Shown here: positions 1-64,000 of the stretch, one piece after another
How positions within the stretch are numbered: position 1 is the stretch's first letter
Layout of the letters: each line of letters starts with the position of its first letter
Assembly (NCBI RefSeq): GCF_040739495.1
Contig: NZ_CP145263.1
Coordinates: 1,178,001 to 1,242,000, forward strand
Length of the DNA stretch: 64,000 bases
From: Staphylococcus capitis subsp. capitis
Lineage (GTDB): Bacteria; Bacillota; Bacilli; Staphylococcales; Staphylococcaceae
Reading direction: 5' to 3'
The notes under the pieces: model-generated
The model's input: only the letters and a program-made list of their open reading frames with translations
Database searches by the model: none
Told to the model about the DNA's origin: nothing
Made by a program: the position numbers and the translations under genes

Positions 1-699
1 GAAGATTACATACATTTTTTACATCAAATTCAAGTGGATCGAATTATTTTCGGTGATCCAGCAGTAGTAATGTTTGTTAAAAAACAATCAAATCCTATCC
101 CTTTACATTGGGATGCTGGAGCATTAGTAACAAATTATTTCCAATGTAATTATTGGGGGAAAAAGGGTGCATCAAGAGCTGTTTTAGCTAAAGAGCTTAG
201 CTTAGAAGAGATGATTAATATTAAAAAGAATGCTAATGTTGAAATCGAAGTCCAAGTACATGGAATGACATGCATGTTTCAATCGAAACGAATGTTGTTA
301 GGTAATTACTATACATTCCAAGACAGACAAATGAAGATTGAGCGCAATAATGCACAACAAGATTTACTTTTATATGATGAAGAACGCGATAACAAATATC
401 CAGTTTTTGAAGATTATAATGGAACGCATATTATGTCTCCGAATGATATTTGTTTAATCGAGGAATTAGAACCATTTTTTGAAGCGGGAATTGACGCATT
501 CAAAATCGATGGCGTTCTACAATCAGAAGACTATATCAATGTAGTAACAGAGCAATATAGAGAAGCAATTGACTTATATAATGAAGACCCTGAAGCATAT
601 GATGATGAAAAATTCATGTTAGTCGATCCTATAGAGGAAATTCAACCTGAACATCGTCCATTCGATGAAGGTTTCTTATATAAACAAACGGTTTACTAA
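1..699 (+). CDS. trhP1: U32-family protein, tRNA 5-hydroxyuridine synthesis (TrhP1/YrrN-like), 5' end missing
   Basis: The frame is open from base 1, so the gene begins upstream of the window; only its last 232 codons are here. It is a peptidase-U32-family protein of the kind shown in Bacillus (YrrN) and E. coli (YegQ) to take part in prephenate-dependent hydroxylation of wobble uridine in tRNA. The family hallmark EVQVHGMTC is visible near window base 245, but the cysteine-rich stretch that follows it in the downstream paralogue is absent here (the region reads QSKRMLLGNYYTF), as expected for the shorter, non-catalytic-looking partner. It ends immediately before a GGGAGG ribosome site for the next gene, so the two are probably co-translated as a pair. 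Confidence 0.85.
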   Translation, partial: EDYIHFLHQIQVDRIIFGDPAVVMFVKKQSNPIPLHWDAGALVTNYFQCNYWGKKGASRAVLAKELSLEEMINIKKNANVEIEVQVHGMTCMFQSKRMLLGNYYTFQDRQMKIERNNAQQDLLLYDEERDNKYPVFEDYNGTHIMSPNDICLIEELEPFFEAGIDAFKIDGVLQSEDYINVVTEQYREAIDLYNEDPEAYDDEKFMLVDPIEEIQPEHRPFDEGFLYKQTVY

Positions 700-718
700 G
701 GGAGGCTTATCATTAATA

Positions 719-1987
719 ATGAAAACTCTAGAAGAAGTTCAATCAAGTTCGAAACCAAAAATGAAAAAGCCAGAATTACTTGCTCCAGCAGGAAATTTAG
801 AGAAACTTAAAATAGCTGTACATTATGGTGCTGATGCAGTATTTTTAGGTGGTCAAGAGTATGGTTTACGTTCAAATGCAGATAATTTTACTATGGATGA
901 AATTGCTGAAGGCGTAGAATTTGCAAATCGTTATGGTGCTAAAATCTACGTTACAACAAATATTATTGCACATGATGAAAATATGGATGGATTAGAGGAA
1001 TATCTACGTCAGTTAGATAAAACAGGCGCAACTGGAATTATTGTAGCTGATCCATTAATCATAGAAACATGCAAAGAGGTCGCACCAAGACTTGAAATTC
1101 ATTTATCTACTCAACAATCCCTTTCAAATTATAAAGCTGTTGAATTTTGGAAAGAAGAAGGTTTAGACCGTGTTGTGTTAGCACGTGAGACAGGCGCTAT
1201 GGAAATGAAAGAAATGAAGGAAAAAGTTGATATTGAAATTGAAGCTTTTATTCATGGTGCAATGTGTATAGCATATTCAGGACGTTGTACATTAAGTAAT
1301 CATATGACAGCTCGTGATTCAAACCGTGGAGGCTGTTGTCAAAGTTGCCGTTGGGACTATGATTTACTTCAAGTAGATAATGATGGAGAACTTGATTTAT
1401 TTTATGAAAATGGAGATGTTACACCGTTTGCAATGAGTCCAAAAGATTTAAAATTAATTGAATCTATACCACAAATGATGGAATTAGGAATCGACTCTTT
1501 AAAAATTGAGGGTAGGATGAAATCTATTCATTATATTGCAACTGTTGTATCAGTTTATCGCAAAGTCATAGACGCTTATGCTATGGATCCTGAGAATTTT
1601 AAGATTAAACCTGAGTGGCTCAAAGAACTGGATAAATGCGCAAATCGGGATACAGCGCCAGCTTTCTTCCAAGGGACACCTGGATATGAAGAGCAAATGT
1701 TTGGAGAAGAACAATCTAAGAAATCAGCTTACGATTTTTGCGGACTAGTACTCGACTATGATGAACAAACGCAACTTGCTACCATACAACAGCGAAACCA
1801 TTTCAAACCAGGACAAGAAATTGAATTCTTTGGTCCTGAAATTGATAGTTTCAGGCAAATTGTTGATGCTATTTATGATGAGGAAGGTAATAGTTTAGAT
1901 GCCGCACGTCATCCATTGCAAATTGTTCAAATTAAAGTCGACAAACCTATTTATGCTAATAACATGATGAGAAAGGAAATCGGCTAA
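719..1987 (+). CDS. trhP2: U32-family tRNA hydroxylation protein (TrhP2/YrrO)
   Basis: 422 aa, the same length as Bacillus YrrO as I recall it. It carries the full U32 signature: [20 protein letters not shown], then [11 protein letters not shown], giving four closely spaced cysteines likely to hold a metal or Fe-S centre, and KIEGRMKS further on. Role: with TrhP1, hydroxylation of U34 in tRNAs on the way to mo5U-type wobble bases. I chose ATG 719 because GGGAGG lies at 700-705; an upstream in-frame ATG at 665 lies inside trhP1 and would place that ribosome site within the coding region. The stop overlaps the udk start by one base. Confidence 0.9.
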
Positions 1988-2610
1988 TGAATCAAACGAC
2001 AATTATTGGTATTGCTGGTGGCTCTGGTTCAGGTAAAACCACTGTTACTAATGAAATTATGAAGAATCTTGAAGGCCACAGTGTTGCACTTTTAGCTCAA
2101 GATTACTATTATAAAGACCAGTCTCATTTAACTTTTGAAGAAAGACTTGAGACAAATTATGATCATCCATTCGCATTCGATAATGATTTACTTATACAAA
2201 ATCTTAAAGATTTAAGAAATGGTATGGCCATCGAAGTTCCTACTTATGATTATTCGAAACATACTCGTAGTGATGAAACGATTGCATTTGAACCAAAAGA
2301 TGTTATTATCGTAGAAGGTATCTTTGCTTTAGAAAATAAAACTTTACGAGATATGATGGATGTAAAAATTTATGTGGATACAGATGCAGATTTAAGAATT
2401 TTACGTAGACTTACACGTGATACTCAAGAACGTGGACGTTCTATGGAGTCTGTAATTAATCAATATTTAAATGTAGTCAGACCAATGCATGAACAATTTA
2501 TTGAACCAACAAAAAAACATGCAGATATTATCATACCTGAAGGTGGCAGTAATAAGGTCGCAATTGATATTATGACTACGAAGATTCAATCACTCGTTAG
2601 CAAAAAATAG
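1987..2610 (+). CDS. udk: Uridine kinase
   Basis: 207 aa, the usual length. Phosphorylates uridine and cytidine to UMP and CMP with ATP or GTP (pyrimidine salvage, cytosolic). Walker [10 protein letters not shown] is at residues 11-19; the [10 protein letters not shown] substrate-loop region and IIVEGIFAL (Walker B-like) follow. The ATG overlaps the last base of trhP2 (TAATG), pointing to translational coupling in the trhP1-trhP2-udk-greA run. Confidence 0.97.
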
Positions 2611-2637
2611 TAACTTATAGTAAAGGAAGATGACATT

Positions 2638-3114
2638 ATGGAAAACCAAAAACAATACCCAATGACTCAAGAAGGTTATGAACAACTTGAGCAAGAATTA
2701 GAAGAATTAAAAACGGTTAAAAGACCAGAAGTTGTTGAAAAAATTAAAGTAGCTCGTTCTTTTGGTGACTTATCAGAGAACTCTGAGTACGATGCAGCAA
2801 AAGATGAACAAGGATTTATCGAACAAGATATTCAACGTATTGAACATATGATTAGAAATGCGCTTATCATTGAAGATAATGGTGATAATAACGTTGTTCA
2901 AATTGGTAAAACAGTCACTTTTGTTGAATTACCAGGTGATGAAGAAGAAAGTTATCAAATAGTAGGTTCTGCTGAAGCTGACGCATTCAAAGGAAAAATT
3001 TCAAATGAATCTCCTATGGCAAATGCTTTAATAGGTAAAGGATTAAATGACGAAGTTCGTGTTCCTCTTCCTAACGGCGGAGAAATGAACGTTAAAATCG
3101 TTGATATCAAATAA
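2638..3114 (+). CDS. greA: Transcription elongation factor GreA
   Basis: 158 aa. Rescues backtracked RNA polymerase by stimulating transcript cleavage. The N-terminal coiled coil (about residues 8-75) holds the acidic tip [14 protein letters not shown] (D/E pair that reaches the active site), followed by the C-terminal FKBP-like domain with [11 protein letters not shown]. Preceded by AAGGAAGATG at about 2622. It is the last gene of the transcript, followed by a strong hairpin terminator. Confidence 0.97.
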
Positions 3115-3162
3115 TTAAATATTTTATTTTAAAATTGCTAGTACTAATGAATTCTAGTATTA

Positions 3163-3196
3163 AGTCCGAGTCATATTTTATGACTTGGACTTTTTT
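3163..3196 (+). terminator. Rho-independent terminator after greA
   Basis: A 13-bp stem, AGTCCGAGTCATA paired with TATGACTTGGACT (one G-T pair), loop TTT, then six T residues. Placed 48 bases after the greA stop, it separates the trhP-udk-greA transcript from the pxp operon. Confidence 0.85.
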
Positions 3197-3520
3197 ATGT
3201 TATTATTATAGAAATTTTAGCTTTAAAGAAACATTACACCATTAAATTTAGTTCTTAATAGATGAGTAGGATAAAATCCTTTTGTTATTCATCATTTTTA
3301 TCATGACAAAAAATAATATGTATGATTAAATAAATATTAGCGATTTTTTGAAATAGAAATGCTATATTTTTTGAAAGACCTTAATTTCTAAATATCAAAT
3401 TATTAGTAATTATCACTAACAATTTGAATTAATTATTAAACAAACATTTTATTGCAATGATACAATTAAATAGTTACAGCAAATAAATCCTTAAAAATTT
3501 AAAGGGGAGGGATTTTAAAG
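3197..3520. promoter_or_regulatory. Intergenic leader of the pxp operon with an 11-base direct repeat
   Basis: A 324-base A+T-rich gap with no open frame. It contains an exact 11-base direct repeat, ATTTTTTGAAA, at 3343-3353 and 3366-3376 (23 bases start to start). This loosely resembles the CodY consensus, but each copy has about five mismatches over 15 positions. An extended -10-like element TGATACAAT sits at 3458-3466. A strong ribosome site, AAAGGGGAGG, ends at 3510. Operator identity is inference only. Confidence 0.4.
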
Positions 3521-4252
3521 TTGGAAACTCAAATTATAAATGAACAAACTGTGATGATTTATTTTGATAATGAAATTAGTGAAAGCACTTACCAACTCGT
3601 TCAATCAACAGTACAATACATAAAGAAACAGAATCATTCAGAGATAACAGAAATCATTCCATCTTATAGAGCAATTCTAATATACTTCGATAATAAGAGG
3701 ATAGAAGGAAATGAATTGTTAGAAAATTTAGAACTTAACCGCTTACAAAACGAGTCAGATGCTAGAACTCGAAATAAGCGTATTATTCAAATTCCTGTTT
3801 TATATGGTGAGGAATATGGACCTGACTTGGCTGAAGTTGCAGAACATAATCATTTAACTAAAGAAGAAGTCAAACAGATTCACACTCGTCAGCCATACCT
3901 TATTTATATGTTAGGCTTTATGCCAGGATTTCCTTATTTAGGGGGGGTTGACGAACGTTTACATACACCAAGACGTTCTGAGCCAAGACTTAAGATTGAG
4001 GCTGGTTCTGTTGGAATAGCCAATAATCAAACGGGATTATATCCAATGGACTCTCCAGGAGGGTGGCAAATTATTGGTCGTACACCTCTTAAGGTTTTTG
4101 ATCTCAATCGAACTCCGATGACAATGTATGAAGCTGGAGATTATATTCAGTTTTATGAGATTGATCAACATGAATATAACAATATATCTGAGGAAATTGA
4201 AAATGGAAAATTTGATATAGATAAGTGGGTGACAAATAAAGATGAGTATTAA
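3521..4252 (+). CDS. pxpB: 5-oxoprolinase subunit PxpB (AHS1/KipI family)
   Basis: 243 aa. AHS1-domain protein: together with PxpC and PxpA it converts 5-oxoproline (pyroglutamate) to glutamate with ATP; the Bacillus homologue was first named KipI. The diagnostic AHS1 block GFMPGFPYLGGVDERLHTPRR is at about residues 132-152, followed by GSVGIANNQTGLYPMDSPGGW. Starts at TTG 3521, ten bases after GGGGAGG. It overlaps pxpC by 11 bases. The same AHS1 fold forms half of the carboxyltransferase domain of urea carboxylase, which matters because BCCP and BC genes follow. Confidence 0.9.
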   Translation: METQIINEQTVMIYFDNEISESTYQLVQSTVQYIKKQNHSEITEIIPSYRAILIYFDNKRIEGNELLENLELNRLQNESDARTRNKRIIQIPVLYGEEYGPDLAEVAEHNHLTKEEVKQIHTRQPYLIYMLGFMPGFPYLGGVDERLHTPRRSEPRLKIEAGSVGIANNQTGLYPMDSPGGWQIIGRTPLKVFDLNRTPMTMYEAGDYIQFYEIDQHEYNNISEEIENGKFDIDKWVTNKDEY

Positions 4253-5246
4253 AATTTTACAACCTGGCTTATTTTCAACAATCCAAGACGAAGGACGTAT
4301 AGGTTATCAAGATTTAGGATTTTCCGGAGCTGGTGCTTTAGACTTTTATAGTTTTAAAATGGCTCAAAAATTAATTGGTAATGATGGACCTGCGATTGAA
4401 TACACTGTTATTGGCCCTAAAGTACAGTTTCTTAAAGAAAATACTTTTGCATTTATCGGTGGAACATCCAATGCAAAATTAAACGGTAATTCCATTGATT
4501 CACAAGTAGTATATAAAGTACAGACTAACGATGTATTAGAAATCGGTCAGGTTACTGAAGGTGCGAGAGGATATCTTGTGTTTGGTCATCCGTTAAAAAT
4601 AGAAAGGATTGCAGAGAGTTATTCTACTCATACTAGAAGTGGACTTGGTGGTTTTGAAGGACGAGCGCTTAAAAAGCATGACATTATACCTACTCAAAGT
4701 AATGCATCTTATAATGAGAATTTAGGTAAAGCAACCTACTATATACCATTAGTAGAGGATAATACTATTCATGTTATTAAAGGTCCTCAATTTAGTTTAT
4801 TTTCAGAGGAAGCAGTAGATACATTTATCAATTCTGAATTTAAGGTTTCAGATCAGTCGGATCGTATGGGTTACAGATTAGTTGGTCCATCCGTTTCACC
4901 TTTGAAAACGGCTGACATTATTTCTGAACCTGTAGCTTTAGGAAGCATCCAAGTTCCTAATGACGGAAACCCAATTATTCTTTTAAATGATAAACAAACT
5001 GTAGGTGGTTATACTAAAATTGCTACAGTTACTCAATTAGATTTAAAAAAATTAGCGCAACTTAAACCGGGAGAAACTATTCGATTTGAATGGATATCTA
5101 CAGAAGAAGCGTTTAAACAATTAATAGAATTTGAAAATGATTTTGAACAAAAATTAATAAACGTGTCAGAACAACCATTATTTAATTTAAGCAATGTAAG
5201 AAACACTTCTAAGAAATTAGCATCACTAATTAAGGAGGACAAATAA
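4242..5246 (+). CDS. pxpC: 5-oxoprolinase subunit PxpC (AHS2/KipA family)
   Basis: 334 aa, the normal length for a stand-alone AHS2 protein. Works with PxpB in 5-oxoproline cleavage; the Bacillus homologue is KipA. The N-terminal signature TIQDEGRIGYQDLGFSGAGALD (split: TIQDEGR, GYQDLG, AGALD) and the central SDQSDRMGYRLVGP block are typical. The start overlaps the end of pxpB (ATGAGTATT within GATGAGTATTAA), which suggests coupled synthesis in equal amounts, fitting a PxpBC complex. In urea carboxylase, AHS1 and AHS2 are fused into one carboxyltransferase domain. Confidence 0.9.
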   Translation: MSIKILQPGLFSTIQDEGRIGYQDLGFSGAGALDFYSFKMAQKLIGNDGPAIEYTVIGPKVQFLKENTFAFIGGTSNAKLNGNSIDSQVVYKVQTNDVLEIGQVTEGARGYLVFGHPLKIERIAESYSTHTRSGLGGFEGRALKKHDIIPTQSNASYNENLGKATYYIPLVEDNTIHVIKGPQFSLFSEEAVDTFINSEFKVSDQSDRMGYRLVGPSVSPLKTADIISEPVALGSIQVPNDGNPIILLNDKQTVGGYTKIATVTQLDLKKLAQLKPGETIRFEWISTEEAFKQLIEFENDFEQKLINVSEQPLFNLSNVRNTSKKLASLIKEDK

Positions 5247-5248
5247 TA

Positions 5249-5704
5249 ATGAATCTTGAAAGAATAGAAGAAATTATAAATTTAGTAAAATCAAATGATG
5301 TAAAAAAGTTTAAATATAAAGACTTTGAGAATGAAATTGAACTTGATTTCACAGAGGGTAATTCATCACAAGGTTTATCTCAAACTGCAAATGTACAATC
5401 AAATGAAATGACACAAACTAATAATGAAACTCAAGATACTAACAACCAAACGCAAGATTCTAGTGATGACAAAGAAATTAAATCTTCTATGGTTGGTACG
5501 TTTTTCTTACAAGATAGTAAAGAATTAACGGATCCCCAAATTAAAGTTGGTGATCAAGTTAAAGAAGGAGATATCATTGGTTACATAGAAGCAATGAAGG
5601 TAATGAACGAAATCACTAGTGACGTGAGTGGTGAGGTTACTGAAATTGTTGTAGAACATGGTACTAATGTTGAATATGATCAAGTATTAGTCAAAGTGAA
5701 GTAA
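5249..5704 (+). CDS. Biotin carboxyl carrier protein (operon-specific AccB homologue)
   Basis: 151 aa. The N-terminal part (LERIEEIINLVKSND) looks like acetyl-CoA carboxylase BCCP; a Gln/Asn/Thr-rich linker covers about residues 45-80, and the biotinyl domain has the canonical EAMKVMNEI with lysine as the biotin site. Its gene lies between pxpC and a biotin carboxylase gene rather than beside accA/accD. Its partner carboxyltransferase is therefore unlikely to be the acetyl-CoA type; PxpB/PxpC (AHS1/AHS2) are the plausible partners. An additional housekeeping accB elsewhere is expected but cannot be seen here. Confidence 0.85.
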   Translation: MNLERIEEIINLVKSNDVKKFKYKDFENEIELDFTEGNSSQGLSQTANVQSNEMTQTNNETQDTNNQTQDSSDDKEIKSSMVGTFFLQDSKELTDPQIKVGDQVKEGDIIGYIEAMKVMNEITSDVSGEVTEIVVEHGTNVEYDQVLVKVK

Positions 5705-5719
5705 GGGGGGAATAGACTT

Positions 5720-7081
5720 ATGTATCGTTGTTTGATTGCAAACAGAGGGGAAATAGCCGTAAGGATTATTCGCGCATGTAGAGAGATGAAAATCGAAACA
5801 GTAGCCATCTATGCCAAAGGCGACGAAGATAGTCTGCATGTAAGTTTAGCTGATCAAGCGATTTGTATTGGAGAAGCTAATCCTTTAGATAGCTATTTAA
5901 ATATAGAACGTATTATCTCAGCAGCAGAAATTACCGGAGCAAATGCGATACACCCTGGTTACGGTTTCTTATCTGAATCAACCACTTTTGCTGAAGCTGT
6001 TGAAGAAAATGATATCCACTTTATTGGCCCTAATAAAAAGACAATGGAAATGATGGGGGATAAAATTACAGCTCGTCAGACCGTTCATGCTGCAAATGTT
6101 CCAGTAATCCCTGGATCTGACGGCGAGGTTGAATCTGTTGATGAAATTAAAAAACTCGCGGAAGAAATAGGATACCCCCTTGTTCTTAAAGCTGCAAGTG
6201 GTGGTGGAGGTAAGGGTATCCGTATCGTTAAAGAACCGGAACAATTAGAAAAATCATTAAAAGAAGCTAAAAGTGAAGGTCAAAAATATTTTAATGATGA
6301 TCGTGTATACGTTGAAGCTTTTATTCCCGTTGCAAAGCATGTAGAGGTTCAAGTCATCGGCGATGGTAAAAATAACTATGTTCATTTAGGTGAACGTGAT
6401 TGTTCAGTGCAACGAAAAAATCAAAAACTTATTGAAGAATCACCTTGTGCTGCATTAACAGATGAAAGACGAGAACGGATTTGTAATGATGCTGTTAAAG
6501 TAGCAAAGGCATCTAATTATAGAAGTGCTGGTACAATTGAATTTTTAGTAACAGAGGATGCTCACTACTTTATTGAGATGAATGCACGTATCCAAGTCGA
6601 ACATACAGTTACTGAAATGCGAGCAGATAGAGATCTTTTACAAGCACAATTGTACTTATTGCAATATGGTGAATTACCGTTCCAACAAGAAGATATAGTA
6701 TTTAACGGACATGTAATTGAAGCACGTATTAATGCTGAAAATCCAGAAAAGAAATTCCAGCCCACTCCTGGTAAAGTGAAGAAATTACATTTACCACAAG
6801 GATTTAATATTCGAGTAGATTCTTTATTATATTCCGGTTATCAAGTATCACCATATTATGACTCACTTGTAGCAAAAGTGATTGTAAAAGACTCAAATAG
6901 ACAAACAGCTATCAATAAATTGAAAGTTGCATTAGATGAAATGGTTATTGAAGGTTTCACTACAACAGCAGATTTCTTATACGCAGTATTAAGTTATCCG
7001 TTATATGCAGATGGTGATGCAAGTGAAGTTGATATTAAATTCTTAGAGAAGCATCAAATCATTAAAGGGGTGGATTTATAA
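5720..7081 (+). CDS. Biotin carboxylase (operon-specific AccC homologue)
   Basis: 453 aa, full length. ATP-dependent carboxylation of biotin on the carrier protein. N-terminal [20 protein letters not shown]-grasp glycine loop [13 protein letters not shown] at about residues 158-170, catalytic region [15 protein letters not shown], and a biotin-carboxylase C-terminal domain from about residue 330 ([11 protein letters not shown]). Preceded by AAGGGGGGAATAG. It ends one base into pxpA, so the pair is translationally coupled. No acetyl- or propionyl-type carboxyltransferase subunit is encoded nearby. Confidence 0.9.
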
Positions 7082-7833
7082 TGCAAATCGATTTGAATTG
7101 TGATTTAGGTGAAGCATTTGGAAATTATTCATTTGGTGGCGACAAAGATATTATTCCATTAATTACTTCGGCAAACATTGCTTGTGGTTTTCACGCCGGT
7201 GATGAAAATGTAATGAATGAGACAATACAACTTGCTAAAGAAAATAATGTAGGCATAGGAGCACATCCAGGTTTACCTGATTTACAAGGTTTCGGCAGAC
7301 GCAAAATGGATATTAAACCTAAAGAAATCTACAATTTAGTTGTCTACCAATTAGGTGCTTTGAATGGTTTTTGTAAAATTCATGGAACTCGTATAAATCA
7401 TGTTAAACCTCATGGTGCTTTATATAACATGGGCGCTAAAAATAAAGAAATTGCTCAAGCTATTGCACAAGCGGTTTATGATTTCGATAAGTCCTTAGTG
7501 CTAGTTGGACTATCTAATACATTGTTAATTTCAGAAGCTGAAGCGCTTGGTTTACGTACTGCTTCAGAAGTTTTTGCAGATCGTCGTTATGAAGATGATG
7601 GTCAGCTTGTAAGTCGTCAAGAATCAGATGCGACAATTACAAATACGGATGAAGCATTACAGCAAGTGTTAAAAATGGTTACTGAGAATAAAGTTGTTAG
7701 TAAAAATGGTAAAGAAATTGATTTACAAGCCGATACAATATGTGTCCATGGTGATGGTGCTCATGCACTTGATTTTGTAACTCAAATTAGAAAAAAATTA
7801 ACGAAAGAAGGCATTGATATTCAATCCTTATAG
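7081..7833 (+). CDS. pxpA: 5-oxoprolinase subunit PxpA (LamB/YcsF family)
   Basis: 250 aa. LamB/YcsF proteins are the catalytic lactam-opening component of the prokaryotic 5-oxoprolinase. The N-terminal [18 protein letters not shown] and [11 protein letters not shown] blocks carry conserved acidic and histidine residues, and [11 protein letters not shown] and VHGDGAHAL supply more histidines. ATG overlaps the stop of the biotin carboxylase gene (TAATG). Gives glutamate from pyroglutamate formed spontaneously from glutamine. Confidence 0.92.
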
Positions 7834-7845
7834 GGGGTACCAGAG

Positions 7846-9102
7846 ATGGGAGAAAATTTTAAACAAAGCAACAATCAAGAAACAAAACAAAGTGGGAAAG
7901 AATTTAAATTTACAAAAGGTCATAGACGTTTATTATATGGTTCAGTATTTTTGATGGCTACTTCTGCCATTGGTCCGGCATTTCTTACTCAAACGGCTGT
8001 TTTCACAGCACAATTTTATGCTAGTTTTGCATTCGCTATTTTAATATCAATATTAATTGATATTGGTGCTCAAATTAATATTTGGCGTGTTTTAGTAGTT
8101 ACTGGATTACGTGGTCAAGAAGTTTCAAATAAAGTTGTACCTGGATTAGGCACAGTGATATCAATATTAATAGCATTTGGGGGACTTGCATTTAATATAG
8201 GTAATATTGCAGGTGCAGGTCTTGGACTCAATGCAATGTTTGGTTTAGATGTTAAATGGGGTGCAGCTATAACTGCAATATTCTCTATCTTAATCTTTGT
8301 AAGTAAAAGTGGCCAAAAAATAATGGATGTAGTATCTATGATTCTAGGGGTAGTAATGATTTTGGTCGTTGCATATGTGATGGTAGTTTCTAATCCTCCA
8401 TACGGTGATGCATTAGTACACATGGTTGCACCTGAACATCCAATTAAACTTATTTTACCTATAATTACTTTAGTTGGAGGCACTGTAGGTGGTTATATAA
8501 CTTTTGCTGGAGCACACCGATTATTAGACTCTGGCATGAAAGGTAAAGAGTTTTTACCTTTCGTTAACAGATCTGCGATTGCAGGTATTTTAACAACAGG
8601 AGTTATGAGAACTTTACTTTTCTTAGCAGTTTTAGGTGTGGTTGTTACTGGAGTTACGTTAAGTGCAGAAAATCCACCTGCTTCAGTGTTTGAACACGCT
8701 ATTGGTCCAATAGGAAAAAATATATTTGGTGTAGTTATTTTTGCAGCAGCGATGTCATCTGTTATCGGTTCAGCATATACAAGTGCAACCTTCTTGAAGA
8801 CATTACATAAGTCTTTATTTAATAAAAATAATTTAATAGTCATTATGTTTATAGTTATCTCAACATTAATTTTCTTATTCATTGGTAAACCTGTAAGTTT
8901 ACTTATAATTGCGGGAGCAATCAATGGTTGGATTTTACCAATCACACTAGGGGCTATCTTAATTGCTAGTCGTAAAAAATCTATTGTTGGAGATTATAAA
9001 CATCCTACTTGGATGCTTGTTTTCGGAATCATAGCAGTTATAGTTACGATTATCACTGGTATTTTCTCTCTACAAGATTTAGCAAGCTTATGGAAAGGTT
9101 AA
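7846..9102 (+). CDS. NRAMP-fold membrane transporter (YcsG-like), metal-site residues absent
   Basis: 418 aa with about eleven hydrophobic segments after a polar N-terminus (about 30 residues rich in Gln/Asn/Lys). By-eye alignment of the first membrane segment (GPAFLTQTAVFTAQF) to canonical NRAMP (GP-FL---- DPGN) replaces the DPGN metal-binding motif by TAQF. The sixth-segment MPH motif is replaced by a stretch reading TFAGAH. It is therefore probably not a Mn/Fe carrier. As the last gene of the pxp operon it may move 5-oxoproline, a related amide or a co-ion. Ribosome site GGGGGTACCAGAG before ATG 7846. A terminator follows. Confidence 0.8.
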   Translation: MGENFKQSNNQETKQSGKEFKFTKGHRRLLYGSVFLMATSAIGPAFLTQTAVFTAQFYASFAFAILISILIDIGAQINIWRVLVVTGLRGQEVSNKVVPGLGTVISILIAFGGLAFNIGNIAGAGLGLNAMFGLDVKWGAAITAIFSILIFVSKSGQKIMDVVSMILGVVMILVVAYVMVVSNPPYGDALVHMVAPEHPIKLILPIITLVGGTVGGYITFAGAHRLLDSGMKGKEFLPFVNRSAIAGILTTGVMRTLLFLAVLGVVVTGVTLSAENPPASVFEHAIGPIGKNIFGVVIFAAAMSSVIGSAYTSATFLKTLHKSLFNKNNLIVIMFIVISTLIFLFIGKPVSLLIIAGAINGWILPITLGAILIASRKKSIVGDYKHPTWMLVFGIIAVIVTIITGIFSLQDLASLWKG

Positions 9103-9114
9103 TTATTTTTTATT

Positions 9115-9146
9115 ACTTCACGTCGTTAAGATGTGAAGTATTTTTT
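9115..9146 (+). terminator. Rho-independent terminator after the pxp operon
   Basis: Stem ACTTCACGTC / GATGTGAAGT (one G-T pair), loop GTTAA, followed by a T-rich tail at 9141-9146. Confidence 0.8.
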
Positions 9147-9272
9147 ATTAAAAAGTCTTAAAAATTTAATTATTTAACTCCCTATTGATAATTAACTTAT
9201 CCTATCGTGATGAATTTTAAAATGTGATAAAATACGTAGTGCTAGGACTTTTTAAATGAGGTGTAAATAGAA

Positions 9273-9959
9273 ATGATAGGCATAATTGGAGCTATGGAAA
9301 AAGAAGTAGGTATACTCAAAGATAAAATTGTCGACTTAAGTGAAATTAGTGTGGCACACGTAAAATTCTATACTGGTACACTTAATAATAAAGACATTGT
9401 TTTAACTCAAAGTGGAATAGGTAAAGTGAATGCTACTATATCTACGACTTTATTAATTGAAAAATTCAATCCTGATATAGTAATTAATACAGGTTCTGCT
9501 GGCGCTCTTGATGAGAGTTTAAAAGTGGGTGACGTATTAGTTAGTAATGAAGTCATTTATCATGATGTAGATGCAACAGCATTTGGTTATGCTTATGGTC
9601 AAATCCCGCAAATGCCAGAGCGTTATGAGTCTAGTGAAAAATTATTAGAAAAAACAATTGATATATTAAAACAGCAACAGCTAAATGGTAAAGTGGGCAT
9701 GATTACTAGTGGCGATAGTTTTATTGGTAGTGCTCAACAACGAAATAAAATTAAATCACAATTTCCAGATGCAATGGCAGTAGAAATGGAAGCGACAGCT
9801 ATTGCACAAACATGTTTCCAATTTAACGTTCCATTTATTGTGACGAGAGCAGTTTCAGATTTAGCTAATGGAGAAGCAGATATTTCATTTGAAGAATTTT
9901 TAGGTCAAGCTGCGATTTCTTCTAGTGAGACAGTTGAATTGTTAGTTAAATCATTATAA
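9273..9959 (+). CDS. mtnN: 5'-methylthioadenosine/S-adenosylhomocysteine nucleosidase
   Basis: 228 aa, normal length. Splits MTA and SAH to adenine plus the thioribose or ribosylhomocysteine; it feeds methionine salvage and the activated methyl cycle. [10 protein letters not shown] at the N-terminus includes the catalytic Glu, [11 protein letters not shown] is the ribose-binding block and [10 protein letters not shown] carries the catalytic Asp. An extended -10-like TGATAAAAT lies at about 9225-9233. It begins the downstream cluster with yqeG, 21 bases apart. Confidence 0.95.
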
Positions 9960-9980
9960 AAGTAAAGGTGAATTTATAAA

Positions 9981-10505
9981 ATGGGTATTATTAAAAATTT
10001 ATTTATGCCAAATGCATACGTACAATCTGTATTCGATATAGATATAGAAAAATTAGCGAGTATGGGAGTTAAAGGAATCATTACAGACCTGGATAACACC
10101 CTTGTTGGTTGGGACGTTAAAGAGCCTACCGAGAGAATTAAAGAGTGGTTCTCTAAAGCACGTGAGCTTGGTATTACAATTACAATTGTGTCGAACAATA
10201 ATGAAGAACGTGTATCTAGTTTTTCTAAAGATTTAGAAGTAGATTTTATATTCAAAGCACGTAAACCAATGGGTAAAGCTTTTATAAAAGCTATTAAACA
10301 AATGAATATACAAGCTAAAGAAACTGTTGTTATTGGAGATCAAATGCTTACAGATGTTTTCGGTGGTAATCGCAATGGACTATATACTATTATGGTCGTT
10401 CCAGTTAAAAGAACTGATGGCTTTGTGACTAAATTTAATCGTCTAATTGAAAGACGCTTATTAAATCATTTTAGAAAAAAAGGTTATATCAAATGGGAGG
10501 AATAG
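9981..10505 (+). CDS. yqeG: YqeG family HAD-type phosphatase
   Basis: 174 aa. HAD superfamily, subfamily IIIA. Motif I DLDNTLVGWD (nucleophile Asp plus the second Asp) is at about residues 36-45, motif II IVSNNNEERV (Ser/Asn) follows, and VIGDQMLTDVFGG is motif IV. Physiological substrate unknown to me. Nearly always next to the ribosome-assembly GTPase yqeH, as here (three bases between stop and start). Confidence 0.9.
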   Translation: MGIIKNLFMPNAYVQSVFDIDIEKLASMGVKGIITDLDNTLVGWDVKEPTERIKEWFSKARELGITITIVSNNNEERVSSFSKDLEVDFIFKARKPMGKAFIKAIKQMNIQAKETVVIGDQMLTDVFGGNRNGLYTIMVVPVKRTDGFVTKFNRLIERRLLNHFRKKGYIKWEE

Positions 10506-10508
10506 TGT

Positions 10509-11609
10509 TTGAGTGAATTACTAAAATGTATTGGTTGTGGCGCTCCACTACAATCAGAAGATAAAAATGCTCCAGGCTATGTACCTGAACATAATATGTT
10601 CCGTGAAGATGTTATATGTCAAAGATGTTTTAGATTAAAAAATTATAATGAAGTTCAAGATGTTGGGATGGACAGTGAGGATTTCTTAAATTTATTAACT
10701 GGTCTTTCTAATAAATCTGGTATTGTAGTTAATGTTGTGGATGTTTTTGACTTTGAAGGTTCATTTATTAATGCAATTAAGCGTATTGTAGGTAATAAAA
10801 AAATCATTTTAGCTGCAAACAAACTTGATCTACTACCTAAACAAATCAATCAGCGTCGTGTAAAAGAGTGGTTAAAGAAAACTGCTAGAAAATACGGCTT
10901 AGAAGCCGATGATGTTGTACTTATTTCAGCCGATAAAGGTTGGGGCATTGAAGAGTTGATGCAGTCAATTAATCAAGTAAGAAATAATGAGGACGTTTAT
11001 GTCGTAGGTACGACTAATGTAGGGAAATCTACTTTAATTAATAAATTAATTGAAATTAGTGTTGGTGAAAAAGATGTAGTAACTACTTCAAGATTTCCAG
11101 GTACTACTTTGGACATGATTGATATTCCGCTTGATGAAACTACGTTTATGTATGATACACCTGGTATTATACAAGAGCATCAAATGACAAACTATGTCTC
11201 TGATATAGAATTAAAAACTATTATGCCTAAAAAGGAAATAAAACAACGCGTATATCAACTAAATGAAGAACAAACATTATTTTTTGGTGGTTTAGCTAGA
11301 ATTGATTATGTATCTGGAGGTAAAAGATCATTAGTATGTTTCTTCTCCAATGATTTAAATATCCATAGAACAAAAACTGAAAAAGCTAATGAATTATGGA
11401 AAAATCAATTGGGTTCACTTTTAACACCACCACATGACGCAAGTCAATTTGATTTAAATGACGTAAAAGCTGTTAGATTAGAAACTGGTAAAGCTAAACG
11501 TGATGTAATGATATCAGGCTTAGGATTTATCACAATTGACGAAGGTGCAAAAGTGATCGTGCGTGTACCCAAAAATGTAGACGTCATTTTAAGAAATTCT
11601 ATTTTATAA
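10509..11609 (+). CDS. yqeH: Ribosome biogenesis GTPase YqeH
   Basis: 366 aa. Circularly permuted GTPase needed for 30S assembly. The N-terminal zinc finger has CIGCGAPL and [10 protein letters not shown]4 (AANKLDLLP) comes before G1 (GTTNVGKST) and G3 (DTPGI), the order expected for permuted GTPases. Starts at TTG 10509 with GGGAGG at 10495-10500 inside the end of yqeG. Followed by aroE. Confidence 0.95.
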
Positions 11610-11625
11610 AAGGGAGTGGTTGAGA

Positions 11626-12434
11626 ATGAAATTTGCAGTAATTGGCCATCCGATTTCTCATTCTTTATCACCTATAATGCATAGTGCTAACTTTTCAAAT
11701 TTAAGTTTAAATTACACCTATGAACCACTAGACATTCCTATTGACGAATTCCTCTTACTTAGAGACATCATTACTGAAAAGAAACTTAGTGGATTTAATG
11801 TCACTATCCCTCATAAAGAGCGGATAATTCCTTACCTAGACGAGGTAGATGAGCAATCTAAAACAGTTGGTGCGGTAAATACTGTTTTAATTAGAGATGG
11901 TAAGTGGATAGGCTATAATACAGATGGAATAGGTTATGTAACTGGCTTAAAGCAAATTTATGATGATTTAAAGAATGCTTATATACTCATATTAGGTGCT
12001 GGTGGTGCAAGTAAAGGAATTGCTAACGAATTAACTAAATTTGTTGAACCTAAATTAACGATTGCTAATCGTACAATGTCAAGATTTGAAGATTGGAATT
12101 TAGATATTAATGCTATTTCTCTAAATGACGCTGAGAAGTATTTGGATGAATTTGATATCGTTATTAATACAACACCTGCTGGGATGGATAAAAACAATGA
12201 TAGTGTGATAAATCTAAGAAATTTATCTCCTCATACGTTAGTAAGTGATATAGTGTACATTCCTTATAAGACTCCAATCTTATTAGAAGCTGAAAGTAAA
12301 GGTAACCCCATTTATAATGGTTTAGATATGTTTGTGTATCAAGGTGCTGAAAGCTTTAAAATTTGGACAGGAGAACAACCTAATATTCAAATCATGAAAA
12401 ATACTGTATTAGATAAATTAAAAGGAGATTTATA

Positions 12435-12435
<1 letters not shown>
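11626..12435 (+). CDS. aroE: Shikimate dehydrogenase
   Basis: 269 aa. NADPH-dependent reduction of 3-dehydroshikimate to shikimate in aromatic amino-acid synthesis. [13 protein letters not shown] (shikimate-binding Ser pair), NVTIPHKE (catalytic Lys), and the nucleotide-binding LGAGGASKG are seen. ATG 11626 preferred over TTG 11620 because AGGGAG at 11611-11616 is then at normal spacing and the protein begins MKFAVIG as in relatives. Overlaps yhbY by one base. Confidence 0.93.
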
Positions 12436-13871
<1,436 letters not shown>

Positions 13872-14225
13872 ATGAGTTCAGAAGAATTATTAAATATTGC
13901 TGTCGAAGCGACAGAAAACAAAAAAGCAGAAGATGTAATTTCTCTTAATATGCAAGGTATCAGCGATATGACTGATTACTTTGTTGTGTGTCATGGTAAC
14001 AATGAGCGACAAGTACAATCCATTGCAAGAGCTGTTAAAGAAGCTGTTCATGAGCAAGGTATTGATGTTAAACGTATGGAAGGTTATAACGACGCAAGAT
14101 GGGTATTAATTGATTTAGCTAATGTTGTGGTTCATATTTTCCATAAAGATGAGCGAAATTATTATAATATCGAGAAATTATATCAAGATGCTCCGTATGA
14201 GTCATATGGTCAGGTTGCTTATTAA
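13872..14225 (+). CDS. rsfS: Ribosome silencing factor RsfS
   Basis: 117 aa. Binds L14 on the 50S subunit and blocks subunit joining in starved cells. Family blocks SDMTDYFVVCHGNNERQV and GYNDARWVLIDLANVVVHIF are both present. No gap to yqeK (stop then ATG). Confidence 0.95.
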   Translation: MSSEELLNIAVEATENKKAEDVISLNMQGISDMTDYFVVCHGNNERQVQSIARAVKEAVHEQGIDVKRMEGYNDARWVLIDLANVVVHIFHKDERNYYNIEKLYQDAPYESYGQVAY

Positions 14226-14228
14226 AAT

Positions 14229-14948
14229 ATGAGTCAATACGAAGATATGAGTTTGGTCTATGACCAGCTTACTCAAGATCAACCATATGATGCTTGGTTC
14301 AATATAGTTCAAACCTTTTCAAAGAGAGAATCTAATGACATTCTAGATTTAGGTTGCGGTACAGGAAATTTAACACATATGTTGGTTCCATTAGGCAATG
14401 TTATCGGAATGGATTTAAGTGTTGATATGTTAACTATCGCTAATCAAAAATCTAATGAGGTTAGATGGTTAGAAGGAGATATGACAAGTTTTAAGTTGAA
14501 CCAAAAATTCAATATCATTACAATATTTTGTGATTCACTGAATTATTTATCTTCAAGTAAAGAAGTTAAAGAAACCTTTAATAAAGTTTACCAGCATTTA
14601 ACCGATGATGGAGTATTTCTATTTGATGTGCATACTGTACATAAGATGAATACTTTATTTAATAATCAAAGTTATATTGATGAAACCGAAAATGTCTACT
14701 TAGCTTGGGAAGCAATTCAAGGTAATGAACCATTAAGTGTTTATCATGAAATGACTTTTTTCATTCATAATAATAATGGAAGTTATCGACGCTTTGATGA
14801 ATCCCATTATCAACGCACATATGAAGAAGATGTTTATAAAAGGTTACTCAATGAGGCTGGTTTTAAAGAAATTAAAACTTTCACCGATTTTGATTTTAAT
14901 CAAAAAGAAGAAGATGCTGATCGATTATTTTTCGTTGTAAAAAAATAG
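14229..14948 (+). CDS. Class I SAM-dependent methyltransferase (YqeM-like)
   Basis: 239 aa. SAM-binding motif I ILDLGCGTGNLTHML at about residues 37-51, acidic residue in GMDLSVDML, and a motif like FDVHTVHKM. Substrate not known. Last gene of the yqeG-to-yqeM run; its terminator-type hairpin begins 21 bases past the stop and also contains the comEA ribosome site. Confidence 0.85.
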   Translation: MSQYEDMSLVYDQLTQDQPYDAWFNIVQTFSKRESNDILDLGCGTGNLTHMLVPLGNVIGMDLSVDMLTIANQKSNEVRWLEGDMTSFKLNQKFNIITIFCDSLNYLSSSKEVKETFNKVYQHLTDDGVFLFDVHTVHKMNTLFNNQSYIDETENVYLAWEAIQGNEPLSVYHEMTFFIHNNNGSYRRFDESHYQRTYEEDVYKRLLNEAGFKEIKTFTDFDFNQKEEDADRLFFVVKK

Positions 14949-14968
14949 ATTATGAAATAAATAGAAGT

Positions 14969-15012
14969 AAAATCACTCGTTCATACGTTATTAAGTGTGA
15001 AGGGGTGATTTT
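14969..15012 (+). terminator. Terminator-type hairpin that contains the comEA ribosome site
   Basis: Left arm 14969-14986 pairs with right arm 14995-15012 over 18 positions with a single G-G mismatch (two G-T pairs), loop GTTATTAA; six T residues run 15009-15014. The right arm contains AAGGGGTGA (15000-15008), the only Shine-Dalgarno for comEA, whose TTG start (15013-15015) immediately follows the arm. It can act as a terminator for yqeM and as a lid on comEA translation. Confidence 0.8.
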
Positions 15013-15693
15013 TTGTTTAACAAAGGTAATAAGTATATTGAATTTATTATTAAATGGAAAATTTATTTAATTATAGGTCTAGTAGTTTTAGCAATGGTAG
15101 TTTTAAGTCTATTTAATCATTATGAAGACAATAGCAAAGAGGACGAATTTAACAAAGAGATTAATAGCAAGCAGGTTAATTCTAAGAGATATAGTTCAAC
15201 TAACAATGATAATAATGAAAAAGAAAGACAACCTCAAAGAGCAAACAACAATGAAAAAATTTTTATAGATATTAAAGGTGCAGTAGAACATCCAAATGTT
15301 TATCAGATGACAAACACTGAAAGAGTCATAGATGCAATTAATAAAGCTAAACCTCATAAGGATGCAGACTTATCACAAATAAACTTATCTGAAAGGTTAA
15401 TAGATTAAAAGCTAATTTATGTTCCTAAAAAGGGAGAACACAGTCAATATAATACGGTAAATAATATTTCAAATAATAATATCAATCAAAATGAGGGAAA
15501 TAAACAAATTAATTTGAATAATGCCACTGAAACGGATTTTAAAAGCATTCCAGGCGTCGGTCCTTCTAAAGCAAGAGAAATAATTAATTATAGAGAACAA
15601 AATGGAGGGTTCAAGAATATAGAAGATTTGAGAAAAATTAAAGGATTTGGCGAAAAAACATTTGAGAAAATTAAAGAACATCTTGTTGTTTAA
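15013..15693 (+). pseudogene. comEA: comEA, DNA-binding competence protein, interrupted by an in-frame TAA
   Basis: Reading from TTG 15013 the frame holds an N-terminal membrane anchor (about residues 10-32), a polar Asn/Lys-rich linker and a SLBB-type block (IFIDIKGAVEHPNVYQM). It is stopped by TAA at 15406-15408 after 131 codons. The same frame continues without interruption to TAA 15691 with KLIYVPKKGE and a helix-hairpin-helix DNA-binding domain (INLNNATETDFKSIPGVGPS). Restoring codon 132 (for example GAA to TAA by one base) would give a 226-aa ComEA. The surviving 5' piece lacks the DNA-binding domain, so DNA capture should fail. A sequencing error cannot be excluded. Confidence 0.85.
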
Positions 15694-15774
15694 CTGGTCA
15701 ATGATTGCATTTATAATTATAAATGATTAAGCTATAAATGTTGATTGTTATTCAAGATAAGGAGGCACCTTTAC

Positions 15775-16236
15775 ATGGAACGAATTAAATGGGAAGAATA
15801 TTTTATGGCTCAAAGTCATTTACTTGCTTTGAGATCAACATGTCAGAGACTATCTGTAGGAGCTACTATTGTTAAAGATAATCGAATTATAGCAGGAGGC
15901 TACAATGGTTCAGTTGCCGGTGAAGTGCACTGCATAGATGAAGGTTGCCTAATAGAAGATGGACATTGTATCAGAACAATTCATGCAGAAATGAATGCAT
16001 TACTTCAGTGTGCTAAACAAGGCGTTTCAACAGAGGGAGCGACAATATATGTTACACATTTCCCTTGTTTAAATTGTACTAAATCTATTATTCAATCAGG
16101 GATTAAAACAATTTATTATGCTGAAGATTACCACAATCATAATTATGCGATTAAGTTACTAAATCAATCTGGTATTGAATATAAAAAAATTCCATTTACA
16201 CCGGAATATGTAGCTCAATATCTAACACAGGGGTAA
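15775..16236 (+). CDS. comEB: ComEB, dCMP deaminase family protein
   Basis: 153 aa from ATG 15775, seven bases after AAGGAGGCAC. Zinc-dependent deoxycytidylate deaminase fold: zinc ligands in HAEMNALL (His plus catalytic Glu) and PCLNCTKS. In Bacillus it sits in comE but is dispensable for transformation. It is the only undamaged gene of this operon, which fits a separate role in dCMP/dUMP metabolism. It ends three bases before comEC. Confidence 0.9.
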   Translation: MERIKWEEYFMAQSHLLALRSTCQRLSVGATIVKDNRIIAGGYNGSVAGEVHCIDEGCLIEDGHCIRTIHAEMNALLQCAKQGVSTEGATIYVTHFPCLNCTKSIIQSGIKTIYYAEDYHNHNYAIKLLNQSGIEYKKIPFTPEYVAQYLTQG

Positions 16237-16239
16237 TCA

Positions 16240-18457
16240 ATGATATACATAGCACTATCATTTTTAGTAGGGATACTTTGGATGAATTTCAAAGTTATCT
16301 CTATCTCTTTATTTTTCCTTTTAATCTTATTAATCTTCATCAAAAAACTTAAACTTCCAATAATCTTACTTATTGTTGTGTGTCCTTTCTTTTCAAATTA
16401 TATTACTCAAACATATAACCAACGTGTTGACCATGAACAACTCATACTAATGTATAATCCAAAAGTTAATGATTACGTAAAATTTAAAACACTTAAAGTT
16501 CAAAATAATTTTATTACTGGAATATTAGTTTATAAAGGTAAAAATTATAATTTCTTTTATAATAACAATAATAAGACAAGCATTACCTCCCTCAAACATC
16601 ACACTTGTAGTATAAATGGGGAATTCAAGTTTGATAAAGTTCCTCCATCAATTACATTGAATGAAATTCACACAAATTCATGTACTTTTAATGATAGGTT
16701 TAAATTCATTTATCTCCATCAAGACTATATAATCGATAAGATTCAACATTCAGGTGTAAATTATCCCAATCGAATTTTAGCACTGATTACAGGTAATCCA
16801 TTATTATTCAATGCTGATTTTAGAGATAAAGTGAAGGATATAGGTATATATCATTTACTAGCAGTGAGTGGGACTCATGTAGCAGCAATTATACTTCTCA
16901 TTCATCAACTTTTAGTGAGATTTAACACGCCGCTTGTCATTATTAAAACAATGATTATTAATGTTTTAGTACTATACGCTGTTTATACTGACTTTGTTCC
17001 TAGCGCAGTAAGAGCAATTTCAATCGCAATATTAGTTTTAATCCTTCCCTAAAAGATTCAGAAAATCTTCTATTGATTTGCTTTCTATCATATTTATTAT
17101 GATGTTTATAAGCAATCCAGGTTATGTTTATGAGATAGGTTTTCAATTTTCTTTCTTAATTTGCTTTTTTATTTTACTATCACAACCTTATTTAAAAAAG
17201 TTAACTTCATTTCAAAGCATATTAGCCATTACATGTATAGCTCAATATAGTTCTATTATTATAAGTACATATCATTTTAATCAATTTCAATGGATTGGTT
17301 TCCTCTCGAATTTAGTTTTTGTGCCTTTCTACAGTTTCATACTTTTTCCTTCAATAATTTTCTTTTTTATTATGACTCACATTGTATCAAATTTTGAAAT
17401 TCTAAATGTTTACATGAATAAAATTTATGAAATACATGATTTATTACTCCACTTCTTTTTAAATTTTAATAATTATAAGTGGTTTATACCTTCTTTAAGC
17501 GAAATTTATCTACTAATATTGTTAATAAATATATTGATTGCTTATTATTTATTAGTGTACAAAAAGATTTTTAAATCCCTAATATACTTTTTAATTACCT
17601 TAGTAATAATATCTACATTGAGTAAACCTTCAAACGCAGAGTTAACAATTTTTGATGTAGGCCAGGGGGATAGCATACTTTTCAAAAGTAATACAAATAA
17701 AACTGTATTAATAGATACTGGAGGGAAAGGAGAAGAAAACTTTGAATTTAAACATCATAATATTGCTAAATACAAAATACTCCCAAGTTTGAAGCGAAGA
17801 GGTATTACTACGATTGATTATTTAATTATTACTCATCCACATGCGGATCATATGGGGGAGCTTCCTTATATCATAGACCATGTTAAAATTAAAAATTTAA
17901 TATTAAACAGTGATGGTTTTCCTAAGCATTTATTAAATCAAGTTCACAACGAATGCAAGAAAAAAAGGATAAATATAATTGAAGCTAAAAATATACCTCA
18001 AATAAAGATTGATGATACTGAATTAGAAATTTACGATACATTTATATCCTCAAGTTCCGATAAAAATGAGTATTCAATCATTACATTAATAAAATATAAC
18101 AATAGAAATATTTTACTTATGGGTGATGCCACTAAAAACAATGAGGATATTTTATTGAAGAAATATCATTTGCCTACAATAGATATTTTAAAAGTAGGAC
18201 ATCATGGTAGTCGAGCAAGTAGCTCTGAAGAATTTATTAAGAAAATTCAACCAAGGTTAAGTTTGATTTCAAGTGGAAAACATAATAAATATAAATTACC
18301 TAATGATGAAGTAATTGAACGTTTAAAGAGATATGGAAGCTTAGTGTATGACACGCAACAAAACGGTGAAATGACGATTAATTTAGATAAACACCATTTA
18401 AATGTGATGAATGTTAAAAATCATCTAAAAACTATCGCTAGAGAAGTCAGTCAATAA
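16240..18457 (+). pseudogene. comEC: comEC, DNA uptake channel, frameshifted
   Basis: Two frames make up one gene. The first (16240-17052) has the N-terminal membrane segments and the competence-domain start (YHLLAVSGTHVAAIILLIHQLL). It ends at TAA 17050. The second (about 17042-18457) continues FPKRFRKSSIDLL, further membrane segments, and a metallo-beta-lactamase-like domain (DVGQGDSILF, THPHADHMGE, KVGHHGSRASS). Around 17041-17052 the sequence ATCCTTCCCTAA looks like ATCTTCCCTAAA with one extra C. Removing one base would give a 738-aa ComEC of normal size. The channel is therefore predicted non-functional unless this is an assembly error. Confidence 0.88.
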
Positions 18458-18459
18458 AA

Positions 18460-18468
18460 TGATATAAT
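18460..18468 (+). promoter_or_regulatory. Extended -10 element upstream of holA
   Basis: TGATATAAT immediately after the comEC stop, 34 bases before the holA start. No convincing -35 is visible. It would allow holA to be transcribed independently of the comE operon. Confidence 0.45.
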
Positions 18469-18502
18469 TTAAAAGTATGAGATATAGAGGAAGGATGCAC
18501 TT

Positions 18503-19477
18503 ATGAGCGACAATATCATAACTATCTATGGCGAAGTACCTGAACTTGTTGAGAAGAAAAGTTCAGAAATAGTAAATAATTATCTCGGACAAGAAAAAGA
18601 TGATTTTAACTACGTTAAATTTAATATGTATGAAAATGATCTAACGCCCATCATTGAAGAAACATTAACTATGCCTTTTTTTTCTGATAAAAAAGCAATT
18701 GTAGTAAAAAATGCATACATATTTACAGGTGAAAAAGGTGCAAAGGAACTCAATCATAATCCAGAGCAGTTAATGGAATTTATAGAAAAATATGATGGGG
18801 ATAATCTAATTCTTTTTGAGGTTTATCAAAATAAGTTAGATGAACGTAAAAAATTAACAAAATCACTTAAAAAAAATGCGCAACTCAAAAAAGTTGAACA
18901 AATGTCTGAAGAAGAAATAAAAAAATGGATTCAAAATAAATTACACGAAAATTATAAAGATATTAAACGAGATGCTTTAAATCTATTTATTGAACTAACA
19001 GGTATTAATTTCAACATTGTTTCACAGGAGCTTTCGAAACTTATGCTGTATATAAGAGATAGACCTACAGTTAATAAAGATGATGTTAATCAAATTATAA
19101 ATAGAAGCTTAGAGCAAAACGTTTTTCTTTTAACTGAATATATTCAAAAAGGAAAAAAAGATAAGGCTATACAATTATTGAATGACTTAATTACTATGAA
19201 AGAGGAACCTATAAAACTTTTAGCTTTAATAACTAGTAATTATAGATTATATTATCAATCTAAGATTTTAGAACAAAAAGGGTACAGTGGCCAGCAGATT
19301 GCGAAGACAGTTAGTGCGCATCCGTATAGAGTGAAACTTGCTCTAAACCAAGCACGATACTATCAATTAAATGATTTATTAAACATTATTGATTCATGTG
19401 CAGAAACCGATTATAAATTAAAATCTTCTTATATGGACAAACAGTTAATTTTAGAATTATTAATTTTATCTTTATAG
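18503..19477 (+). CDS. holA: DNA polymerase III subunit delta
   Basis: 324 aa. Clamp-loader subunit that opens the sliding clamp. N-terminal IITIYGEVPELVEKK, LILFEVYQNKLDERKKLTK and the C-terminal helical region EEPIKLLALITSNYRLYYQ are family features. AGGAAGGATG ribosome site. Convergent with rpsT; the two share one bidirectional terminator. Confidence 0.93.
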   Translation: MSDNIITIYGEVPELVEKKSSEIVNNYLGQEKDDFNYVKFNMYENDLTPIIEETLTMPFFSDKKAIVVKNAYIFTGEKGAKELNHNPEQLMEFIEKYDGDNLILFEVYQNKLDERKKLTKSLKKNAQLKKVEQMSEEEIKKWIQNKLHENYKDIKRDALNLFIELTGINFNIVSQELSKLMLYIRDRPTVNKDDVNQIINRSLEQNVFLLTEYIQKGKKDKAIQLLNDLITMKEEPIKLLALITSNYRLYYQSKILEQKGYSGQQIAKTVSAHPYRVKLALNQARYYQLNDLLNIIDSCAETDYKLKSSYMDKQLILELLILSL

Positions 19478-19491
19478 ATTAATGATTAAAC

Positions 19492-19524
19492 AAAAAAGAT
19501 CAAGCATAGTGCTTGATCTTTTTT
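19492..19524. terminator. Bidirectional terminator between holA and rpsT
   Basis: Perfect inverted repeat: AAAAAAGATCAAGCA, loop TAG, TGCTTGATCTTTTTT. It has a T tract on either strand, so it can stop both converging transcripts. Confidence 0.9.
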
Positions 19525-19535
19525 AATAAACTGAA

Positions 19536-19787
19536 TTATTTGTTAGCTGTCATAAGTTGAGATTTAATACGATCAGCTTTGTTTGAGTGAATTAAGTTGC
19601 TTTGAGCAGCTTTATCAACTTGTTTAATTGCAAAACTTAATAATTCATTTTTGTTTTCAGCATCAGTAGAGATAGCTGTTTTAGCGCGTTTAACTGCTGT
19701 ACGCATTGCATTCTTTTTAGAGATATTACGTGCTTCAGCTGTTTCAGTTGTTCTAACACGTTTAACTGCAGATTTAATGTTTGGCAT
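19536..19787 (-). CDS. rpsT: 30S ribosomal protein S20
   Basis: 83 aa, MPNIKSAVKRVRTTE at the start, the normal N-terminus. An upstream in-frame GTG at 19796 exists, but it is part of the AGGAGGTG ribosome site, so ATG 19787 is the true start. Lys/Arg-rich all-helical protein that binds 16S rRNA. The gene sits on the strand opposite to its neighbours, as in other staphylococci. Confidence 0.95.
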   Translation of the reverse strand: MPNIKSAVKRVRTTETAEARNISKKNAMRTAVKRAKTAISTDAENKNELLSFAIKQVDKAAQSNLIHSNKADRIKSQLMTANK

Positions 19788-19848
19788 TTCTGTCACCTCC
19801 TAAAAGTGAGCTTAACTTATCAAAATTTATTTGATTACAACAAGAAAT

Positions 19849-19877
19849 ATTTTATCAAATGTCTTACCTTTGTGCAA
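19849..19877 (-). promoter_or_regulatory. SigA-type promoter of rpsT
   Basis: On the minus strand TTGCAC and TAAAAT are separated by exactly 17 bases, with TG one base before the -10. It lies 60 bases upstream of the rpsT start. Confidence 0.65.
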
Positions 19878-20097
19878 TCATTTATTTATGCGTAATATTA
19901 ATCATGTTTAGTAACTTTAACTATTGGAAAGTGTGTTTTAACTCTATATAATTAAAATTGTTAGGGTAAATAAATATTAATAGAAAATGAAAACTTCAGC
20001 TCTTAGATAGAGTGTTTGCAATTACCCTCTAAAAACGTTATCATATCAAAGATGTATACATATATCGGGTTAATATTATGAAAGTGAGAAGGATAAA
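19878..20097. other. Spacer between divergent rpsT and lepA
   Basis: A+T-rich and non-coding. No clear lepA promoter with both hexamers was found; GTGAGAAGG just before 20098 is the lepA ribosome site. No repeat or hairpin of note. Confidence 0.4.
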
Positions 20098-21921
20098 ATG
20101 GATAAGCAAGAACGCTATAATAGAAGAGAAAATATCAGAAATTTCTCTATCATTGCACACATAGATCATGGGAAATCAACGTTAGCGGATAGAATCCTTG
20201 AAAATACAAAATCAGTTGAAACACGTGAAATGCAAGATCAACTACTTGATTCCATGGACCTTGAAAGAGAACGCGGTATTACTATAAAGTTAAATGCTGT
20301 TCGTTTGAAATATGATGCTAAAGATGGTCAAACATATACTTTCCATCTTATAGATACACCAGGACATGTCGACTTTACATATGAAGTGTCGCGTTCATTA
20401 GCTGCATGTGAAGGCGCAATTTTAGTTGTAGATGCCGCTCAAGGTATTGAAGCTCAAACTTTAGCAAATGTATATTTAGCTCTTGATAATGACTTAGAGT
20501 TATTACCAGTTGTTAACAAAATTGATTTACCTGCAGCTGAACCTGAAAGAGTTAAACAAGAATTAGAGGATGTTATTGGTTTAGACCAAGATGATGTAGT
20601 ACTTGCTAGTGCCAAATCAAATATCGGTATAGAAGAAATTTTAGAAAAAATAGTAGAAGTTGTACCAGCTCCTGATGGAGATCCTGATGCACCTTTAAAA
20701 GCTCTAATATTTGATTCAGAGTATGATCCTTATAGAGGCGTTATCTCATCTATTAGAATCATTGATGGTGTAGTTAAAGCCGGGGATAAGATTAAAATGA
20801 TGGCTACAGGTAAAGAATTTGAAGTGACAGAAGTAGGCATTAATACACCTAAACAACTTCCTGTTGAAGAATTAACAGTGGGAGACGTAGGATATATCAT
20901 TGCAAGTATTAAAAATGTTGATGATTCACGTGTAGGTGATACTATCACATTAGCTAATCGTCCTGCAGATAAGCCACTCAAAGGTTATAAAAAAATGAAT
21001 CCAATGGTTTATTGTGGTCTATTCCCAATAGACAATAAAGATTACAATGATTTACGTGAAGCGTTAGAAAAATTACAACTCAATGATGCTTCACTCGATT
21101 TTGAGCCTGAGTCTTCACAAGCATTAGGGTTCGGATATAGAACTGGTTTCTTAGGCATGTTGCATATGGAAATTATTCAAGAAAGAATTGAGAGAGAGTT
21201 CGGTATTGAATTAATTGCAACGGCTCCTTCAGTTATATACGAATGTATTTTAAAGGATGGAACTGAAGTTACTGTTGACAATCCAGCTCAGATGCCAGAA
21301 AGAGACAAAATAGAACATATTTATGAACCATTTGTAAGAGCTACAATGATGGTACCTAATGATTATGTTGGTGCAGTGATGGAACTATGCCAACGTAAGC
21401 GAGGTCAATTTGTAAATATGGATTATTTAGATGATATAAGAGTAAACATTGTTTATGAAATTCCATTATCTGAAGTTGTGTTTGACTTCTTTGACCAACT
21501 TAAGTCTAATACTAAAGGTTATGCTTCATTTGATTATGAATTCATTGAAAATAAAGAAAGTAATCTAGTTAAAATGGATATCTTACTTAATGGAGATAAA
21601 GTGGATGCCTTAAGTTTCATCGTCCATAGAGACTTTGCATATGAAAGAGGTAAAGCACTTGTTGAAAAATTAAAAACACTTATACCTAGACAACAGTTCG
21701 AAGTACCTGTTCAAGCAGCTATAGGTCAAAAAATTATAGCCCGTACAAATATTAAATCTATGGGTAAAAATGTTTTATCTAAATGTTATGGTGGCGATAT
21801 TAGTCGTAAACGTAAGCTTTTAGAAAAACAAAAAGCAGGTAAAGCAAAAATGAAAGCTGTAGGAAATGTTGAAATTCCTCAAGATGCTTTCCTAGCTGTG
21901 CTTAAAATGGAAGATGAATAG
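20098..21921 (+). CDS. lepA: Elongation factor 4 (LepA)
   Basis: 607 aa. Ribosomal back-translocase/biogenesis GTPase. G1 [10 protein letters not shown]3 DTPGHVDF, G4 NKIDLP, G5 SAKSNIG, domains II and V of the EF-G type, and the LepA-specific C-terminus ending [20 protein letters not shown]. First gene of the run leading to hemW. Confidence 0.97.
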
Positions 21922-21946
21922 TTTATAATAATTTAAATAACATTGA

Positions 21947-22000
21947 AGCGGGATGTTGAAATCGTTGTATAAAGAAATTGATTTCACTTCCGCTCTTTTT
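21947..22000 (+). terminator. Terminator between lepA and hemW
   Basis: Long imperfect hairpin: AGCGGGA pairs with TTCCGCT and GAAATC with GATTTC, with an internal bulge, followed by CTTTTT. Similar GGG-GAT/ATCCC-CTC hairpins recur at 44951 and, more distantly, 49125. Confidence 0.7.
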
Positions 22001-22023
22001 ACGTTAGTGAATGGGGGGGTTTT

Positions 22024-23148
22024 TTGACAGTTAAAAGTGCTTATATACATATACCATTTTGTGTAAGAATCTGTACTTATTGTGATTTTAATAAGTATTT
22101 TATAGATAAGCAGCCAGTAGATGAATATTTAGATGCGCTCATTAAAGAAATGCAAGTTGAAAATAATAGAAAGCTTGAGACAATGTATGTTGGCGGAGGG
22201 ACACCCACTGCATTGAATATTGTACAACTTGAAAAACTACTAAAAGCTATTAATAACACGTTTACTATTCATGGAGAATATTCATTTGAAGCTAATCCCG
22301 ATGAATTAACTTATGAGAAAGTAGCACTTTTAAAAAAATATGGTGTTAATAGAATTTCGATGGGAGTACAAACGTTTAAGCCAGAGTTGTTAGAAATTCT
22401 TGGACGAACTCATAAAACTAATGATATCTATAGCGCTGTAAACAACGCTCGCAAGGCAGGTATTAATTCAATTAGCCTTGATTTAATGTATCATTTACCA
22501 CAGCAATCATTAGAAGATTTTAAACAAAGTTTAGAATTAGCTTTAGAAATGGATATTGATCATATTTCGAGCTATGGTCTTATTCTTGAACCAAAAACTC
22601 AATTTTACAACATGTATAGAAAAGGACATTTAAAGCTTCCTAATGAGGATTTAGGGGCAGATATGTACCAATATTTGATGAAACGATTAGAGGATTCTAA
22701 TTTAAATCAGTATGAGATTTCTAATTTCGGGAAAAAAGGTCACGAATCAACTCATAACAAAGTCTATTGGCTTAATGAAGAATATTATGGTTTTGGTGCA
22801 GGAGCAAGTGGTTATGTGGATGGTGTAAGATATACCAATCTCAATCCAGTTAATCATTATATTAAAGCTATTTATAACAATGAGGAACCTATACTTACAA
22901 AGAACACCCCAACTTTTGAAGAGAGAATGGAAGAGGAGATGTTTCTTGGCTTAAGAATGAACCAAGGTGTTAGCATATCAAGATTTAAGAGAAAATTTGG
23001 TATAAATATTGAAGAAGTATTTGGTCAAACAATTACGGATTTAATAAATAGAAATTTATTAGAAAATAAATGTGGTTATATATCATTAACTGAACGTGGT
23101 AAAGTCATTGGGAATGAGGTTTTTGAGGCTTTTTTACTCAACGTATAA
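22024..23148 (+). CDS. hemW: Radical SAM heme chaperone HemW
   Basis: 374 aa. Delivers heme to target proteins; homologous to coproporphyrinogen dehydrogenase HemN but with a shorter C-terminus. The cluster motif CVRICTYC (CX3CX2C) is at residues 14-21, and VGGGTPT follows. Starts at TTG 22024 behind a run of G residues (22013-22019); the spacer is nearly all T. Confidence 0.92.
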   Translation: MTVKSAYIHIPFCVRICTYCDFNKYFIDKQPVDEYLDALIKEMQVENNRKLETMYVGGGTPTALNIVQLEKLLKAINNTFTIHGEYSFEANPDELTYEKVALLKKYGVNRISMGVQTFKPELLEILGRTHKTNDIYSAVNNARKAGINSISLDLMYHLPQQSLEDFKQSLELALEMDIDHISSYGLILEPKTQFYNMYRKGHLKLPNEDLGADMYQYLMKRLEDSNLNQYEISNFGKKGHESTHNKVYWLNEEYYGFGAGASGYVDGVRYTNLNPVNHYIKAIYNNEEPILTKNTPTFEERMEEEMFLGLRMNQGVSISRFKRKFGINIEEVFGQTITDLINRNLLENKCGYISLTERGKVIGNEVFEAFLLNV

Positions 23149-23175
23149 AAAATTTGATATTTTAATGCTTTAACA

Positions 23176-23204
23176 TTGACTTACTTTGACCTTTTTGATA
23201 AATT
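23176..23204 (+). promoter_or_regulatory. Heat-shock operon promoter region
   Basis: TTGACT (23176-23181) followed 17 bases later by TAAATT (23199-23204); other A/T-rich -10 choices overlap, so the exact hexamer is uncertain. The CIRCE operator starts within ten bases downstream. Confidence 0.5.
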
Positions 23205-23208
23205 ATAA

Positions 23209-23235
23209 TTAGCACTTGAGAGAAAAGAGTGCTAA
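23209..23235 (+). promoter_or_regulatory. CIRCE operator (HrcA binding site)
   Basis: TTAGCACTT, nine-base spacer GAGAGAAAA, GAGTGCTAA. This is the classic 9-9-9 inverted repeat with a single departure in the left arm (T instead of C at the last position). It overlaps the hrcA leader, so HrcA represses its own operon with grpE, dnaK and dnaJ. Confidence 0.95.
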
Positions 23236-23247
23236 TGAGGTGAAAAC

Positions 23248-24225
23248 ATGATTACAGAAAGACAATTAAGCATTCTTAATGCAATTGTTGAAGATTATGT
23301 TGATTTTGGACAACCGATTGGTTCTAAAACATTAATTCACCGACATAATTTAGAGGTAAGCCCAGCAACTATTAGAAATGAAATGAAACAGCTTGAAGAT
23401 ATGAACTTCATTGAGAAGACGCATACTTCATCTGGCAGGACTCCCTCAGAATTAGGTTTTAGATACTATGTCAATCGTTTATTAGAACAAACATCTCATC
23501 AAAATCAAAACAAAATTCAACGTTTAAATCAATTATTGATTGAGAATCACTATGATATTTCTACAGCATTGACATACTTTGCTAATGAACTATCTATGAA
23601 ATCTCAATATGCAACGTTGGTTGTACGTCCAAATCACAATCAAGATATTATTAATAATATTCATTTGATTCAAGCCAATAGTCATTTGGTTATATTAGTT
23701 ATGGTCTTTTCATCCGGACATGTCGAAAATATTCATGTTGTAACTCAAATACAACTTAATCATCTCAATCTAAACAGAATAGCTAACTTTTTAACTGTCC
23801 ATTTCAATAAACATAACCAAGATATGCAACACGAGATTAAAAGTTTTGTTAATTCTAGTGATGAACAAGAGTTAGTAAATGAGATGATTGAATTAATTAA
23901 TATTCATATTAATAATCAAAGTAATAGCATTTACATGGGTGGAAAGGTTAAACTTATTGATGCGTTAAACGAAACTAACGTATCATCGATTCAACCTATA
24001 TTGCAGTACATTGAATCAAATAGAATAACTGAACTTTTAGATGATATTTCTACTTCTCAAATCAATGTTCGAATAGGAAAGGAAATTGATGAGAGCTTAA
24101 GTGATATCTCCATAGTTACTAGTCAGTATCATGTTGATGAATCACTTAAAGGACAAATTGCGGTCATAGGACCAACTGCGATGCATTATCAAAATGTAAT
24201 TCAATTACTTAACCAAATATGGTAG
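23248..24225 (+). CDS. hrcA: Heat-inducible transcription repressor HrcA
   Basis: 325 aa. Winged-helix N-terminus ([24 protein letters not shown]; split as [15 protein letters not shown] and GQPIGSKTL), SPATIRNEM recognition helix, and [15 protein letters not shown] wing. The C-terminal part is the GAF-like dimer domain. Preceded by the CIRCE site and TGAGGTGA ribosome site. Confidence 0.96.
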
Positions 24226-24253
24226 TAATTAGAATTGTATTGGAGGTCAGAAA

Positions 24254-24889
24254 ATGACAGAAAAAGATCAATCAGTGAATAATACTGAGGAAGAAGTTAA
24301 TTCAGAAGAGAATGTAGAAACTCAAAATGTTGATAATTCTCAAGACTCAGTTGAAAATACTGACAATAGTGAAGTAAATGAAGATCATTTGCAAGAAGAT
24401 TCTCAGGAAGAAGTTCAAACTGAGGATGTAGATCCTAAAGATGAGAAAATTCAAGAATTAGAAAAGCTAGCAAATGATAATGAAGAGAAATATTTAAGAT
24501 TGTACGCTGAATTTGAAAATTATAAGCGTCGAATTCAAAATGAAAATCAAATTAACAAAACTTATCAAGCTCAAGGTGTTTTAACTGACATCCTTCCGTC
24601 AATAGATAATATTGAACGTGCATTACAAATTGAAGGTGATGATGAATCATTTAAATCACTACAAAAAGGTGTCCAAATGGTTCATGAAAGTTTACTTAGA
24701 GCTTTAAAAGATAATGGTCTTGAAGAAATTGAAGCTGAAGGTCAAGAATTTGACCCTAATCTTCATCAAGCGGTGGTTCAAGATGATAATCCTGATTTTA
24801 AATCGGGGGAAATCACTCAAGAACTTCAAAAAGGTTACAAACTTAAAGATCGCGTCTTGAGACCATCAATGGTAAAAGTAAATCAATAA
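24254..24889 (+). CDS. grpE: GrpE nucleotide exchange factor
   Basis: 211 aa. Releases ADP from DnaK. The first about 70 residues are a highly acidic Glu/Asn/Asp tail, then a long coiled coil ([20 protein letters not shown]) and the C-terminal beta domain ending RPSMVKV. Fits the order hrcA-grpE-dnaK-dnaJ. Confidence 0.96.
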
Positions 24890-24926
24890 ACTGATTGAAA
24901 AAACATTGTATAAAATTACAAAATGA

Positions 24927-26774
<1,848 letters not shown>

Positions 26775-26820
26775 TTCTAGGTTGAGTTAGTATATAAGTT
26801 TAATTTATGACTAAGCCAAA

Positions 26821-26857
26821 AAAGTCAAAGTCAATTGAACATTGGCTTTGGCTTTTT
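26821..26857 (+). terminator. Terminator between dnaK and dnaJ
   Basis: A 14-bp stem, AAGTCAAAGTCAAT with ATTGGCTTTGGCTT (two T-G pairs), loop TGAAC, and a T-rich tail. It would let most transcripts end after dnaK, giving less DnaJ than DnaK. Confidence 0.75.
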
Positions 26858-26921
26858 ATTTGGATAGTAAGAATTAATCAGATAAACTAATCTTGTTAAA
26901 CGTATAAAAGGAGAGATAGTT

Positions 26922-28058
26922 GTGGCCAAAAGAGACTATTATGAAGTCTTAGGCGTAAGTAAAAGCGCTTCTAAGGACGAAATTAAAAAAGCTTATCGTA
27001 AATTATCAAAAAAATATCATCCAGACATTAATAAAGAAGAAGGCGCAGACGAAAAATTCAAAGAAATCTCCGAAGCTTATGAAGTTTTAAGTGATGATAA
27101 TAAACGTGCAAATTATGACCAGTTTGGACATGAAGGCCCACAAGGAGGATTCGGTAGTCAAGGTTTCGGTGGCGGAGACTTTGGCGGGTTTAGCGGAGGT
27201 GGATTTGAAGACATTTTCAGTTCATTCTTCGGTGGTGGTTCAAGACAACGTGATCCTAATGCGCCACGTAAAGGTGATGATTTACAATATACTATGACTG
27301 TTACCTTTGAAGAAGCTGTTTTTGGTACTAAAAAAGAAATTTCTATTAGAAAAGATGTAACATGTCATACGTGCGATGGTGAAGGCGCGAAACCTGGAAC
27401 AAGTAAAAAAACTTGTAGCTATTGTAATGGAGCTGGTCATGTTTCCGTCGAACAAAATACAATTTTAGGTAGAGTCAGAACTGAACAAGTTTGTCCTAAA
27501 TGTGAAGGTAGTGGTCAAGAATTTGAAGAGCCATGTCCTACTTGTCACGGTAAAGGAACTGAAAATAAAACTGTTAAATTAGAAGTTACAGTTCCAGAAG
27601 GTGTAGATACTGAACAACAAATTCGTTTAGCTGGTGAAGGTTCACCAGGTGTAAACGGTGGTCCTCACGGTGATTTATATGTAGTGTTTAGAGTTCAACC
27701 TTCCGATACATTTGAACGTGATGGAGATGACATTTACTACAATTTAAATGTGAGCTTCCCTCAAGCTGCCTTAGGCGATGAAATCAAAATACCAACTTTA
27801 AATAGTAATGTAGTGCTAACAATACCTGCAGGTACACAAACAGGAAAGCAATTCCGTCTTAAAAATAAAGGTATTAAGAACGTTCACGGTTATGGTTATG
27901 GAGATTTATTCGTTAATATTAAAGTAGTTACTCCAACTAAAATGAACGATAGACAAAAAGAAATTATGAAAGAATTTGCTGAAATTAATGGCGAAGACGT
28001 GAGTGAACAACCTTCTAATTTTAAAGATAGAGCAAAAAGATTCTTCAAAGGAGAATAG
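26922..28058 (+). CDS. dnaJ: Chaperone DnaJ (Hsp40)
   Basis: 378 aa, complete type I DnaJ. J-domain with HPD (KKYHPDINK), Gly/Phe-rich region (about residues 70-105), four zinc-finger repeats [36 protein letters not shown], and the C-terminal substrate domains. Starts with GTG 26922 after AAAGGAGAG. Confidence 0.97.
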
Positions 28059-28061
28059 AGA

Positions 28062-29000
28062 ATGAATTGGACGGAACTCTCAATTGTAGTTAATCACGAT
28101 GTTGAATTTGAAGTAACTGAGATACTTGAAGATCATGGTTCTAATGGTGTAGTCATTGAAGATTCAAGAGACTTAGAAACACCACCATCAGATAAATTTG
28201 GTGAGATTTATGAATTAAACCCTGAAGATTATCCTAGTAGTGGTGTTCGTTTAAAAGCTTATTTTAATGAACTTACATTCAATGATGAACTCAGAAAGAG
28301 TATTAAGAATAATATTTTAAATGTATCAAATTTAGATAAAGGAGTACTTACATTTTCAGAAAAGGGAATTGCGGAGAAGGATTGGGCGAATGAATGGAAA
28401 AATTATTTCCGTCCCTTTAAAGCTTCTAATCGATTTACCATAGTTCCAAGTTGGGAAACTTACACAAAAGAAAACAGTGATGAGTTATGTATTGAACTCG
28501 ATCCTGGTATGGCTTTCGGTACAGGTGACCACCCAACTACTAGTATGTGTTTAAAAGCTATTGAAGAATATGTTCAAACAACTGATTCTATTATTGATGT
28601 TGGAACAGGTTCAGGTATATTAAGTATTGCCAGTCATCTCGTTGGTGTTAAAAGAATTAAAGCATTAGACATTGATGAAATGGCAGTAAATGTTGCTAAG
28701 GAGAACTTCAAAAAGAATCGTTGTGAAGACGCAATTGAAGCTGTTCCCGGTAATTTATTAAAAGAAGAAAAAGAGAAATATAATATCGTTATTGCAAATA
28801 TTCTTGCTCACATTATTGAAGAAATGATAGAAGATGCTTATAATACATTATTTGAAGAAGGATATTTTATTACTTCAGGTATTATAGAAGAAAAATATGA
28901 AGAGATAGAATCTCATATGAAGCGTGTTGGTTTTAATATCATTTCTGTAGAACATGACAACGGTTGGGTCTGCATCGTTGGTCAGAAAGTGAGTGATTAA
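28062..29000 (+). CDS. prmA: Ribosomal protein L11 methyltransferase
   Basis: 312 aa. Trimethylates L11. PrmA block [14 protein letters not shown] and SAM motif DVGTGSGIL are both seen; C-terminal [10 protein letters not shown]. Starts three bases after the dnaJ stop, with the ribosome site (AAAGGAGAA) inside dnaJ. Confidence 0.95.
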
Positions 29001-29001
29001 T

Positions 29002-29754
29002 TTGCAAAGATATTTTATTAATCAAAGCGCTGATAAACTTCAGCGCTTTTTTATTGAAAATAAAGAAGATATTCATCATATAAAAAATGTCATGCGTTAT
29101 AGTGAAGGTGATTCAGTTATCGTTACATTTCTAAATCAAACAGTGTACAAGTGTCAAATAAAAGCTTTAAACGATAATTATGTTGAACTAGAGTTAAAAG
29201 ATAAACAAAACATTGAAACAGAATTACCTCAACATATCACTATTTGTAGCGGATTGATTAAGGCTGATAAGTATGAATGGATGATTCAAAAAGCAACTGA
29301 AATGGGCGCTAATGAATTTATTGCAGTTGGTATGGACCGTTCAGTAGTTAAATTGAATGAATCTAAAGTTGCTAAAAAGTTAGAAAGATGGCAAAAAATT
29401 ATTAAAGAAGCTGCAGAACAAAGTTATCGTTTAACAATTCCTAATATTTATTTTAAGTCGAATTTACAGGAAATTTATGATATTATAAGTCATTATGACT
29501 ATGTTCTTATAGCATATGAAGAACAGGCTAAACATGGTGATTTAAGTCATTTTAAACAAATTATAAAGCAATTTAAAACACAAGATCGTGTTTTAATGAT
29601 ATTTGGACCTGAAGGCGGTTTATCTGATAAAGAAGTGTCTTTATTCAGTGAAAATAGTACTTTAGTAGGCTTAGGTCCACGTATTTTACGGGCAGAAACT
29701 GCACCTCTATATGCTTTGAGTGCAGTGAGTTTTGAAAAAGAATTATTGGGGTGA
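29002..29754 (+). CDS. rsmE: 16S rRNA (uracil(1498)-N3)-methyltransferase
   Basis: 250 aa from TTG 29002 (starting MQRYFINQ). GTG 28993 is in frame three codons earlier and overlaps prmA, but MQRYF is the usual N-terminus. SPOUT-type knot at the C-terminus: LMIFGPEGGLSDKEV and LGPRILRAETAPLYALS. A perfect terminator-like hairpin lies inside codons 8-17 (separate entry). Stop overlaps the ribosome site of mtaB. Confidence 0.93.
   Translation: MQRYFINQSADKLQRFFIENKEDIHHIKNVMRYSEGDSVIVTFLNQTVYKCQIKALNDNYVELELKDKQNIETELPQHITICSGLIKADKYEWMIQKATEMGANEFIAVGMDRSVVKLNESKVAKKLERWQKIIKEAAEQSYRLTIPNIYFKSNLQEIYDIISHYDYVLIAYEEQAKHGDLSHFKQIIKQFKTQDRVLMIFGPEGGLSDKEVSLFSENSTLVGLGPRILRAETAPLYALSAVSFEKELLG
29024..29052 (+). 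promoter_or_regulatory. Terminator-like hairpin inside the 5' coding region of rsmE
   Basis: AAAGCGCTGA (29024-29033), loop TAAACT, TCAGCGCTTT (29040-29049), then T to 29052: a perfect 10-bp stem with a CGCTGA/TCAGCG core unusual for this A+T-rich region, plus a T tract. It has the form of an intrinsic terminator but lies within translated sequence, so translating ribosomes should suppress it. Function as attenuator is inference. Confidence 0.6.
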
Positions 29755-29759
29755 AGACG

Positions 29760-31106
29760 ATGTCAACAGTTGCATTTCATACATTAGGTTGTAAAGTCAA
29801 TCACTATGAAACTGAAGCAATATGGCAATTATTTAAAGAAGCAGATTACGATAGAGTAGATTTTGAAACAAATGCAGATGTATTTGTTATTAATACTTGT
29901 ACTGTTACGAATACTGGAGATAAAAAAAGTAGACAAATTATTAGACGTGCGATCAGACAAAATCCTAAAGCAGTTGTATGCGTTACAGGTTGTTATGCAC
30001 AAACATCTTCAGCTGAAATTATGGAAATTCCTGGCGTGGATGTAGTTGTCGGTACTCAAGACCGTCATAAATTATTAGACTATATTGATCAATTCCAAGA
30101 AGAGAGACAACCAATTAACGGTGTTGGTAATATAATGAAGAATCGTACATATGAGGAGCTAGAAGTTCCTTACTTTACCGATAGAACTAGAGCCTCTTTA
30201 AAAATCCAAGAAGGATGCAACAATTTTTGTACGTTTTGTATTATACCTTGGGCACGCGGCTTGATGAGATCACGTGATCCTGAGAAAGTTGTAGAACAAG
30301 CTTCACAATTAGTAAACTCTGGCTATAAAGAGATTGTTTTAACTGGTATTCATACTGGTGGTTATGGTCAAGATTTAAAAAATTATAATCTAGCGCAATT
30401 GTTAAGAGATTTAGATGAAATTGAAGGCTTAGAGCGTATCCGAATCTCATCTATCGAAGCGAGCCAATTAACCGATGAAGTAATAGAGGTTATTGGCAAT
30501 TCAAACAAAGTAGTAAGACATTTACATGTTCCGTTACAATCTGGTTCAGATTCAGTTTTAAAACGTATGAGACGTAAATATACTATGGAACATTTCTCTG
30601 AGAGATTAACAGAATTACACAAAGCATTGCCTGACTTAGCTGTAACAAGTGATGTAATAGTAGGATTCCCTGGAGAAACTGAAGAAGAATTTCAAGAAAC
30701 CTACGATTTTATTGTTAAACATCAATTCTCTGAATTACATGTGTTCCCATATTCACCAAGAATCGGTACACCAGCAGCTCGAATGGACGATCAAATCGAT
30801 GAATCTGTTAAGAATGAACGTGTGCATAAATTGATTGCTTTAAGTGACCAACTTGCTAAAGAGTATGCCTCTAAATTTGAAAATGAAGTGCTTGAAGTAA
30901 TACCTGAAGAAAAAGGCGAAGAACCGAATACATTGGTAGGTTATGCAGATAACTATATGAAAGTTCAATTTGAAGGTGATGAATCACTAATTGGACAAAT
31001 TGTTAAAGTAAAAATTCTTAAAGCTGACTATCCTCTAAATGATGGTAAAGCCATTAGAGTAGTTGAGCATGCTACGAATAAATCTGAAGAAGAAGTACTT
31101 GTCTAA
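29760..31106 (+). CDS. mtaB: tRNA ms2t6A37 methylthiotransferase MtaB
   Basis: 448 aa from ATG 29760 (GGGGTGA at 29747-29753; an earlier GTG at 29751 is inside rsmE). Adds a methylthio group to t6A37 in ANN-decoding tRNAs. N-terminal UPF0004 domain with TLGCKVN, NTCTVTN, VTGCYAQ cysteines, radical SAM cluster CNNFCTFC, and a C-terminal TRAM domain. Confidence 0.95.
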   Translation: MSTVAFHTLGCKVNHYETEAIWQLFKEADYDRVDFETNADVFVINTCTVTNTGDKKSRQIIRRAIRQNPKAVVCVTGCYAQTSSAEIMEIPGVDVVVGTQDRHKLLDYIDQFQEERQPINGVGNIMKNRTYEELEVPYFTDRTRASLKIQEGCNNFCTFCIIPWARGLMRSRDPEKVVEQASQLVNSGYKEIVLTGIHTGGYGQDLKNYNLAQLLRDLDEIEGLERIRISSIEASQLTDEVIEVIGNSNKVVRHLHVPLQSGSDSVLKRMRRKYTMEHFSERLTELHKALPDLAVTSDVIVGFPGETEEEFQETYDFIVKHQFSELHVFPYSPRIGTPAARMDDQIDESVKNERVHKLIALSDQLAKEYASKFENEVLEVIPEEKGEEPNTLVGYADNYMKVQFEGDESLIGQIVKVKILKADYPLNDGKAIRVVEHATNKSEEEVLV

Positions 31107-31133
31107 ATATTTAAAAAATGTAAATTTTACTAA

Positions 31134-31162
31134 TTGACCACCTATTTGAGTTATATTATACT
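31134..31162 (+). promoter_or_regulatory. SigA-type promoter of rpsU
   Basis: TTGACC, a 17-base spacer, then TATACT; 71 bases upstream of the rpsU start codon. Confidence 0.65.
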
Positions 31163-31232
31163 AATAGTTGCATAGTTTTTACTATGTGATGACTATAAAG
31201 TTCCGTTGATATTTGGAGGGAGGGAAATACAG

Positions 31233-31409
31233 ATGTCTAAAACAGTAGTACGTAAAAACGAATCACTAGAAGATGCTTTACGTAGATTTAAACGTTCAGT
31301 ATCAAAAAGTGGAACAATTCAAGAAGTACGTAAACGTGAATTTTACGAAAAACCAAGCGTTAAACGTAAAAAGAAATCAGAAGCTGCACGTAAACGTAAA
31401 TTCAAATAA
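31233..31409 (+). CDS. rpsU: 30S ribosomal protein S21
   Basis: 58 aa from ATG 31233 ([19 protein letters not shown]), with GGAGGGAGGG just upstream. Strongly basic C-terminus ([15 protein letters not shown]). It has its own promoter and terminator. Confidence 0.96.
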
Positions 31410-31459
31410 TTAATAGCTCTGTTGACTCCCTCAACACGAATGTTAATTATATATAATAG

Positions 31460-31492
31460 ATACCCTAGTTATTAGAACTAGGGTATTTTTTT
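31460..31492 (+). terminator. Rho-independent terminator after rpsU
   Basis: Perfect stem ATACCCTAGTT / AACTAGGGTAT, loop ATTAG, then seven T residues. Confidence 0.88.
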
Positions 31493-31697
31493 ATACTATG
31501 CTAACTACTTTAATTATTCTCGTAAAATTATTTAAACGTATTGCTCAATTAATTAAATCTTTTTCATTTTTCAGATAAATAAACAAATATTATTAAAATT
31601 AAATTGTTAAGATACAAATTACCAATTTATATATTAGTGAAATACTATATAATGGGTGCGTTTTCATGTATAATTAATATGAGGGCGAGGTGAAATA

Positions 31698-32405
31698 GTG
31701 AATTACTCCTATCTAATACATACGTTGCTTTTTACAAGATTCACTAGTGAAAATAGTTGGGCTGATAATCTATCAAGTTTTATTACTCAACCTTTTATTT
31801 CACTAATTCTTACGTGTATAATCTTCCTAGGCTTTTTGTATCAATTATATTCAAAACGCATTAACTTGATTGGAATTATTGCTTCACTAGCATTATTACT
31901 TTTATTTTTAGGATTCCTTATCAATGGAGATGTAAATGTTTTATCAGTATTATTGTTTACTATTGGTGTCATACTAGTTATTATAGAACTGTTTATCATT
32001 GGTGCTGTGATAGGTATTATTGGTATGCTACTCATAACTCTCAGTATCATCATGCTAGGAAATAATATTATACTCATGCTTGGTAATGTAATAGTTGCGT
32101 TAATTTTATCAATAATTGAATGGGTGATATTAGTGAAAATTTTCAACAAGAAAATACCATTTCTTGATAAAGTGATCTTAAAAGATTCAACAAATTCAGA
32201 GGCTGGTTATCGTTCACATGACGACCGCTCTCACCTTGTAGGTAAAACTGCTCAAACAATCACTGACCTTAGACCTGCTGGGATTATTACTTGTGACGAT
32301 GAAAGAATAGATGCAGTTTCAGACGGCACATTTATTTTAAGAAATAGACAAGTAAAAATTCTTGAGGTTGAAGGTACGCGTGTAGTTGTGAGAGAAATAG
32401 AATAA
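31698..32405 (+). CDS. NfeD-family membrane protein (short form)
   Basis: 235 aa. Membrane segments at about residues 30-150 ([16 protein letters not shown] and four or five further hydrophobic stretches), then a C-terminal OB-fold NfeD domain ([16 protein letters not shown] ... RVVVREIE). The N-terminal ClpP-like protease domain of long NfeD proteins is missing. Start GTG 31698 after GAGGTGA. Paired with floA, the usual partner of NfeD in membrane microdomains. Confidence 0.82.
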
Positions 32406-32422
32406 AATTAAGGAGCGATTTA

Positions 32423-33412
32423 ATGTTTGGTATTGGTTTTATAATCATTGCTGTAATTATTGTAGTAGCTTTACTCATACTATTTTCTTTTGTACCTATA
32501 GGATTATGGATTTCTGCTATAGCAGCAGGCGTTCACGTAGGTATTGGTACCCTTGTAGGTATGCGTTTAAGAAGAGTTTCACCTAGAAAGGTCATTGCAC
32601 CTTTAATTAAAGCACATAAAGCAGGTTTAAAATTAACAACAAATCAATTGGAGTCACACTACCTAGCTGGTGGTAACGTTGATAGAGTTGTTGATGCAAA
32701 TATCGCAGCACAACGTGCAGATATTGATTTACCATTTGAACGAGGAGCGGCAATTGATTTAGCAGGTCGTGATGTACTTGAAGCAGTTCAAATGTCAGTT
32801 AACCCTAAAGTTATTGAAACACCATTTATTGCTGGTGTAGCGATGAACGGTATTGAAGTTAAGGCAAAAGCTCGTATTACAGTTCGCGCAAATATAGCAA
32901 GATTAGTCGGTGGTGCTGGAGAGGAAACAATTATTGCCCGTGTAGGTGAAGGTATTGTTTCTACAATTGGTTCAAGTGAGCATCACACTGAGGTTCTAGA
33001 AAATCCAGACAATATTTCTAAAACTGTGTTAAGTAAAGGTTTAGATTCAGGTACTGCTTTTGAAATTTTATCCATTGATATTGCAGATGTAGATATTAGC
33101 AAAAATATCGGTGCTGATTTACAAACTGAGCAAGCTCTTGCAGATAAGAATATTGCTCAAGCGAAAGCTGAAGAGCGCCGTGCTATGGCAGTAGCTTCTG
33201 AACAGGAAATGAAAGCTCGAGTACAAGAAATGAGAGCGAAAGTAGTTGAAGCTGAATCAGAAGTACCATTAGCAATGGCTGAAGCTCTTAGATCAGGTAA
33301 TATTGGAGTTAAAGATTATTATAATCTTAAAAATATTGAAGCAGATACTGGCATGAGAAATGCTATTAACAAACGTACTGATCAGAATGATGACGAATCA
33401 CCAGAACAATAA
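32423..33412 (+). CDS. floA: Flotillin-like protein FloA
   Basis: 329 aa. One N-terminal membrane stretch (about residues 3-40), then SPFH/flotillin-like region with the [30 protein letters not shown] block (split here: [27 protein letters not shown]), and Ala/Glu-rich repeats near the C-terminus ([20 protein letters not shown]). Organises membrane microdomains, including in staphylococci. Confidence 0.93.
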
Positions 33413-33428
33413 ATAATGAGGTGATTAA

Positions 33429-34136
33429 ATGAATATCGGTATTATCATATTTATAATATCTGTTATTGTAACCGGTATTAGCGCGCTACGTGATAAAAGT
33501 CATGAAAGCAGACAAAATCAAAAGCCACCTCAAAATACGCAAGGTGATAATCAACCCAAAAAAGGTGGTTTCTTTGAAGAATTAGAAAAAACATTTAAAG
33601 AAATTAACGATGAATTAAATGATGAACCCGAGAAAAAGCAACGAAGAGAATTTGAAGAGACGCTTCCACCTTTAAGTAAAAACCTTGAAGATGAAGATGC
33701 TAACTCTCAAACAGAAAATAAATCGTCTAAAGAAACGCATAAACAATCGGAAGTCAAAAATCATCCTAAACCTGATCCAACACCATATAACCAGGATAAT
33801 CCTAGACCTCAACCTGTTACTTCAACTTCACGAGATGAAAGTGCAGAAAAATTAAGAAAAGAACTCGAGTCCAATTTGACTCAGGATTTAAAAAATGTTC
33901 GCAACGAAATTGATAGAGAAAAAGAAAAACAACTCGAATTGATTGAGAAAAAAGCAAGAGACATTATTGAGGATAAGTATTTATCAGAGAGAACTAAACG
34001 TTATCGCTTAAAACAATTACTTAATTCTCAAAACATTGAACATAATATGTCTCATTCTGCTTTTCAATTTGATAAAGATGAAGTAATAAATGGTCTGATT
34101 TGGTCAGAAGTTTTAAGTAAGCCAAAGCAACTTTAA
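33429..34136 (+). CDS. Uncharacterised protein with membrane anchor and charged tail (YqfB region)
   Basis: 235 aa. A single N-terminal hydrophobic stretch (NIGIIIFIISVIVTGISAL), then Gln/Asn/Pro/Lys-rich low-complexity sequence to about residue 140. A predicted coiled coil follows (EKLRKELESNLTQDLKNV; DREKEKQLELIEKKARDII), with a conserved-looking end. I do not recognise a functional family. Placed directly after floA (16 bases), it may be part of the same membrane complex; a terminator follows. Confidence 0.75.
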   Translation: MNIGIIIFIISVIVTGISALRDKSHESRQNQKPPQNTQGDNQPKKGGFFEELEKTFKEINDELNDEPEKKQRREFEETLPPLSKNLEDEDANSQTENKSSKETHKQSEVKNHPKPDPTPYNQDNPRPQPVTSTSRDESAEKLRKELESNLTQDLKNVRNEIDREKEKQLELIEKKARDIIEDKYLSERTKRYRLKQLLNSQNIEHNMSHSAFQFDKDEVINGLIWSEVLSKPKQL

Positions 34137-34180
34137 ATTTCTTAATTAAAAATTAAAGAATTAGCTATTGTATTAACATT

Positions 34181-34237
34181 AGAGGGTAAAACTATGTATT
34201 CATGCTTAAATATTGAATACTGTTTTACTCTCTTTTT
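34181..34237 (+). terminator. Rho-independent terminator after the nfeD-floA group
   Basis: Outer stem AGAGGGTAAAAC / GTTTTACTCTCT (one wobble), inner stem GTATTCA / TGAATAC, then TTTTT. Confidence 0.75.
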
Positions 34238-34354
34238 AGTTTGTCTAATTAGTATGAGTTTAGTAAAATTTTAGTAAGAAATAATATATATTCAGTAGTA
34301 TTTGTTCAATAATTTTGAAGCAAAGCATAATCACATCATTAAGATGAATAAGAA

Positions 34355-34363
34355 TGATATAAT
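34355..34363 (+). promoter_or_regulatory. Extended -10 element upstream of phoH
   Basis: TGATATAAT, 94 bases before the phoH start codon; no convincing -35 hexamer. The rest of 34137-34456 outside the terminator shows nothing else. Confidence 0.45.
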
Positions 34364-34456
34364 GTGTTTGGATATTGTTTTTATTAAAAATAACAAATTA
34401 GTCTAAAATTTTTAGCTAATAAAACTTATTATTGTAACTTGTAAAGGAGCGCGTTT

Positions 34457-35404
34457 ATGCCAGGAATAATTCAAATTGACGACATTAATCAATCACAAGC
34501 TTTAATGGGAAATAATGATGAGCATTTAAAAACTATTGAAGATAATTTTGATGTCGTGATACATGCTAGAGGTCAAGAAATAGCAGTTAAAGGCGAAAAA
34601 TTAGAGCATGTTGAAAAAGCAGAATTAGTTCTCACCAATTTACTTAAAGTTATAGAATTAGGTAATACAATTACACTTAAAGACGTAGAGGCTGCTATTA
34701 AAATGGCAGACAATAATACAATTCAACATTTACTTGATTTGTATGATGAAGAGATTACTAAAGATGCATTTGGTAAAACGATTCGTGCTAAAACAATGGG
34801 ACAACGTATGTATATCAATGCTATGAAGAGAAATGACTTAGTATTTGGAATAGGTCCTGCTGGTACAGGTAAAACATTTTTAGCAGTTGTATATGCAGCT
34901 AAACAATTACGTAAAGGTTCAGTTAAACGTATCGTATTGACTAGGCCAGCTGTTGAAGCAGGAGAATCTTTAGGTTTCTTACCAGGTGACCTAAAAGAAA
35001 AAGTAGATCCATATTTACGTCCTCTATATGATGGATTAAATACAGTATTAGGTAGAGAACAAACTGAGAGATTCATCGAGAGAGGTATTATTGAGATTGC
35101 GCCACTTGCTTATATGAGAGGTAGAACATTAGATGATGCGTTTGTTATTTTAGATGAAGCTCAAAACACAACGCACGCACAAATGAAAATGTTCCTAACT
35201 CGTTTAGGTTTTGGTTCAAAAATGGTAGTTACAGGTGACCAAACTCAAATCGACCTACCAAAAGGTGTAAAAAGTGGCTTAAAAGAAGCAATTAAGAAAT
35301 TATATGGGGTCAATGAAATTAGTATTATGAAATTAGATCAAAGTGACGTTGTAAGACATCCACTTGTAAGTAAAATTATAGATCGTTATGAAGGAGTTGA
35401 GTAA
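34457..35404 (+). CDS. phoH: PhoH-family ATPase
   Basis: 315 aa. P-loop GIGPAGTGKTFLAV at about residues 131-144, Walker B FVILDEAQNTT, and MVVTGDQTQIDLP sensor. The first about 110 residues form the extra N-terminal region of long PhoH proteins. Function probably RNA-related (in Bacillus, near ybeY). Stop-start junction with ybeY (TAA ATG) has no gap. Confidence 0.92.
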   Translation: MPGIIQIDDINQSQALMGNNDEHLKTIEDNFDVVIHARGQEIAVKGEKLEHVEKAELVLTNLLKVIELGNTITLKDVEAAIKMADNNTIQHLLDLYDEEITKDAFGKTIRAKTMGQRMYINAMKRNDLVFGIGPAGTGKTFLAVVYAAKQLRKGSVKRIVLTRPAVEAGESLGFLPGDLKEKVDPYLRPLYDGLNTVLGREQTERFIERGIIEIAPLAYMRGRTLDDAFVILDEAQNTTHAQMKMFLTRLGFGSKMVVTGDQTQIDLPKGVKSGLKEAIKKLYGVNEISIMKLDQSDVVRHPLVSKIIDRYEGVE

Positions 35405-35875
35405 ATGTTTACAATTGACTTTAGTGACCATACCGATTTAGTAAAGAATGAATGGTATGAACAAATAGATTCATTACTTACCTTTGCTAAAAAACAAGAA
35501 CATATTGATAGTGAGGCTGAACTTTCAGTAACATTTGTAGATAAAGATGAAATTCAAAATATCAATAAAATGTATAGAGATAAAGATAAAGTCACTGACG
35601 TCATCTCATTCGCTTTAGAAGAAGACGAGCCAGAAATCGATATGAATGAACTTGATATACCTCGAGTTTTAGGCGATATTATTATATGTACAGATGTAGC
35701 ACATGAACAAGCTGAAAATTACGGACATTCTTTTGAACGTGAATTAGGTTTCTTAGCTTTACATGGTTTTTTACATTTATTGGGATATGATCATATGACA
35801 GATGAAGATGAAAAAGAAATGTTTGGTCGACAAGATGCAATTCTTAATGCATATGGTTTAACAAGAGAATCATAA
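35405..35875 (+). CDS. ybeY: Endoribonuclease YbeY
   Basis: 156 aa. Zinc-dependent RNase needed for 16S rRNA 3'-end maturation and ribosome quality control. The zinc motif [11 protein letters not shown] is present, and [14 protein letters not shown] is the conserved upstream block. Between phoH and dgkA. Confidence 0.95.
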
Positions 35876-35877
35876 TA

Positions 35878-36234
35878 ATGAGACGTTTTAAATACGCTTA
35901 TGATGGCTTTACAGCCATTTTGAAAAAAGACCAAAATTTCTTACTTCACATATTAGCAGGAATTATCGCTATTATTATGGGGTTTATTTTTCATATCAAT
36001 CGATCTGAGTGGATGTTTATATTATTCTCAATAGCTTTAGTATTGAGTCTAGAAGCTATCAATACATCAATTGAATTTGTGGTTGATTTGGTAACAACCG
36101 ATTATCATGAATATGCTAAACACGCTAAAGATATCGCTGCTTTTAGTGTTGTAATTGTGTCTGTTTTAGCATTATGTATTGGATTAATAGTTTTTGTACC
36201 ACATATTTTAAGTTTATTTTTGGGAGGAAAATAA
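35878..36234 (+). CDS. dgkA: Undecaprenol/diacylglycerol kinase family protein
   Basis: 118 aa, three membrane segments. Small integral-membrane lipid kinase; in Gram-positives the substrate is mostly undecaprenol. EAINTSIEFVVDL carries the catalytic Glu region and AKDIAAFSVV follows. Confidence 0.9.
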   Translation: MRRFKYAYDGFTAILKKDQNFLLHILAGIIAIIMGFIFHINRSEWMFILFSIALVLSLEAINTSIEFVVDLVTTDYHEYAKHAKDIAAFSVVIVSVLALCIGLIVFVPHILSLFLGGK

Positions 36235-36639
36235 ATGAGTTATCAATCGCATTACTTTAAGGAAGTTAGAGAGGCACAAAGTAAAGCTTATGCTCCATAT
36301 AGTCGCTTCAAAGTTGGTGCCTATTTAAGAACTAAGGACGGACGTAGTTTTCATGGAGCAAATGTAGAAAATGCTGCATATTCCATGGCAATTTGTGCTG
36401 AACGTTCAAGTCTTGTTGCAGCAATCTCAGAAGGATACAAACCAGGGGATTTTGAATCGATAACCGTTACTGTTGATTCGGATAAACCCTCCTCACCATG
36501 CGGGGCTTGTAGACAAGTACTTAAAGAACTTTGCGATGATGATATGCCTGTGTATATGACTAATCATAAAGGAGAAATGATTAAGTCTACTGTAAACGAA
36601 TTATTACCATTAGGATTTTCAGGAAAGGATTTAAATTAA
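36235..36639 (+). CDS. cdd: Cytidine deaminase
   Basis: 134 aa. Zinc ligands in CAERSSLV and [19 protein letters not shown] is the substrate-binding block. Pyrimidine salvage. Begins right after dgkA and overlaps era by one base. Confidence 0.96.
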
Positions 36640-37541
36640 TGACAGAAGAACATAAATCAGGATTTGTATCCATCATTGGTCGACCTAATGTTGGTAAATC
36701 TACATTTGTAAATAGAGTAATAGGGCATAAAATTGCGATTATGTCAGATAAAGCTCAGACAACACGTAATAAAATTCAAGGCGTCATGACAAGAGACGAT
36801 GCACAAATCATCTTCATTGATACGCCAGGTATTCACAAACCTAAACATAAACTTGGTGATTATATGATGAGAGTTGCCAAGAATACACTATCAGAAATAG
36901 ATGCAATTATGTTTATGGTTAACGTAAACGAAGATATTGGTCGTGGCGATGAATATATCATGGAAATGCTTAAAAATGTTAAAACGCCTATCTTTTTAGT
37001 ATTAAATAAGATTGACCTTGTGCATCCGGATGCTTTGATGCCTAGAATTGAAAAATATAAAGAATATATGGACTTCACAGAAATTATACCAATTTCAGCA
37101 CTTGAGGGATTGAATGTAGATCACTTTATAGATGTGTTGAAATCTTATTTACCTGTAGGTCCGAAATACTATCCTGACGACCAAATTTCTGACCACCCAG
37201 AACAATTTGTTGTTAGCGAAATTATCCGTGAAAAGATATTACATTTAACAAGTGAAGAGATACCTCATGCAATAGGCGTTAATGTTGATAGAATGATTAA
37301 AGAAGATGAAGACAGAGTTAGAGTTGAAGCAACGATTTACGTTGAGCGTGATTCTCAAAAGGGTATAGTCATCGGTAAAGGTGGTAAAAAACTTAAAGAG
37401 GTAGGTAAACGTGCACGTCATGATATAGAGATGCTATTAGGATCTAAAGTTTACTTAGAACTCTGGGTAAAGGTACAACGTGATTGGAGAAATAAAGTAA
37501 ACTTTATACGACAAATTGGTTATGTAGAAGACCAAGATTGA
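36639..37541 (+). CDS. era: GTPase Era
   Basis: 300 aa. 16S rRNA-binding GTPase for 30S assembly. G1 [10 protein letters not shown]3 [11 protein letters not shown]4 NKIDL; C-terminal KH domain with [15 protein letters not shown]. Starts on the last base of cdd. Confidence 0.97.
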
Positions 37542-37566
37542 TTGATAGAGAGTCGGTGAATGAGTC

Positions 37567-38328
37567 ATGTTAATGAAACAAAAAGGCATCATAATCAAAT
37601 CAGTAGATTATGGCGAATCTGATAAAATCATCACAATTTTAAATGAATATGGCGCTAAAATACCTTTGATGGCTCGACGTGCGAAAAAAGTTAAATCTGG
37701 ATTACAAGCTCATACACAAATGTTTGTGTATGGCTTATTTATTTATAATAAATGGCGTGGCATGGGAACACTCAATTCTGTAGATGTGATTAATCAACAT
37801 TATGAATTACAGCTTGATTTATTTGAAAGTAGTTATGCATCGTTATGCACAGAGACTATTGAAAGATCTATGGAAGAAAATGAAGTTTCGAAGTACAATT
37901 ATGACTTACTCTATTTTGTACTTACTAAGATAGCAGAGGGCACATCAGCACAACTCATGTCTATCGTAGTATTATTGAAGTGTATGTCTAAATTTGGATT
38001 TACAGCTTCATTTAATCAGTGTGTGATTACTGGAAATGAAGATCAATCTAAATTAGTAGGTTATAGTTTCAAATTCGATGGCGCAATCTCTGAAGAAGTA
38101 TTATATCAGGATCCACACGCTTTCAAATTAACAAATCGCTCGCTTTATCTATTAGATATACTACAAAAACTACCTATCAATAAAATGAATTCATTGAGTA
38201 TTCATAAAGAAATCTTAGATGAGATGTCAGAACTTATTATCATGCTCTATAGAGAATATGCTGGTATGCTTTTTAAGAGTCAAAAATTAATTAATCAACT
38301 TAAAAGATTAGAAAGTGATCCACACTAA
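37567..38328 (+). CDS. recO: DNA repair protein RecO
   Basis: 253 aa. Loads RecA with RecF/RecR. N-terminal OB fold ([18 protein letters not shown]), then helical domain; the usual zinc cysteines are not evident (only scattered Cys). Two possible starts, ATG 37567 and 37573, differ by two codons. The 3' end forms part of the terminator stem. Confidence 0.93.
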
Positions 38329-38367
38329 ACCGTTTTATTTCGATAAACGGAATAGTGTGGATTTTTT
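38318..38367 (+). terminator. Rho-independent terminator of the phoH-recO operon
   Basis: ATCCACACTA with its partner ending AGTGTGGAT, inner CCGTTT / AAACGG pairing, T tract 38362-38367. The left arm includes the recO stop codon. Confidence 0.85.
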
Positions 38368-38373
38368 ATGCAA

Positions 38374-38419
38374 TAAAAATACTCTTACCTAAACATTTAT
38401 TGTGTCAAAGTAAGAGTAT
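38374..38419 (-). terminator. Rho-independent terminator after glyS
   Basis: Minus strand: ATACTCTTAC and GTAAGAGTAT pair across a 21-base loop, then TTTTT. It lies between converging recO and glyS, just 3' of the recO terminator. Confidence 0.75.
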
Positions 38420-38436
38420 TATTGGGTAATAAGTTA

Positions 38437-39828
38437 TTAAAATTTAACTTTCTCTGCAAAGAATGTTTCTAATTCTGAAATTGGCATACGTACTTGTTCC
38501 ATTGAATCTCTGTCACGTACAGTTACTTGATTATCTTCTAATGAATCAAAGTCGAATGTAATACAATATGGTGTACCGATTTCGTCTTGTCTACGGTAAC
38601 GTTTACCAATTGATTGTGATTCGTCGAAATCAATAGAGAAGCTTTGACTTAATTGTTCAAAGATTTTAATCGCTTCGCTTGATAATTTTTTACTTAAAGG
38701 TAATACCGCAGCTTTATATGGTGCTAAGGCAGGGTGGAAATGCATTACAGTACGTGCATCTTTACTTCCTTCAACACCTTCTTCTTCATATGCGTCACAT
38801 AAGAATGCTAACGTTACACGATCAGCACCTAATGAAGGTTCGATACAATACGGAACATATTTTTCATTTGTTTCTGGATCGTGATATTTAAAGTCTTCAC
38901 CAGAGTGTTCGCTATGCTTTTGTAAATCGAAGTCTGTACGGCTTGCGATACCCCATAATTCGCCCCAACCAAATGGGAATTTGTATTCAATATCAGTTGT
39001 AGCGTTAGAGTAGTGAGATAACTCATCTGCATCATGGTCTCTTAAACGCATATTTTCTTCATTAATATTTAAATCTTTTAACCATTGACTTGCAAAAGTT
39101 TTCCAGAAGTTTTGCCATTCAATTTCTTCACCAGGTTTGCAGAAGAATTCTAACTCCATTTGTTCAAATTCTCTTGTTCTGAAAATGAAGTTACCAGGTG
39201 TAATCTCGTTACGGAAAGATTTACCGATTTGACCAATACCGAACGGTAATTTTTTACGCATTGAACGTTGTACATTTTTATAGTTAACGAAAATACCTTG
39301 AGCTGTTTCAGGACGTAAGAACAATTCGTTAGTGGAATCTTCAGTTACACCTTGGAAAGTTTTAAACATTAAATTAAATTGACGAATATCAGTCCAATTT
39401 GCAGTGCCACTTACAGGACATACAATACCTTCATCATCAATAATTTGTTTCATTTCATCAAAGCTTAATCCATCAGCGATGAAGTTTTCATCACCTTTTT
39501 CTTTTTGCATGTAATCTTCAATTAATTTATCCGCACGATAACGAATTTTACTATCTTTATTATCGATCATAGGGTCATTAAAGTTGCCTAAGTGACCTGA
39601 AGCTTCCCAAGTCTTTGGATTCATTAAAATAGCTGCATCAATACCCACATTATATGGAGATTGTGTGATGAACTTTTGCCACCAAGCTTTTTTAATATTA
39701 TTTTTAAGTTCAACGCCTAACGGGCCGTAATCCCATGTATTTGATAAACCACCGTAAATGTCACTACCGGGGAATACGAACCCTCTATGTTTTGCTAATT
39801 GAACAATTGTTTCCATATCTTTTGCCAT
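38437..39828 (-). CDS. glyS: Glycyl-tRNA synthetase (single-chain, class IIa)
   Basis: 463 aa, alpha2-type enzyme. [22 protein letters not shown] at the N-terminus (split: [22 protein letters not shown]), motif 2 region [19 protein letters not shown], and anticodon-binding C-terminal domain ([12 protein letters not shown] ... [15 protein letters not shown]). The only long minus-strand gene besides rpsT. Expression governed by the T-box leader just upstream. Confidence 0.97.
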
Positions 39829-39837
39829 AAATTAACT

Positions 39838-40110
39838 CTCCTTAGACATAAAAAACGCCCCAAGACAATATATACATATTAGTAATGTATTATTATCTTG
39901 GGACGAGTTTTAAAAAGTATTTTTACTCATATGTATTGTTATAATACAATATGGTTACTTACAATTTTTAACCCGCGGTTCCACCCAAATTAGTGCAGAC
40001 ACTCGCTTTTATTTCATTAATAAGTCATTCGCCAATATAAGTTGTTAAGCTCGCACCATCCTTAACTCGCTTTAACTTTATTCTAATTGAAAGAATTTTT
40101 AATAGCAAGT
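39838..40110 (-). promoter_or_regulatory. T-box riboswitch leader of glyS (Gly-responsive)
   Basis: On the minus strand the T-box GGGTGGAACCGCGGG lies at 39972-39986. A candidate glycine specifier GGC is at 40031-40033 within a stem I-like region (AAGCGAG, GATGGTGCGAGC motifs). A terminator hairpin at 39850-39905 has a stem CGTCCCAAGA / TCTTGGGGCG and six T residues. Uncharged tRNA-Gly is expected to favour the antiterminator and raise glyS. Outer limits are approximate. Confidence 0.88.
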
Positions 40111-40122
40111 ATTTATATGTAT

Positions 40123-40151
40123 TTGTAGCAATTTATAATAAAAGTTATAAT
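40123..40151 (+). promoter_or_regulatory. SigA-type promoter of ccpN
   Basis: TTGTAG, 17-base spacer, perfect TATAAT (40146-40151). Predicted start of RNA near 40158 gives only about 20 bases of leader before the ribosome site, agreeing with translation from 40180. Confidence 0.65.
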
Positions 40152-40179
40152 AGAAAGTATTCAAGAGGGGTGAAGACCT

Positions 40180-40803
40180 ATAGAACTTAGTAAAAGACAG
40201 GAACTAATAATTGAGATTGTCAAATCTAAAGGACCGATCACAGGTGAGCATATCGCTGAAAAATTAAATTTAACAAGAGCTACGTTAAGACCGGACTTAG
40301 CTATACTTACTATGTCTGGTTTTATAGAAGCGAGACCTAGAGTAGGTTATTACTATTCAGGTAAATCGAAAAATAAAATTATTAATGAACAATTGAGACA
40401 ATATGTGGTTAAAGATTATATGTCTCAACCAGTTGTCATTAAGGAAGAAATGTCAGTTTATGATGCAATATGTACTATATTTTTAGAAGATGCAGGGACA
40501 TTATTTATAACTAATAATGACAATGACTTCGTAGGCGTATGTTCTAGAAAAGATTTATTAAGAGCATCTATGATTGGTGAGGATATACATACAATGCCTA
40601 TCAGTGTAAATATGACTAGAATGCCACATGTGACATATTTAGAAGAGGAAGAACTTGTAATATACGCTGCCAATCAAATGATAGATAACGAGATTGACTC
40701 ACTACCAATTGTAAGGAAAAAAGACAATAAAAAATACGAGGTAATTGGTCGAATCTCTAAAACAACTATAACTAAATTATTCGTATCATTATTCAAAGAA
40801 TAG
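40180..40803 (+). CDS. ccpN: CcpN/YqzB-type transcription repressor (HTH plus two CBS domains), apparent AUA start
   Basis: 207 aa if started at ATA 40180: an N-terminal DeoR/HTH_11-like domain ([30 protein letters not shown]) followed by two CBS domains (residues about 75-205). In frame, TGA lies at 40171-40173, and there is no ATG, GTG or TTG before ATG 40312, which would remove the entire DNA-binding domain. GAGGGGTGAAG ends five bases before the ATA, the correct place for a start. Next gene ppsR codes for a PEP-synthase/PPDK regulator, the same pairing as ccpN-yqfL in Bacillus. Confidence 0.8.
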
Positions 40804-40814
40804 GTGGTAAATAC

Positions 40815-41633
40815 ATGGACATTATAAAGATAATTGTAGCCTCAGATTCAATTGGTGAAACTGCAGAGTTAGTTGCAAGAGCAGGAGTATCTCAATTTAA
40901 CCCTAAACAATGTAAACATGAATTTCTTCGATATCCATATATTGAATCATTTGAACATGTAGATGAAGTTATTCAAGTAGCTAGAGATACCAATGCAATT
41001 ATTGTATACACTTTGGTTAAACCAGAAATTAAAAAATATATGCTTGCAAAAGTCGAAGAATTTTCATTAAAATCTGTCGATATTATGGGACCTCTAATGG
41101 ATTTATTATCGGATTCAATTGATGAAACACCATATTATGAACCAGGAATAGTTCACAGGCTAGACGATGCGTATTTTAAAAAAATTGATGCAATTGAATT
41201 TGCTGTGAAATATGATGACGGAAAAGATCCAAAAGGATTACCAAAAGCCGACATCGTTCTGTTAGGTATTTCTAGAACTTCTAAAACTCCATTATCTCAG
41301 TATTTAGCACATAAAAGTTATAAAGTGATGAATATACCTATAGTTCCTGAAGTAACTCCACCTGATGCATTATTTGATATTAATACCTCTAAATGTATTG
41401 CTTTAAAAATAAGTGAAGAGAAACTAAATCGCATACGTAAGGAAAGATTAAAGCAATTAGGTTTAGGAGATAAGGCTAGGTATGCCACAGAGGCACGTAT
41501 TCAAGAAGAATTGAATTATTTTGATGAATTAGTTAATAAAGTAGGTTGTCCGGTCATAGATGTTACTGACAAAGCTATTGAAGAAACAGCGAATGATATC
41601 ATACATTTAATTGAAGAAAGTAAATCGAAATGA
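40815..41633 (+). CDS. Pyruvate, phosphate dikinase regulatory protein (PpsR/YqfL)
   Basis: 272 aa, DUF299 family. Bifunctional Ser/Thr kinase and phosphorylase that inactivates or reactivates PPDK/PEP synthase. P-loop-like [15 protein letters not shown] is visible at about residue 153, with SDSIGETAE at the N-terminus. Eleven bases after ccpN, so likely one transcript. Confidence 0.88.
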
Positions 41634-41693
41634 TTTCATTTTCCGTAGAAAAAAGATATAATTATATGACTAATATTTGATAGGTGATTCCAT

Positions 41694-43478
41694 TTGCGTA
41701 TAGATCAATCGGTCATTAATGAAATTAAAGATAAAACAGATATATTAGATTTAGTAAGCGAATATGTAAAATTAGAAAAAAGAGGACGCAATTATATCGG
41801 CTTGTGTCCTTTTCATGATGAAAAGACACCTTCGTTCACAGTATCTGAAGATAAACAAATTTGTCACTGTTTTGGTTGTAAAAAAGGTGGCAATGTCTTT
41901 CAATTTACACAGGAGATTAAAGATGTACCTTTTGTAGAAGCTGTTAAAGAACTTGGCGAACGTGTAAATATTAAAGTTGATGTGGGGCAAACTCAATATA
42001 ATCAACAATCTCAAATGGCTTCAGACGATTTAAAAATGATAGAAATGCATGAGTTAATTCGAGATTACTATCATTATGCCTTGATGAAAACTGTTGAGGG
42101 TGAAGAGGCTTTAAACTACTTGCGTCAGCGTGGTTTTACTGACGAACTCATCAAGCAGAGACAAATTGGATATGCGCCAGATAGCTCTCATTTTTGTCAT
42201 GATTTTCTTGAGAAGGAGGGATATGACATAGAATTAGCTTACGAAGCGGGTCTATTGTCTCGAAATGAAGAAAATTTTAGTTACTATGATAGATTTAGAA
42301 ATCGAATCATGTTTCCTTTGAAGAATGCTCAAGGTAGAATAGTTGGATATTCTGGAAGAACATATAATAACCAAGAACCTAAATATTTGAATAGCCCTGA
42401 AACACCCATCTTTCAAAAACGTAGACTCTTATATAATTTAGATAAAGCTCGCAAATCAATTCGTCAAAACGACGAAATTGTATTATTAGAAGGATTTATG
42501 GATGTTATTAAATCAGATTACGCTGGTTTAAAACAGGTTGTAGCGAGTATGGGTACACAGTTGTCCCAAGAACATATGACGTTTCTAAAAAAATTAACAA
42601 ATAACATTACATTAATGTTTGATGGAGATTACGCTGGTAGAGAGGCTACTTTAAAAACGGGTCAAGCTTTATTACAACAAGGTCTAAATGTATATGTGAT
42701 TCAATTACCATCCGGTATGGATCCTGATGAATACATTGGCAAATATGGAAATGAGGCTTTTTTAAACTTTGTTGCTAAGGATAAAAAGGCATTTGTACTG
42801 TTTAAAGTGGAGTCACATCAAGATGAAATTAATAATAATGATTTAGCTTATGAAAGACATTTTAGAGAAGCAACTCATGACATCGCTCAAGTTCAATCAA
42901 CAATTTTACGTAATAAATTAATACAAGATGTTGCTAATATATTCAATATGAGCCCAGAAATGATCTATCATGAAATTGGTTCTAACAATATGCCACAAGT
43001 GGCACCAGCAGAATATGGATATTCTCCGCAATCTGGTTCACAATTGTTTAATAATTTAACTAAAAATGAAAAAGCTGAAAGAGCTCTATTGAAGCATTTT
43101 ATGAAAGATAAGGATACCTTTATAAATTATTATCAAAAAATTAGTGATGACGACTTTACAAATAAATATTTTAAGAGTATATTTAATATTTTGCATGACT
43201 ATTTTTCAGAACATGATAATTATAGTATCAGTGATGTTATGCAATACATTGATTCCAATGAGCTTAGAGAGGCATTTATTGAACTTGATCAATATACCCT
43301 CAATGATGAACCTTACGAGAATGAAATAGAGGACTACATACTAATTATTAATAATAATGATGATGAGTCAATTGAATCATTAAATCACAAACTAAGGGAA
43401 GCATATCGCATTGGTGATGTTGAATTACAAAAGTATTACTTACAACTTATTGTCGTTAAAAACAAAAATAGAATGTAA
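41694..43478 (+). CDS. dnaG: DNA primase
   Basis: 594 aa. Zinc finger [11 protein letters not shown] ... [10 protein letters not shown] at the N-terminus, TOPRIM domain ([21 protein letters not shown]), and a C-terminal helicase-interaction region. Starts with TTG 41694, ribosome site TAGGTGA. Followed by sigA, the usual macromolecular-synthesis order. Confidence 0.96.
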
Positions 43479-43708
43479 TTTTAAGCTAAATCTATTAATT
43501 AGAATTTAGTAGTTCAGACTTTTACAATTAATGATTAGATTTGAACTAATGGTTACTAGAGAGGTTGAACGGGTAGAAAATTATTGTCACAACTTTAATA
43601 GTAAACTTAGATTAAAATAATAATATAACTACACATTATTGAAAGTGTTTAAATGACTTAATTGAAAGTGATAAATTTAAAATTTACAATATACAAATCA
43701 TATTTAAT

Positions 43709-43717
43709 TGATATAAT
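43709..43717 (+). promoter_or_regulatory. Extended -10 promoter element of sigA
   Basis: TGATATAAT, 52 bases before the sigA start. No good -35 at the right spacing. The preceding gap (43479-43708) is A+T-rich without other recognisable signal. Confidence 0.5.
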
Positions 43718-43723
43718 ATATAG

Positions 43724-44875
<1,152 letters not shown>

Positions 44876-44950
44876 AATAATAATGTTGGGGATGTAGCTA
44901 TGAATTAATGCATATTAATTTTACCTCGCCCAATTGGATCATCACACTTG

Positions 44951-45007
44951 AGAGGGTGGGATAATGAATTCAACTTTTAATATACTGAATTCAATCCCGC
45001 TCTTTTT
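44951..45007 (+). terminator. Rho-independent terminator after sigA
   Basis: AGAGGGTGGGAT pairs with ATCCCGCTCT (one bulge) and TGAATTCA with TGAATTCA, then TTTTTT. Same general design as the hairpin after lepA. Confidence 0.8.
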
Positions 45008-45030
45008 TAATACATATGAGGAGTTTAAAA

Positions 45031-45723
45031 ATGATTAATTTAAACCAAAGATTATTGCGTGTGTGTTCATTTTTAAAAGAAGGAACGATAGCTGATATTG
45101 GTTCGGACCACGCATATCTACCTATTTATGCCATCCAAAATAAGATATGTAACAGTGCAATTGCTGGAGAAGTCATCAAAGGACCGTACAAAGCTGCGCT
45201 AAATAATGTAGCTGAAAATGACTTAGGTGATTCGATTGAAGTTCGCTTAGGAGACGGTTTAGCAGTTATCAATCATGATGATGAAATTGATAATATAACG
45301 ATTTGTGGCATGGGAGGACCTCTCATTGCTAAAATTTTAAAAGAAGGTCAAGAAAAATTAACACATCACCCAAGACTTATTTTACAGAGCAACATCCAAA
45401 CACAAGTTTTAAGAAATGTATTAACTTCACTGAATTATGAAGTTATAAACGAGGTTATCCTTGAAGAAAAAGGACATATTTATGAAATTGTAGTTGCTGA
45501 ATTCAACCAATCTATAATGCCACTTTCTACAAAAGAAGAAAAATTTGGCCCGTATTTATTAGAGGAAAAAAATGAACATTTCTACAAGAAATGGAATAGA
45601 GAACTTGAAGCACTTTATCACATTAAGTCACAATTGAATTCATCAACGCATCATGAGAGACTAAAAGAAATTGACAGTGAAATAAATCTCATACAAGAGG
45701 TGTTAGATAATGAAATTGAGTAA
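45031..45723 (+). CDS. trmK: tRNA (adenine(22)-N1)-methyltransferase TrmK
   Basis: 230 aa from ATG 45031, with TGAGGAG at 45017-45023. SAM motif IADIGSDHAYLP and catalytic-loop ICGMGGPLIAKIL (NPPY-like position) are seen. Overlaps the Nif3-like gene by 14 bases. Confidence 0.92.
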   Translation: MINLNQRLLRVCSFLKEGTIADIGSDHAYLPIYAIQNKICNSAIAGEVIKGPYKAALNNVAENDLGDSIEVRLGDGLAVINHDDEIDNITICGMGGPLIAKILKEGQEKLTHHPRLILQSNIQTQVLRNVLTSLNYEVINEVILEEKGHIYEIVVAEFNQSIMPLSTKEEKFGPYLLEEKNEHFYKKWNRELEALYHIKSQLNSSTHHERLKEIDSEINLIQEVLDNEIE

Positions 45724-46810
45724 ACTCATGTCCATTTTAGATTATCATGTCCCATTTTCCACTGCAGAATCATGGGATAATGTCGGATTATTAATCGGTG
45801 ATGAGAATCAACAAGTAAATGGTATATTAACCGCTTTAGATTGTACTGAAGAGGTTGTCGATCAAGCGATAGATAAAAATATCAATATAATCATTGCACA
45901 TCATCCACTCATCTTTAAAGGTATAAAAAATATTGTTCAAACTGGTTATGGCAAAATTATACGTAAATTGATTCAAAATGATATTAATCTTATCGCAATG
46001 CATACAAATTTAGATGTAAATCCTAGTGGCGTCAATAAAATGTTGGCAGATACACTTGATTTAAATAACGTTAACCAGATTAACCAACGTTACACGACAT
46101 ATTATAAGGTTCAAACTTTTATTCCTAAAGAAAATGTTGAAAACTTTAAAGACCAATTAAACCAACTCGGCTTAGCTAAAGAAGAGAATTACGAATATTG
46201 TTTCTTTGAAAGTGCTGGAAAGGGACAGTTCAAACCTGTTGGAGAAGCTAACCCTTACCTTGGTCAACTTGATAGTATAGAATATGTAGATGAGATTAAG
46301 CTTGAATTTATAATTTCTGAAAATGAAAAGCAAATTACAGAACAAGCAATTATAAACTATCATCCTTATGAAACACCTGTTTATGATTTTATTAAACTAC
46401 AAAGACAAAGCGAATTTGGATTAGGTATTATAGGTGAACTTCCTCATACTATGACTTTAGATGAGTTTTCTAGTTACGCTAAAGAGAAATTAAATATTAA
46501 TAGTTTAAGATATACTGGTAATTCTGACGCGGTGATTAATAAAGTTGCAATGATCGGTGGTTCAGGTATAGGTTTCGAGTATGAAGCTCACAGTAATGGT
46601 GCAGATGTATTTGTTACTGGAGATATCAAACATCACGATGCATTAGACGCTAAAATACAAGGAGTCAATCTGCTTGATATCAACCACTATAGCGAATATG
46701 TAATGAAGCAAGGGTTAAAATTGTTACTAGAAGATTGGTTATTTGAGTATAAAGATATGTTCCCTATCGAAGCCTCAAATATTGATACTGATCCTTTTAC
46801 TTATAAATAA
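45710..46810 (+). CDS. Nif3-like dinuclear metal centre protein (YqfO)
   Basis: 366 aa, the long form with an inserted PII/CutA-like domain (about residues 130-230). Metal ligands: IIAHHPLIFKG, HTNLDV, DIKHHDALDA, NHYSEYV. Forms toroidal hexamers. Function uncertain; commonly next to trmK. Confidence 0.9.
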   Translation: MKLSKLMSILDYHVPFSTAESWDNVGLLIGDENQQVNGILTALDCTEEVVDQAIDKNINIIIAHHPLIFKGIKNIVQTGYGKIIRKLIQNDINLIAMHTNLDVNPSGVNKMLADTLDLNNVNQINQRYTTYYKVQTFIPKENVENFKDQLNQLGLAKEENYEYCFFESAGKGQFKPVGEANPYLGQLDSIEYVDEIKLEFIISENEKQITEQAIINYHPYETPVYDFIKLQRQSEFGLGIIGELPHTMTLDEFSSYAKEKLNINSLRYTGNSDAVINKVAMIGGSGIGFEYEAHSNGADVFVTGDIKHHDALDAKIQGVNLLDINHYSEYVMKQGLKLLLEDWLFEYKDMFPIEASNIDTDPFTYK

Positions 46811-46845
46811 CAAATTGCTTATTAGACTTTAAAGGAGGCCATAAC

Positions 46846-48189
46846 ATGGCGAAACATCCATTTGAGCATTTTAATTTAGACGAAAGTTTAATTAAAGCGG
46901 TTCAAGATCTTAATTTTGAAAAACCTACAGAAATACAAAATAAAATTATCCCAAGAATATTAAAAGGCACTAACTTAATAGGTCAATCACAAACTGGTAC
47001 AGGAAAGACGCATTCTTTCTTATTACCTTTAATACAAATGATTGATGTTGATCTCCAAGAACCCCAAGCCATTGTAGTTGCACCAACACGAGAGCTTGCT
47101 CAACAATTATTCCAAGCAGCGAGTCACCTGTGCAAATTTAAACAAGAAGTGAACGTTAAATTGTTTATAGGTGGTACAGATATTGAAAAAGACAAACAAC
47201 GCTGTAATAGACAACCTCAATTAATTATTGGTACACCTACACGTATTAATGACCTTGCTCAAGGCGGACATCTTCATGCACACCTTGCTAGCAATTTAAT
47301 TGTTGATGAGGCTGACTTAATGATTGATTTAGGATTAATCGAGGATGTAGATTATATAGCAGCTAGATTAAATGATGAAGCGCACATTGCTGTATTTAGT
47401 GCAACGATTCCTAAATCATTGCAACCATTTTTAAATAAATATTTAAGCCAACCTGAATTCGTTGAGGTTGATCATAAGTCTCATAATAAAAAGAACATTG
47501 AATTTTATTTAATACCTACAAAAGGGACTGCTAAAGTAGATAAAACGCTAAATCTAATAGATATTTTGAATCCATATCTTAGTATTATTTTCTGTAATAG
47601 TAGAGAAAATGCAAACGAACTTGCAGACTCTCTAAATAAAGAAGGTATTAAAGTAGGTATGATTCACGGTGGTTTGACACCTAGAGAACGTAAACAACAA
47701 ATGAAACGTATTAGAAACTTAGACTTCCAATACGTTATTGCAAGTGATCTCGCTTCACGAGGTATCGATATTGAAGGAGTAAGTCACGTCATAAATTTCG
47801 ACGTACCTAATGATATTGATTTCTTTACACATCGTGTAGGTCGTACAGGAAGGGGTAATTATAAAGGGGTAGCAATTACTCTTTATAGCCCTGATGAAGA
47901 GCACAATATTTCATTAATCGAAGATAAAGGCTATCATTTTGAAAATGTGGACATTAAAAATGGAGAACTTAAACCGATTAAAGCACACGACACAAGACGC
48001 ACTAGACAACGAAAAGATGATCACTTAACAAATGAAGTTAAGCATAAAGTTCGAAGTAAATCGAAAAGAAAAGTTAAACCAGGATATAAGAAAAAGTTTA
48101 AGCAAGAAGTAGAAAAAATGAAGCGCCAAGAAAGAAAGATTTATAGTAAGAGACAAAATAAACAAAAACGTAAAAACAATAAAGGATAG
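46846..48189 (+). CDS. cshB: DEAD-box RNA helicase CshB
   Basis: 447 aa. Q motif FEKPTEIQ, motif I SQTGTGKT, II DEAD (VDEADLMID), III SAT, VI HRVGRTGR. C-terminal basic tail from about residue 385 (RRTRQRKDDH, KVRSKSKRKVKPGYKKK). Cold-shock/mRNA-turnover helicase by homology. GGAGGCC ribosome site. Confidence 0.93.
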   Translation: MAKHPFEHFNLDESLIKAVQDLNFEKPTEIQNKIIPRILKGTNLIGQSQTGTGKTHSFLLPLIQMIDVDLQEPQAIVVAPTRELAQQLFQAASHLCKFKQEVNVKLFIGGTDIEKDKQRCNRQPQLIIGTPTRINDLAQGGHLHAHLASNLIVDEADLMIDLGLIEDVDYIAARLNDEAHIAVFSATIPKSLQPFLNKYLSQPEFVEVDHKSHNKKNIEFYLIPTKGTAKVDKTLNLIDILNPYLSIIFCNSRENANELADSLNKEGIKVGMIHGGLTPRERKQQMKRIRNLDFQYVIASDLASRGIDIEGVSHVINFDVPNDIDFFTHRVGRTGRGNYKGVAITLYSPDEEHNISLIEDKGYHFENVDIKNGELKPIKAHDTRRTRQRKDDHLTNEVKHKVRSKSKRKVKPGYKKKFKQEVEKMKRQERKIYSKRQNKQKRKNNKG

Positions 48190-49089
<900 letters not shown>

Positions 49090-49124
49090 ATCGTTTTTAC
49101 CTTTTAGGTAAAAAATAAATAGGG

Positions 49125-49175
49125 CGAGACAAAATCATCTATTAACTGGAATGATTTTTGTCTCGTTTCTTTTAT
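49125..49175 (+). terminator. Rho-independent terminator after nfo
   Basis: CGAGACAAAATCAT pairs with ATGATTTTTGTCTCG (one extra base on the right), loop of about twelve bases, then TTTCTTTTATTT. A smaller TTTTTACC/GGTAAAAA hairpin lies at 49094-49114. Confidence 0.8.
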
Positions 49176-49198
49176 TTAGTCGTAAACATTACTATTTA
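49176..49198 (+). promoter_or_regulatory. Zur-box-like operator
   Basis: The 23 bases at 49176-49198 (core CGTAAACATTAC) match the Gram-positive Zur palindrome (TAAATCGTAAT-N-ATTACGATTTA, from memory) at 18 of 23 positions. It overlaps the -35 of the promoter, so zinc-loaded Zur from the third gene of this operon should repress. Confidence 0.72.
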
Positions 49199-49223
49199 CA
49201 TAACTTTCACGAAGTTGTATAGT
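49195..49223 (+). promoter_or_regulatory. SigA-type promoter of the mreA-mreB-zur operon
   Basis: TTTACA (49195-49200), a 17-base spacer, and TATAGT (49218-49223), 19 bases before the mreA start codon. Confidence 0.65.
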
Positions 49224-49241
49224 ATTATGCGAGGTGAAAAC

Positions 49242-50030
49242 ATGACAACGCCAGTTTTCGAATTACGAAATATAAACTACTATTTTGATAATAAACATGT
49301 ACTTGAAAATATTAATATTAAAATCAACAAAGGTGAGTTTCTAGCCATCGTTGGTCCTAATGGAGCGGGAAAATCCACCTTATTGAAAGTGATACTTGGA
49401 CTATTACCTTTACAAAAAGGCGAGATTTTTGTTGAAGGAAAAATGTATAAAGGGAATAAAACTTCATTAAAAATTAGTTATGTTTCTCAAAAAGCAACAG
49501 CTTTTAATGCGGGGTTCCCAGCAAGTGTGAAAGAGGTTGTTCTGAGCGGACTAACAAAGACTAAAAGACTGTTCCAAAGATTTAATAAAGAAGATAATAA
49601 GAAAGTTGAACAAGTGCTGAAAAAATTAAATATTGCACATTTGATTAACAAAAACATTGCAGAGTTATCAGGCGGCCAACAACAGCGTGTTTTAATTGCT
49701 AGAGCATTAATATCTAATCCAAGTGTATTAGTTTTAGACGAACCGACAAATGGCATTGATGCCAAACATGTTAGTGAGTTTTATGCTACATTAGATACGC
49801 TAAAAAAAGAGGGTATTACTATTATTTTAGTAACGCATGATATCGGAGTTGTAGCTGATACTGCTACTGAAGTTGCTTGCTTAAACAAACATCTTCATTT
49901 CCATGGTACAACTGAAGATTTTAAATCTTTAGATGAAGTTGAAATTTCGAAAATATATGGCCATCCAATACAATTTGTTGATCATCAACACAATCGTGAC
50001 TGTTGTAATGAAAATGTTGAAACTGGATAA
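49242..50030 (+). CDS. mreA: Zinc ABC transporter ATP-binding protein
   Basis: 262 aa from ATG 49242 with GAGGTGA upstream (an earlier in-frame start at 49158 lies across terminator and promoter). Walker A VGPNGAGKST, signature LSGGQQQR, Walker B VLVLDEP, H-loop THDIG; His-rich end (HPIQFVDHQHNRDCC). Homologue of ZnuC/AdcC. Confidence 0.92.
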   Translation: MTTPVFELRNINYYFDNKHVLENINIKINKGEFLAIVGPNGAGKSTLLKVILGLLPLQKGEIFVEGKMYKGNKTSLKISYVSQKATAFNAGFPASVKEVVLSGLTKTKRLFQRFNKEDNKKVEQVLKKLNIAHLINKNIAELSGGQQQRVLIARALISNPSVLVLDEPTNGIDAKHVSEFYATLDTLKKEGITIILVTHDIGVVADTATEVACLNKHLHFHGTTEDFKSLDEVEISKIYGHPIQFVDHQHNRDCCNENVETG

Positions 50031-50060
50031 GAATATAATATTTATTGAGGAGTGTAACTT

Positions 50061-50924
50061 GTGATAGATGCGTTATTAAATTTTGATTTTATGAGATATT
50101 CTCTTATTAGTGGTATTTTAATTGGCTTTATCGCACCTTTAATTGGCGCTTTTATTGTTGTTAGAAGACTATCTCTTATTGCTGACGCTTTAAGCCATGT
50201 CACTTTAGGCGGTATATCCTTTGGTATGTTTTTACTTACAATATTACCTACACTTTCATTTGTTAATCCCATGTGGTTTGGAATACTTTTTGCTGTTATA
50301 GGTGCACTTTTAATCGAAAAGCTAAGAACATCTTTTTCAAATTATCAAGAAATAGCAATACCTATTATTATGAGTGCAGGCATCGCACTGAGTGCAATCT
50401 TTATTTCATTAGCAGATGGATTTAATCAAGAAATTGTCGGATTACTTTTTGGATCAATTAGCGCTGTTAATTTAAGTGATTTAAATACCATTATCATAAT
50501 CGCAATTATAGTTGTATTTTTTATAATATTATTTTATAAAGAATTATTTATCTTATCTTTCGATGAAGAATATAGTAAAGTCATTGGTATTCCAAAATGG
50601 ATACAATTCTTATTTATTATTATTGTTGCAATGGTTATCTCTGCTTCAATGAGAGTTGTAGGAATTCTGCTAGTTAGTGCATTGATTACTTTGCCTATAG
50701 CAATCTCAATGAGAATAACTAAAGGTTTTAAACAGCTCATAGCACTAAGTGTTGCGCTAGGTGAGTTATCCGTAATAATGGGATTAGTACTTGCATTTTA
50801 TATGAACATTTCACCTGGTGGTGTTATTGTAGTATTATTAGTAATCATGCTTATAATCACGATGGCTTACCAAAAGTTAAAAGTTAAGTTTAAAAAGGGA
50901 GCAATTTCAAATGAATACAAATGA
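50061..50924 (+). CDS. mreB: Zinc ABC transporter permease
   Basis: 287 aa, ABC-3 family, about eight membrane segments. [14 protein letters not shown] near the N-terminus ([14 protein letters not shown]) and [19 protein letters not shown] in the core. Start GTG 50061 after GAGGAGTG. Overlaps zur by 14 bases. A substrate-binding lipoprotein is not encoded here. Confidence 0.9.
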
Positions 50925-51327
50925 TGCTATTAAAATTTTAAAAGATAATGGATTAAAATATACAGATAAACGTAAAGATATGTTAGATATATTCGTTGAA
51001 GAGGATAAGTATCTTAACGCTAAGCACATTCAACAAAAAATGGATAAAGATTATCCAGGTATATCTTTTGATACTGTATACCGTAATCTTCATCTTTTTA
51101 AAGATTTGGGTATTATAGAGAGTACTGAGTTAGAAGGTGAAATGAAGTTTAGAATAGCTTGCACAAACCACCACCATCATCATTTTATTTGTGAAAATTG
51201 TGGAGATACTAAAGTCATAGACTTTTGTCCAATTGAACAAATAAAGCAATATTTACCTAATGTGGCGATTCATACCCACAAATTAGAAGTGTATGGTGTA
51301 TGTGAATCATGTCAAAAAAATGCTTAA
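50911..51327 (+). CDS. zur: Zinc uptake regulator Zur (Fur family)
   Basis: 138 aa. Winged helix with [13 protein letters not shown], then regulatory histidines [13 protein letters not shown] (two Cys) and GVCESCQ (two more Cys), forming the structural zinc site. Co-transcribed with the zinc transporter; candidate operator at 49176. Not SodA- or Fe-related Fur by context. Confidence 0.92.
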
Positions 51328-51357
51328 ATATAGAATAAATTATGATTTAAATATCAC

Positions 51358-51383
51358 AGCAACCTTAGAGGGGTTGCTTTTTT
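51358..51383 (+). terminator. Rho-independent terminator after zur
   Basis: AGCAACC / GGTTGCT stem with TTAGAGG loop and six T residues. Confidence 0.82.
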
Positions 51384-51542
51384 ATTTTCAAAAAACTTGA
51401 TTATTAAAACATAGGCCAATGGTCTGAAAAATTAGTTTCTAAGAATTTTCATGTTTAAATGGCTTTAAACTGAGATATACTAATGATGTAACAAAATAAT
51501 AAGTAGCTATATAAAATAATTACTATGTAAGCATATTCATTG

Positions 51543-51571
51543 TTGCTATTAAAGCTACTTGTTATGATAAT
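51543..51571 (+). promoter_or_regulatory. Probable SigA promoter of sodA
   Basis: TTGCTA, 17-base spacer, GATAAT (within TATGATAAT), 30 bases before the sodA start. The remainder of 51384-51542 is featureless A+T-rich sequence. Confidence 0.5.
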
Positions 51572-51601
51572 TGTACAGACAATTTAGGAGGATGATTATT
51601 T

Positions 51602-52201
51602 ATGGCTTTTGAATTACCAAAATTACCTTATGCATATGATGCATTAGAACCACACATTGATAAACAAACTATGGAAATTCACCATGACAAACACCATAAC
51701 ACATATGTAACTAAATTAAACTCAGCAGTTGAAGGAACAGATTTAGAAGCTAAATCAATCGAAGAAATTGTTGCTAATTTAGATAGCGTACCTTCAGATA
51801 TTCAAACTGCAGTACGTAATAATGGTGGCGGTCACTTAAACCACTCATTATTCTGGGAATTATTATCACCAAATTCTGAAGAAAAAGGTGAAGTAGTAGA
51901 CAAAATTAAAGAACAATGGGGTTCTTTAGATGAATTCAAAAAAGAATTTGCAGATAAAGCTGCTGCACGCTTTGGATCTGGTTGGGCATGGTTAGTAGTA
52001 AATAACGGTCAATTAGAAATCGTTACTACTCCAAACCAAGATAACCCATTAACTGAAGGTAAAACTCCAATCTTAGGTTTAGATGTTTGGGAACATGCTT
52101 ATTACCTTAAATATCAAAATAAACGTCCAGATTACATTAGTGCATTCTGGAACGTTGTTAACTGGGAAAAAGTTGACGAATTATACAAAGCATCAAAATA
52201 A
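51602..52201 (+). CDS. sodA: Superoxide dismutase (Mn/Fe family)
   Basis: 199 aa. Dismutates superoxide. Metal ligands in [11 protein letters not shown] (His), [11 protein letters not shown] (His), [12 protein letters not shown] (Asp and His). Strong codon bias and own promoter and terminator suggest high expression. Metal preference (Mn or Fe/Mn) cannot be told from sequence alone. Confidence 0.97.
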
Positions 52202-52215
52202 TTTTGCACATTTGT

Positions 52216-52247
52216 TAACGGTCTCATTTAGAGACCGTTATTTTTTT
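52216..52247 (+). terminator. Rho-independent terminator after sodA
   Basis: Perfect TAACGGTCTC / GAGACCGTTA stem, loop ATTTA, and seven T residues. Confidence 0.92.
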
Positions 52248-52320
52248 GTCAAAATGATAGAAAAATAATCTAATATAATATATCATTTGTATGAGACACG
52301 TTGAATAGAGGTAGGTTGTT

Positions 52321-54456
52321 TTGCTGAAAAGATTAAAAGAAAAATCAAATGATGAGAGAACCAGAAACACCATGAATAAGAGGATTAATTTCGTATTCGG
52401 TTTTATCGTGTTAATCTTCGCAATTTTAGTGTTAAGGTTAGGTTATTTGCAAATAGCACAAGGATCACATTATAAGCAATTAATTAAGAATGATGAAAAC
52501 ATAACTGTTAACGAATCAGTGCCGAGGGGCCGTATATTAGATAGAAATGGCAAAGTCCTTGTAGACAATGCTTCAAAAATGGCAATTACATATACTCGAA
52601 ATCGAAAAACAACTCAACAAGAAATGTTAGATACTGCTAAAAAATTATCTGAACTTATTAAAATGGATACAGATAAAATTACTGAACGAGATAAAAAAGA
52701 TTTCTGGGTACAAATACATCCTGAGAAAGCAAAACGATTAATGAAGAAAGAACAGTCATTGTTAGAGAGTGGTAATATCACTCAAGAACAATATGATAAT
52801 CAACAAAGAGACAAAATTGGTAAAAAACAATTAGATGAACTTAGTAAAAAAGATTTACAAGTTTTAGCCATTTATCGTGAAATGAACGCAGGATCTACTT
52901 TAGATCCACAAACTATAAAAAATGAAGAAGTTACAGAAAAAGAATATGCTGCTGTATCCCAGCAACTTTCAAAATTACCTGGGGTAAATACTTCAATGGA
53001 TTGGGATAGAAAATATCCATATGGAGACTCACTAAGAGGAATTTTTGGTGATGTATCTACTTCAACAGAAGGTATCCCTAAAGAACTAACAGAACAGTAT
53101 TTATCTAAAGGATATTCTAGAAATGATAGAGTAGGTAAATCATATTTAGAATATCAATATGAAGATGTTCTAAAAGGCACTAAAAAACAAATGAAATATA
53201 CGACAGATAAATCAGGCAAAGTTATAAACTCAGAGGTCATTAATCCAGGTTCAAGAGGTCATGACTTACAATTAACTATTGATATAGATTTACAGAAGAA
53301 AGTTGAATCTTTACTTGAAAAAGAAATTTCAACATTAAAAAGCCAAGGCGCTAAAGATATGGATAATGCACTTATAGTGGTTCAAAATCCTAAGAATGGT
53401 GACATATTAGCGATGGCTGGTAAACAAATTAATAAACAAGGTAAGTTAAAAGATTTTGATATTGGTAACTTTACAGCTCAGTATGCAGTAGGCTCCTCAG
53501 TCAAAGGTGGAACTTTATTAGCTGGCTACCAAAACCATGCAATTAAAGTTGGAGAAACAATGGTTGATGAACCTTTAAAATTCCAAGGAGGTCTTACTAA
53601 GCGTTCATACTTTAATAAAAATGGCAGAGTCACAATAAATGATAAAGAAGCCCTAATGCACTCTTCTAACGTATATATGTTTAAAACAGCATTAAAATTA
53701 GCTGGAGACCCTTATTTCTCAGGTATGCCACTACCTAAAGATATAGCGATAGCTGGACAAAAATTGCGTAAAGGATTAAATCAAGTGGGCCTAGGTGTTA
53801 AAACAGGTGTTGATTTACCTAACGAGACTCCTGGACAAATCGAACCATTGACTAATAATCCAGGTAATTACCTAGACTTGTCTATTGGACAATATGACAC
53901 ATATACGCCATTACAACTATCACAATACGTATCAACGATTGCTAATAATGGGTATAGAATTCAACCACATATCGGTCTTGCAATACATGAATCTACAAAT
54001 AAAGATGATTTAGGTCCATTAAAACGAATAATTAAAGGAAACGTCTTAAATAAAGTGAACAACTCCGAAAACGAAATTAAAGAAGTACAAGATGGATTTA
54101 AAATGGCGTTTAATGAGAAAGACGGTACTGGTTACGCTAGTTTCAAAAATACTGTGGTTCCTTCGGCAGGTAAAACAGGTACAGCAGAGGTATTCCAAAA
54201 CGGAGAATCTAGAGTTAACTCAACATATATTGGTTATGCACCAATTAAAGATCCTAAATTATCATTCTCTATTGTTTATACTAACCAACCTGTACCACCG
54301 CCTTGGTTAAATGGCGGAGACCTAGGCCGAGATGTTATCAACTATTATTTCAGAGACAGAGACAAAAAAGATGATAAAGAGTCATCTCACTCTGACAATA
54401 AACAACAAAACGAAAGCACTAATGAAAATAGTAACGCAGATAACAATGATAATTAG
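52321..54456 (+). CDS. pbp3: Penicillin-binding protein 3 (class B transpeptidase)
   Basis: 711 aa. N-terminal membrane anchor (INFVFGFIVLIFAILVLRLGY; about residues 20-40), pedestal/dimerisation domain with RGRILDRNGK, then transpeptidase domain: SxxK in AVGSSVKGG, SxN in MHSSNVYM, KTG in SAGKTGTAE. Start TTG 52321 gives MLKRLKEK, as in S. aureus PBP3. The C-terminus after YYFRDRDKK carries a polar Asp/Ser/Asn tail of about 25 residues, a little longer than I recall for S. aureus. Confidence 0.93.
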   Translation: MLKRLKEKSNDERTRNTMNKRINFVFGFIVLIFAILVLRLGYLQIAQGSHYKQLIKNDENITVNESVPRGRILDRNGKVLVDNASKMAITYTRNRKTTQQEMLDTAKKLSELIKMDTDKITERDKKDFWVQIHPEKAKRLMKKEQSLLESGNITQEQYDNQQRDKIGKKQLDELSKKDLQVLAIYREMNAGSTLDPQTIKNEEVTEKEYAAVSQQLSKLPGVNTSMDWDRKYPYGDSLRGIFGDVSTSTEGIPKELTEQYLSKGYSRNDRVGKSYLEYQYEDVLKGTKKQMKYTTDKSGKVINSEVINPGSRGHDLQLTIDIDLQKKVESLLEKEISTLKSQGAKDMDNALIVVQNPKNGDILAMAGKQINKQGKLKDFDIGNFTAQYAVGSSVKGGTLLAGYQNHAIKVGETMVDEPLKFQGGLTKRSYFNKNGRVTINDKEALMHSSNVYMFKTALKLAGDPYFSGMPLPKDIAIAGQKLRKGLNQVGLGVKTGVDLPNETPGQIEPLTNNPGNYLDLSIGQYDTYTPLQLSQYVSTIANNGYRIQPHIGLAIHESTNKDDLGPLKRIIKGNVLNKVNNSENEIKEVQDGFKMAFNEKDGTGYASFKNTVVPSAGKTGTAEVFQNGESRVNSTYIGYAPIKDPKLSFSIVYTNQPVPPPWLNGGDLGRDVINYYFRDRDKKDDKESSHSDNKQQNESTNENSNADNNDN

Positions 54457-54487
54457 ATTTGATAATAAATTATTAATAAAATCTTCT

Positions 54488-54515
54488 TTGCAATTACTTA
54501 TGTAATTGGTATAAT
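54488..54515 (+). promoter_or_regulatory. Probable SigA promoter of rpmG
   Basis: TTGCAA, 16-base spacer, TATAAT preceded by TGG (extended -10), 39 bases before rpmG. Confidence 0.6.
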
Positions 54516-54553
54516 GATAAGGTCGTATTTAGAAAAGGTAAGGAGGAATAATC

Positions 54554-54703
54554 ATGCGCGTAAACGTTACATTAGCTTGTACTGAATGTGGAGATAGAAA
54601 CTACATCTCAACTAAAAACAAAAGAAACAACCCTGAACGTATTGAAATGAAAAAATACTGTGCACGTGATAATAAACAAACTTTACACCGTGAAACTAAA
54701 TAA
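54554..54703 (+). CDS. rpmG: 50S ribosomal protein L33
   Basis: 49 aa: [19 protein letters not shown] ... [18 protein letters not shown]. Starts ATG 54554 after AAGGAGGAA. One CxxC pair is intact (CTEC), while the second pair has only one Cys (CARD), i.e. a partly reduced zinc site as in the RpmG2 type. Staphylococci carry several L33 paralogues. Confidence 0.93.
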
Positions 54704-54739
54704 TTAGGTTTATCTAAAGTAAACTTAATCTAACTAATC

Positions 54740-54770
54740 AAGAAACCTCAATTATGAGGTTTCTTTTTTT
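54740..54770 (+). terminator. Rho-independent terminator after rpmG
   Basis: AAGAAACCTCA / TGAGGTTTCTT, loop ATTA, then T tract. Confidence 0.9.
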
Positions 54771-54842
54771 ATAGCTGAGAATACATCTCAACTTAATGAC
54801 ATCATAATTGATTAACGTTATAATATGAGGTGAACAAAGTGG

Positions 54843-55403
54843 GTGAAAATGTTGAGTAAAAAACATATAAGACGAGCAACAATTGAAAAACTTAAAGGTT
54901 TTAATAAAGATAAAAAAAGTATCGCAGATCAATGGTTAGCTAATGAATTATTTAATACACAAGCTTATCAAGATGCTAAATCGATAGGTTTTGTGTTATC
55001 AATGCCACATGAGGTCGACACTTATCACTTAATAGAGTCCTCTATAATGAATGATAAGAAAGTCTACGTACCTGAGACAGATTATAAAAATAAGCGTATG
55101 TCATTCAAACGCTTATTATCTCTTAATGATATTGAAAAAGATGAAAAAGGAATCTATCATGCTGTTTCAAATACTGAACTTACTAATGACATGGATTTAT
55201 TAGTAGTCCCAGGTGTTGCCTTTGAAGAGAATGGCTATCGTATCGGTTACGGTGGCGGTTACTACGATAAATTTTTAACTCAATTTAAAACTCGAACTGT
55301 TAGCTTGCTATATGATTTTCAACTTACTACATTTGATAAAGAATCATTCGATCAACCCGTTGATCAACTAATTATATATAACAATAATGTAGTGGAGGAA
55401 TAA
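54843..55403 (+). CDS. fthC: 5-formyltetrahydrofolate cyclo-ligase
   Basis: 186 aa. Converts 5-formyl-THF to 5,10-methenyl-THF with ATP. FVLSMPHEVDT, LLVVPGVAFEENGYRIGYGGGYYD (split: LLVVPGVAF, RIGYGGGYYDKFL) and the Arg/Lys-rich N-terminus. GTG 54843 is nine bases after GAGGTGA; ATG 54849 is also possible. Next gene follows the stop directly. Confidence 0.9.
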   Translation: MKMLSKKHIRRATIEKLKGFNKDKKSIADQWLANELFNTQAYQDAKSIGFVLSMPHEVDTYHLIESSIMNDKKVYVPETDYKNKRMSFKRLLSLNDIEKDEKGIYHAVSNTELTNDMDLLVVPGVAFEENGYRIGYGGGYYDKFLTQFKTRTVSLLYDFQLTTFDKESFDQPVDQLIIYNNNVVEE

Positions 55404-56867
55404 ATGATTATCGATAAACTTTATTGGAAAACCTTATACTACTGGATTAGATATTTAAATTATGATTTGTTAAGCCGTGAAAAGGAAAATAATGAAATTT
55501 GGCTAGTACATAAAAGAAAAAAATCTGTAGTGGTTTTTAGAAGAGATGTTACTACCTCACAAGAAATCAGATTTGATAAGTCTAAAGTTAAAGAGAATTT
55601 TAACCAATTAGAACAAACTATAGGTTTTAAACCAAAGTCATTCAATTTTTATTATTTCACTGATAAAGACTTTCTAGAAGAAAAGAATAATGAGAGTCAT
55701 CCTATAAAAATTCAATTTCACATTATTAGAAATGTTAAAGATATAAAAGCAATTACCCCACATTTTGTACTTTACAAAATGCTTGTAAACAACGAGGATA
55801 AAAAGACTTATTCTCACTATAAAAGAAAAGTTTTAACCAATAATCCTCTTGATAGACACATGCAAAGATTCACACCGGCTACATATGTCTTAATTATCAC
55901 AAATGTAATCATATGGTTATGTATGATTTTATATCTTAATCGATTCTCAGATGTTAAATTACTAGAAGTAGGTGGGCTTGTACATTTTAATGTTGTTCAT
56001 GGAGAATGGTATAGGCTTATTTCTTCGATGTTTTTACATTTTAATTTTGAACACATATTGATGAATATGCTTTCCTTATTCATTTTTGGGAAGATTGTTG
56101 AATCAATAGTGGGTTCTTGGAGAATGTTAGTTATATATTTTGTGTCAGGATTATTTGGTAATTTCGTATCCTTATCATTTAATACCTCCACAATTTCAGT
56201 AGGAGCGAGTGGGGCAATATTTGGATTAATAGGTTCAATTTTCGCAATAATGTACTTAAGTAAGACTTTTGATAGAAAAGTTATTGGCCAATTACTTATA
56301 GCCTTACTAATTTTAATATGTTTATCACTTTTCATGTCTAATATTAATATTATGGCTCACTTAGGTGGATTTATTGGTGGACTTTTAATTACACTTATAG
56401 GATATTACTTTAATGTAAATCGTAATTTGTTTTGGATATTATTAATTGTTTTACTATTGATATTTGTTATATTACAAATCAGAATATTTACTATTAAAGA
56501 AGACAATATTTATGACAAACTTATTAAAGATCAAATGCTAGGTGGTCACTACGGCGAAGCAAGAAACGTGGTTAACCAAACATTAAATAAAAATTATGCT
56601 GATGATGAAACCTATTATTTGAGCGGTTTAATTACAGCAACTGAAGAATCACAATCTGAGGCTATAGCAGAATGGGAAAGAGGAATAAAAAAATATCCTA
56701 ATGCTGGTATACTCAATTATGAATTAGCCATCGCAAATCGCTCATTAAGTGATGACAAAAAAGCATTGAAATATGCTAAAAAAGCTGCAAAGAGCGATCC
56801 TAGTAATACAAATTATAAAAATTTACAAAAAGAGTTGAGTGAATCAAGTGACTCGAAAGATAAATAA
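55404..56867 (+). CDS. Rhomboid-family intramembrane serine protease with TPR-like tail (YqgP/GluP)
   Basis: 487 aa. Cytosolic N-terminal domain (about 150 residues), membrane segments with HFNFEHILMNM (Asn/His region) and catalytic GASGAIFG plus IMAHLGGFIGG (His). C-terminal TPR-like helices (GEARNVVNQTLNK; ILNYELAIANRSL). Bacillus homologue cleaves membrane proteins and acts with FtsH. Confidence 0.93.
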   Translation: MIIDKLYWKTLYYWIRYLNYDLLSREKENNEIWLVHKRKKSVVVFRRDVTTSQEIRFDKSKVKENFNQLEQTIGFKPKSFNFYYFTDKDFLEEKNNESHPIKIQFHIIRNVKDIKAITPHFVLYKMLVNNEDKKTYSHYKRKVLTNNPLDRHMQRFTPATYVLIITNVIIWLCMILYLNRFSDVKLLEVGGLVHFNVVHGEWYRLISSMFLHFNFEHILMNMLSLFIFGKIVESIVGSWRMLVIYFVSGLFGNFVSLSFNTSTISVGASGAIFGLIGSIFAIMYLSKTFDRKVIGQLLIALLILICLSLFMSNINIMAHLGGFIGGLLITLIGYYFNVNRNLFWILLIVLLLIFVILQIRIFTIKEDNIYDKLIKDQMLGGHYGEARNVVNQTLNKNYADDETYYLSGLITATEESQSEAIAEWERGIKKYPNAGILNYELAIANRSLSDDKKALKYAKKAAKSDPSNTNYKNLQKELSESSDSKDK

Positions 56868-57051
56868 CTTTTATGATGTTTTACAGTTACTAAAAAAATA
56901 TGGTTTCATCATTTACTTTAAAGATCCAGAAGATATGTATGAAGTGATGTTACAAGAGATAAAATCTTTATATAACTTTCAACTATTATCTAAAGATGAA
57001 TATCTAAAATGTATTTTGATAATTAATCAGAGAAGGAATGAACATAAATGA
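56848..57051 (+). CDS. yqgQ: YqgQ family small protein
   Basis: 67 aa from GTG 56848 (70 aa if GTG 56839 is used). DUF910 family: three-helix fold beginning [19 protein letters not shown]. Function unknown. Overlaps the rhomboid gene and glcK, so the three are translationally linked, as in Bacillus yqgP-yqgQ-glcK. Confidence 0.82.
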
Positions 57052-58034
57052 CAAATATTATTTTAGCGGCCGATATTGGCGGAACAACTTGTAAATTGGG
57101 AATTTTTGATACTTATCTAGAACAATTACATAAATGGTCAATTCATACAGATACTAGTGATCATACAGGTGAATTATTGCTGAAAAATATTTATGATTCT
57201 TTTGTAGAGAAAGTAAAAGAATTTAACTATGATTTTACTAATGTTCAAGGAGTAGGAATTGGGGTGCCCGGACCAGTTAATTTCGAAACTGGAGTAGTGA
57301 ATGGTGCAGTAAACTTGCATTGGACAGGAAACGTTAATGTTAGAGAAATATTCCAAAAATTTGTAGATTGCCCAGTCTATGTTGATAATGATGCAAATGT
57401 TGCAGCGTTAGGCGAAAAGCATAAAGGTGCTGGCGAAGGTTCAGATGATGTTGTTGCTATTACATTAGGCACTGGACTAGGTGGCGGCATCATTTCAAAT
57501 GGTGAAATAGTACATGGTCACAATGGATCAGGCGCTGAAATTGGCCACATGCGTGCAGATTTTGATCAACGTTTTAATTGTAATTGTGGTAAAGCTGGGT
57601 GTATAGAAACTGTTGCATCCGCAACTGGGGTAGTTAATTTAGTAAATTTCTACTATCCTAAACTTACTTTTAAATCTTCAATTCTACAATTAATAAAAGA
57701 TAATAAAGTAACGGCTAAAGCTGTTTTTGATGCTGCTAAAGCTGGTGATCAATTCTGTATTTTTATCACAGAAAAAGTTGCAAATTATATTGGTTATTTA
57801 TGTAGCATTATAAGTGTTACTAGTAATCCTAAATATATTGTACTAGGTGGTGGCATGTCTACAGCTGGACCAATTCTAATTGAAAATATTAAAACTGAAT
57901 ATCGCAATTTAACATTTACTCCAGCTCAATTTGAAACAGAAATTGTACAAGCACAACTTGGAAATGATGCTGGAATCACAGGTGCCGCAGGATTAATTAA
58001 AACATATGTACTAGATAAAGAGGGTGTTAAGTAA
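57048..58034 (+). CDS. glcK: Glucokinase (ROK family)
   Basis: 328 aa. ATP-dependent glucose phosphorylation. [11 protein letters not shown] phosphate loop, ROK zinc motif [14 protein letters not shown] and catalytic [11 protein letters not shown]. Overlaps yqgQ by four bases and yqgV by one. Confidence 0.95.
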
Positions 58035-58360
58035 TGGCAATTGTAGATGTCGTAGTTATTCCAGTAGGAACAGAAGGTCCTAGCGTAAGCAAATATATAG
58101 CAGAAATACAAACTAAACTTAATGAATTTAAAGAAGAAGGTAAAATTGATTACCAACTAACACCAATGAACACACTTATCGAAGGTGATCTAAAGGACCT
58201 ATTCGAAGTCATTCAAGCAATACATGAATTACCTTTTAACAAAGGGTTAGACAGAGTATGTACAAATATTCGAATTGATGATCGTCGCGATAAATCAAGA
58301 AAGATGAATGATAAACTCAAATCTGTTCAAAAACATTTAAATAATAGTGGTGAACAATAA
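58034..58360 (+). CDS. MTH1187/YqgV family thiamine-binding protein
   Basis: 108 aa. Small ferredoxin-like domain: IVDVVVIPVGTEGPSVSKYIAEI; family members bind thiamine/HMP. Overlaps both neighbours by one base. Function in the cell unknown. Confidence 0.8.
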   Translation: MAIVDVVVIPVGTEGPSVSKYIAEIQTKLNEFKEEGKIDYQLTPMNTLIEGDLKDLFEVIQAIHELPFNKGLDRVCTNIRIDDRRDKSRKMNDKLKSVQKHLNNSGEQ

Positions 58361-58983
58361 TGAGAATTTCAAATTTAACTTTAGGTTTAGTGGATACAAA
58401 CGCATATTTCATTGAAAATGAAGAAAGTGTTATATTAATAGATCCTTCAAGTGAAAGTGATAAAATCATTAAAAAATTAAATCAAATTAATAAGCCATTT
58501 AAAGCGATTCTATTAACTCATGCTCACTACGATCACATAGGTGCTTTAGATGACATTATTTCTAAATATGACGTTCCTGTTTATATGCATCAAGAGGAAT
58601 TTGATTTTTTACAAGATCCAGTAAAAAATGGTGCATCTAAATTTAAACAATATGGTATGCCTCAAGTTATAAGCTATGCTAAACCTTCAAAATTAGAAGA
58701 AGGATCAAAAGAGATTGAGGGCCTCAAATTTGACGTATTACACACTCCAGGACATTCTCCAGGTAGTTTAACTTACGTTTTTGATGAATTTGCTGTAGTG
58801 GGTGACACTTTATTTAATAATGGCATTGGTAGAACTGATCTTTATAGAGGGGACTACGAAACATTAGTTGATTCTATTAAAGATAAGATATTTGAACTTG
58901 AAGGCGATTTACCGTTATTCCCTGGTCACGGTCCATATACTACTGTTGATGATGAACAATTAAACCCTTTTTTAAATGGTTAA
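58360..58983 (+). CDS. MBL-fold hydrolase (YqgX, glyoxalase II-like)
   Basis: 207 aa. Metallo-beta-lactamase fold with THAHYDHIGA, HTPGHSPGS, VVGDTLF, and FPGHGPYT metal ligands. In Bacillus YqgX contributes to bacillithiol-dependent methylglyoxal detoxification. Followed at 18 bases by the comG hairpin. Confidence 0.9.
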   Translation: MRISNLTLGLVDTNAYFIENEESVILIDPSSESDKIIKKLNQINKPFKAILLTHAHYDHIGALDDIISKYDVPVYMHQEEFDFLQDPVKNGASKFKQYGMPQVISYAKPSKLEEGSKEIEGLKFDVLHTPGHSPGSLTYVFDEFAVVGDTLFNNGIGRTDLYRGDYETLVDSIKDKIFELEGDLPLFPGHGPYTTVDDEQLNPFLNG

Positions 58984-59001
58984 TTAAATAAAGTAATTAT
59001 T

Positions 59002-59040
59002 TCACCTCCTACGTTGATATATGTAGGAGGTGATTTTTTT
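59002..59040 (+). terminator. Terminator-type hairpin that contains the comGA ribosome site
   Basis: TCACCTCCTAC (59002-59012) pairs perfectly with GTAGGAGGTGA (59023-59033), loop of ten bases, then seven T (59034-59040), then ATG 59041. The right arm contains the consensus Shine-Dalgarno AGGAGGTGA, eight bases from the start. The structure can end yqgX transcripts and at the same time mask comGA translation. Confidence 0.85.
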
Positions 59041-60015
59041 ATGAAAATGTTATTCCAAGAGATAGTTAATTATGCTATAAAGCACACTGCAAGTGATATA
59101 CATTTTATTCCTACTGAGCACCATACTTTAATTAAACTAAGAATCAACGATCAACTTATTAATTACGATACACTGGCACATGCTATTTACAAAAAGTTAC
59201 TTGTTTATATGAAGTTCAAATCAGGCTTAGATGTTTCGACCCAACAGCTAGCCCAAAGCGGAAGATATACTTATAAATTGCAAAATATGTATTACTTAAG
59301 AATCTCTACGCTACCTTTATCTTTAGGTAATGAAAGTTGCGTTATAAGAATCGTACCTCAATATTTCCAACAAAGACGTGACTCATATGAATTTAAAGAT
59401 TTTAAGCACTTAATGAATAAAAAACAAGGATTATTACTTTTTAGTGGTCCAACTGGCTCTGGGAAAAGCACTTTAATGTATCAAATGGTAATGCATGCCT
59501 ATCAAAATTTAAATTTAAATGTTATTTCAATTGAAGATCCTGTTGAGCAATTATTAGATGGGATAACTCAAATTTCAGTTAATGAAAAGGCCGGGATAAA
59601 TTATACTAACTCTTTTAAAGCCATACTTAGATGTGACCCTGATGTCATTTTGATTGGAGAAATTCGTGATGCTTATATTGCTAAATGTGTTATACAAGCA
59701 AGTCTAAGTGGTCATTTAGTGCTTACAACTTTACATGCTAATGATTGTAAAGGGGCTTTACTTCGTCTACTAGAAATGGGTGTTACAGTGCAAGAATTAT
59801 GTCAATCTATAAATTTAATATCTAATCAAAGACTTATCACCACACAAACTAATACGCATGAATTAGTTTGTGAAGTAATGAACCAAAATCAAGTAGAATA
59901 CTTTTTTGAACACAATCATGAACTACCAAATAGCTTCACTAAGCTGGCTACACATCTAACTAATCTTTCTAAGGAAGGAGTAATTTGTGAAGAGGTTGTT
60001 AATAAGTATACTTAA
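59041..60015 (+). CDS. comGA: ComGA, competence pilus assembly ATPase
   Basis: 324 aa from ATG 59041. Type II/IV secretion ATPase: Walker A SGPTGSGKST, Asp box ISIEDPVEQ, Walker B DPDVILIGEIRD, His box LTTLHANDC. An in-frame TTG at 59014 lies in the hairpin loop and is not used. Overlaps comGB by 29 bases. Appears intact. Confidence 0.94.
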   Translation: MKMLFQEIVNYAIKHTASDIHFIPTEHHTLIKLRINDQLINYDTLAHAIYKKLLVYMKFKSGLDVSTQQLAQSGRYTYKLQNMYYLRISTLPLSLGNESCVIRIVPQYFQQRRDSYEFKDFKHLMNKKQGLLLFSGPTGSGKSTLMYQMVMHAYQNLNLNVISIEDPVEQLLDGITQISVNEKAGINYTNSFKAILRCDPDVILIGEIRDAYIAKCVIQASLSGHLVLTTLHANDCKGALLRLLEMGVTVQELCQSINLISNQRLITTQTNTHELVCEVMNQNQVEYFFEHNHELPNSFTKLATHLTNLSKEGVICEEVVNKYT

Positions 60016-61056
60016 ACCTAACAGAAAAAAGAATCTTACCGAAGCTCAATCCATTGAACTACTTCAACGACTAAAACATTTATTTGAACATGGATTCACA
60101 TTGTATGAAAGCTTTCAATTTCTAAATTTACACTTTATTTATAGAGATAAAAACATTAGTAAAATAATAATAGAATCTATTCAAGCAGGTGGAACATGTT
60201 ATGAAGTATTGAAGATGATTGGTTACCCCGAAATTATACTTACTCAAGTAAAATTTGCAGAACAGTATGGAAATTTAGAAGTTGCAATGGCAGACGCCAT
60301 TGAATATATGAGAAGAAACTTGAAGGCTAAAAAGGCATTCCTAAAAACTATTCAATATCCAATAGTGCTGATAAGTATATTTCTAATCATGCTAATCGTG
60401 TTAAATATGACTGTTATACCTCAATTTCAACAATTATACGCGACTATGAATGTTCAACTATCTACTTTACAAAATATACTTACCGTTTTCATTACAAAGT
60501 TGTCTGCTTTTGTATTATTGCTTACTTTTTGTTCAATTGTGATATATATATAATTATTTATAAACTCCTAAACAAAATTCCCATAAATAAAAAAATAAAA
60601 TATATAGTTAAAATCCCCTTTGTCAATTCTTACTATAAAATATTCAGAACTTATCAAATATCTAATGAACTTTCTCTTTTTTATAAAAACGGTATAAGCC
60701 TTCAACATATTGTTCATATATATAGAAATGAGCAAAACAATGAATTTTTTAAATATTTAGGTGACTACTTATTAAAAAGTATTGATAAAGCGATGTCACT
60801 ACCGTCTATATTAAATAGCTTAAAATGCTTTCAACCTGATCTAATCAAATTTATTGAGCAAGGGGAAAAAAGCGGAAAACTAGATATTGAATTAAAGTTA
60901 TATAGCCAAATGTTACTACATCATTTTGAAGATAAAGTTCTCAAGCAAACTAAATTTATTCAACCAGTCATTTTCTTTATATTAGGTCTATTTATAGTTT
61001 CTTTATATCTTGTAATCATGTTACCTATGTTTGAACTAATGCAAACCATCAAATAG
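59987..61056 (+). pseudogene. comGB: comGB, pilus assembly membrane protein, frameshifted at a TA repeat
   Basis: First frame (GTG 59987 to TAA 60551) gives the N-terminal T2SF domain and one membrane segment; second frame resumes in the same place and runs to TAG 61054, with a T2SF domain (NELSLFYKNGISLQ; PDLIKFIEQGEKSGKL) and C-terminal membrane segment. The break is at a run ATATATATATA (60542-60552). Removing one TA (two bases) restores VIYIIIYKLL and a 355-aa ComGB. Consistent with slippage in a simple repeat, possibly reversible. Confidence 0.85.
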
Positions 61057-61068
61057 GGAGGACTCTTA

Positions 61069-61386
61069 ATGAAAATATTAAAAAAACTAAAAAAATCTAA
61101 AGCTTTCACTTTAATTGAAATGTTACTTGTTTTATTAATAATTAGTTTATTACTTATTTTAATTATACCTAATATTGCCAAACAAACAGCACATATCCAA
61201 TCTACTGGTTGTGATGCTCAAGTAAAAATGGTAAATAGTCAAATTGAAGCATATACATTAAAGCATAATCGTAACCCTAATAATATTGAAGAATTAATTG
61301 CTGAAGGTTTTATAAAAGAAGGACAGAAAAATTGTAAATCCGGACAAACTATTAGTATTTCAAATGGTGAGGCTGTTGCGAACTAA
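61069..61386 (+). CDS. comGC: ComGC, major competence pseudopilin
   Basis: 105 aa. Type IV prepilin-like: short basic leader KKLKKSKAFTLIEMLLVLL, conserved Glu 5 of the mature protein, hydrophobic helix, and two Cys (positions about 51 and 92) that probably form a disulfide. AGGGAGGACTC ribosome site. Intact. Confidence 0.93.
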   Translation: MKILKKLKKSKAFTLIEMLLVLLIISLLLILIIPNIAKQTAHIQSTGCDAQVKMVNSQIEAYTLKHNRNPNNIEELIAEGFIKEGQKNCKSGQTISISNGEAVAN

Positions 61387-61813
61387 ACAATATAGTGCAT
61401 TCACTCTAATTGAAATGATGTTGGTCTTATTTACCATTAGCGTTTTATTAATGACAACTTTATGGTCAAGAAGTTTTATGAACGTACAAATGATTAATGA
61501 AGAACATGAAATTAAACAATTCATTACTAGACTTAATTACTTTAAATCTAAAGCAATTGCATCTCAAAGATCGATAGCCTTAGTTTTTACAAATAATTCT
61601 AATGTTATCCAAGTTGTAGAAGAAAAAGGGAGTAAATATAAAATTAAAGTCCCTCACGGTAAAATCACTAATATTGCTAGAATTAATACGTTGAATTTCA
61701 ATAGAGATGGAAATATTAACCGTTTTGGTTCTCTAACAATTGCAATGAATAAAGCTACTTATAAAATTATTTTACATATTGAAAAAGGACGTATTAGATA
61801 TGTCAAAATTTAA
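61364..61813 (+). CDS. comGD: ComGD, minor pseudopilin
   Basis: 149 aa from ATG 61364, overlapping comGC by 23 bases. Prepilin motif QYSAFTLIEMMLVLF, then a soluble domain. Intact. Start overlap suggests coupling. Confidence 0.88.
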   Translation: MVRLLRTKQYSAFTLIEMMLVLFTISVLLMTTLWSRSFMNVQMINEEHEIKQFITRLNYFKSKAIASQRSIALVFTNNSNVIQVVEEKGSKYKIKVPHGKITNIARINTLNFNRDGNINRFGSLTIAMNKATYKIILHIEKGRIRYVKI

Positions 61814-62099
61814 ACTAAGAGCTTCATTATTACTCGATAGTTTATTAGGTTTACTAATCATCGGATTAATCACACTTATTTTGATACCAACACTCTCCAC
61901 AATGAATAATAACTATAATAATTATTTAAAAACCATAGAAATTAAAAAGTCTATTATTACCAGCTTGAATAAATTTAGTAAGGAACAACTTAAACAAGGA
62001 GTTGTAATAGATCAATATGAAATACAACTATATCAAAAGAAAATATGTGGAAAAGATAGAGACTTTAACATTAAAACATGTGTTTCATTTGAAAATTAA
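61800..62099 (+). CDS. comGE: ComGE, minor pseudopilin-like protein
   Basis: 99 aa from ATG 61800. N-terminal hydrophobic helix LLLDSLLGLLIIGLITLILIP, then charged soluble part. Overlaps comGD by 14 bases. No sign of damage. Confidence 0.82.
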   Translation: MSKFKLRASLLLDSLLGLLIIGLITLILIPTLSTMNNNYNNYLKTIEIKKSIITSLNKFSKEQLKQGVVIDQYEIQLYQKKICGKDRDFNIKTCVSFEN

Positions 62100-62508
62100 A
62101 GCCTTTACTTTCGTTGAAATACTCTTCGCATTATCAGTAACCTTATTATGTCTTTCTTTAACACCTAATATTATTAATCTCACTTCTTACTACCTACATT
62201 TAGCTAAAAATAATGATGATTTAGACTTTGAATTTTTTTGTAGAGATATTCTTAAAGATATACAAACTTCCAAGTATTCGCCAAGTAAAGATAATGATTC
62301 AACAATCAAAATTAGAAAAAAGGATGAGGAAATTAGATATATCTATAATAATAAAAAAATATATAAAAATATCAATCAGAGAGGTAACATCACTCTATTA
62401 AACAATGTAGTTTTTTTTTAAATAATAAAGACGAACAATAATATTTTAAAAATAAAAATAAAGCAAGGAGATACGAACTATTATAAAGAGAAGAACCTCT
62501 ATTTATAG
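62080..62508 (+). pseudogene. comGF: comGF, minor pseudopilin, stopped by TAA after a T9 run
   Basis: The frame starts near GTG 62080 or TTG 62089 with prepilin block KAFTFVEILFALS, then FFCRDILKDIQ and NITLLNNVVFF, and hits TAA at 62419-62421 in TTTTTTTTTAA. Reading through in the same frame gives 28 further residues (KTNNNILKIKIK, QGDTNYYKEKNLYL) to TAG 62506, which resembles the usual ComGF C-terminus. One base change (AAA to TAA) would explain the stop. Whether the shorter protein works is unknown. Confidence 0.75.
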
Positions 62509-62668
62509 CCAAAAAGCGTTCATTAGTTTATATTTAGTAGTAATTTTTTCATTTTATTTATCAATTATATCTTTTTATATTACTCAATATGGTTTAAAAT
62601 TAAAGACATTACATAACTTAGATATTTACTATGATGATGTTATTGTTAAAACATTAAAAAAGAGGTAG
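62480..62668 (+). CDS. comGG: ComGG-like protein with an ATT in the start position
   Basis: 62 aa if read from ATT 62480: IKRRTSIYSQKAFISLYLVVIF, a basic leader and one hydrophobic segment, then a polar end (KTLHNLDIYYDDVIVKTLKKR), like ComGG. AAGGAG ends at 62470, nine bases before, the correct position. No ATG, GTG or TTG lies near, so it is either translated from AUU at low level, or lost its start. Overlaps the extended comGF frame. Confidence 0.55.
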   Translation: MIKRRTSIYSQKAFISLYLVVIFSFYLSIISFYITQYGLKLKTLHNLDIYYDDVIVKTLKKR

Positions 62669-62674
62669 ATTAGA

Positions 62675-63187
62675 TTGATTAAAAGTAAAGCACCTATTAT
62701 ATTTGTTGGCTTCATGGGTACTGGTAAAACGACGATTGGACGATATCTTTCTGATTTACAAAATTTAAGTTATGTAGACTTAGATGAATATATCGAGAGA
62801 AATGAAAACAAATCAATTCCCGATATATTTCAGGAACATGGAGAACAAAAATTCCGTGATTTAGAATTTAAGTATTTAAAAGAGTGTTTGAATACATTCG
62901 AAATTATATCTACTGGTGGAGGAATAATCGAAAATAAAGATTCTTTGAAACTACTTAAAAATGAAAAGAATGTTATATGGCTTGATTGTGATATCAATGT
63001 TATTTATCGACGTATAGTTAGTGATCCTCATAGACCCAATGCTAAAGATAAATCTCTAGAACAATTAAATACCTTGTATTGTTCAAGGGTTTCAAGATAT
63101 AATGAAACCGCATTCATGAAGGTGAATAGCGCACTCACTGTTTCTGAAATATATGAAAAGATTTTACAAAATTTATTTTGCGATTGA
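62675..63187 (+). CDS. aroK: Shikimate kinase
   Basis: 170 aa from TTG 62675. Walker [24 protein letters not shown] (shikimate-binding Asp), FRDLEFKYL (Arg) and [11 protein letters not shown]. Phosphorylates shikimate. Seven bases after comGG's stop, with GAGGTAG as ribosome site overlapping that stop. Confidence 0.93.
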
Positions 63188-63189
63188 TC

Positions 63190-63320
63190 AGTATTAGAGA
63201 GAATAAAGCTAAAACATATCTACATAATAATTAATTTAAGAATATTGTAAATATTTAGCTTTATCGCCGAAGGTGCAAGTTATTTAACGAAACTCTCAGG
63301 CAAAAGGATAATACTGTAAC
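63190..63320 (+). promoter_or_regulatory. Glycine riboswitch aptamer upstream of gcvT
   Basis: Core CGCCGAAGGTGCAAG (63265-63279) and AACTCTCAGGCAAAAGGA (63291-63308) are the hallmark glycine aptamer blocks; AGAGAGAA (63196) can pair with the CTCTC, and ATAAAGCTAAA with TTTAGCTTTAT for the inner stem. Only one full aptamer is seen. A terminator-like stem follows, so glycine probably favours gcv expression. Confidence 0.9.
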
Positions 63321-63342
63321 GCGTTCCTGGATGAATTATTTT

Positions 63343-63373
63343 AACAGGGTAGCTCTATGCTATCCTGTTTTTT
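63343..63373 (+). terminator. Riboswitch expression-platform terminator
   Basis: AACAGGGTAGC / GCTATCCTGTT, loop TCTAT, followed by six T. Sits between the glycine aptamer and the gcvT ribosome site (GGGGG at 63384). Confidence 0.82.
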
Positions 63374-63395
63374 ATTAAAAATAGGGGGTTTTCTA

Positions 63396-64000
63396 ATGAC
63401 AACTGAACTTAAAAAGACACCTTTATATCAAAACTACGTTGATAATGGTGCGAAAATAGTTGAATTCGGTGGATGGGCTATGCCTGTTCAATTCACTAGT
63501 ATTAAAGAAGAACATAACGCTGTGAGATATGAAATTGGTCTTTTTGATGTAAGCCACATGGGAGAGATAGAAATTACTGGTAATGAAGCATTTAACTTTG
63601 TTCAGTATATTTTATCAAATGATGCTAACAATCTTACAGATACTAAAGCAATGTATACAGCTTTATGTAATGAAGAAGGTGGTATTATAGATGACTTAGT
63701 TACATACAAGTTAGCAGAAAACCACTTTTTATTAATAGTAAATGCGGCAAATACTGATAAAGATTTTAATTGGATTTCTAAGCAAAGTAGCAATTTTGAT
63801 GTTAATGTGAATAATTCTTCAAATATATATGGTCAACTTGCTATTCAAGGACCAAAAGCTAGACATCTTGTGAATGAACATACTGATGTGGATGTTAGTG
63901 ACATGAGTATGTTTGAATTTAAACAAGATGTGAAGTTTTTTGATAAAAATATAATTCTTTCACAATCAGGATATACAGGGGAAGATGGTTTCGAAATTTA
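63396..64000 (+). CDS. gcvT: Aminomethyltransferase GcvT (glycine cleavage T protein), 3' end missing
   Basis: First 201 codons only; continues past the window. N-terminal [11 protein letters not shown] and [18 protein letters not shown]...[23 protein letters not shown] (split: [17 protein letters not shown]) and [10 protein letters not shown] are family blocks. T protein transfers the aminomethyl carbon to THF. Usually followed by gcvPA-gcvPB. Confidence 0.95.

Follow-up and report, generated by a model that had tools for sequence, protein, structure and literature searches.

A biotin carboxylase and biotin carrier that look dedicated to a 5-oxoprolinase in a staphylococcal six-gene operon

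The window, a 64,000-nucleotide stretch of Staphylococcus capitis DNA, contains an operon in which a biotin carboxylase (BC) and a biotin carrier (BCCP) are encoded among the genes of PxpABC, and this BC–BCCP pair looks dedicated to a 5-oxoprolinase, which recycles 5-oxoproline, a ring product of glutamate. A functional partnership of some sort between BC/BCCP and PxpABC is probable, based on inheritance of the genes as a unit, recurrence of the linkage in other groups, and the title of PDB 9yx5, which names a PxpBC-like pair bound to a carboxylase complex. Catalytic use of carboxybiotin by the PxpABC set is a tentative proposal, in which carboxyl transfer to the lactam is putative. The operon itself is already known in S. 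aureus, where a six-gene operon with pxpB, pxpC, pxpA, accB, and accC is a top target of the citrate-responsive CcpE; the parts of that paper examined propose no mechanism for it (PMC11315280).

The six genes occupy positions 3521–9102 on the + strand as intact, tightly packed open frames, as the earlier note had described (AHS1, AHS2, carrier, BC, PxpA, and transporter). Pfam and NCBIfam profiles identify pxpB (3521–4252; CT_C_D, KipI-like; PF02682, 246.8 bits), pxpC (4242–5246; CT_A_B; PF02626, 269.5 bits), the gene for a 151-residue, AccB-like BCCP with the biotin motif EAMKVMNE (5249–5704; PF00364, 64.1 bits), BC (5720–7081), pxpA (7081–7833; LamB/YcsF; PF03746, 351.8 bits), and a Nramp-type transporter gene (7846–9102; PF01566, 90.0 bits). 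The pxpB and pxpC genes overlap by 11 bp and BC and pxpA by 1 bp; the remaining intergenic gaps are 2–15 bp. The operon is flanked by greA upstream and mtnN downstream. A terminator-like hairpin with a 14-pair stem and a T tail lies 3′ of greA, before the operon (3162–3192, + strand), and another with an 11-pair stem and a T tail lies 3′ of the transporter gene (9114–9140, + strand). The promoter is expected in the intergenic region upstream of pxpB (3193–3520, + strand), in which no promoter site is identified. A candidate CcpE site at 3400–3417, with two mismatches to the printed S. aureus motif, was rejected as being at chance level, the window having 33 such matches against 31.5 expected. 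Rfam gives no match at gathering score in window positions 1–20000.

PxpA and PxpB exceed the subunit cut-offs of their families (NF003813, 462.4 against 392 bits; TIGR00370, 214.4 against 145.55 bits). PxpC exceeds the cut-off of TIGR00724 (262.2 against 230.2 bits) and scores below that of NF045499 (221.7 against 500 bits), a non-discriminating cut-off that we dropped as evidence because Bacillota PxpC proteins without BC also fall below it (three of three, together with one Salinivibrio PxpC; 200.5–276.7 bits). The predicted fold of the window's PxpC most resembles E. coli YbgK and the CT domain of urea amidolyase. We take the transporter, from its position next to pxpABC, to be of the YcsG/PxpT kind (5-oxoproline or Mn2+). 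The operon BC passes NF006367 (629.7 against 597 bits) and falls below the cut-off of TIGR00514 accC (600.6 against 626.5 bits), and the operon BCCP narrowly misses the AccB-type cut-off of TIGR00531 (113.2 against 115.2 bits; housekeeping copy, 171.7 bits). With TIGR02712, PxpB scores 53.5, PxpC 174.8, BC 490.9, and BCCP 36.4 bits; the whole-protein cut-off of 1303.85 is unreachable by split genes. The domain set of urea carboxylase (BC, BCCP, CT_A_B, and CT_C_D) is complete in the window, as four genes. To this extent the earlier description of all parts of a split urea carboxylase is accurate, but the active-site residues are of the 5-oxoprolinase type.

In staphylococci the block is inherited as one unit. 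The six-gene order is identical in 14 of 14 stretches from the window's order, which were chosen as the top matches to the window's PxpC. In all three relatives that lack the block, greA adjoins mtnN, and a search for PxpA, PxpC, and BC finds neither PxpA nor the extra BC nor the operon PxpC. Across Bacillota, pxpB, pxpC, BCCP, and BC are consecutive among the searched genes in all 19 sets. In 11 other Staphylococcus genomes, BC shares 76–92% identity with the window's copy and PxpC 45–60%; the transporter is as conserved as BC (76–92%). The BC catalytic residues checked, labelled after E. coli BC, are kept in the window and in every one of the 19 operon copies; the EAMK biotin motif is present in all 19 Bacillota operon BCCPs.

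Alternatively, the operon BC and BCCP may be subunits of a second acetyl-CoA carboxylase that feed AccAD and share the operon for joint regulation only. This is the field's reading, in the parts of the papers examined: SAUSA300_1476 and SAUSA300_1564 are termed two alleles of Acc (PMC12642757), and PMC11315280 files the accB/accC genes of the CcpE-bound operon under fatty-acid synthesis. The AccB-like score of the operon BCCP points the same way. However, a housekeeping accBC is present elsewhere in the genome, and in the search of the three relatives for PxpA, PxpC, and BC the extra BC is missing along with PxpA and the operon PxpC. In addition, neither accA nor accD is found among the six genes of the block or the annotated genes of the Limosilactobacillus stretch, and SAUSA300_1563 and SAUSA300_1566 are listed in a transposon mutant library screen, so that insertion mutants seem viable, as far as the part examined goes (PMC8944730). 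We consider this reading unlikely.

The linkage of pxpBC to BC and BCCP recurs on a Limosilactobacillus plasmid, in two genomes of one family (f34), and in rhizobia; in alphaproteobacteria and haloarchaea it occurs with a Lys-type PxpB. The title of PDB 9yx5, an entry consulted as title and chain sequences, is that of a mycobacterial long chain acyl-CoA carboxylase complex with MSMEG_0435–0436 bound. This M. smegmatis pair (PDB 3mml) is Arg-type by sequence. A literature search finds no paper on 9yx5 and, in a limited collection, none linking PxpABC to biotin. The title of 9yx5, which has such a pair bound to a complete acyl-CoA carboxylase complex, also speaks for a reading in which PxpBC binds BC/BCCP as a docking or regulatory partner and the lactam receives nothing from carboxybiotin; the binding might, for instance, adjust 5-oxoprolinase or the synthesis of fatty acids to the status of bicarbonate, biotin, or carbon. 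The position of the S. aureus operon as a top CcpE target and the PxpB residues, unaltered by the partnership, are consistent with this reading, but it leaves unexplained why the checked BC catalytic residues and the BCCP biotin site are kept in all 19 Bacillota copies. We regard it as rather improbable.

In a BC tree, the operon BCs are placed apart. The starred branches force only one origin, and the haloarchaeal place is flagged as a long-branch join. Because the tree does not force the operon BCs to have separate origins, our confidence in catalytic carboxybiotin use is slightly lowered. For the PxpBC pairs, an AU test (43 rows, LG+G4) does not reject a single clade of those Bacillota pairs that have BC (p-AU 0.146), and holding these pairs together minus the f34 pair gives a better tree. 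Separate origins are thus insecure, and we make no case for multiple independent gains within Bacillota. The large tree contains 62 BC-less rows, drawn at random from 96.

Judged from its residues, the active site of the window's PxpBC is largely of the ordinary 5-oxoprolinase type, not the urea carboxylase type. Lys1605 of the urea carboxylase KlUA, the likely general base of the CT domain, aligns with Arg151 of the window's PxpB, which is Arg-type (R151, Q170, and W182). All 19 Bacillota pairs with BC/BCCP have Arg in this column, as do all 98 pairs without, but it is Lys in 84 of 84 sequences, not independent events, of a separate clade sister to urea carboxylase. W182 is likewise found in 98 of 98 pairs without BC, where urea carboxylase has Tyr. 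The window's PxpB has the consensus residue at all 20 columns in which a single residue accounts for at least 95% of the pairs without BC, R151 and W182 included, and the 19 Bacillota sets with BC agree in 377 of 380 cells over these columns. Pairs from genomes without any biotin carboxylase have the same residues at the columns checked. The earlier note had proposed that PxpB and PxpC use carboxybiotin in the manner of urea carboxylase. That BC/BCCP belong with PxpABC is supported by the conserved block, its absence as a whole in three of three relatives, the other lineages, and 9yx5; a urea-carboxylase-like carboxyltransferase is not supported, given the 20 PxpB columns. The co-occurrence of BC/BCCP with particular PxpB/PxpC residues, which the note suggested checking, does not appear in Bacillota as a strong signature (two weak columns in PxpB, none in PxpC).

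Over 37 near-invariant PxpC columns defined from pairs without BC, the 19 Bacillota sets with BC agree in 657 of 703 cells, and the window's PxpC deviates only at columns 42, 116, and 117. The GG at 116–117 is lost in 13 of 19 Bacillota PxpC with BC (12 Staphylococcus and L209), and each of its two residues is retained in 95 of 96 pairs without BC. This loss would fit N-carboxylation of another amide or lactam by BC, BCCP, and PxpBC, with PxpA cleaving a product not derived from 5-oxoproline, as would the aminotransferase and amino-acid transporter genes that adjoin the rhizobial sets with BC. However, PxpA is a strong equivalog match, and in C. glutamicum and B. subtilis the pxpABC genes are accompanied by a Nramp/APC-kind transporter, according to the part of PMC13274462 examined. 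We regard a substrate other than 5-oxoproline as quite improbable.

Among 80 Bacillota genomes with PxpC, 34 have no match to the biotin carboxylase profile Biotin_carb_C (completeness reaches at least 97% for 17; in three, G166, G216, and G241, the PxpC matches are partial only), indicating that the Arg-type PxpBC set works without a BC. The same genomes rule out that all PxpABC are covertly biotin-dependent through a housekeeping BC. In 75 of 77 phylum stretches there is no BC/BCCP, which means no BC and BCCP within the fetched stretch. Several stretches are short, the smallest being 3.7 kb, and the 40 class-level stretches are a non-random choice among the listed matches to the PxpC of the window. 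The points against carboxybiotin use are Arg151 in place of the general-base Lys, the missing strong PxpBC signature, these 34 genomes and 75 stretches, and the insecure origins.

In the preferred reading, the block would be a prokaryotic-kind, ATP-dependent 5-oxoprolinase with its own BC–BCCP partner. PxpB and PxpC would activate the lactam and PxpA would open the ring to give glutamate, with the transporter supplying 5-oxoproline or metal. BC, with ATP and bicarbonate, would carboxylate biotin on the operon BCCP, and the carrier would dock on the PxpB–PxpC pair, by analogy with 9yx5. The carboxyl group might then contribute to the activation of 5-oxoproline, or of a close lactam, for PxpA, either in addition to direct ATP use by PxpBC or in its place. 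For another ATP-dependent lactamase, activation that depends on bicarbonate is discussed in the part of PMC8453981 examined. The most specific form, a biotin-dependent 5-oxoprolinase in which PxpBC N- or O-carboxylates 5-oxoproline at an Arg-type carboxyltransferase site distinct from the Lys site of urea carboxylase, and PxpA then cleaves the primed ring, releasing CO2, is doubtful. If it is true, 5-oxoproline recycling in staphylococci depends on biotin. If the partnership is catalytic, a staphylococcal biotin enzyme has been misfiled as a spare fatty-acid gene pair, and lactam activation by PxpBC becomes open to experiments in which a defined carboxyl donor is supplied or withheld.

Two kinds of PxpBC can occur within one shared gene set, the Arg type, with or without BC, and the Lys type. 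BC and BCCP are present at 78 of 80 Lys-type loci, the best 80 of at least 493 confirmed matches in a scan with two peptide patterns and mostly alphaproteobacteria including near relatives, such as the similar L020 and L112. For one Lys-type pair (L088), the 16.8-kb stretch around it contains no BC. Nine neighbouring proteins of four Lys-type operons, assigned with Pfam, include sugar-type ABC transporter parts, a solute-binding protein, sugar-nucleotide gene products, and a LysR regulator, and give no common substrate clue. Lys-type operons of alphaproteobacteria and haloarchaea have the same gene kinds as the window, in the order PxpA-BCCP-BC-PxpB-PxpC, but differ in the Lys/Tyr set, a short BCCP, and a PxpBC that is sister to urea carboxylase. 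They are likelier than the window's operon to be a true amide carboxylase, the mechanism of the earlier note suits them better, and they are the better place to seek a new biotin-dependent amide carboxylase.

Compared with urea carboxylase/amidolyase (K. lactis KlUA and bacterial Uca), the window has four split genes, Arg151/Trp182 instead of Lys1605/Tyr, and PxpA in place of allophanate hydrolase. M. smegmatis MSMEG_0435–0436 resembles the window's pair in being PxpBC-like and Arg-type and in sharing a PDB entry with a BC–BCCP protein, AccA3, but in 9yx5 it is partnered with an acyl-CoA carboxylase complex. From the part of PMC11315280 examined, the S. aureus operon is taken as the orthologue of the window's (PxpC 57% identical); S. 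carnosus also has a PxpC relative. With the PxpABC and PxpT/YcsG systems of B. subtilis and C. glutamicum (pxpTABC; PMC13274462, in part), the window shares PxpA, PxpB, PxpC, and the transporter gene, and its diagnostic PxpB residues match those of Bacillota pairs without BC; it differs from them in PxpC columns 42, 116, and 117 and in the extra BC and BCCP in the operon.

The window carries genes for PxpB, PxpC, a biotin carboxyl carrier protein (BCCP), a biotin carboxylase (BC), PxpA, and an Nramp-type transporter at 3521–9102 on the + strand, as the earlier note claimed. The genes are tightly packed: neighbours overlap by no more than 11 bp or are separated by no more than 15 bp. The block lies between greA (upstream) and mtnN (downstream), with a terminator-like hairpin at each end. 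Among the matches listed, the closest named protein to the window PxpC is from S. caprae (80%), and all named ones are from Staphylococcus. In S. aureus, a six-gene operon with pxpB, pxpC, pxpA, accB, and accC is already published, and its promoter is within the top five CcpE binding peaks by strength (PMC11315280). Another study describes the second BCCP gene as an Acc allele; two BCCP bands could not be identified on its streptavidin blot (PMC12642757). The available excerpts of these two papers do not tie the biotin genes to 5-oxoproline chemistry.

Within the window's order, all 14 stretches that were fetched keep this gene order: 11 from the window's genus, one from another genus of the family, and two from another family. 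In three family members searched for both, PxpA and the extra BC are not found, and mtnN directly follows greA. Therefore, the BC comes and goes with PxpABC, which counts against the alternative that BC and BCCP are a mere spare acetyl-CoA carboxylase pair. The window's genome has a housekeeping accBC elsewhere (contig C3:1250022–1251835), as well as a pyruvate-carboxylase-like gene. Each of the three relatives has just one PxpC match, and a weak one, with E values between 1e-12 and 1e-20; it is presumably a diverged second copy.

A diverged PxpB/PxpC pair is also found on the minus strand of the window's own genome (C3:1981465–1983055, corresponding to 9361–11056 of the fetched stretch L089), adjoining ORFs that look by eye like pabB and pabC. 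Its PxpB lacks R151, P155, Q170, and G181, with His at column 151 and Trp kept at column 182. Two PxpC matches are present in all 19 other drawn genomes of the genus; the diverged sequence was examined in the window's genome. The second pair is perhaps non-catalytic or re-purposed.

The earlier note proposed that PxpB and PxpC could use carboxybiotin, as in urea carboxylase, to N-carboxylate 5-oxoproline or another amide for PxpA. For K. lactis urea amidolyase, the published likely general base is Lys1605, in the carboxyltransferase domain (PMC5770610). In a sequence alignment it matches the Lys of a TKYNP motif, and that column is Arg151 in the window PxpB. Among 206 PxpB sequences, column 151 is Arg in the Bacillota sets with BC/BCCP (19/19) or without (98/98), in 2/2 rhizobial sets, and in the rhizobial locus L108, with Trp182 in all these rows. 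It is Lys, with Tyr at 182, in L088 and throughout a distinct group of loci (84/84); the four urea carboxylases compared also have Lys and Tyr. Between Bacillota sets with and without BC, two weakly different columns pass the test in PxpB and none in PxpC.

Biotin_carb_C has no match in 34 of the 80 PxpC-bearing Bacillota genomes, 17 of the 34 being at least 97% complete, and a biotin requirement of the Arg type is rejected on this ground. The 29 aligned PxpB from such genomes share Arg151, Pro155, Gln170, Trp182, and Gly206 with the window's, indicating that the staphylococcal active-site set works without biotin carboxylase. Thus, the PxpB residues do not bear out the urea-carboxylase analogy, and the part of the earlier interpretation that has support is that BC/BCCP belong with PxpABC. 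The window PxpC (4242–5246) is not fully ordinary, since it departs at column 42 and at the Gly-Gly of columns 116–117. The latter is lost in the 12 Staphylococcus PxpC and in that of stretch L209, and each column is kept in 95/96 pairs without BC and in 16/16 Lys rows.

In the PxpBC tree, urea carboxylase is the sister group of the Lys rows plus L088 (joint group 99*). The Lys-type loci, in operons with PxpA and BC, are L112–L191, L019, L020, L021, and L107. Among 80 loci, the best 80 of 493 confirmed hits of a scan with two peptide patterns, PxpA, BCCP, BC, PxpB, and PxpC are all present in 78, and the other two lie on short contigs. The same kind occurs on two haloarchaeal plasmids. Lys-type operons carry a short BCCP, with a VMK motif in L019, L107, and L112, and are candidates for new biotin-dependent carboxylases acting on amides or lactams. 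L088 (G194 C43), from a genome of the window's class, has a Lys-type PxpBC pair, and neither BC nor PxpA was found within the 16.8 kb of its stretch.

In an even draw of Bacillota, PxpC is present in 80/249 genomes, and BC and BCCP lie beside it in 2/77 stretches fetched around the PxpC genes (L058 and L067). They do so in 15/40 class-level stretches, which were chosen from listed matches to the window PxpC. All six genes are on one Limosilactobacillus fermentum plasmid, and Arg-type sets with BC and BCCP are on two rhizobial plasmids (L018 and L109). Therefore, the biotin-linked operon is in the minority, and it recurs across distantly related groups. The rhizobial loci have a second BCCP-like gene (L018:4863–5297, L109:4872–5297, and L108:10443–10838) that encodes a protein with no MK motif for biotin attachment; an ordinary BCCP adjoins. 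In the BC tree, operon BCs of the window's order, the Bacillota family f34, rhizobia, and haloarchaea are on different branches, but the branches with good support do not require separate origins, and the haloarchaeal position may reflect a long-branch join. In the PxpBC tree, Bacillota sets with BC occupy three positions, and the tree test does not reject a single clade.

By analogy, the transporter (7846–9102) may import 5-oxoproline or Mn2+. Published roles conflict: C. glutamicum PxpT is reported to take up 5-oxoproline (PMC13274462), whereas B. subtilis YcsG is reported to import Mn2+ (PMC10448178).

We read the block as a 5-oxoprolinase that probably has a dedicated BC–BCCP pair, in a partnership of any sort. 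Catalytic use of carboxybiotin by the block is a tentative proposal, somewhat on the doubtful side. The current assumption is that PxpBC phosphorylates 5-oxoproline and PxpA opens the ring (PMC13274462). For another ATP-dependent lactamase, bicarbonate- or carboxyphosphate-based activation has been considered (PMC8453981), and by analogy with that enzyme, carboxyl-based priming of 5-oxoproline would be chemically reasonable.
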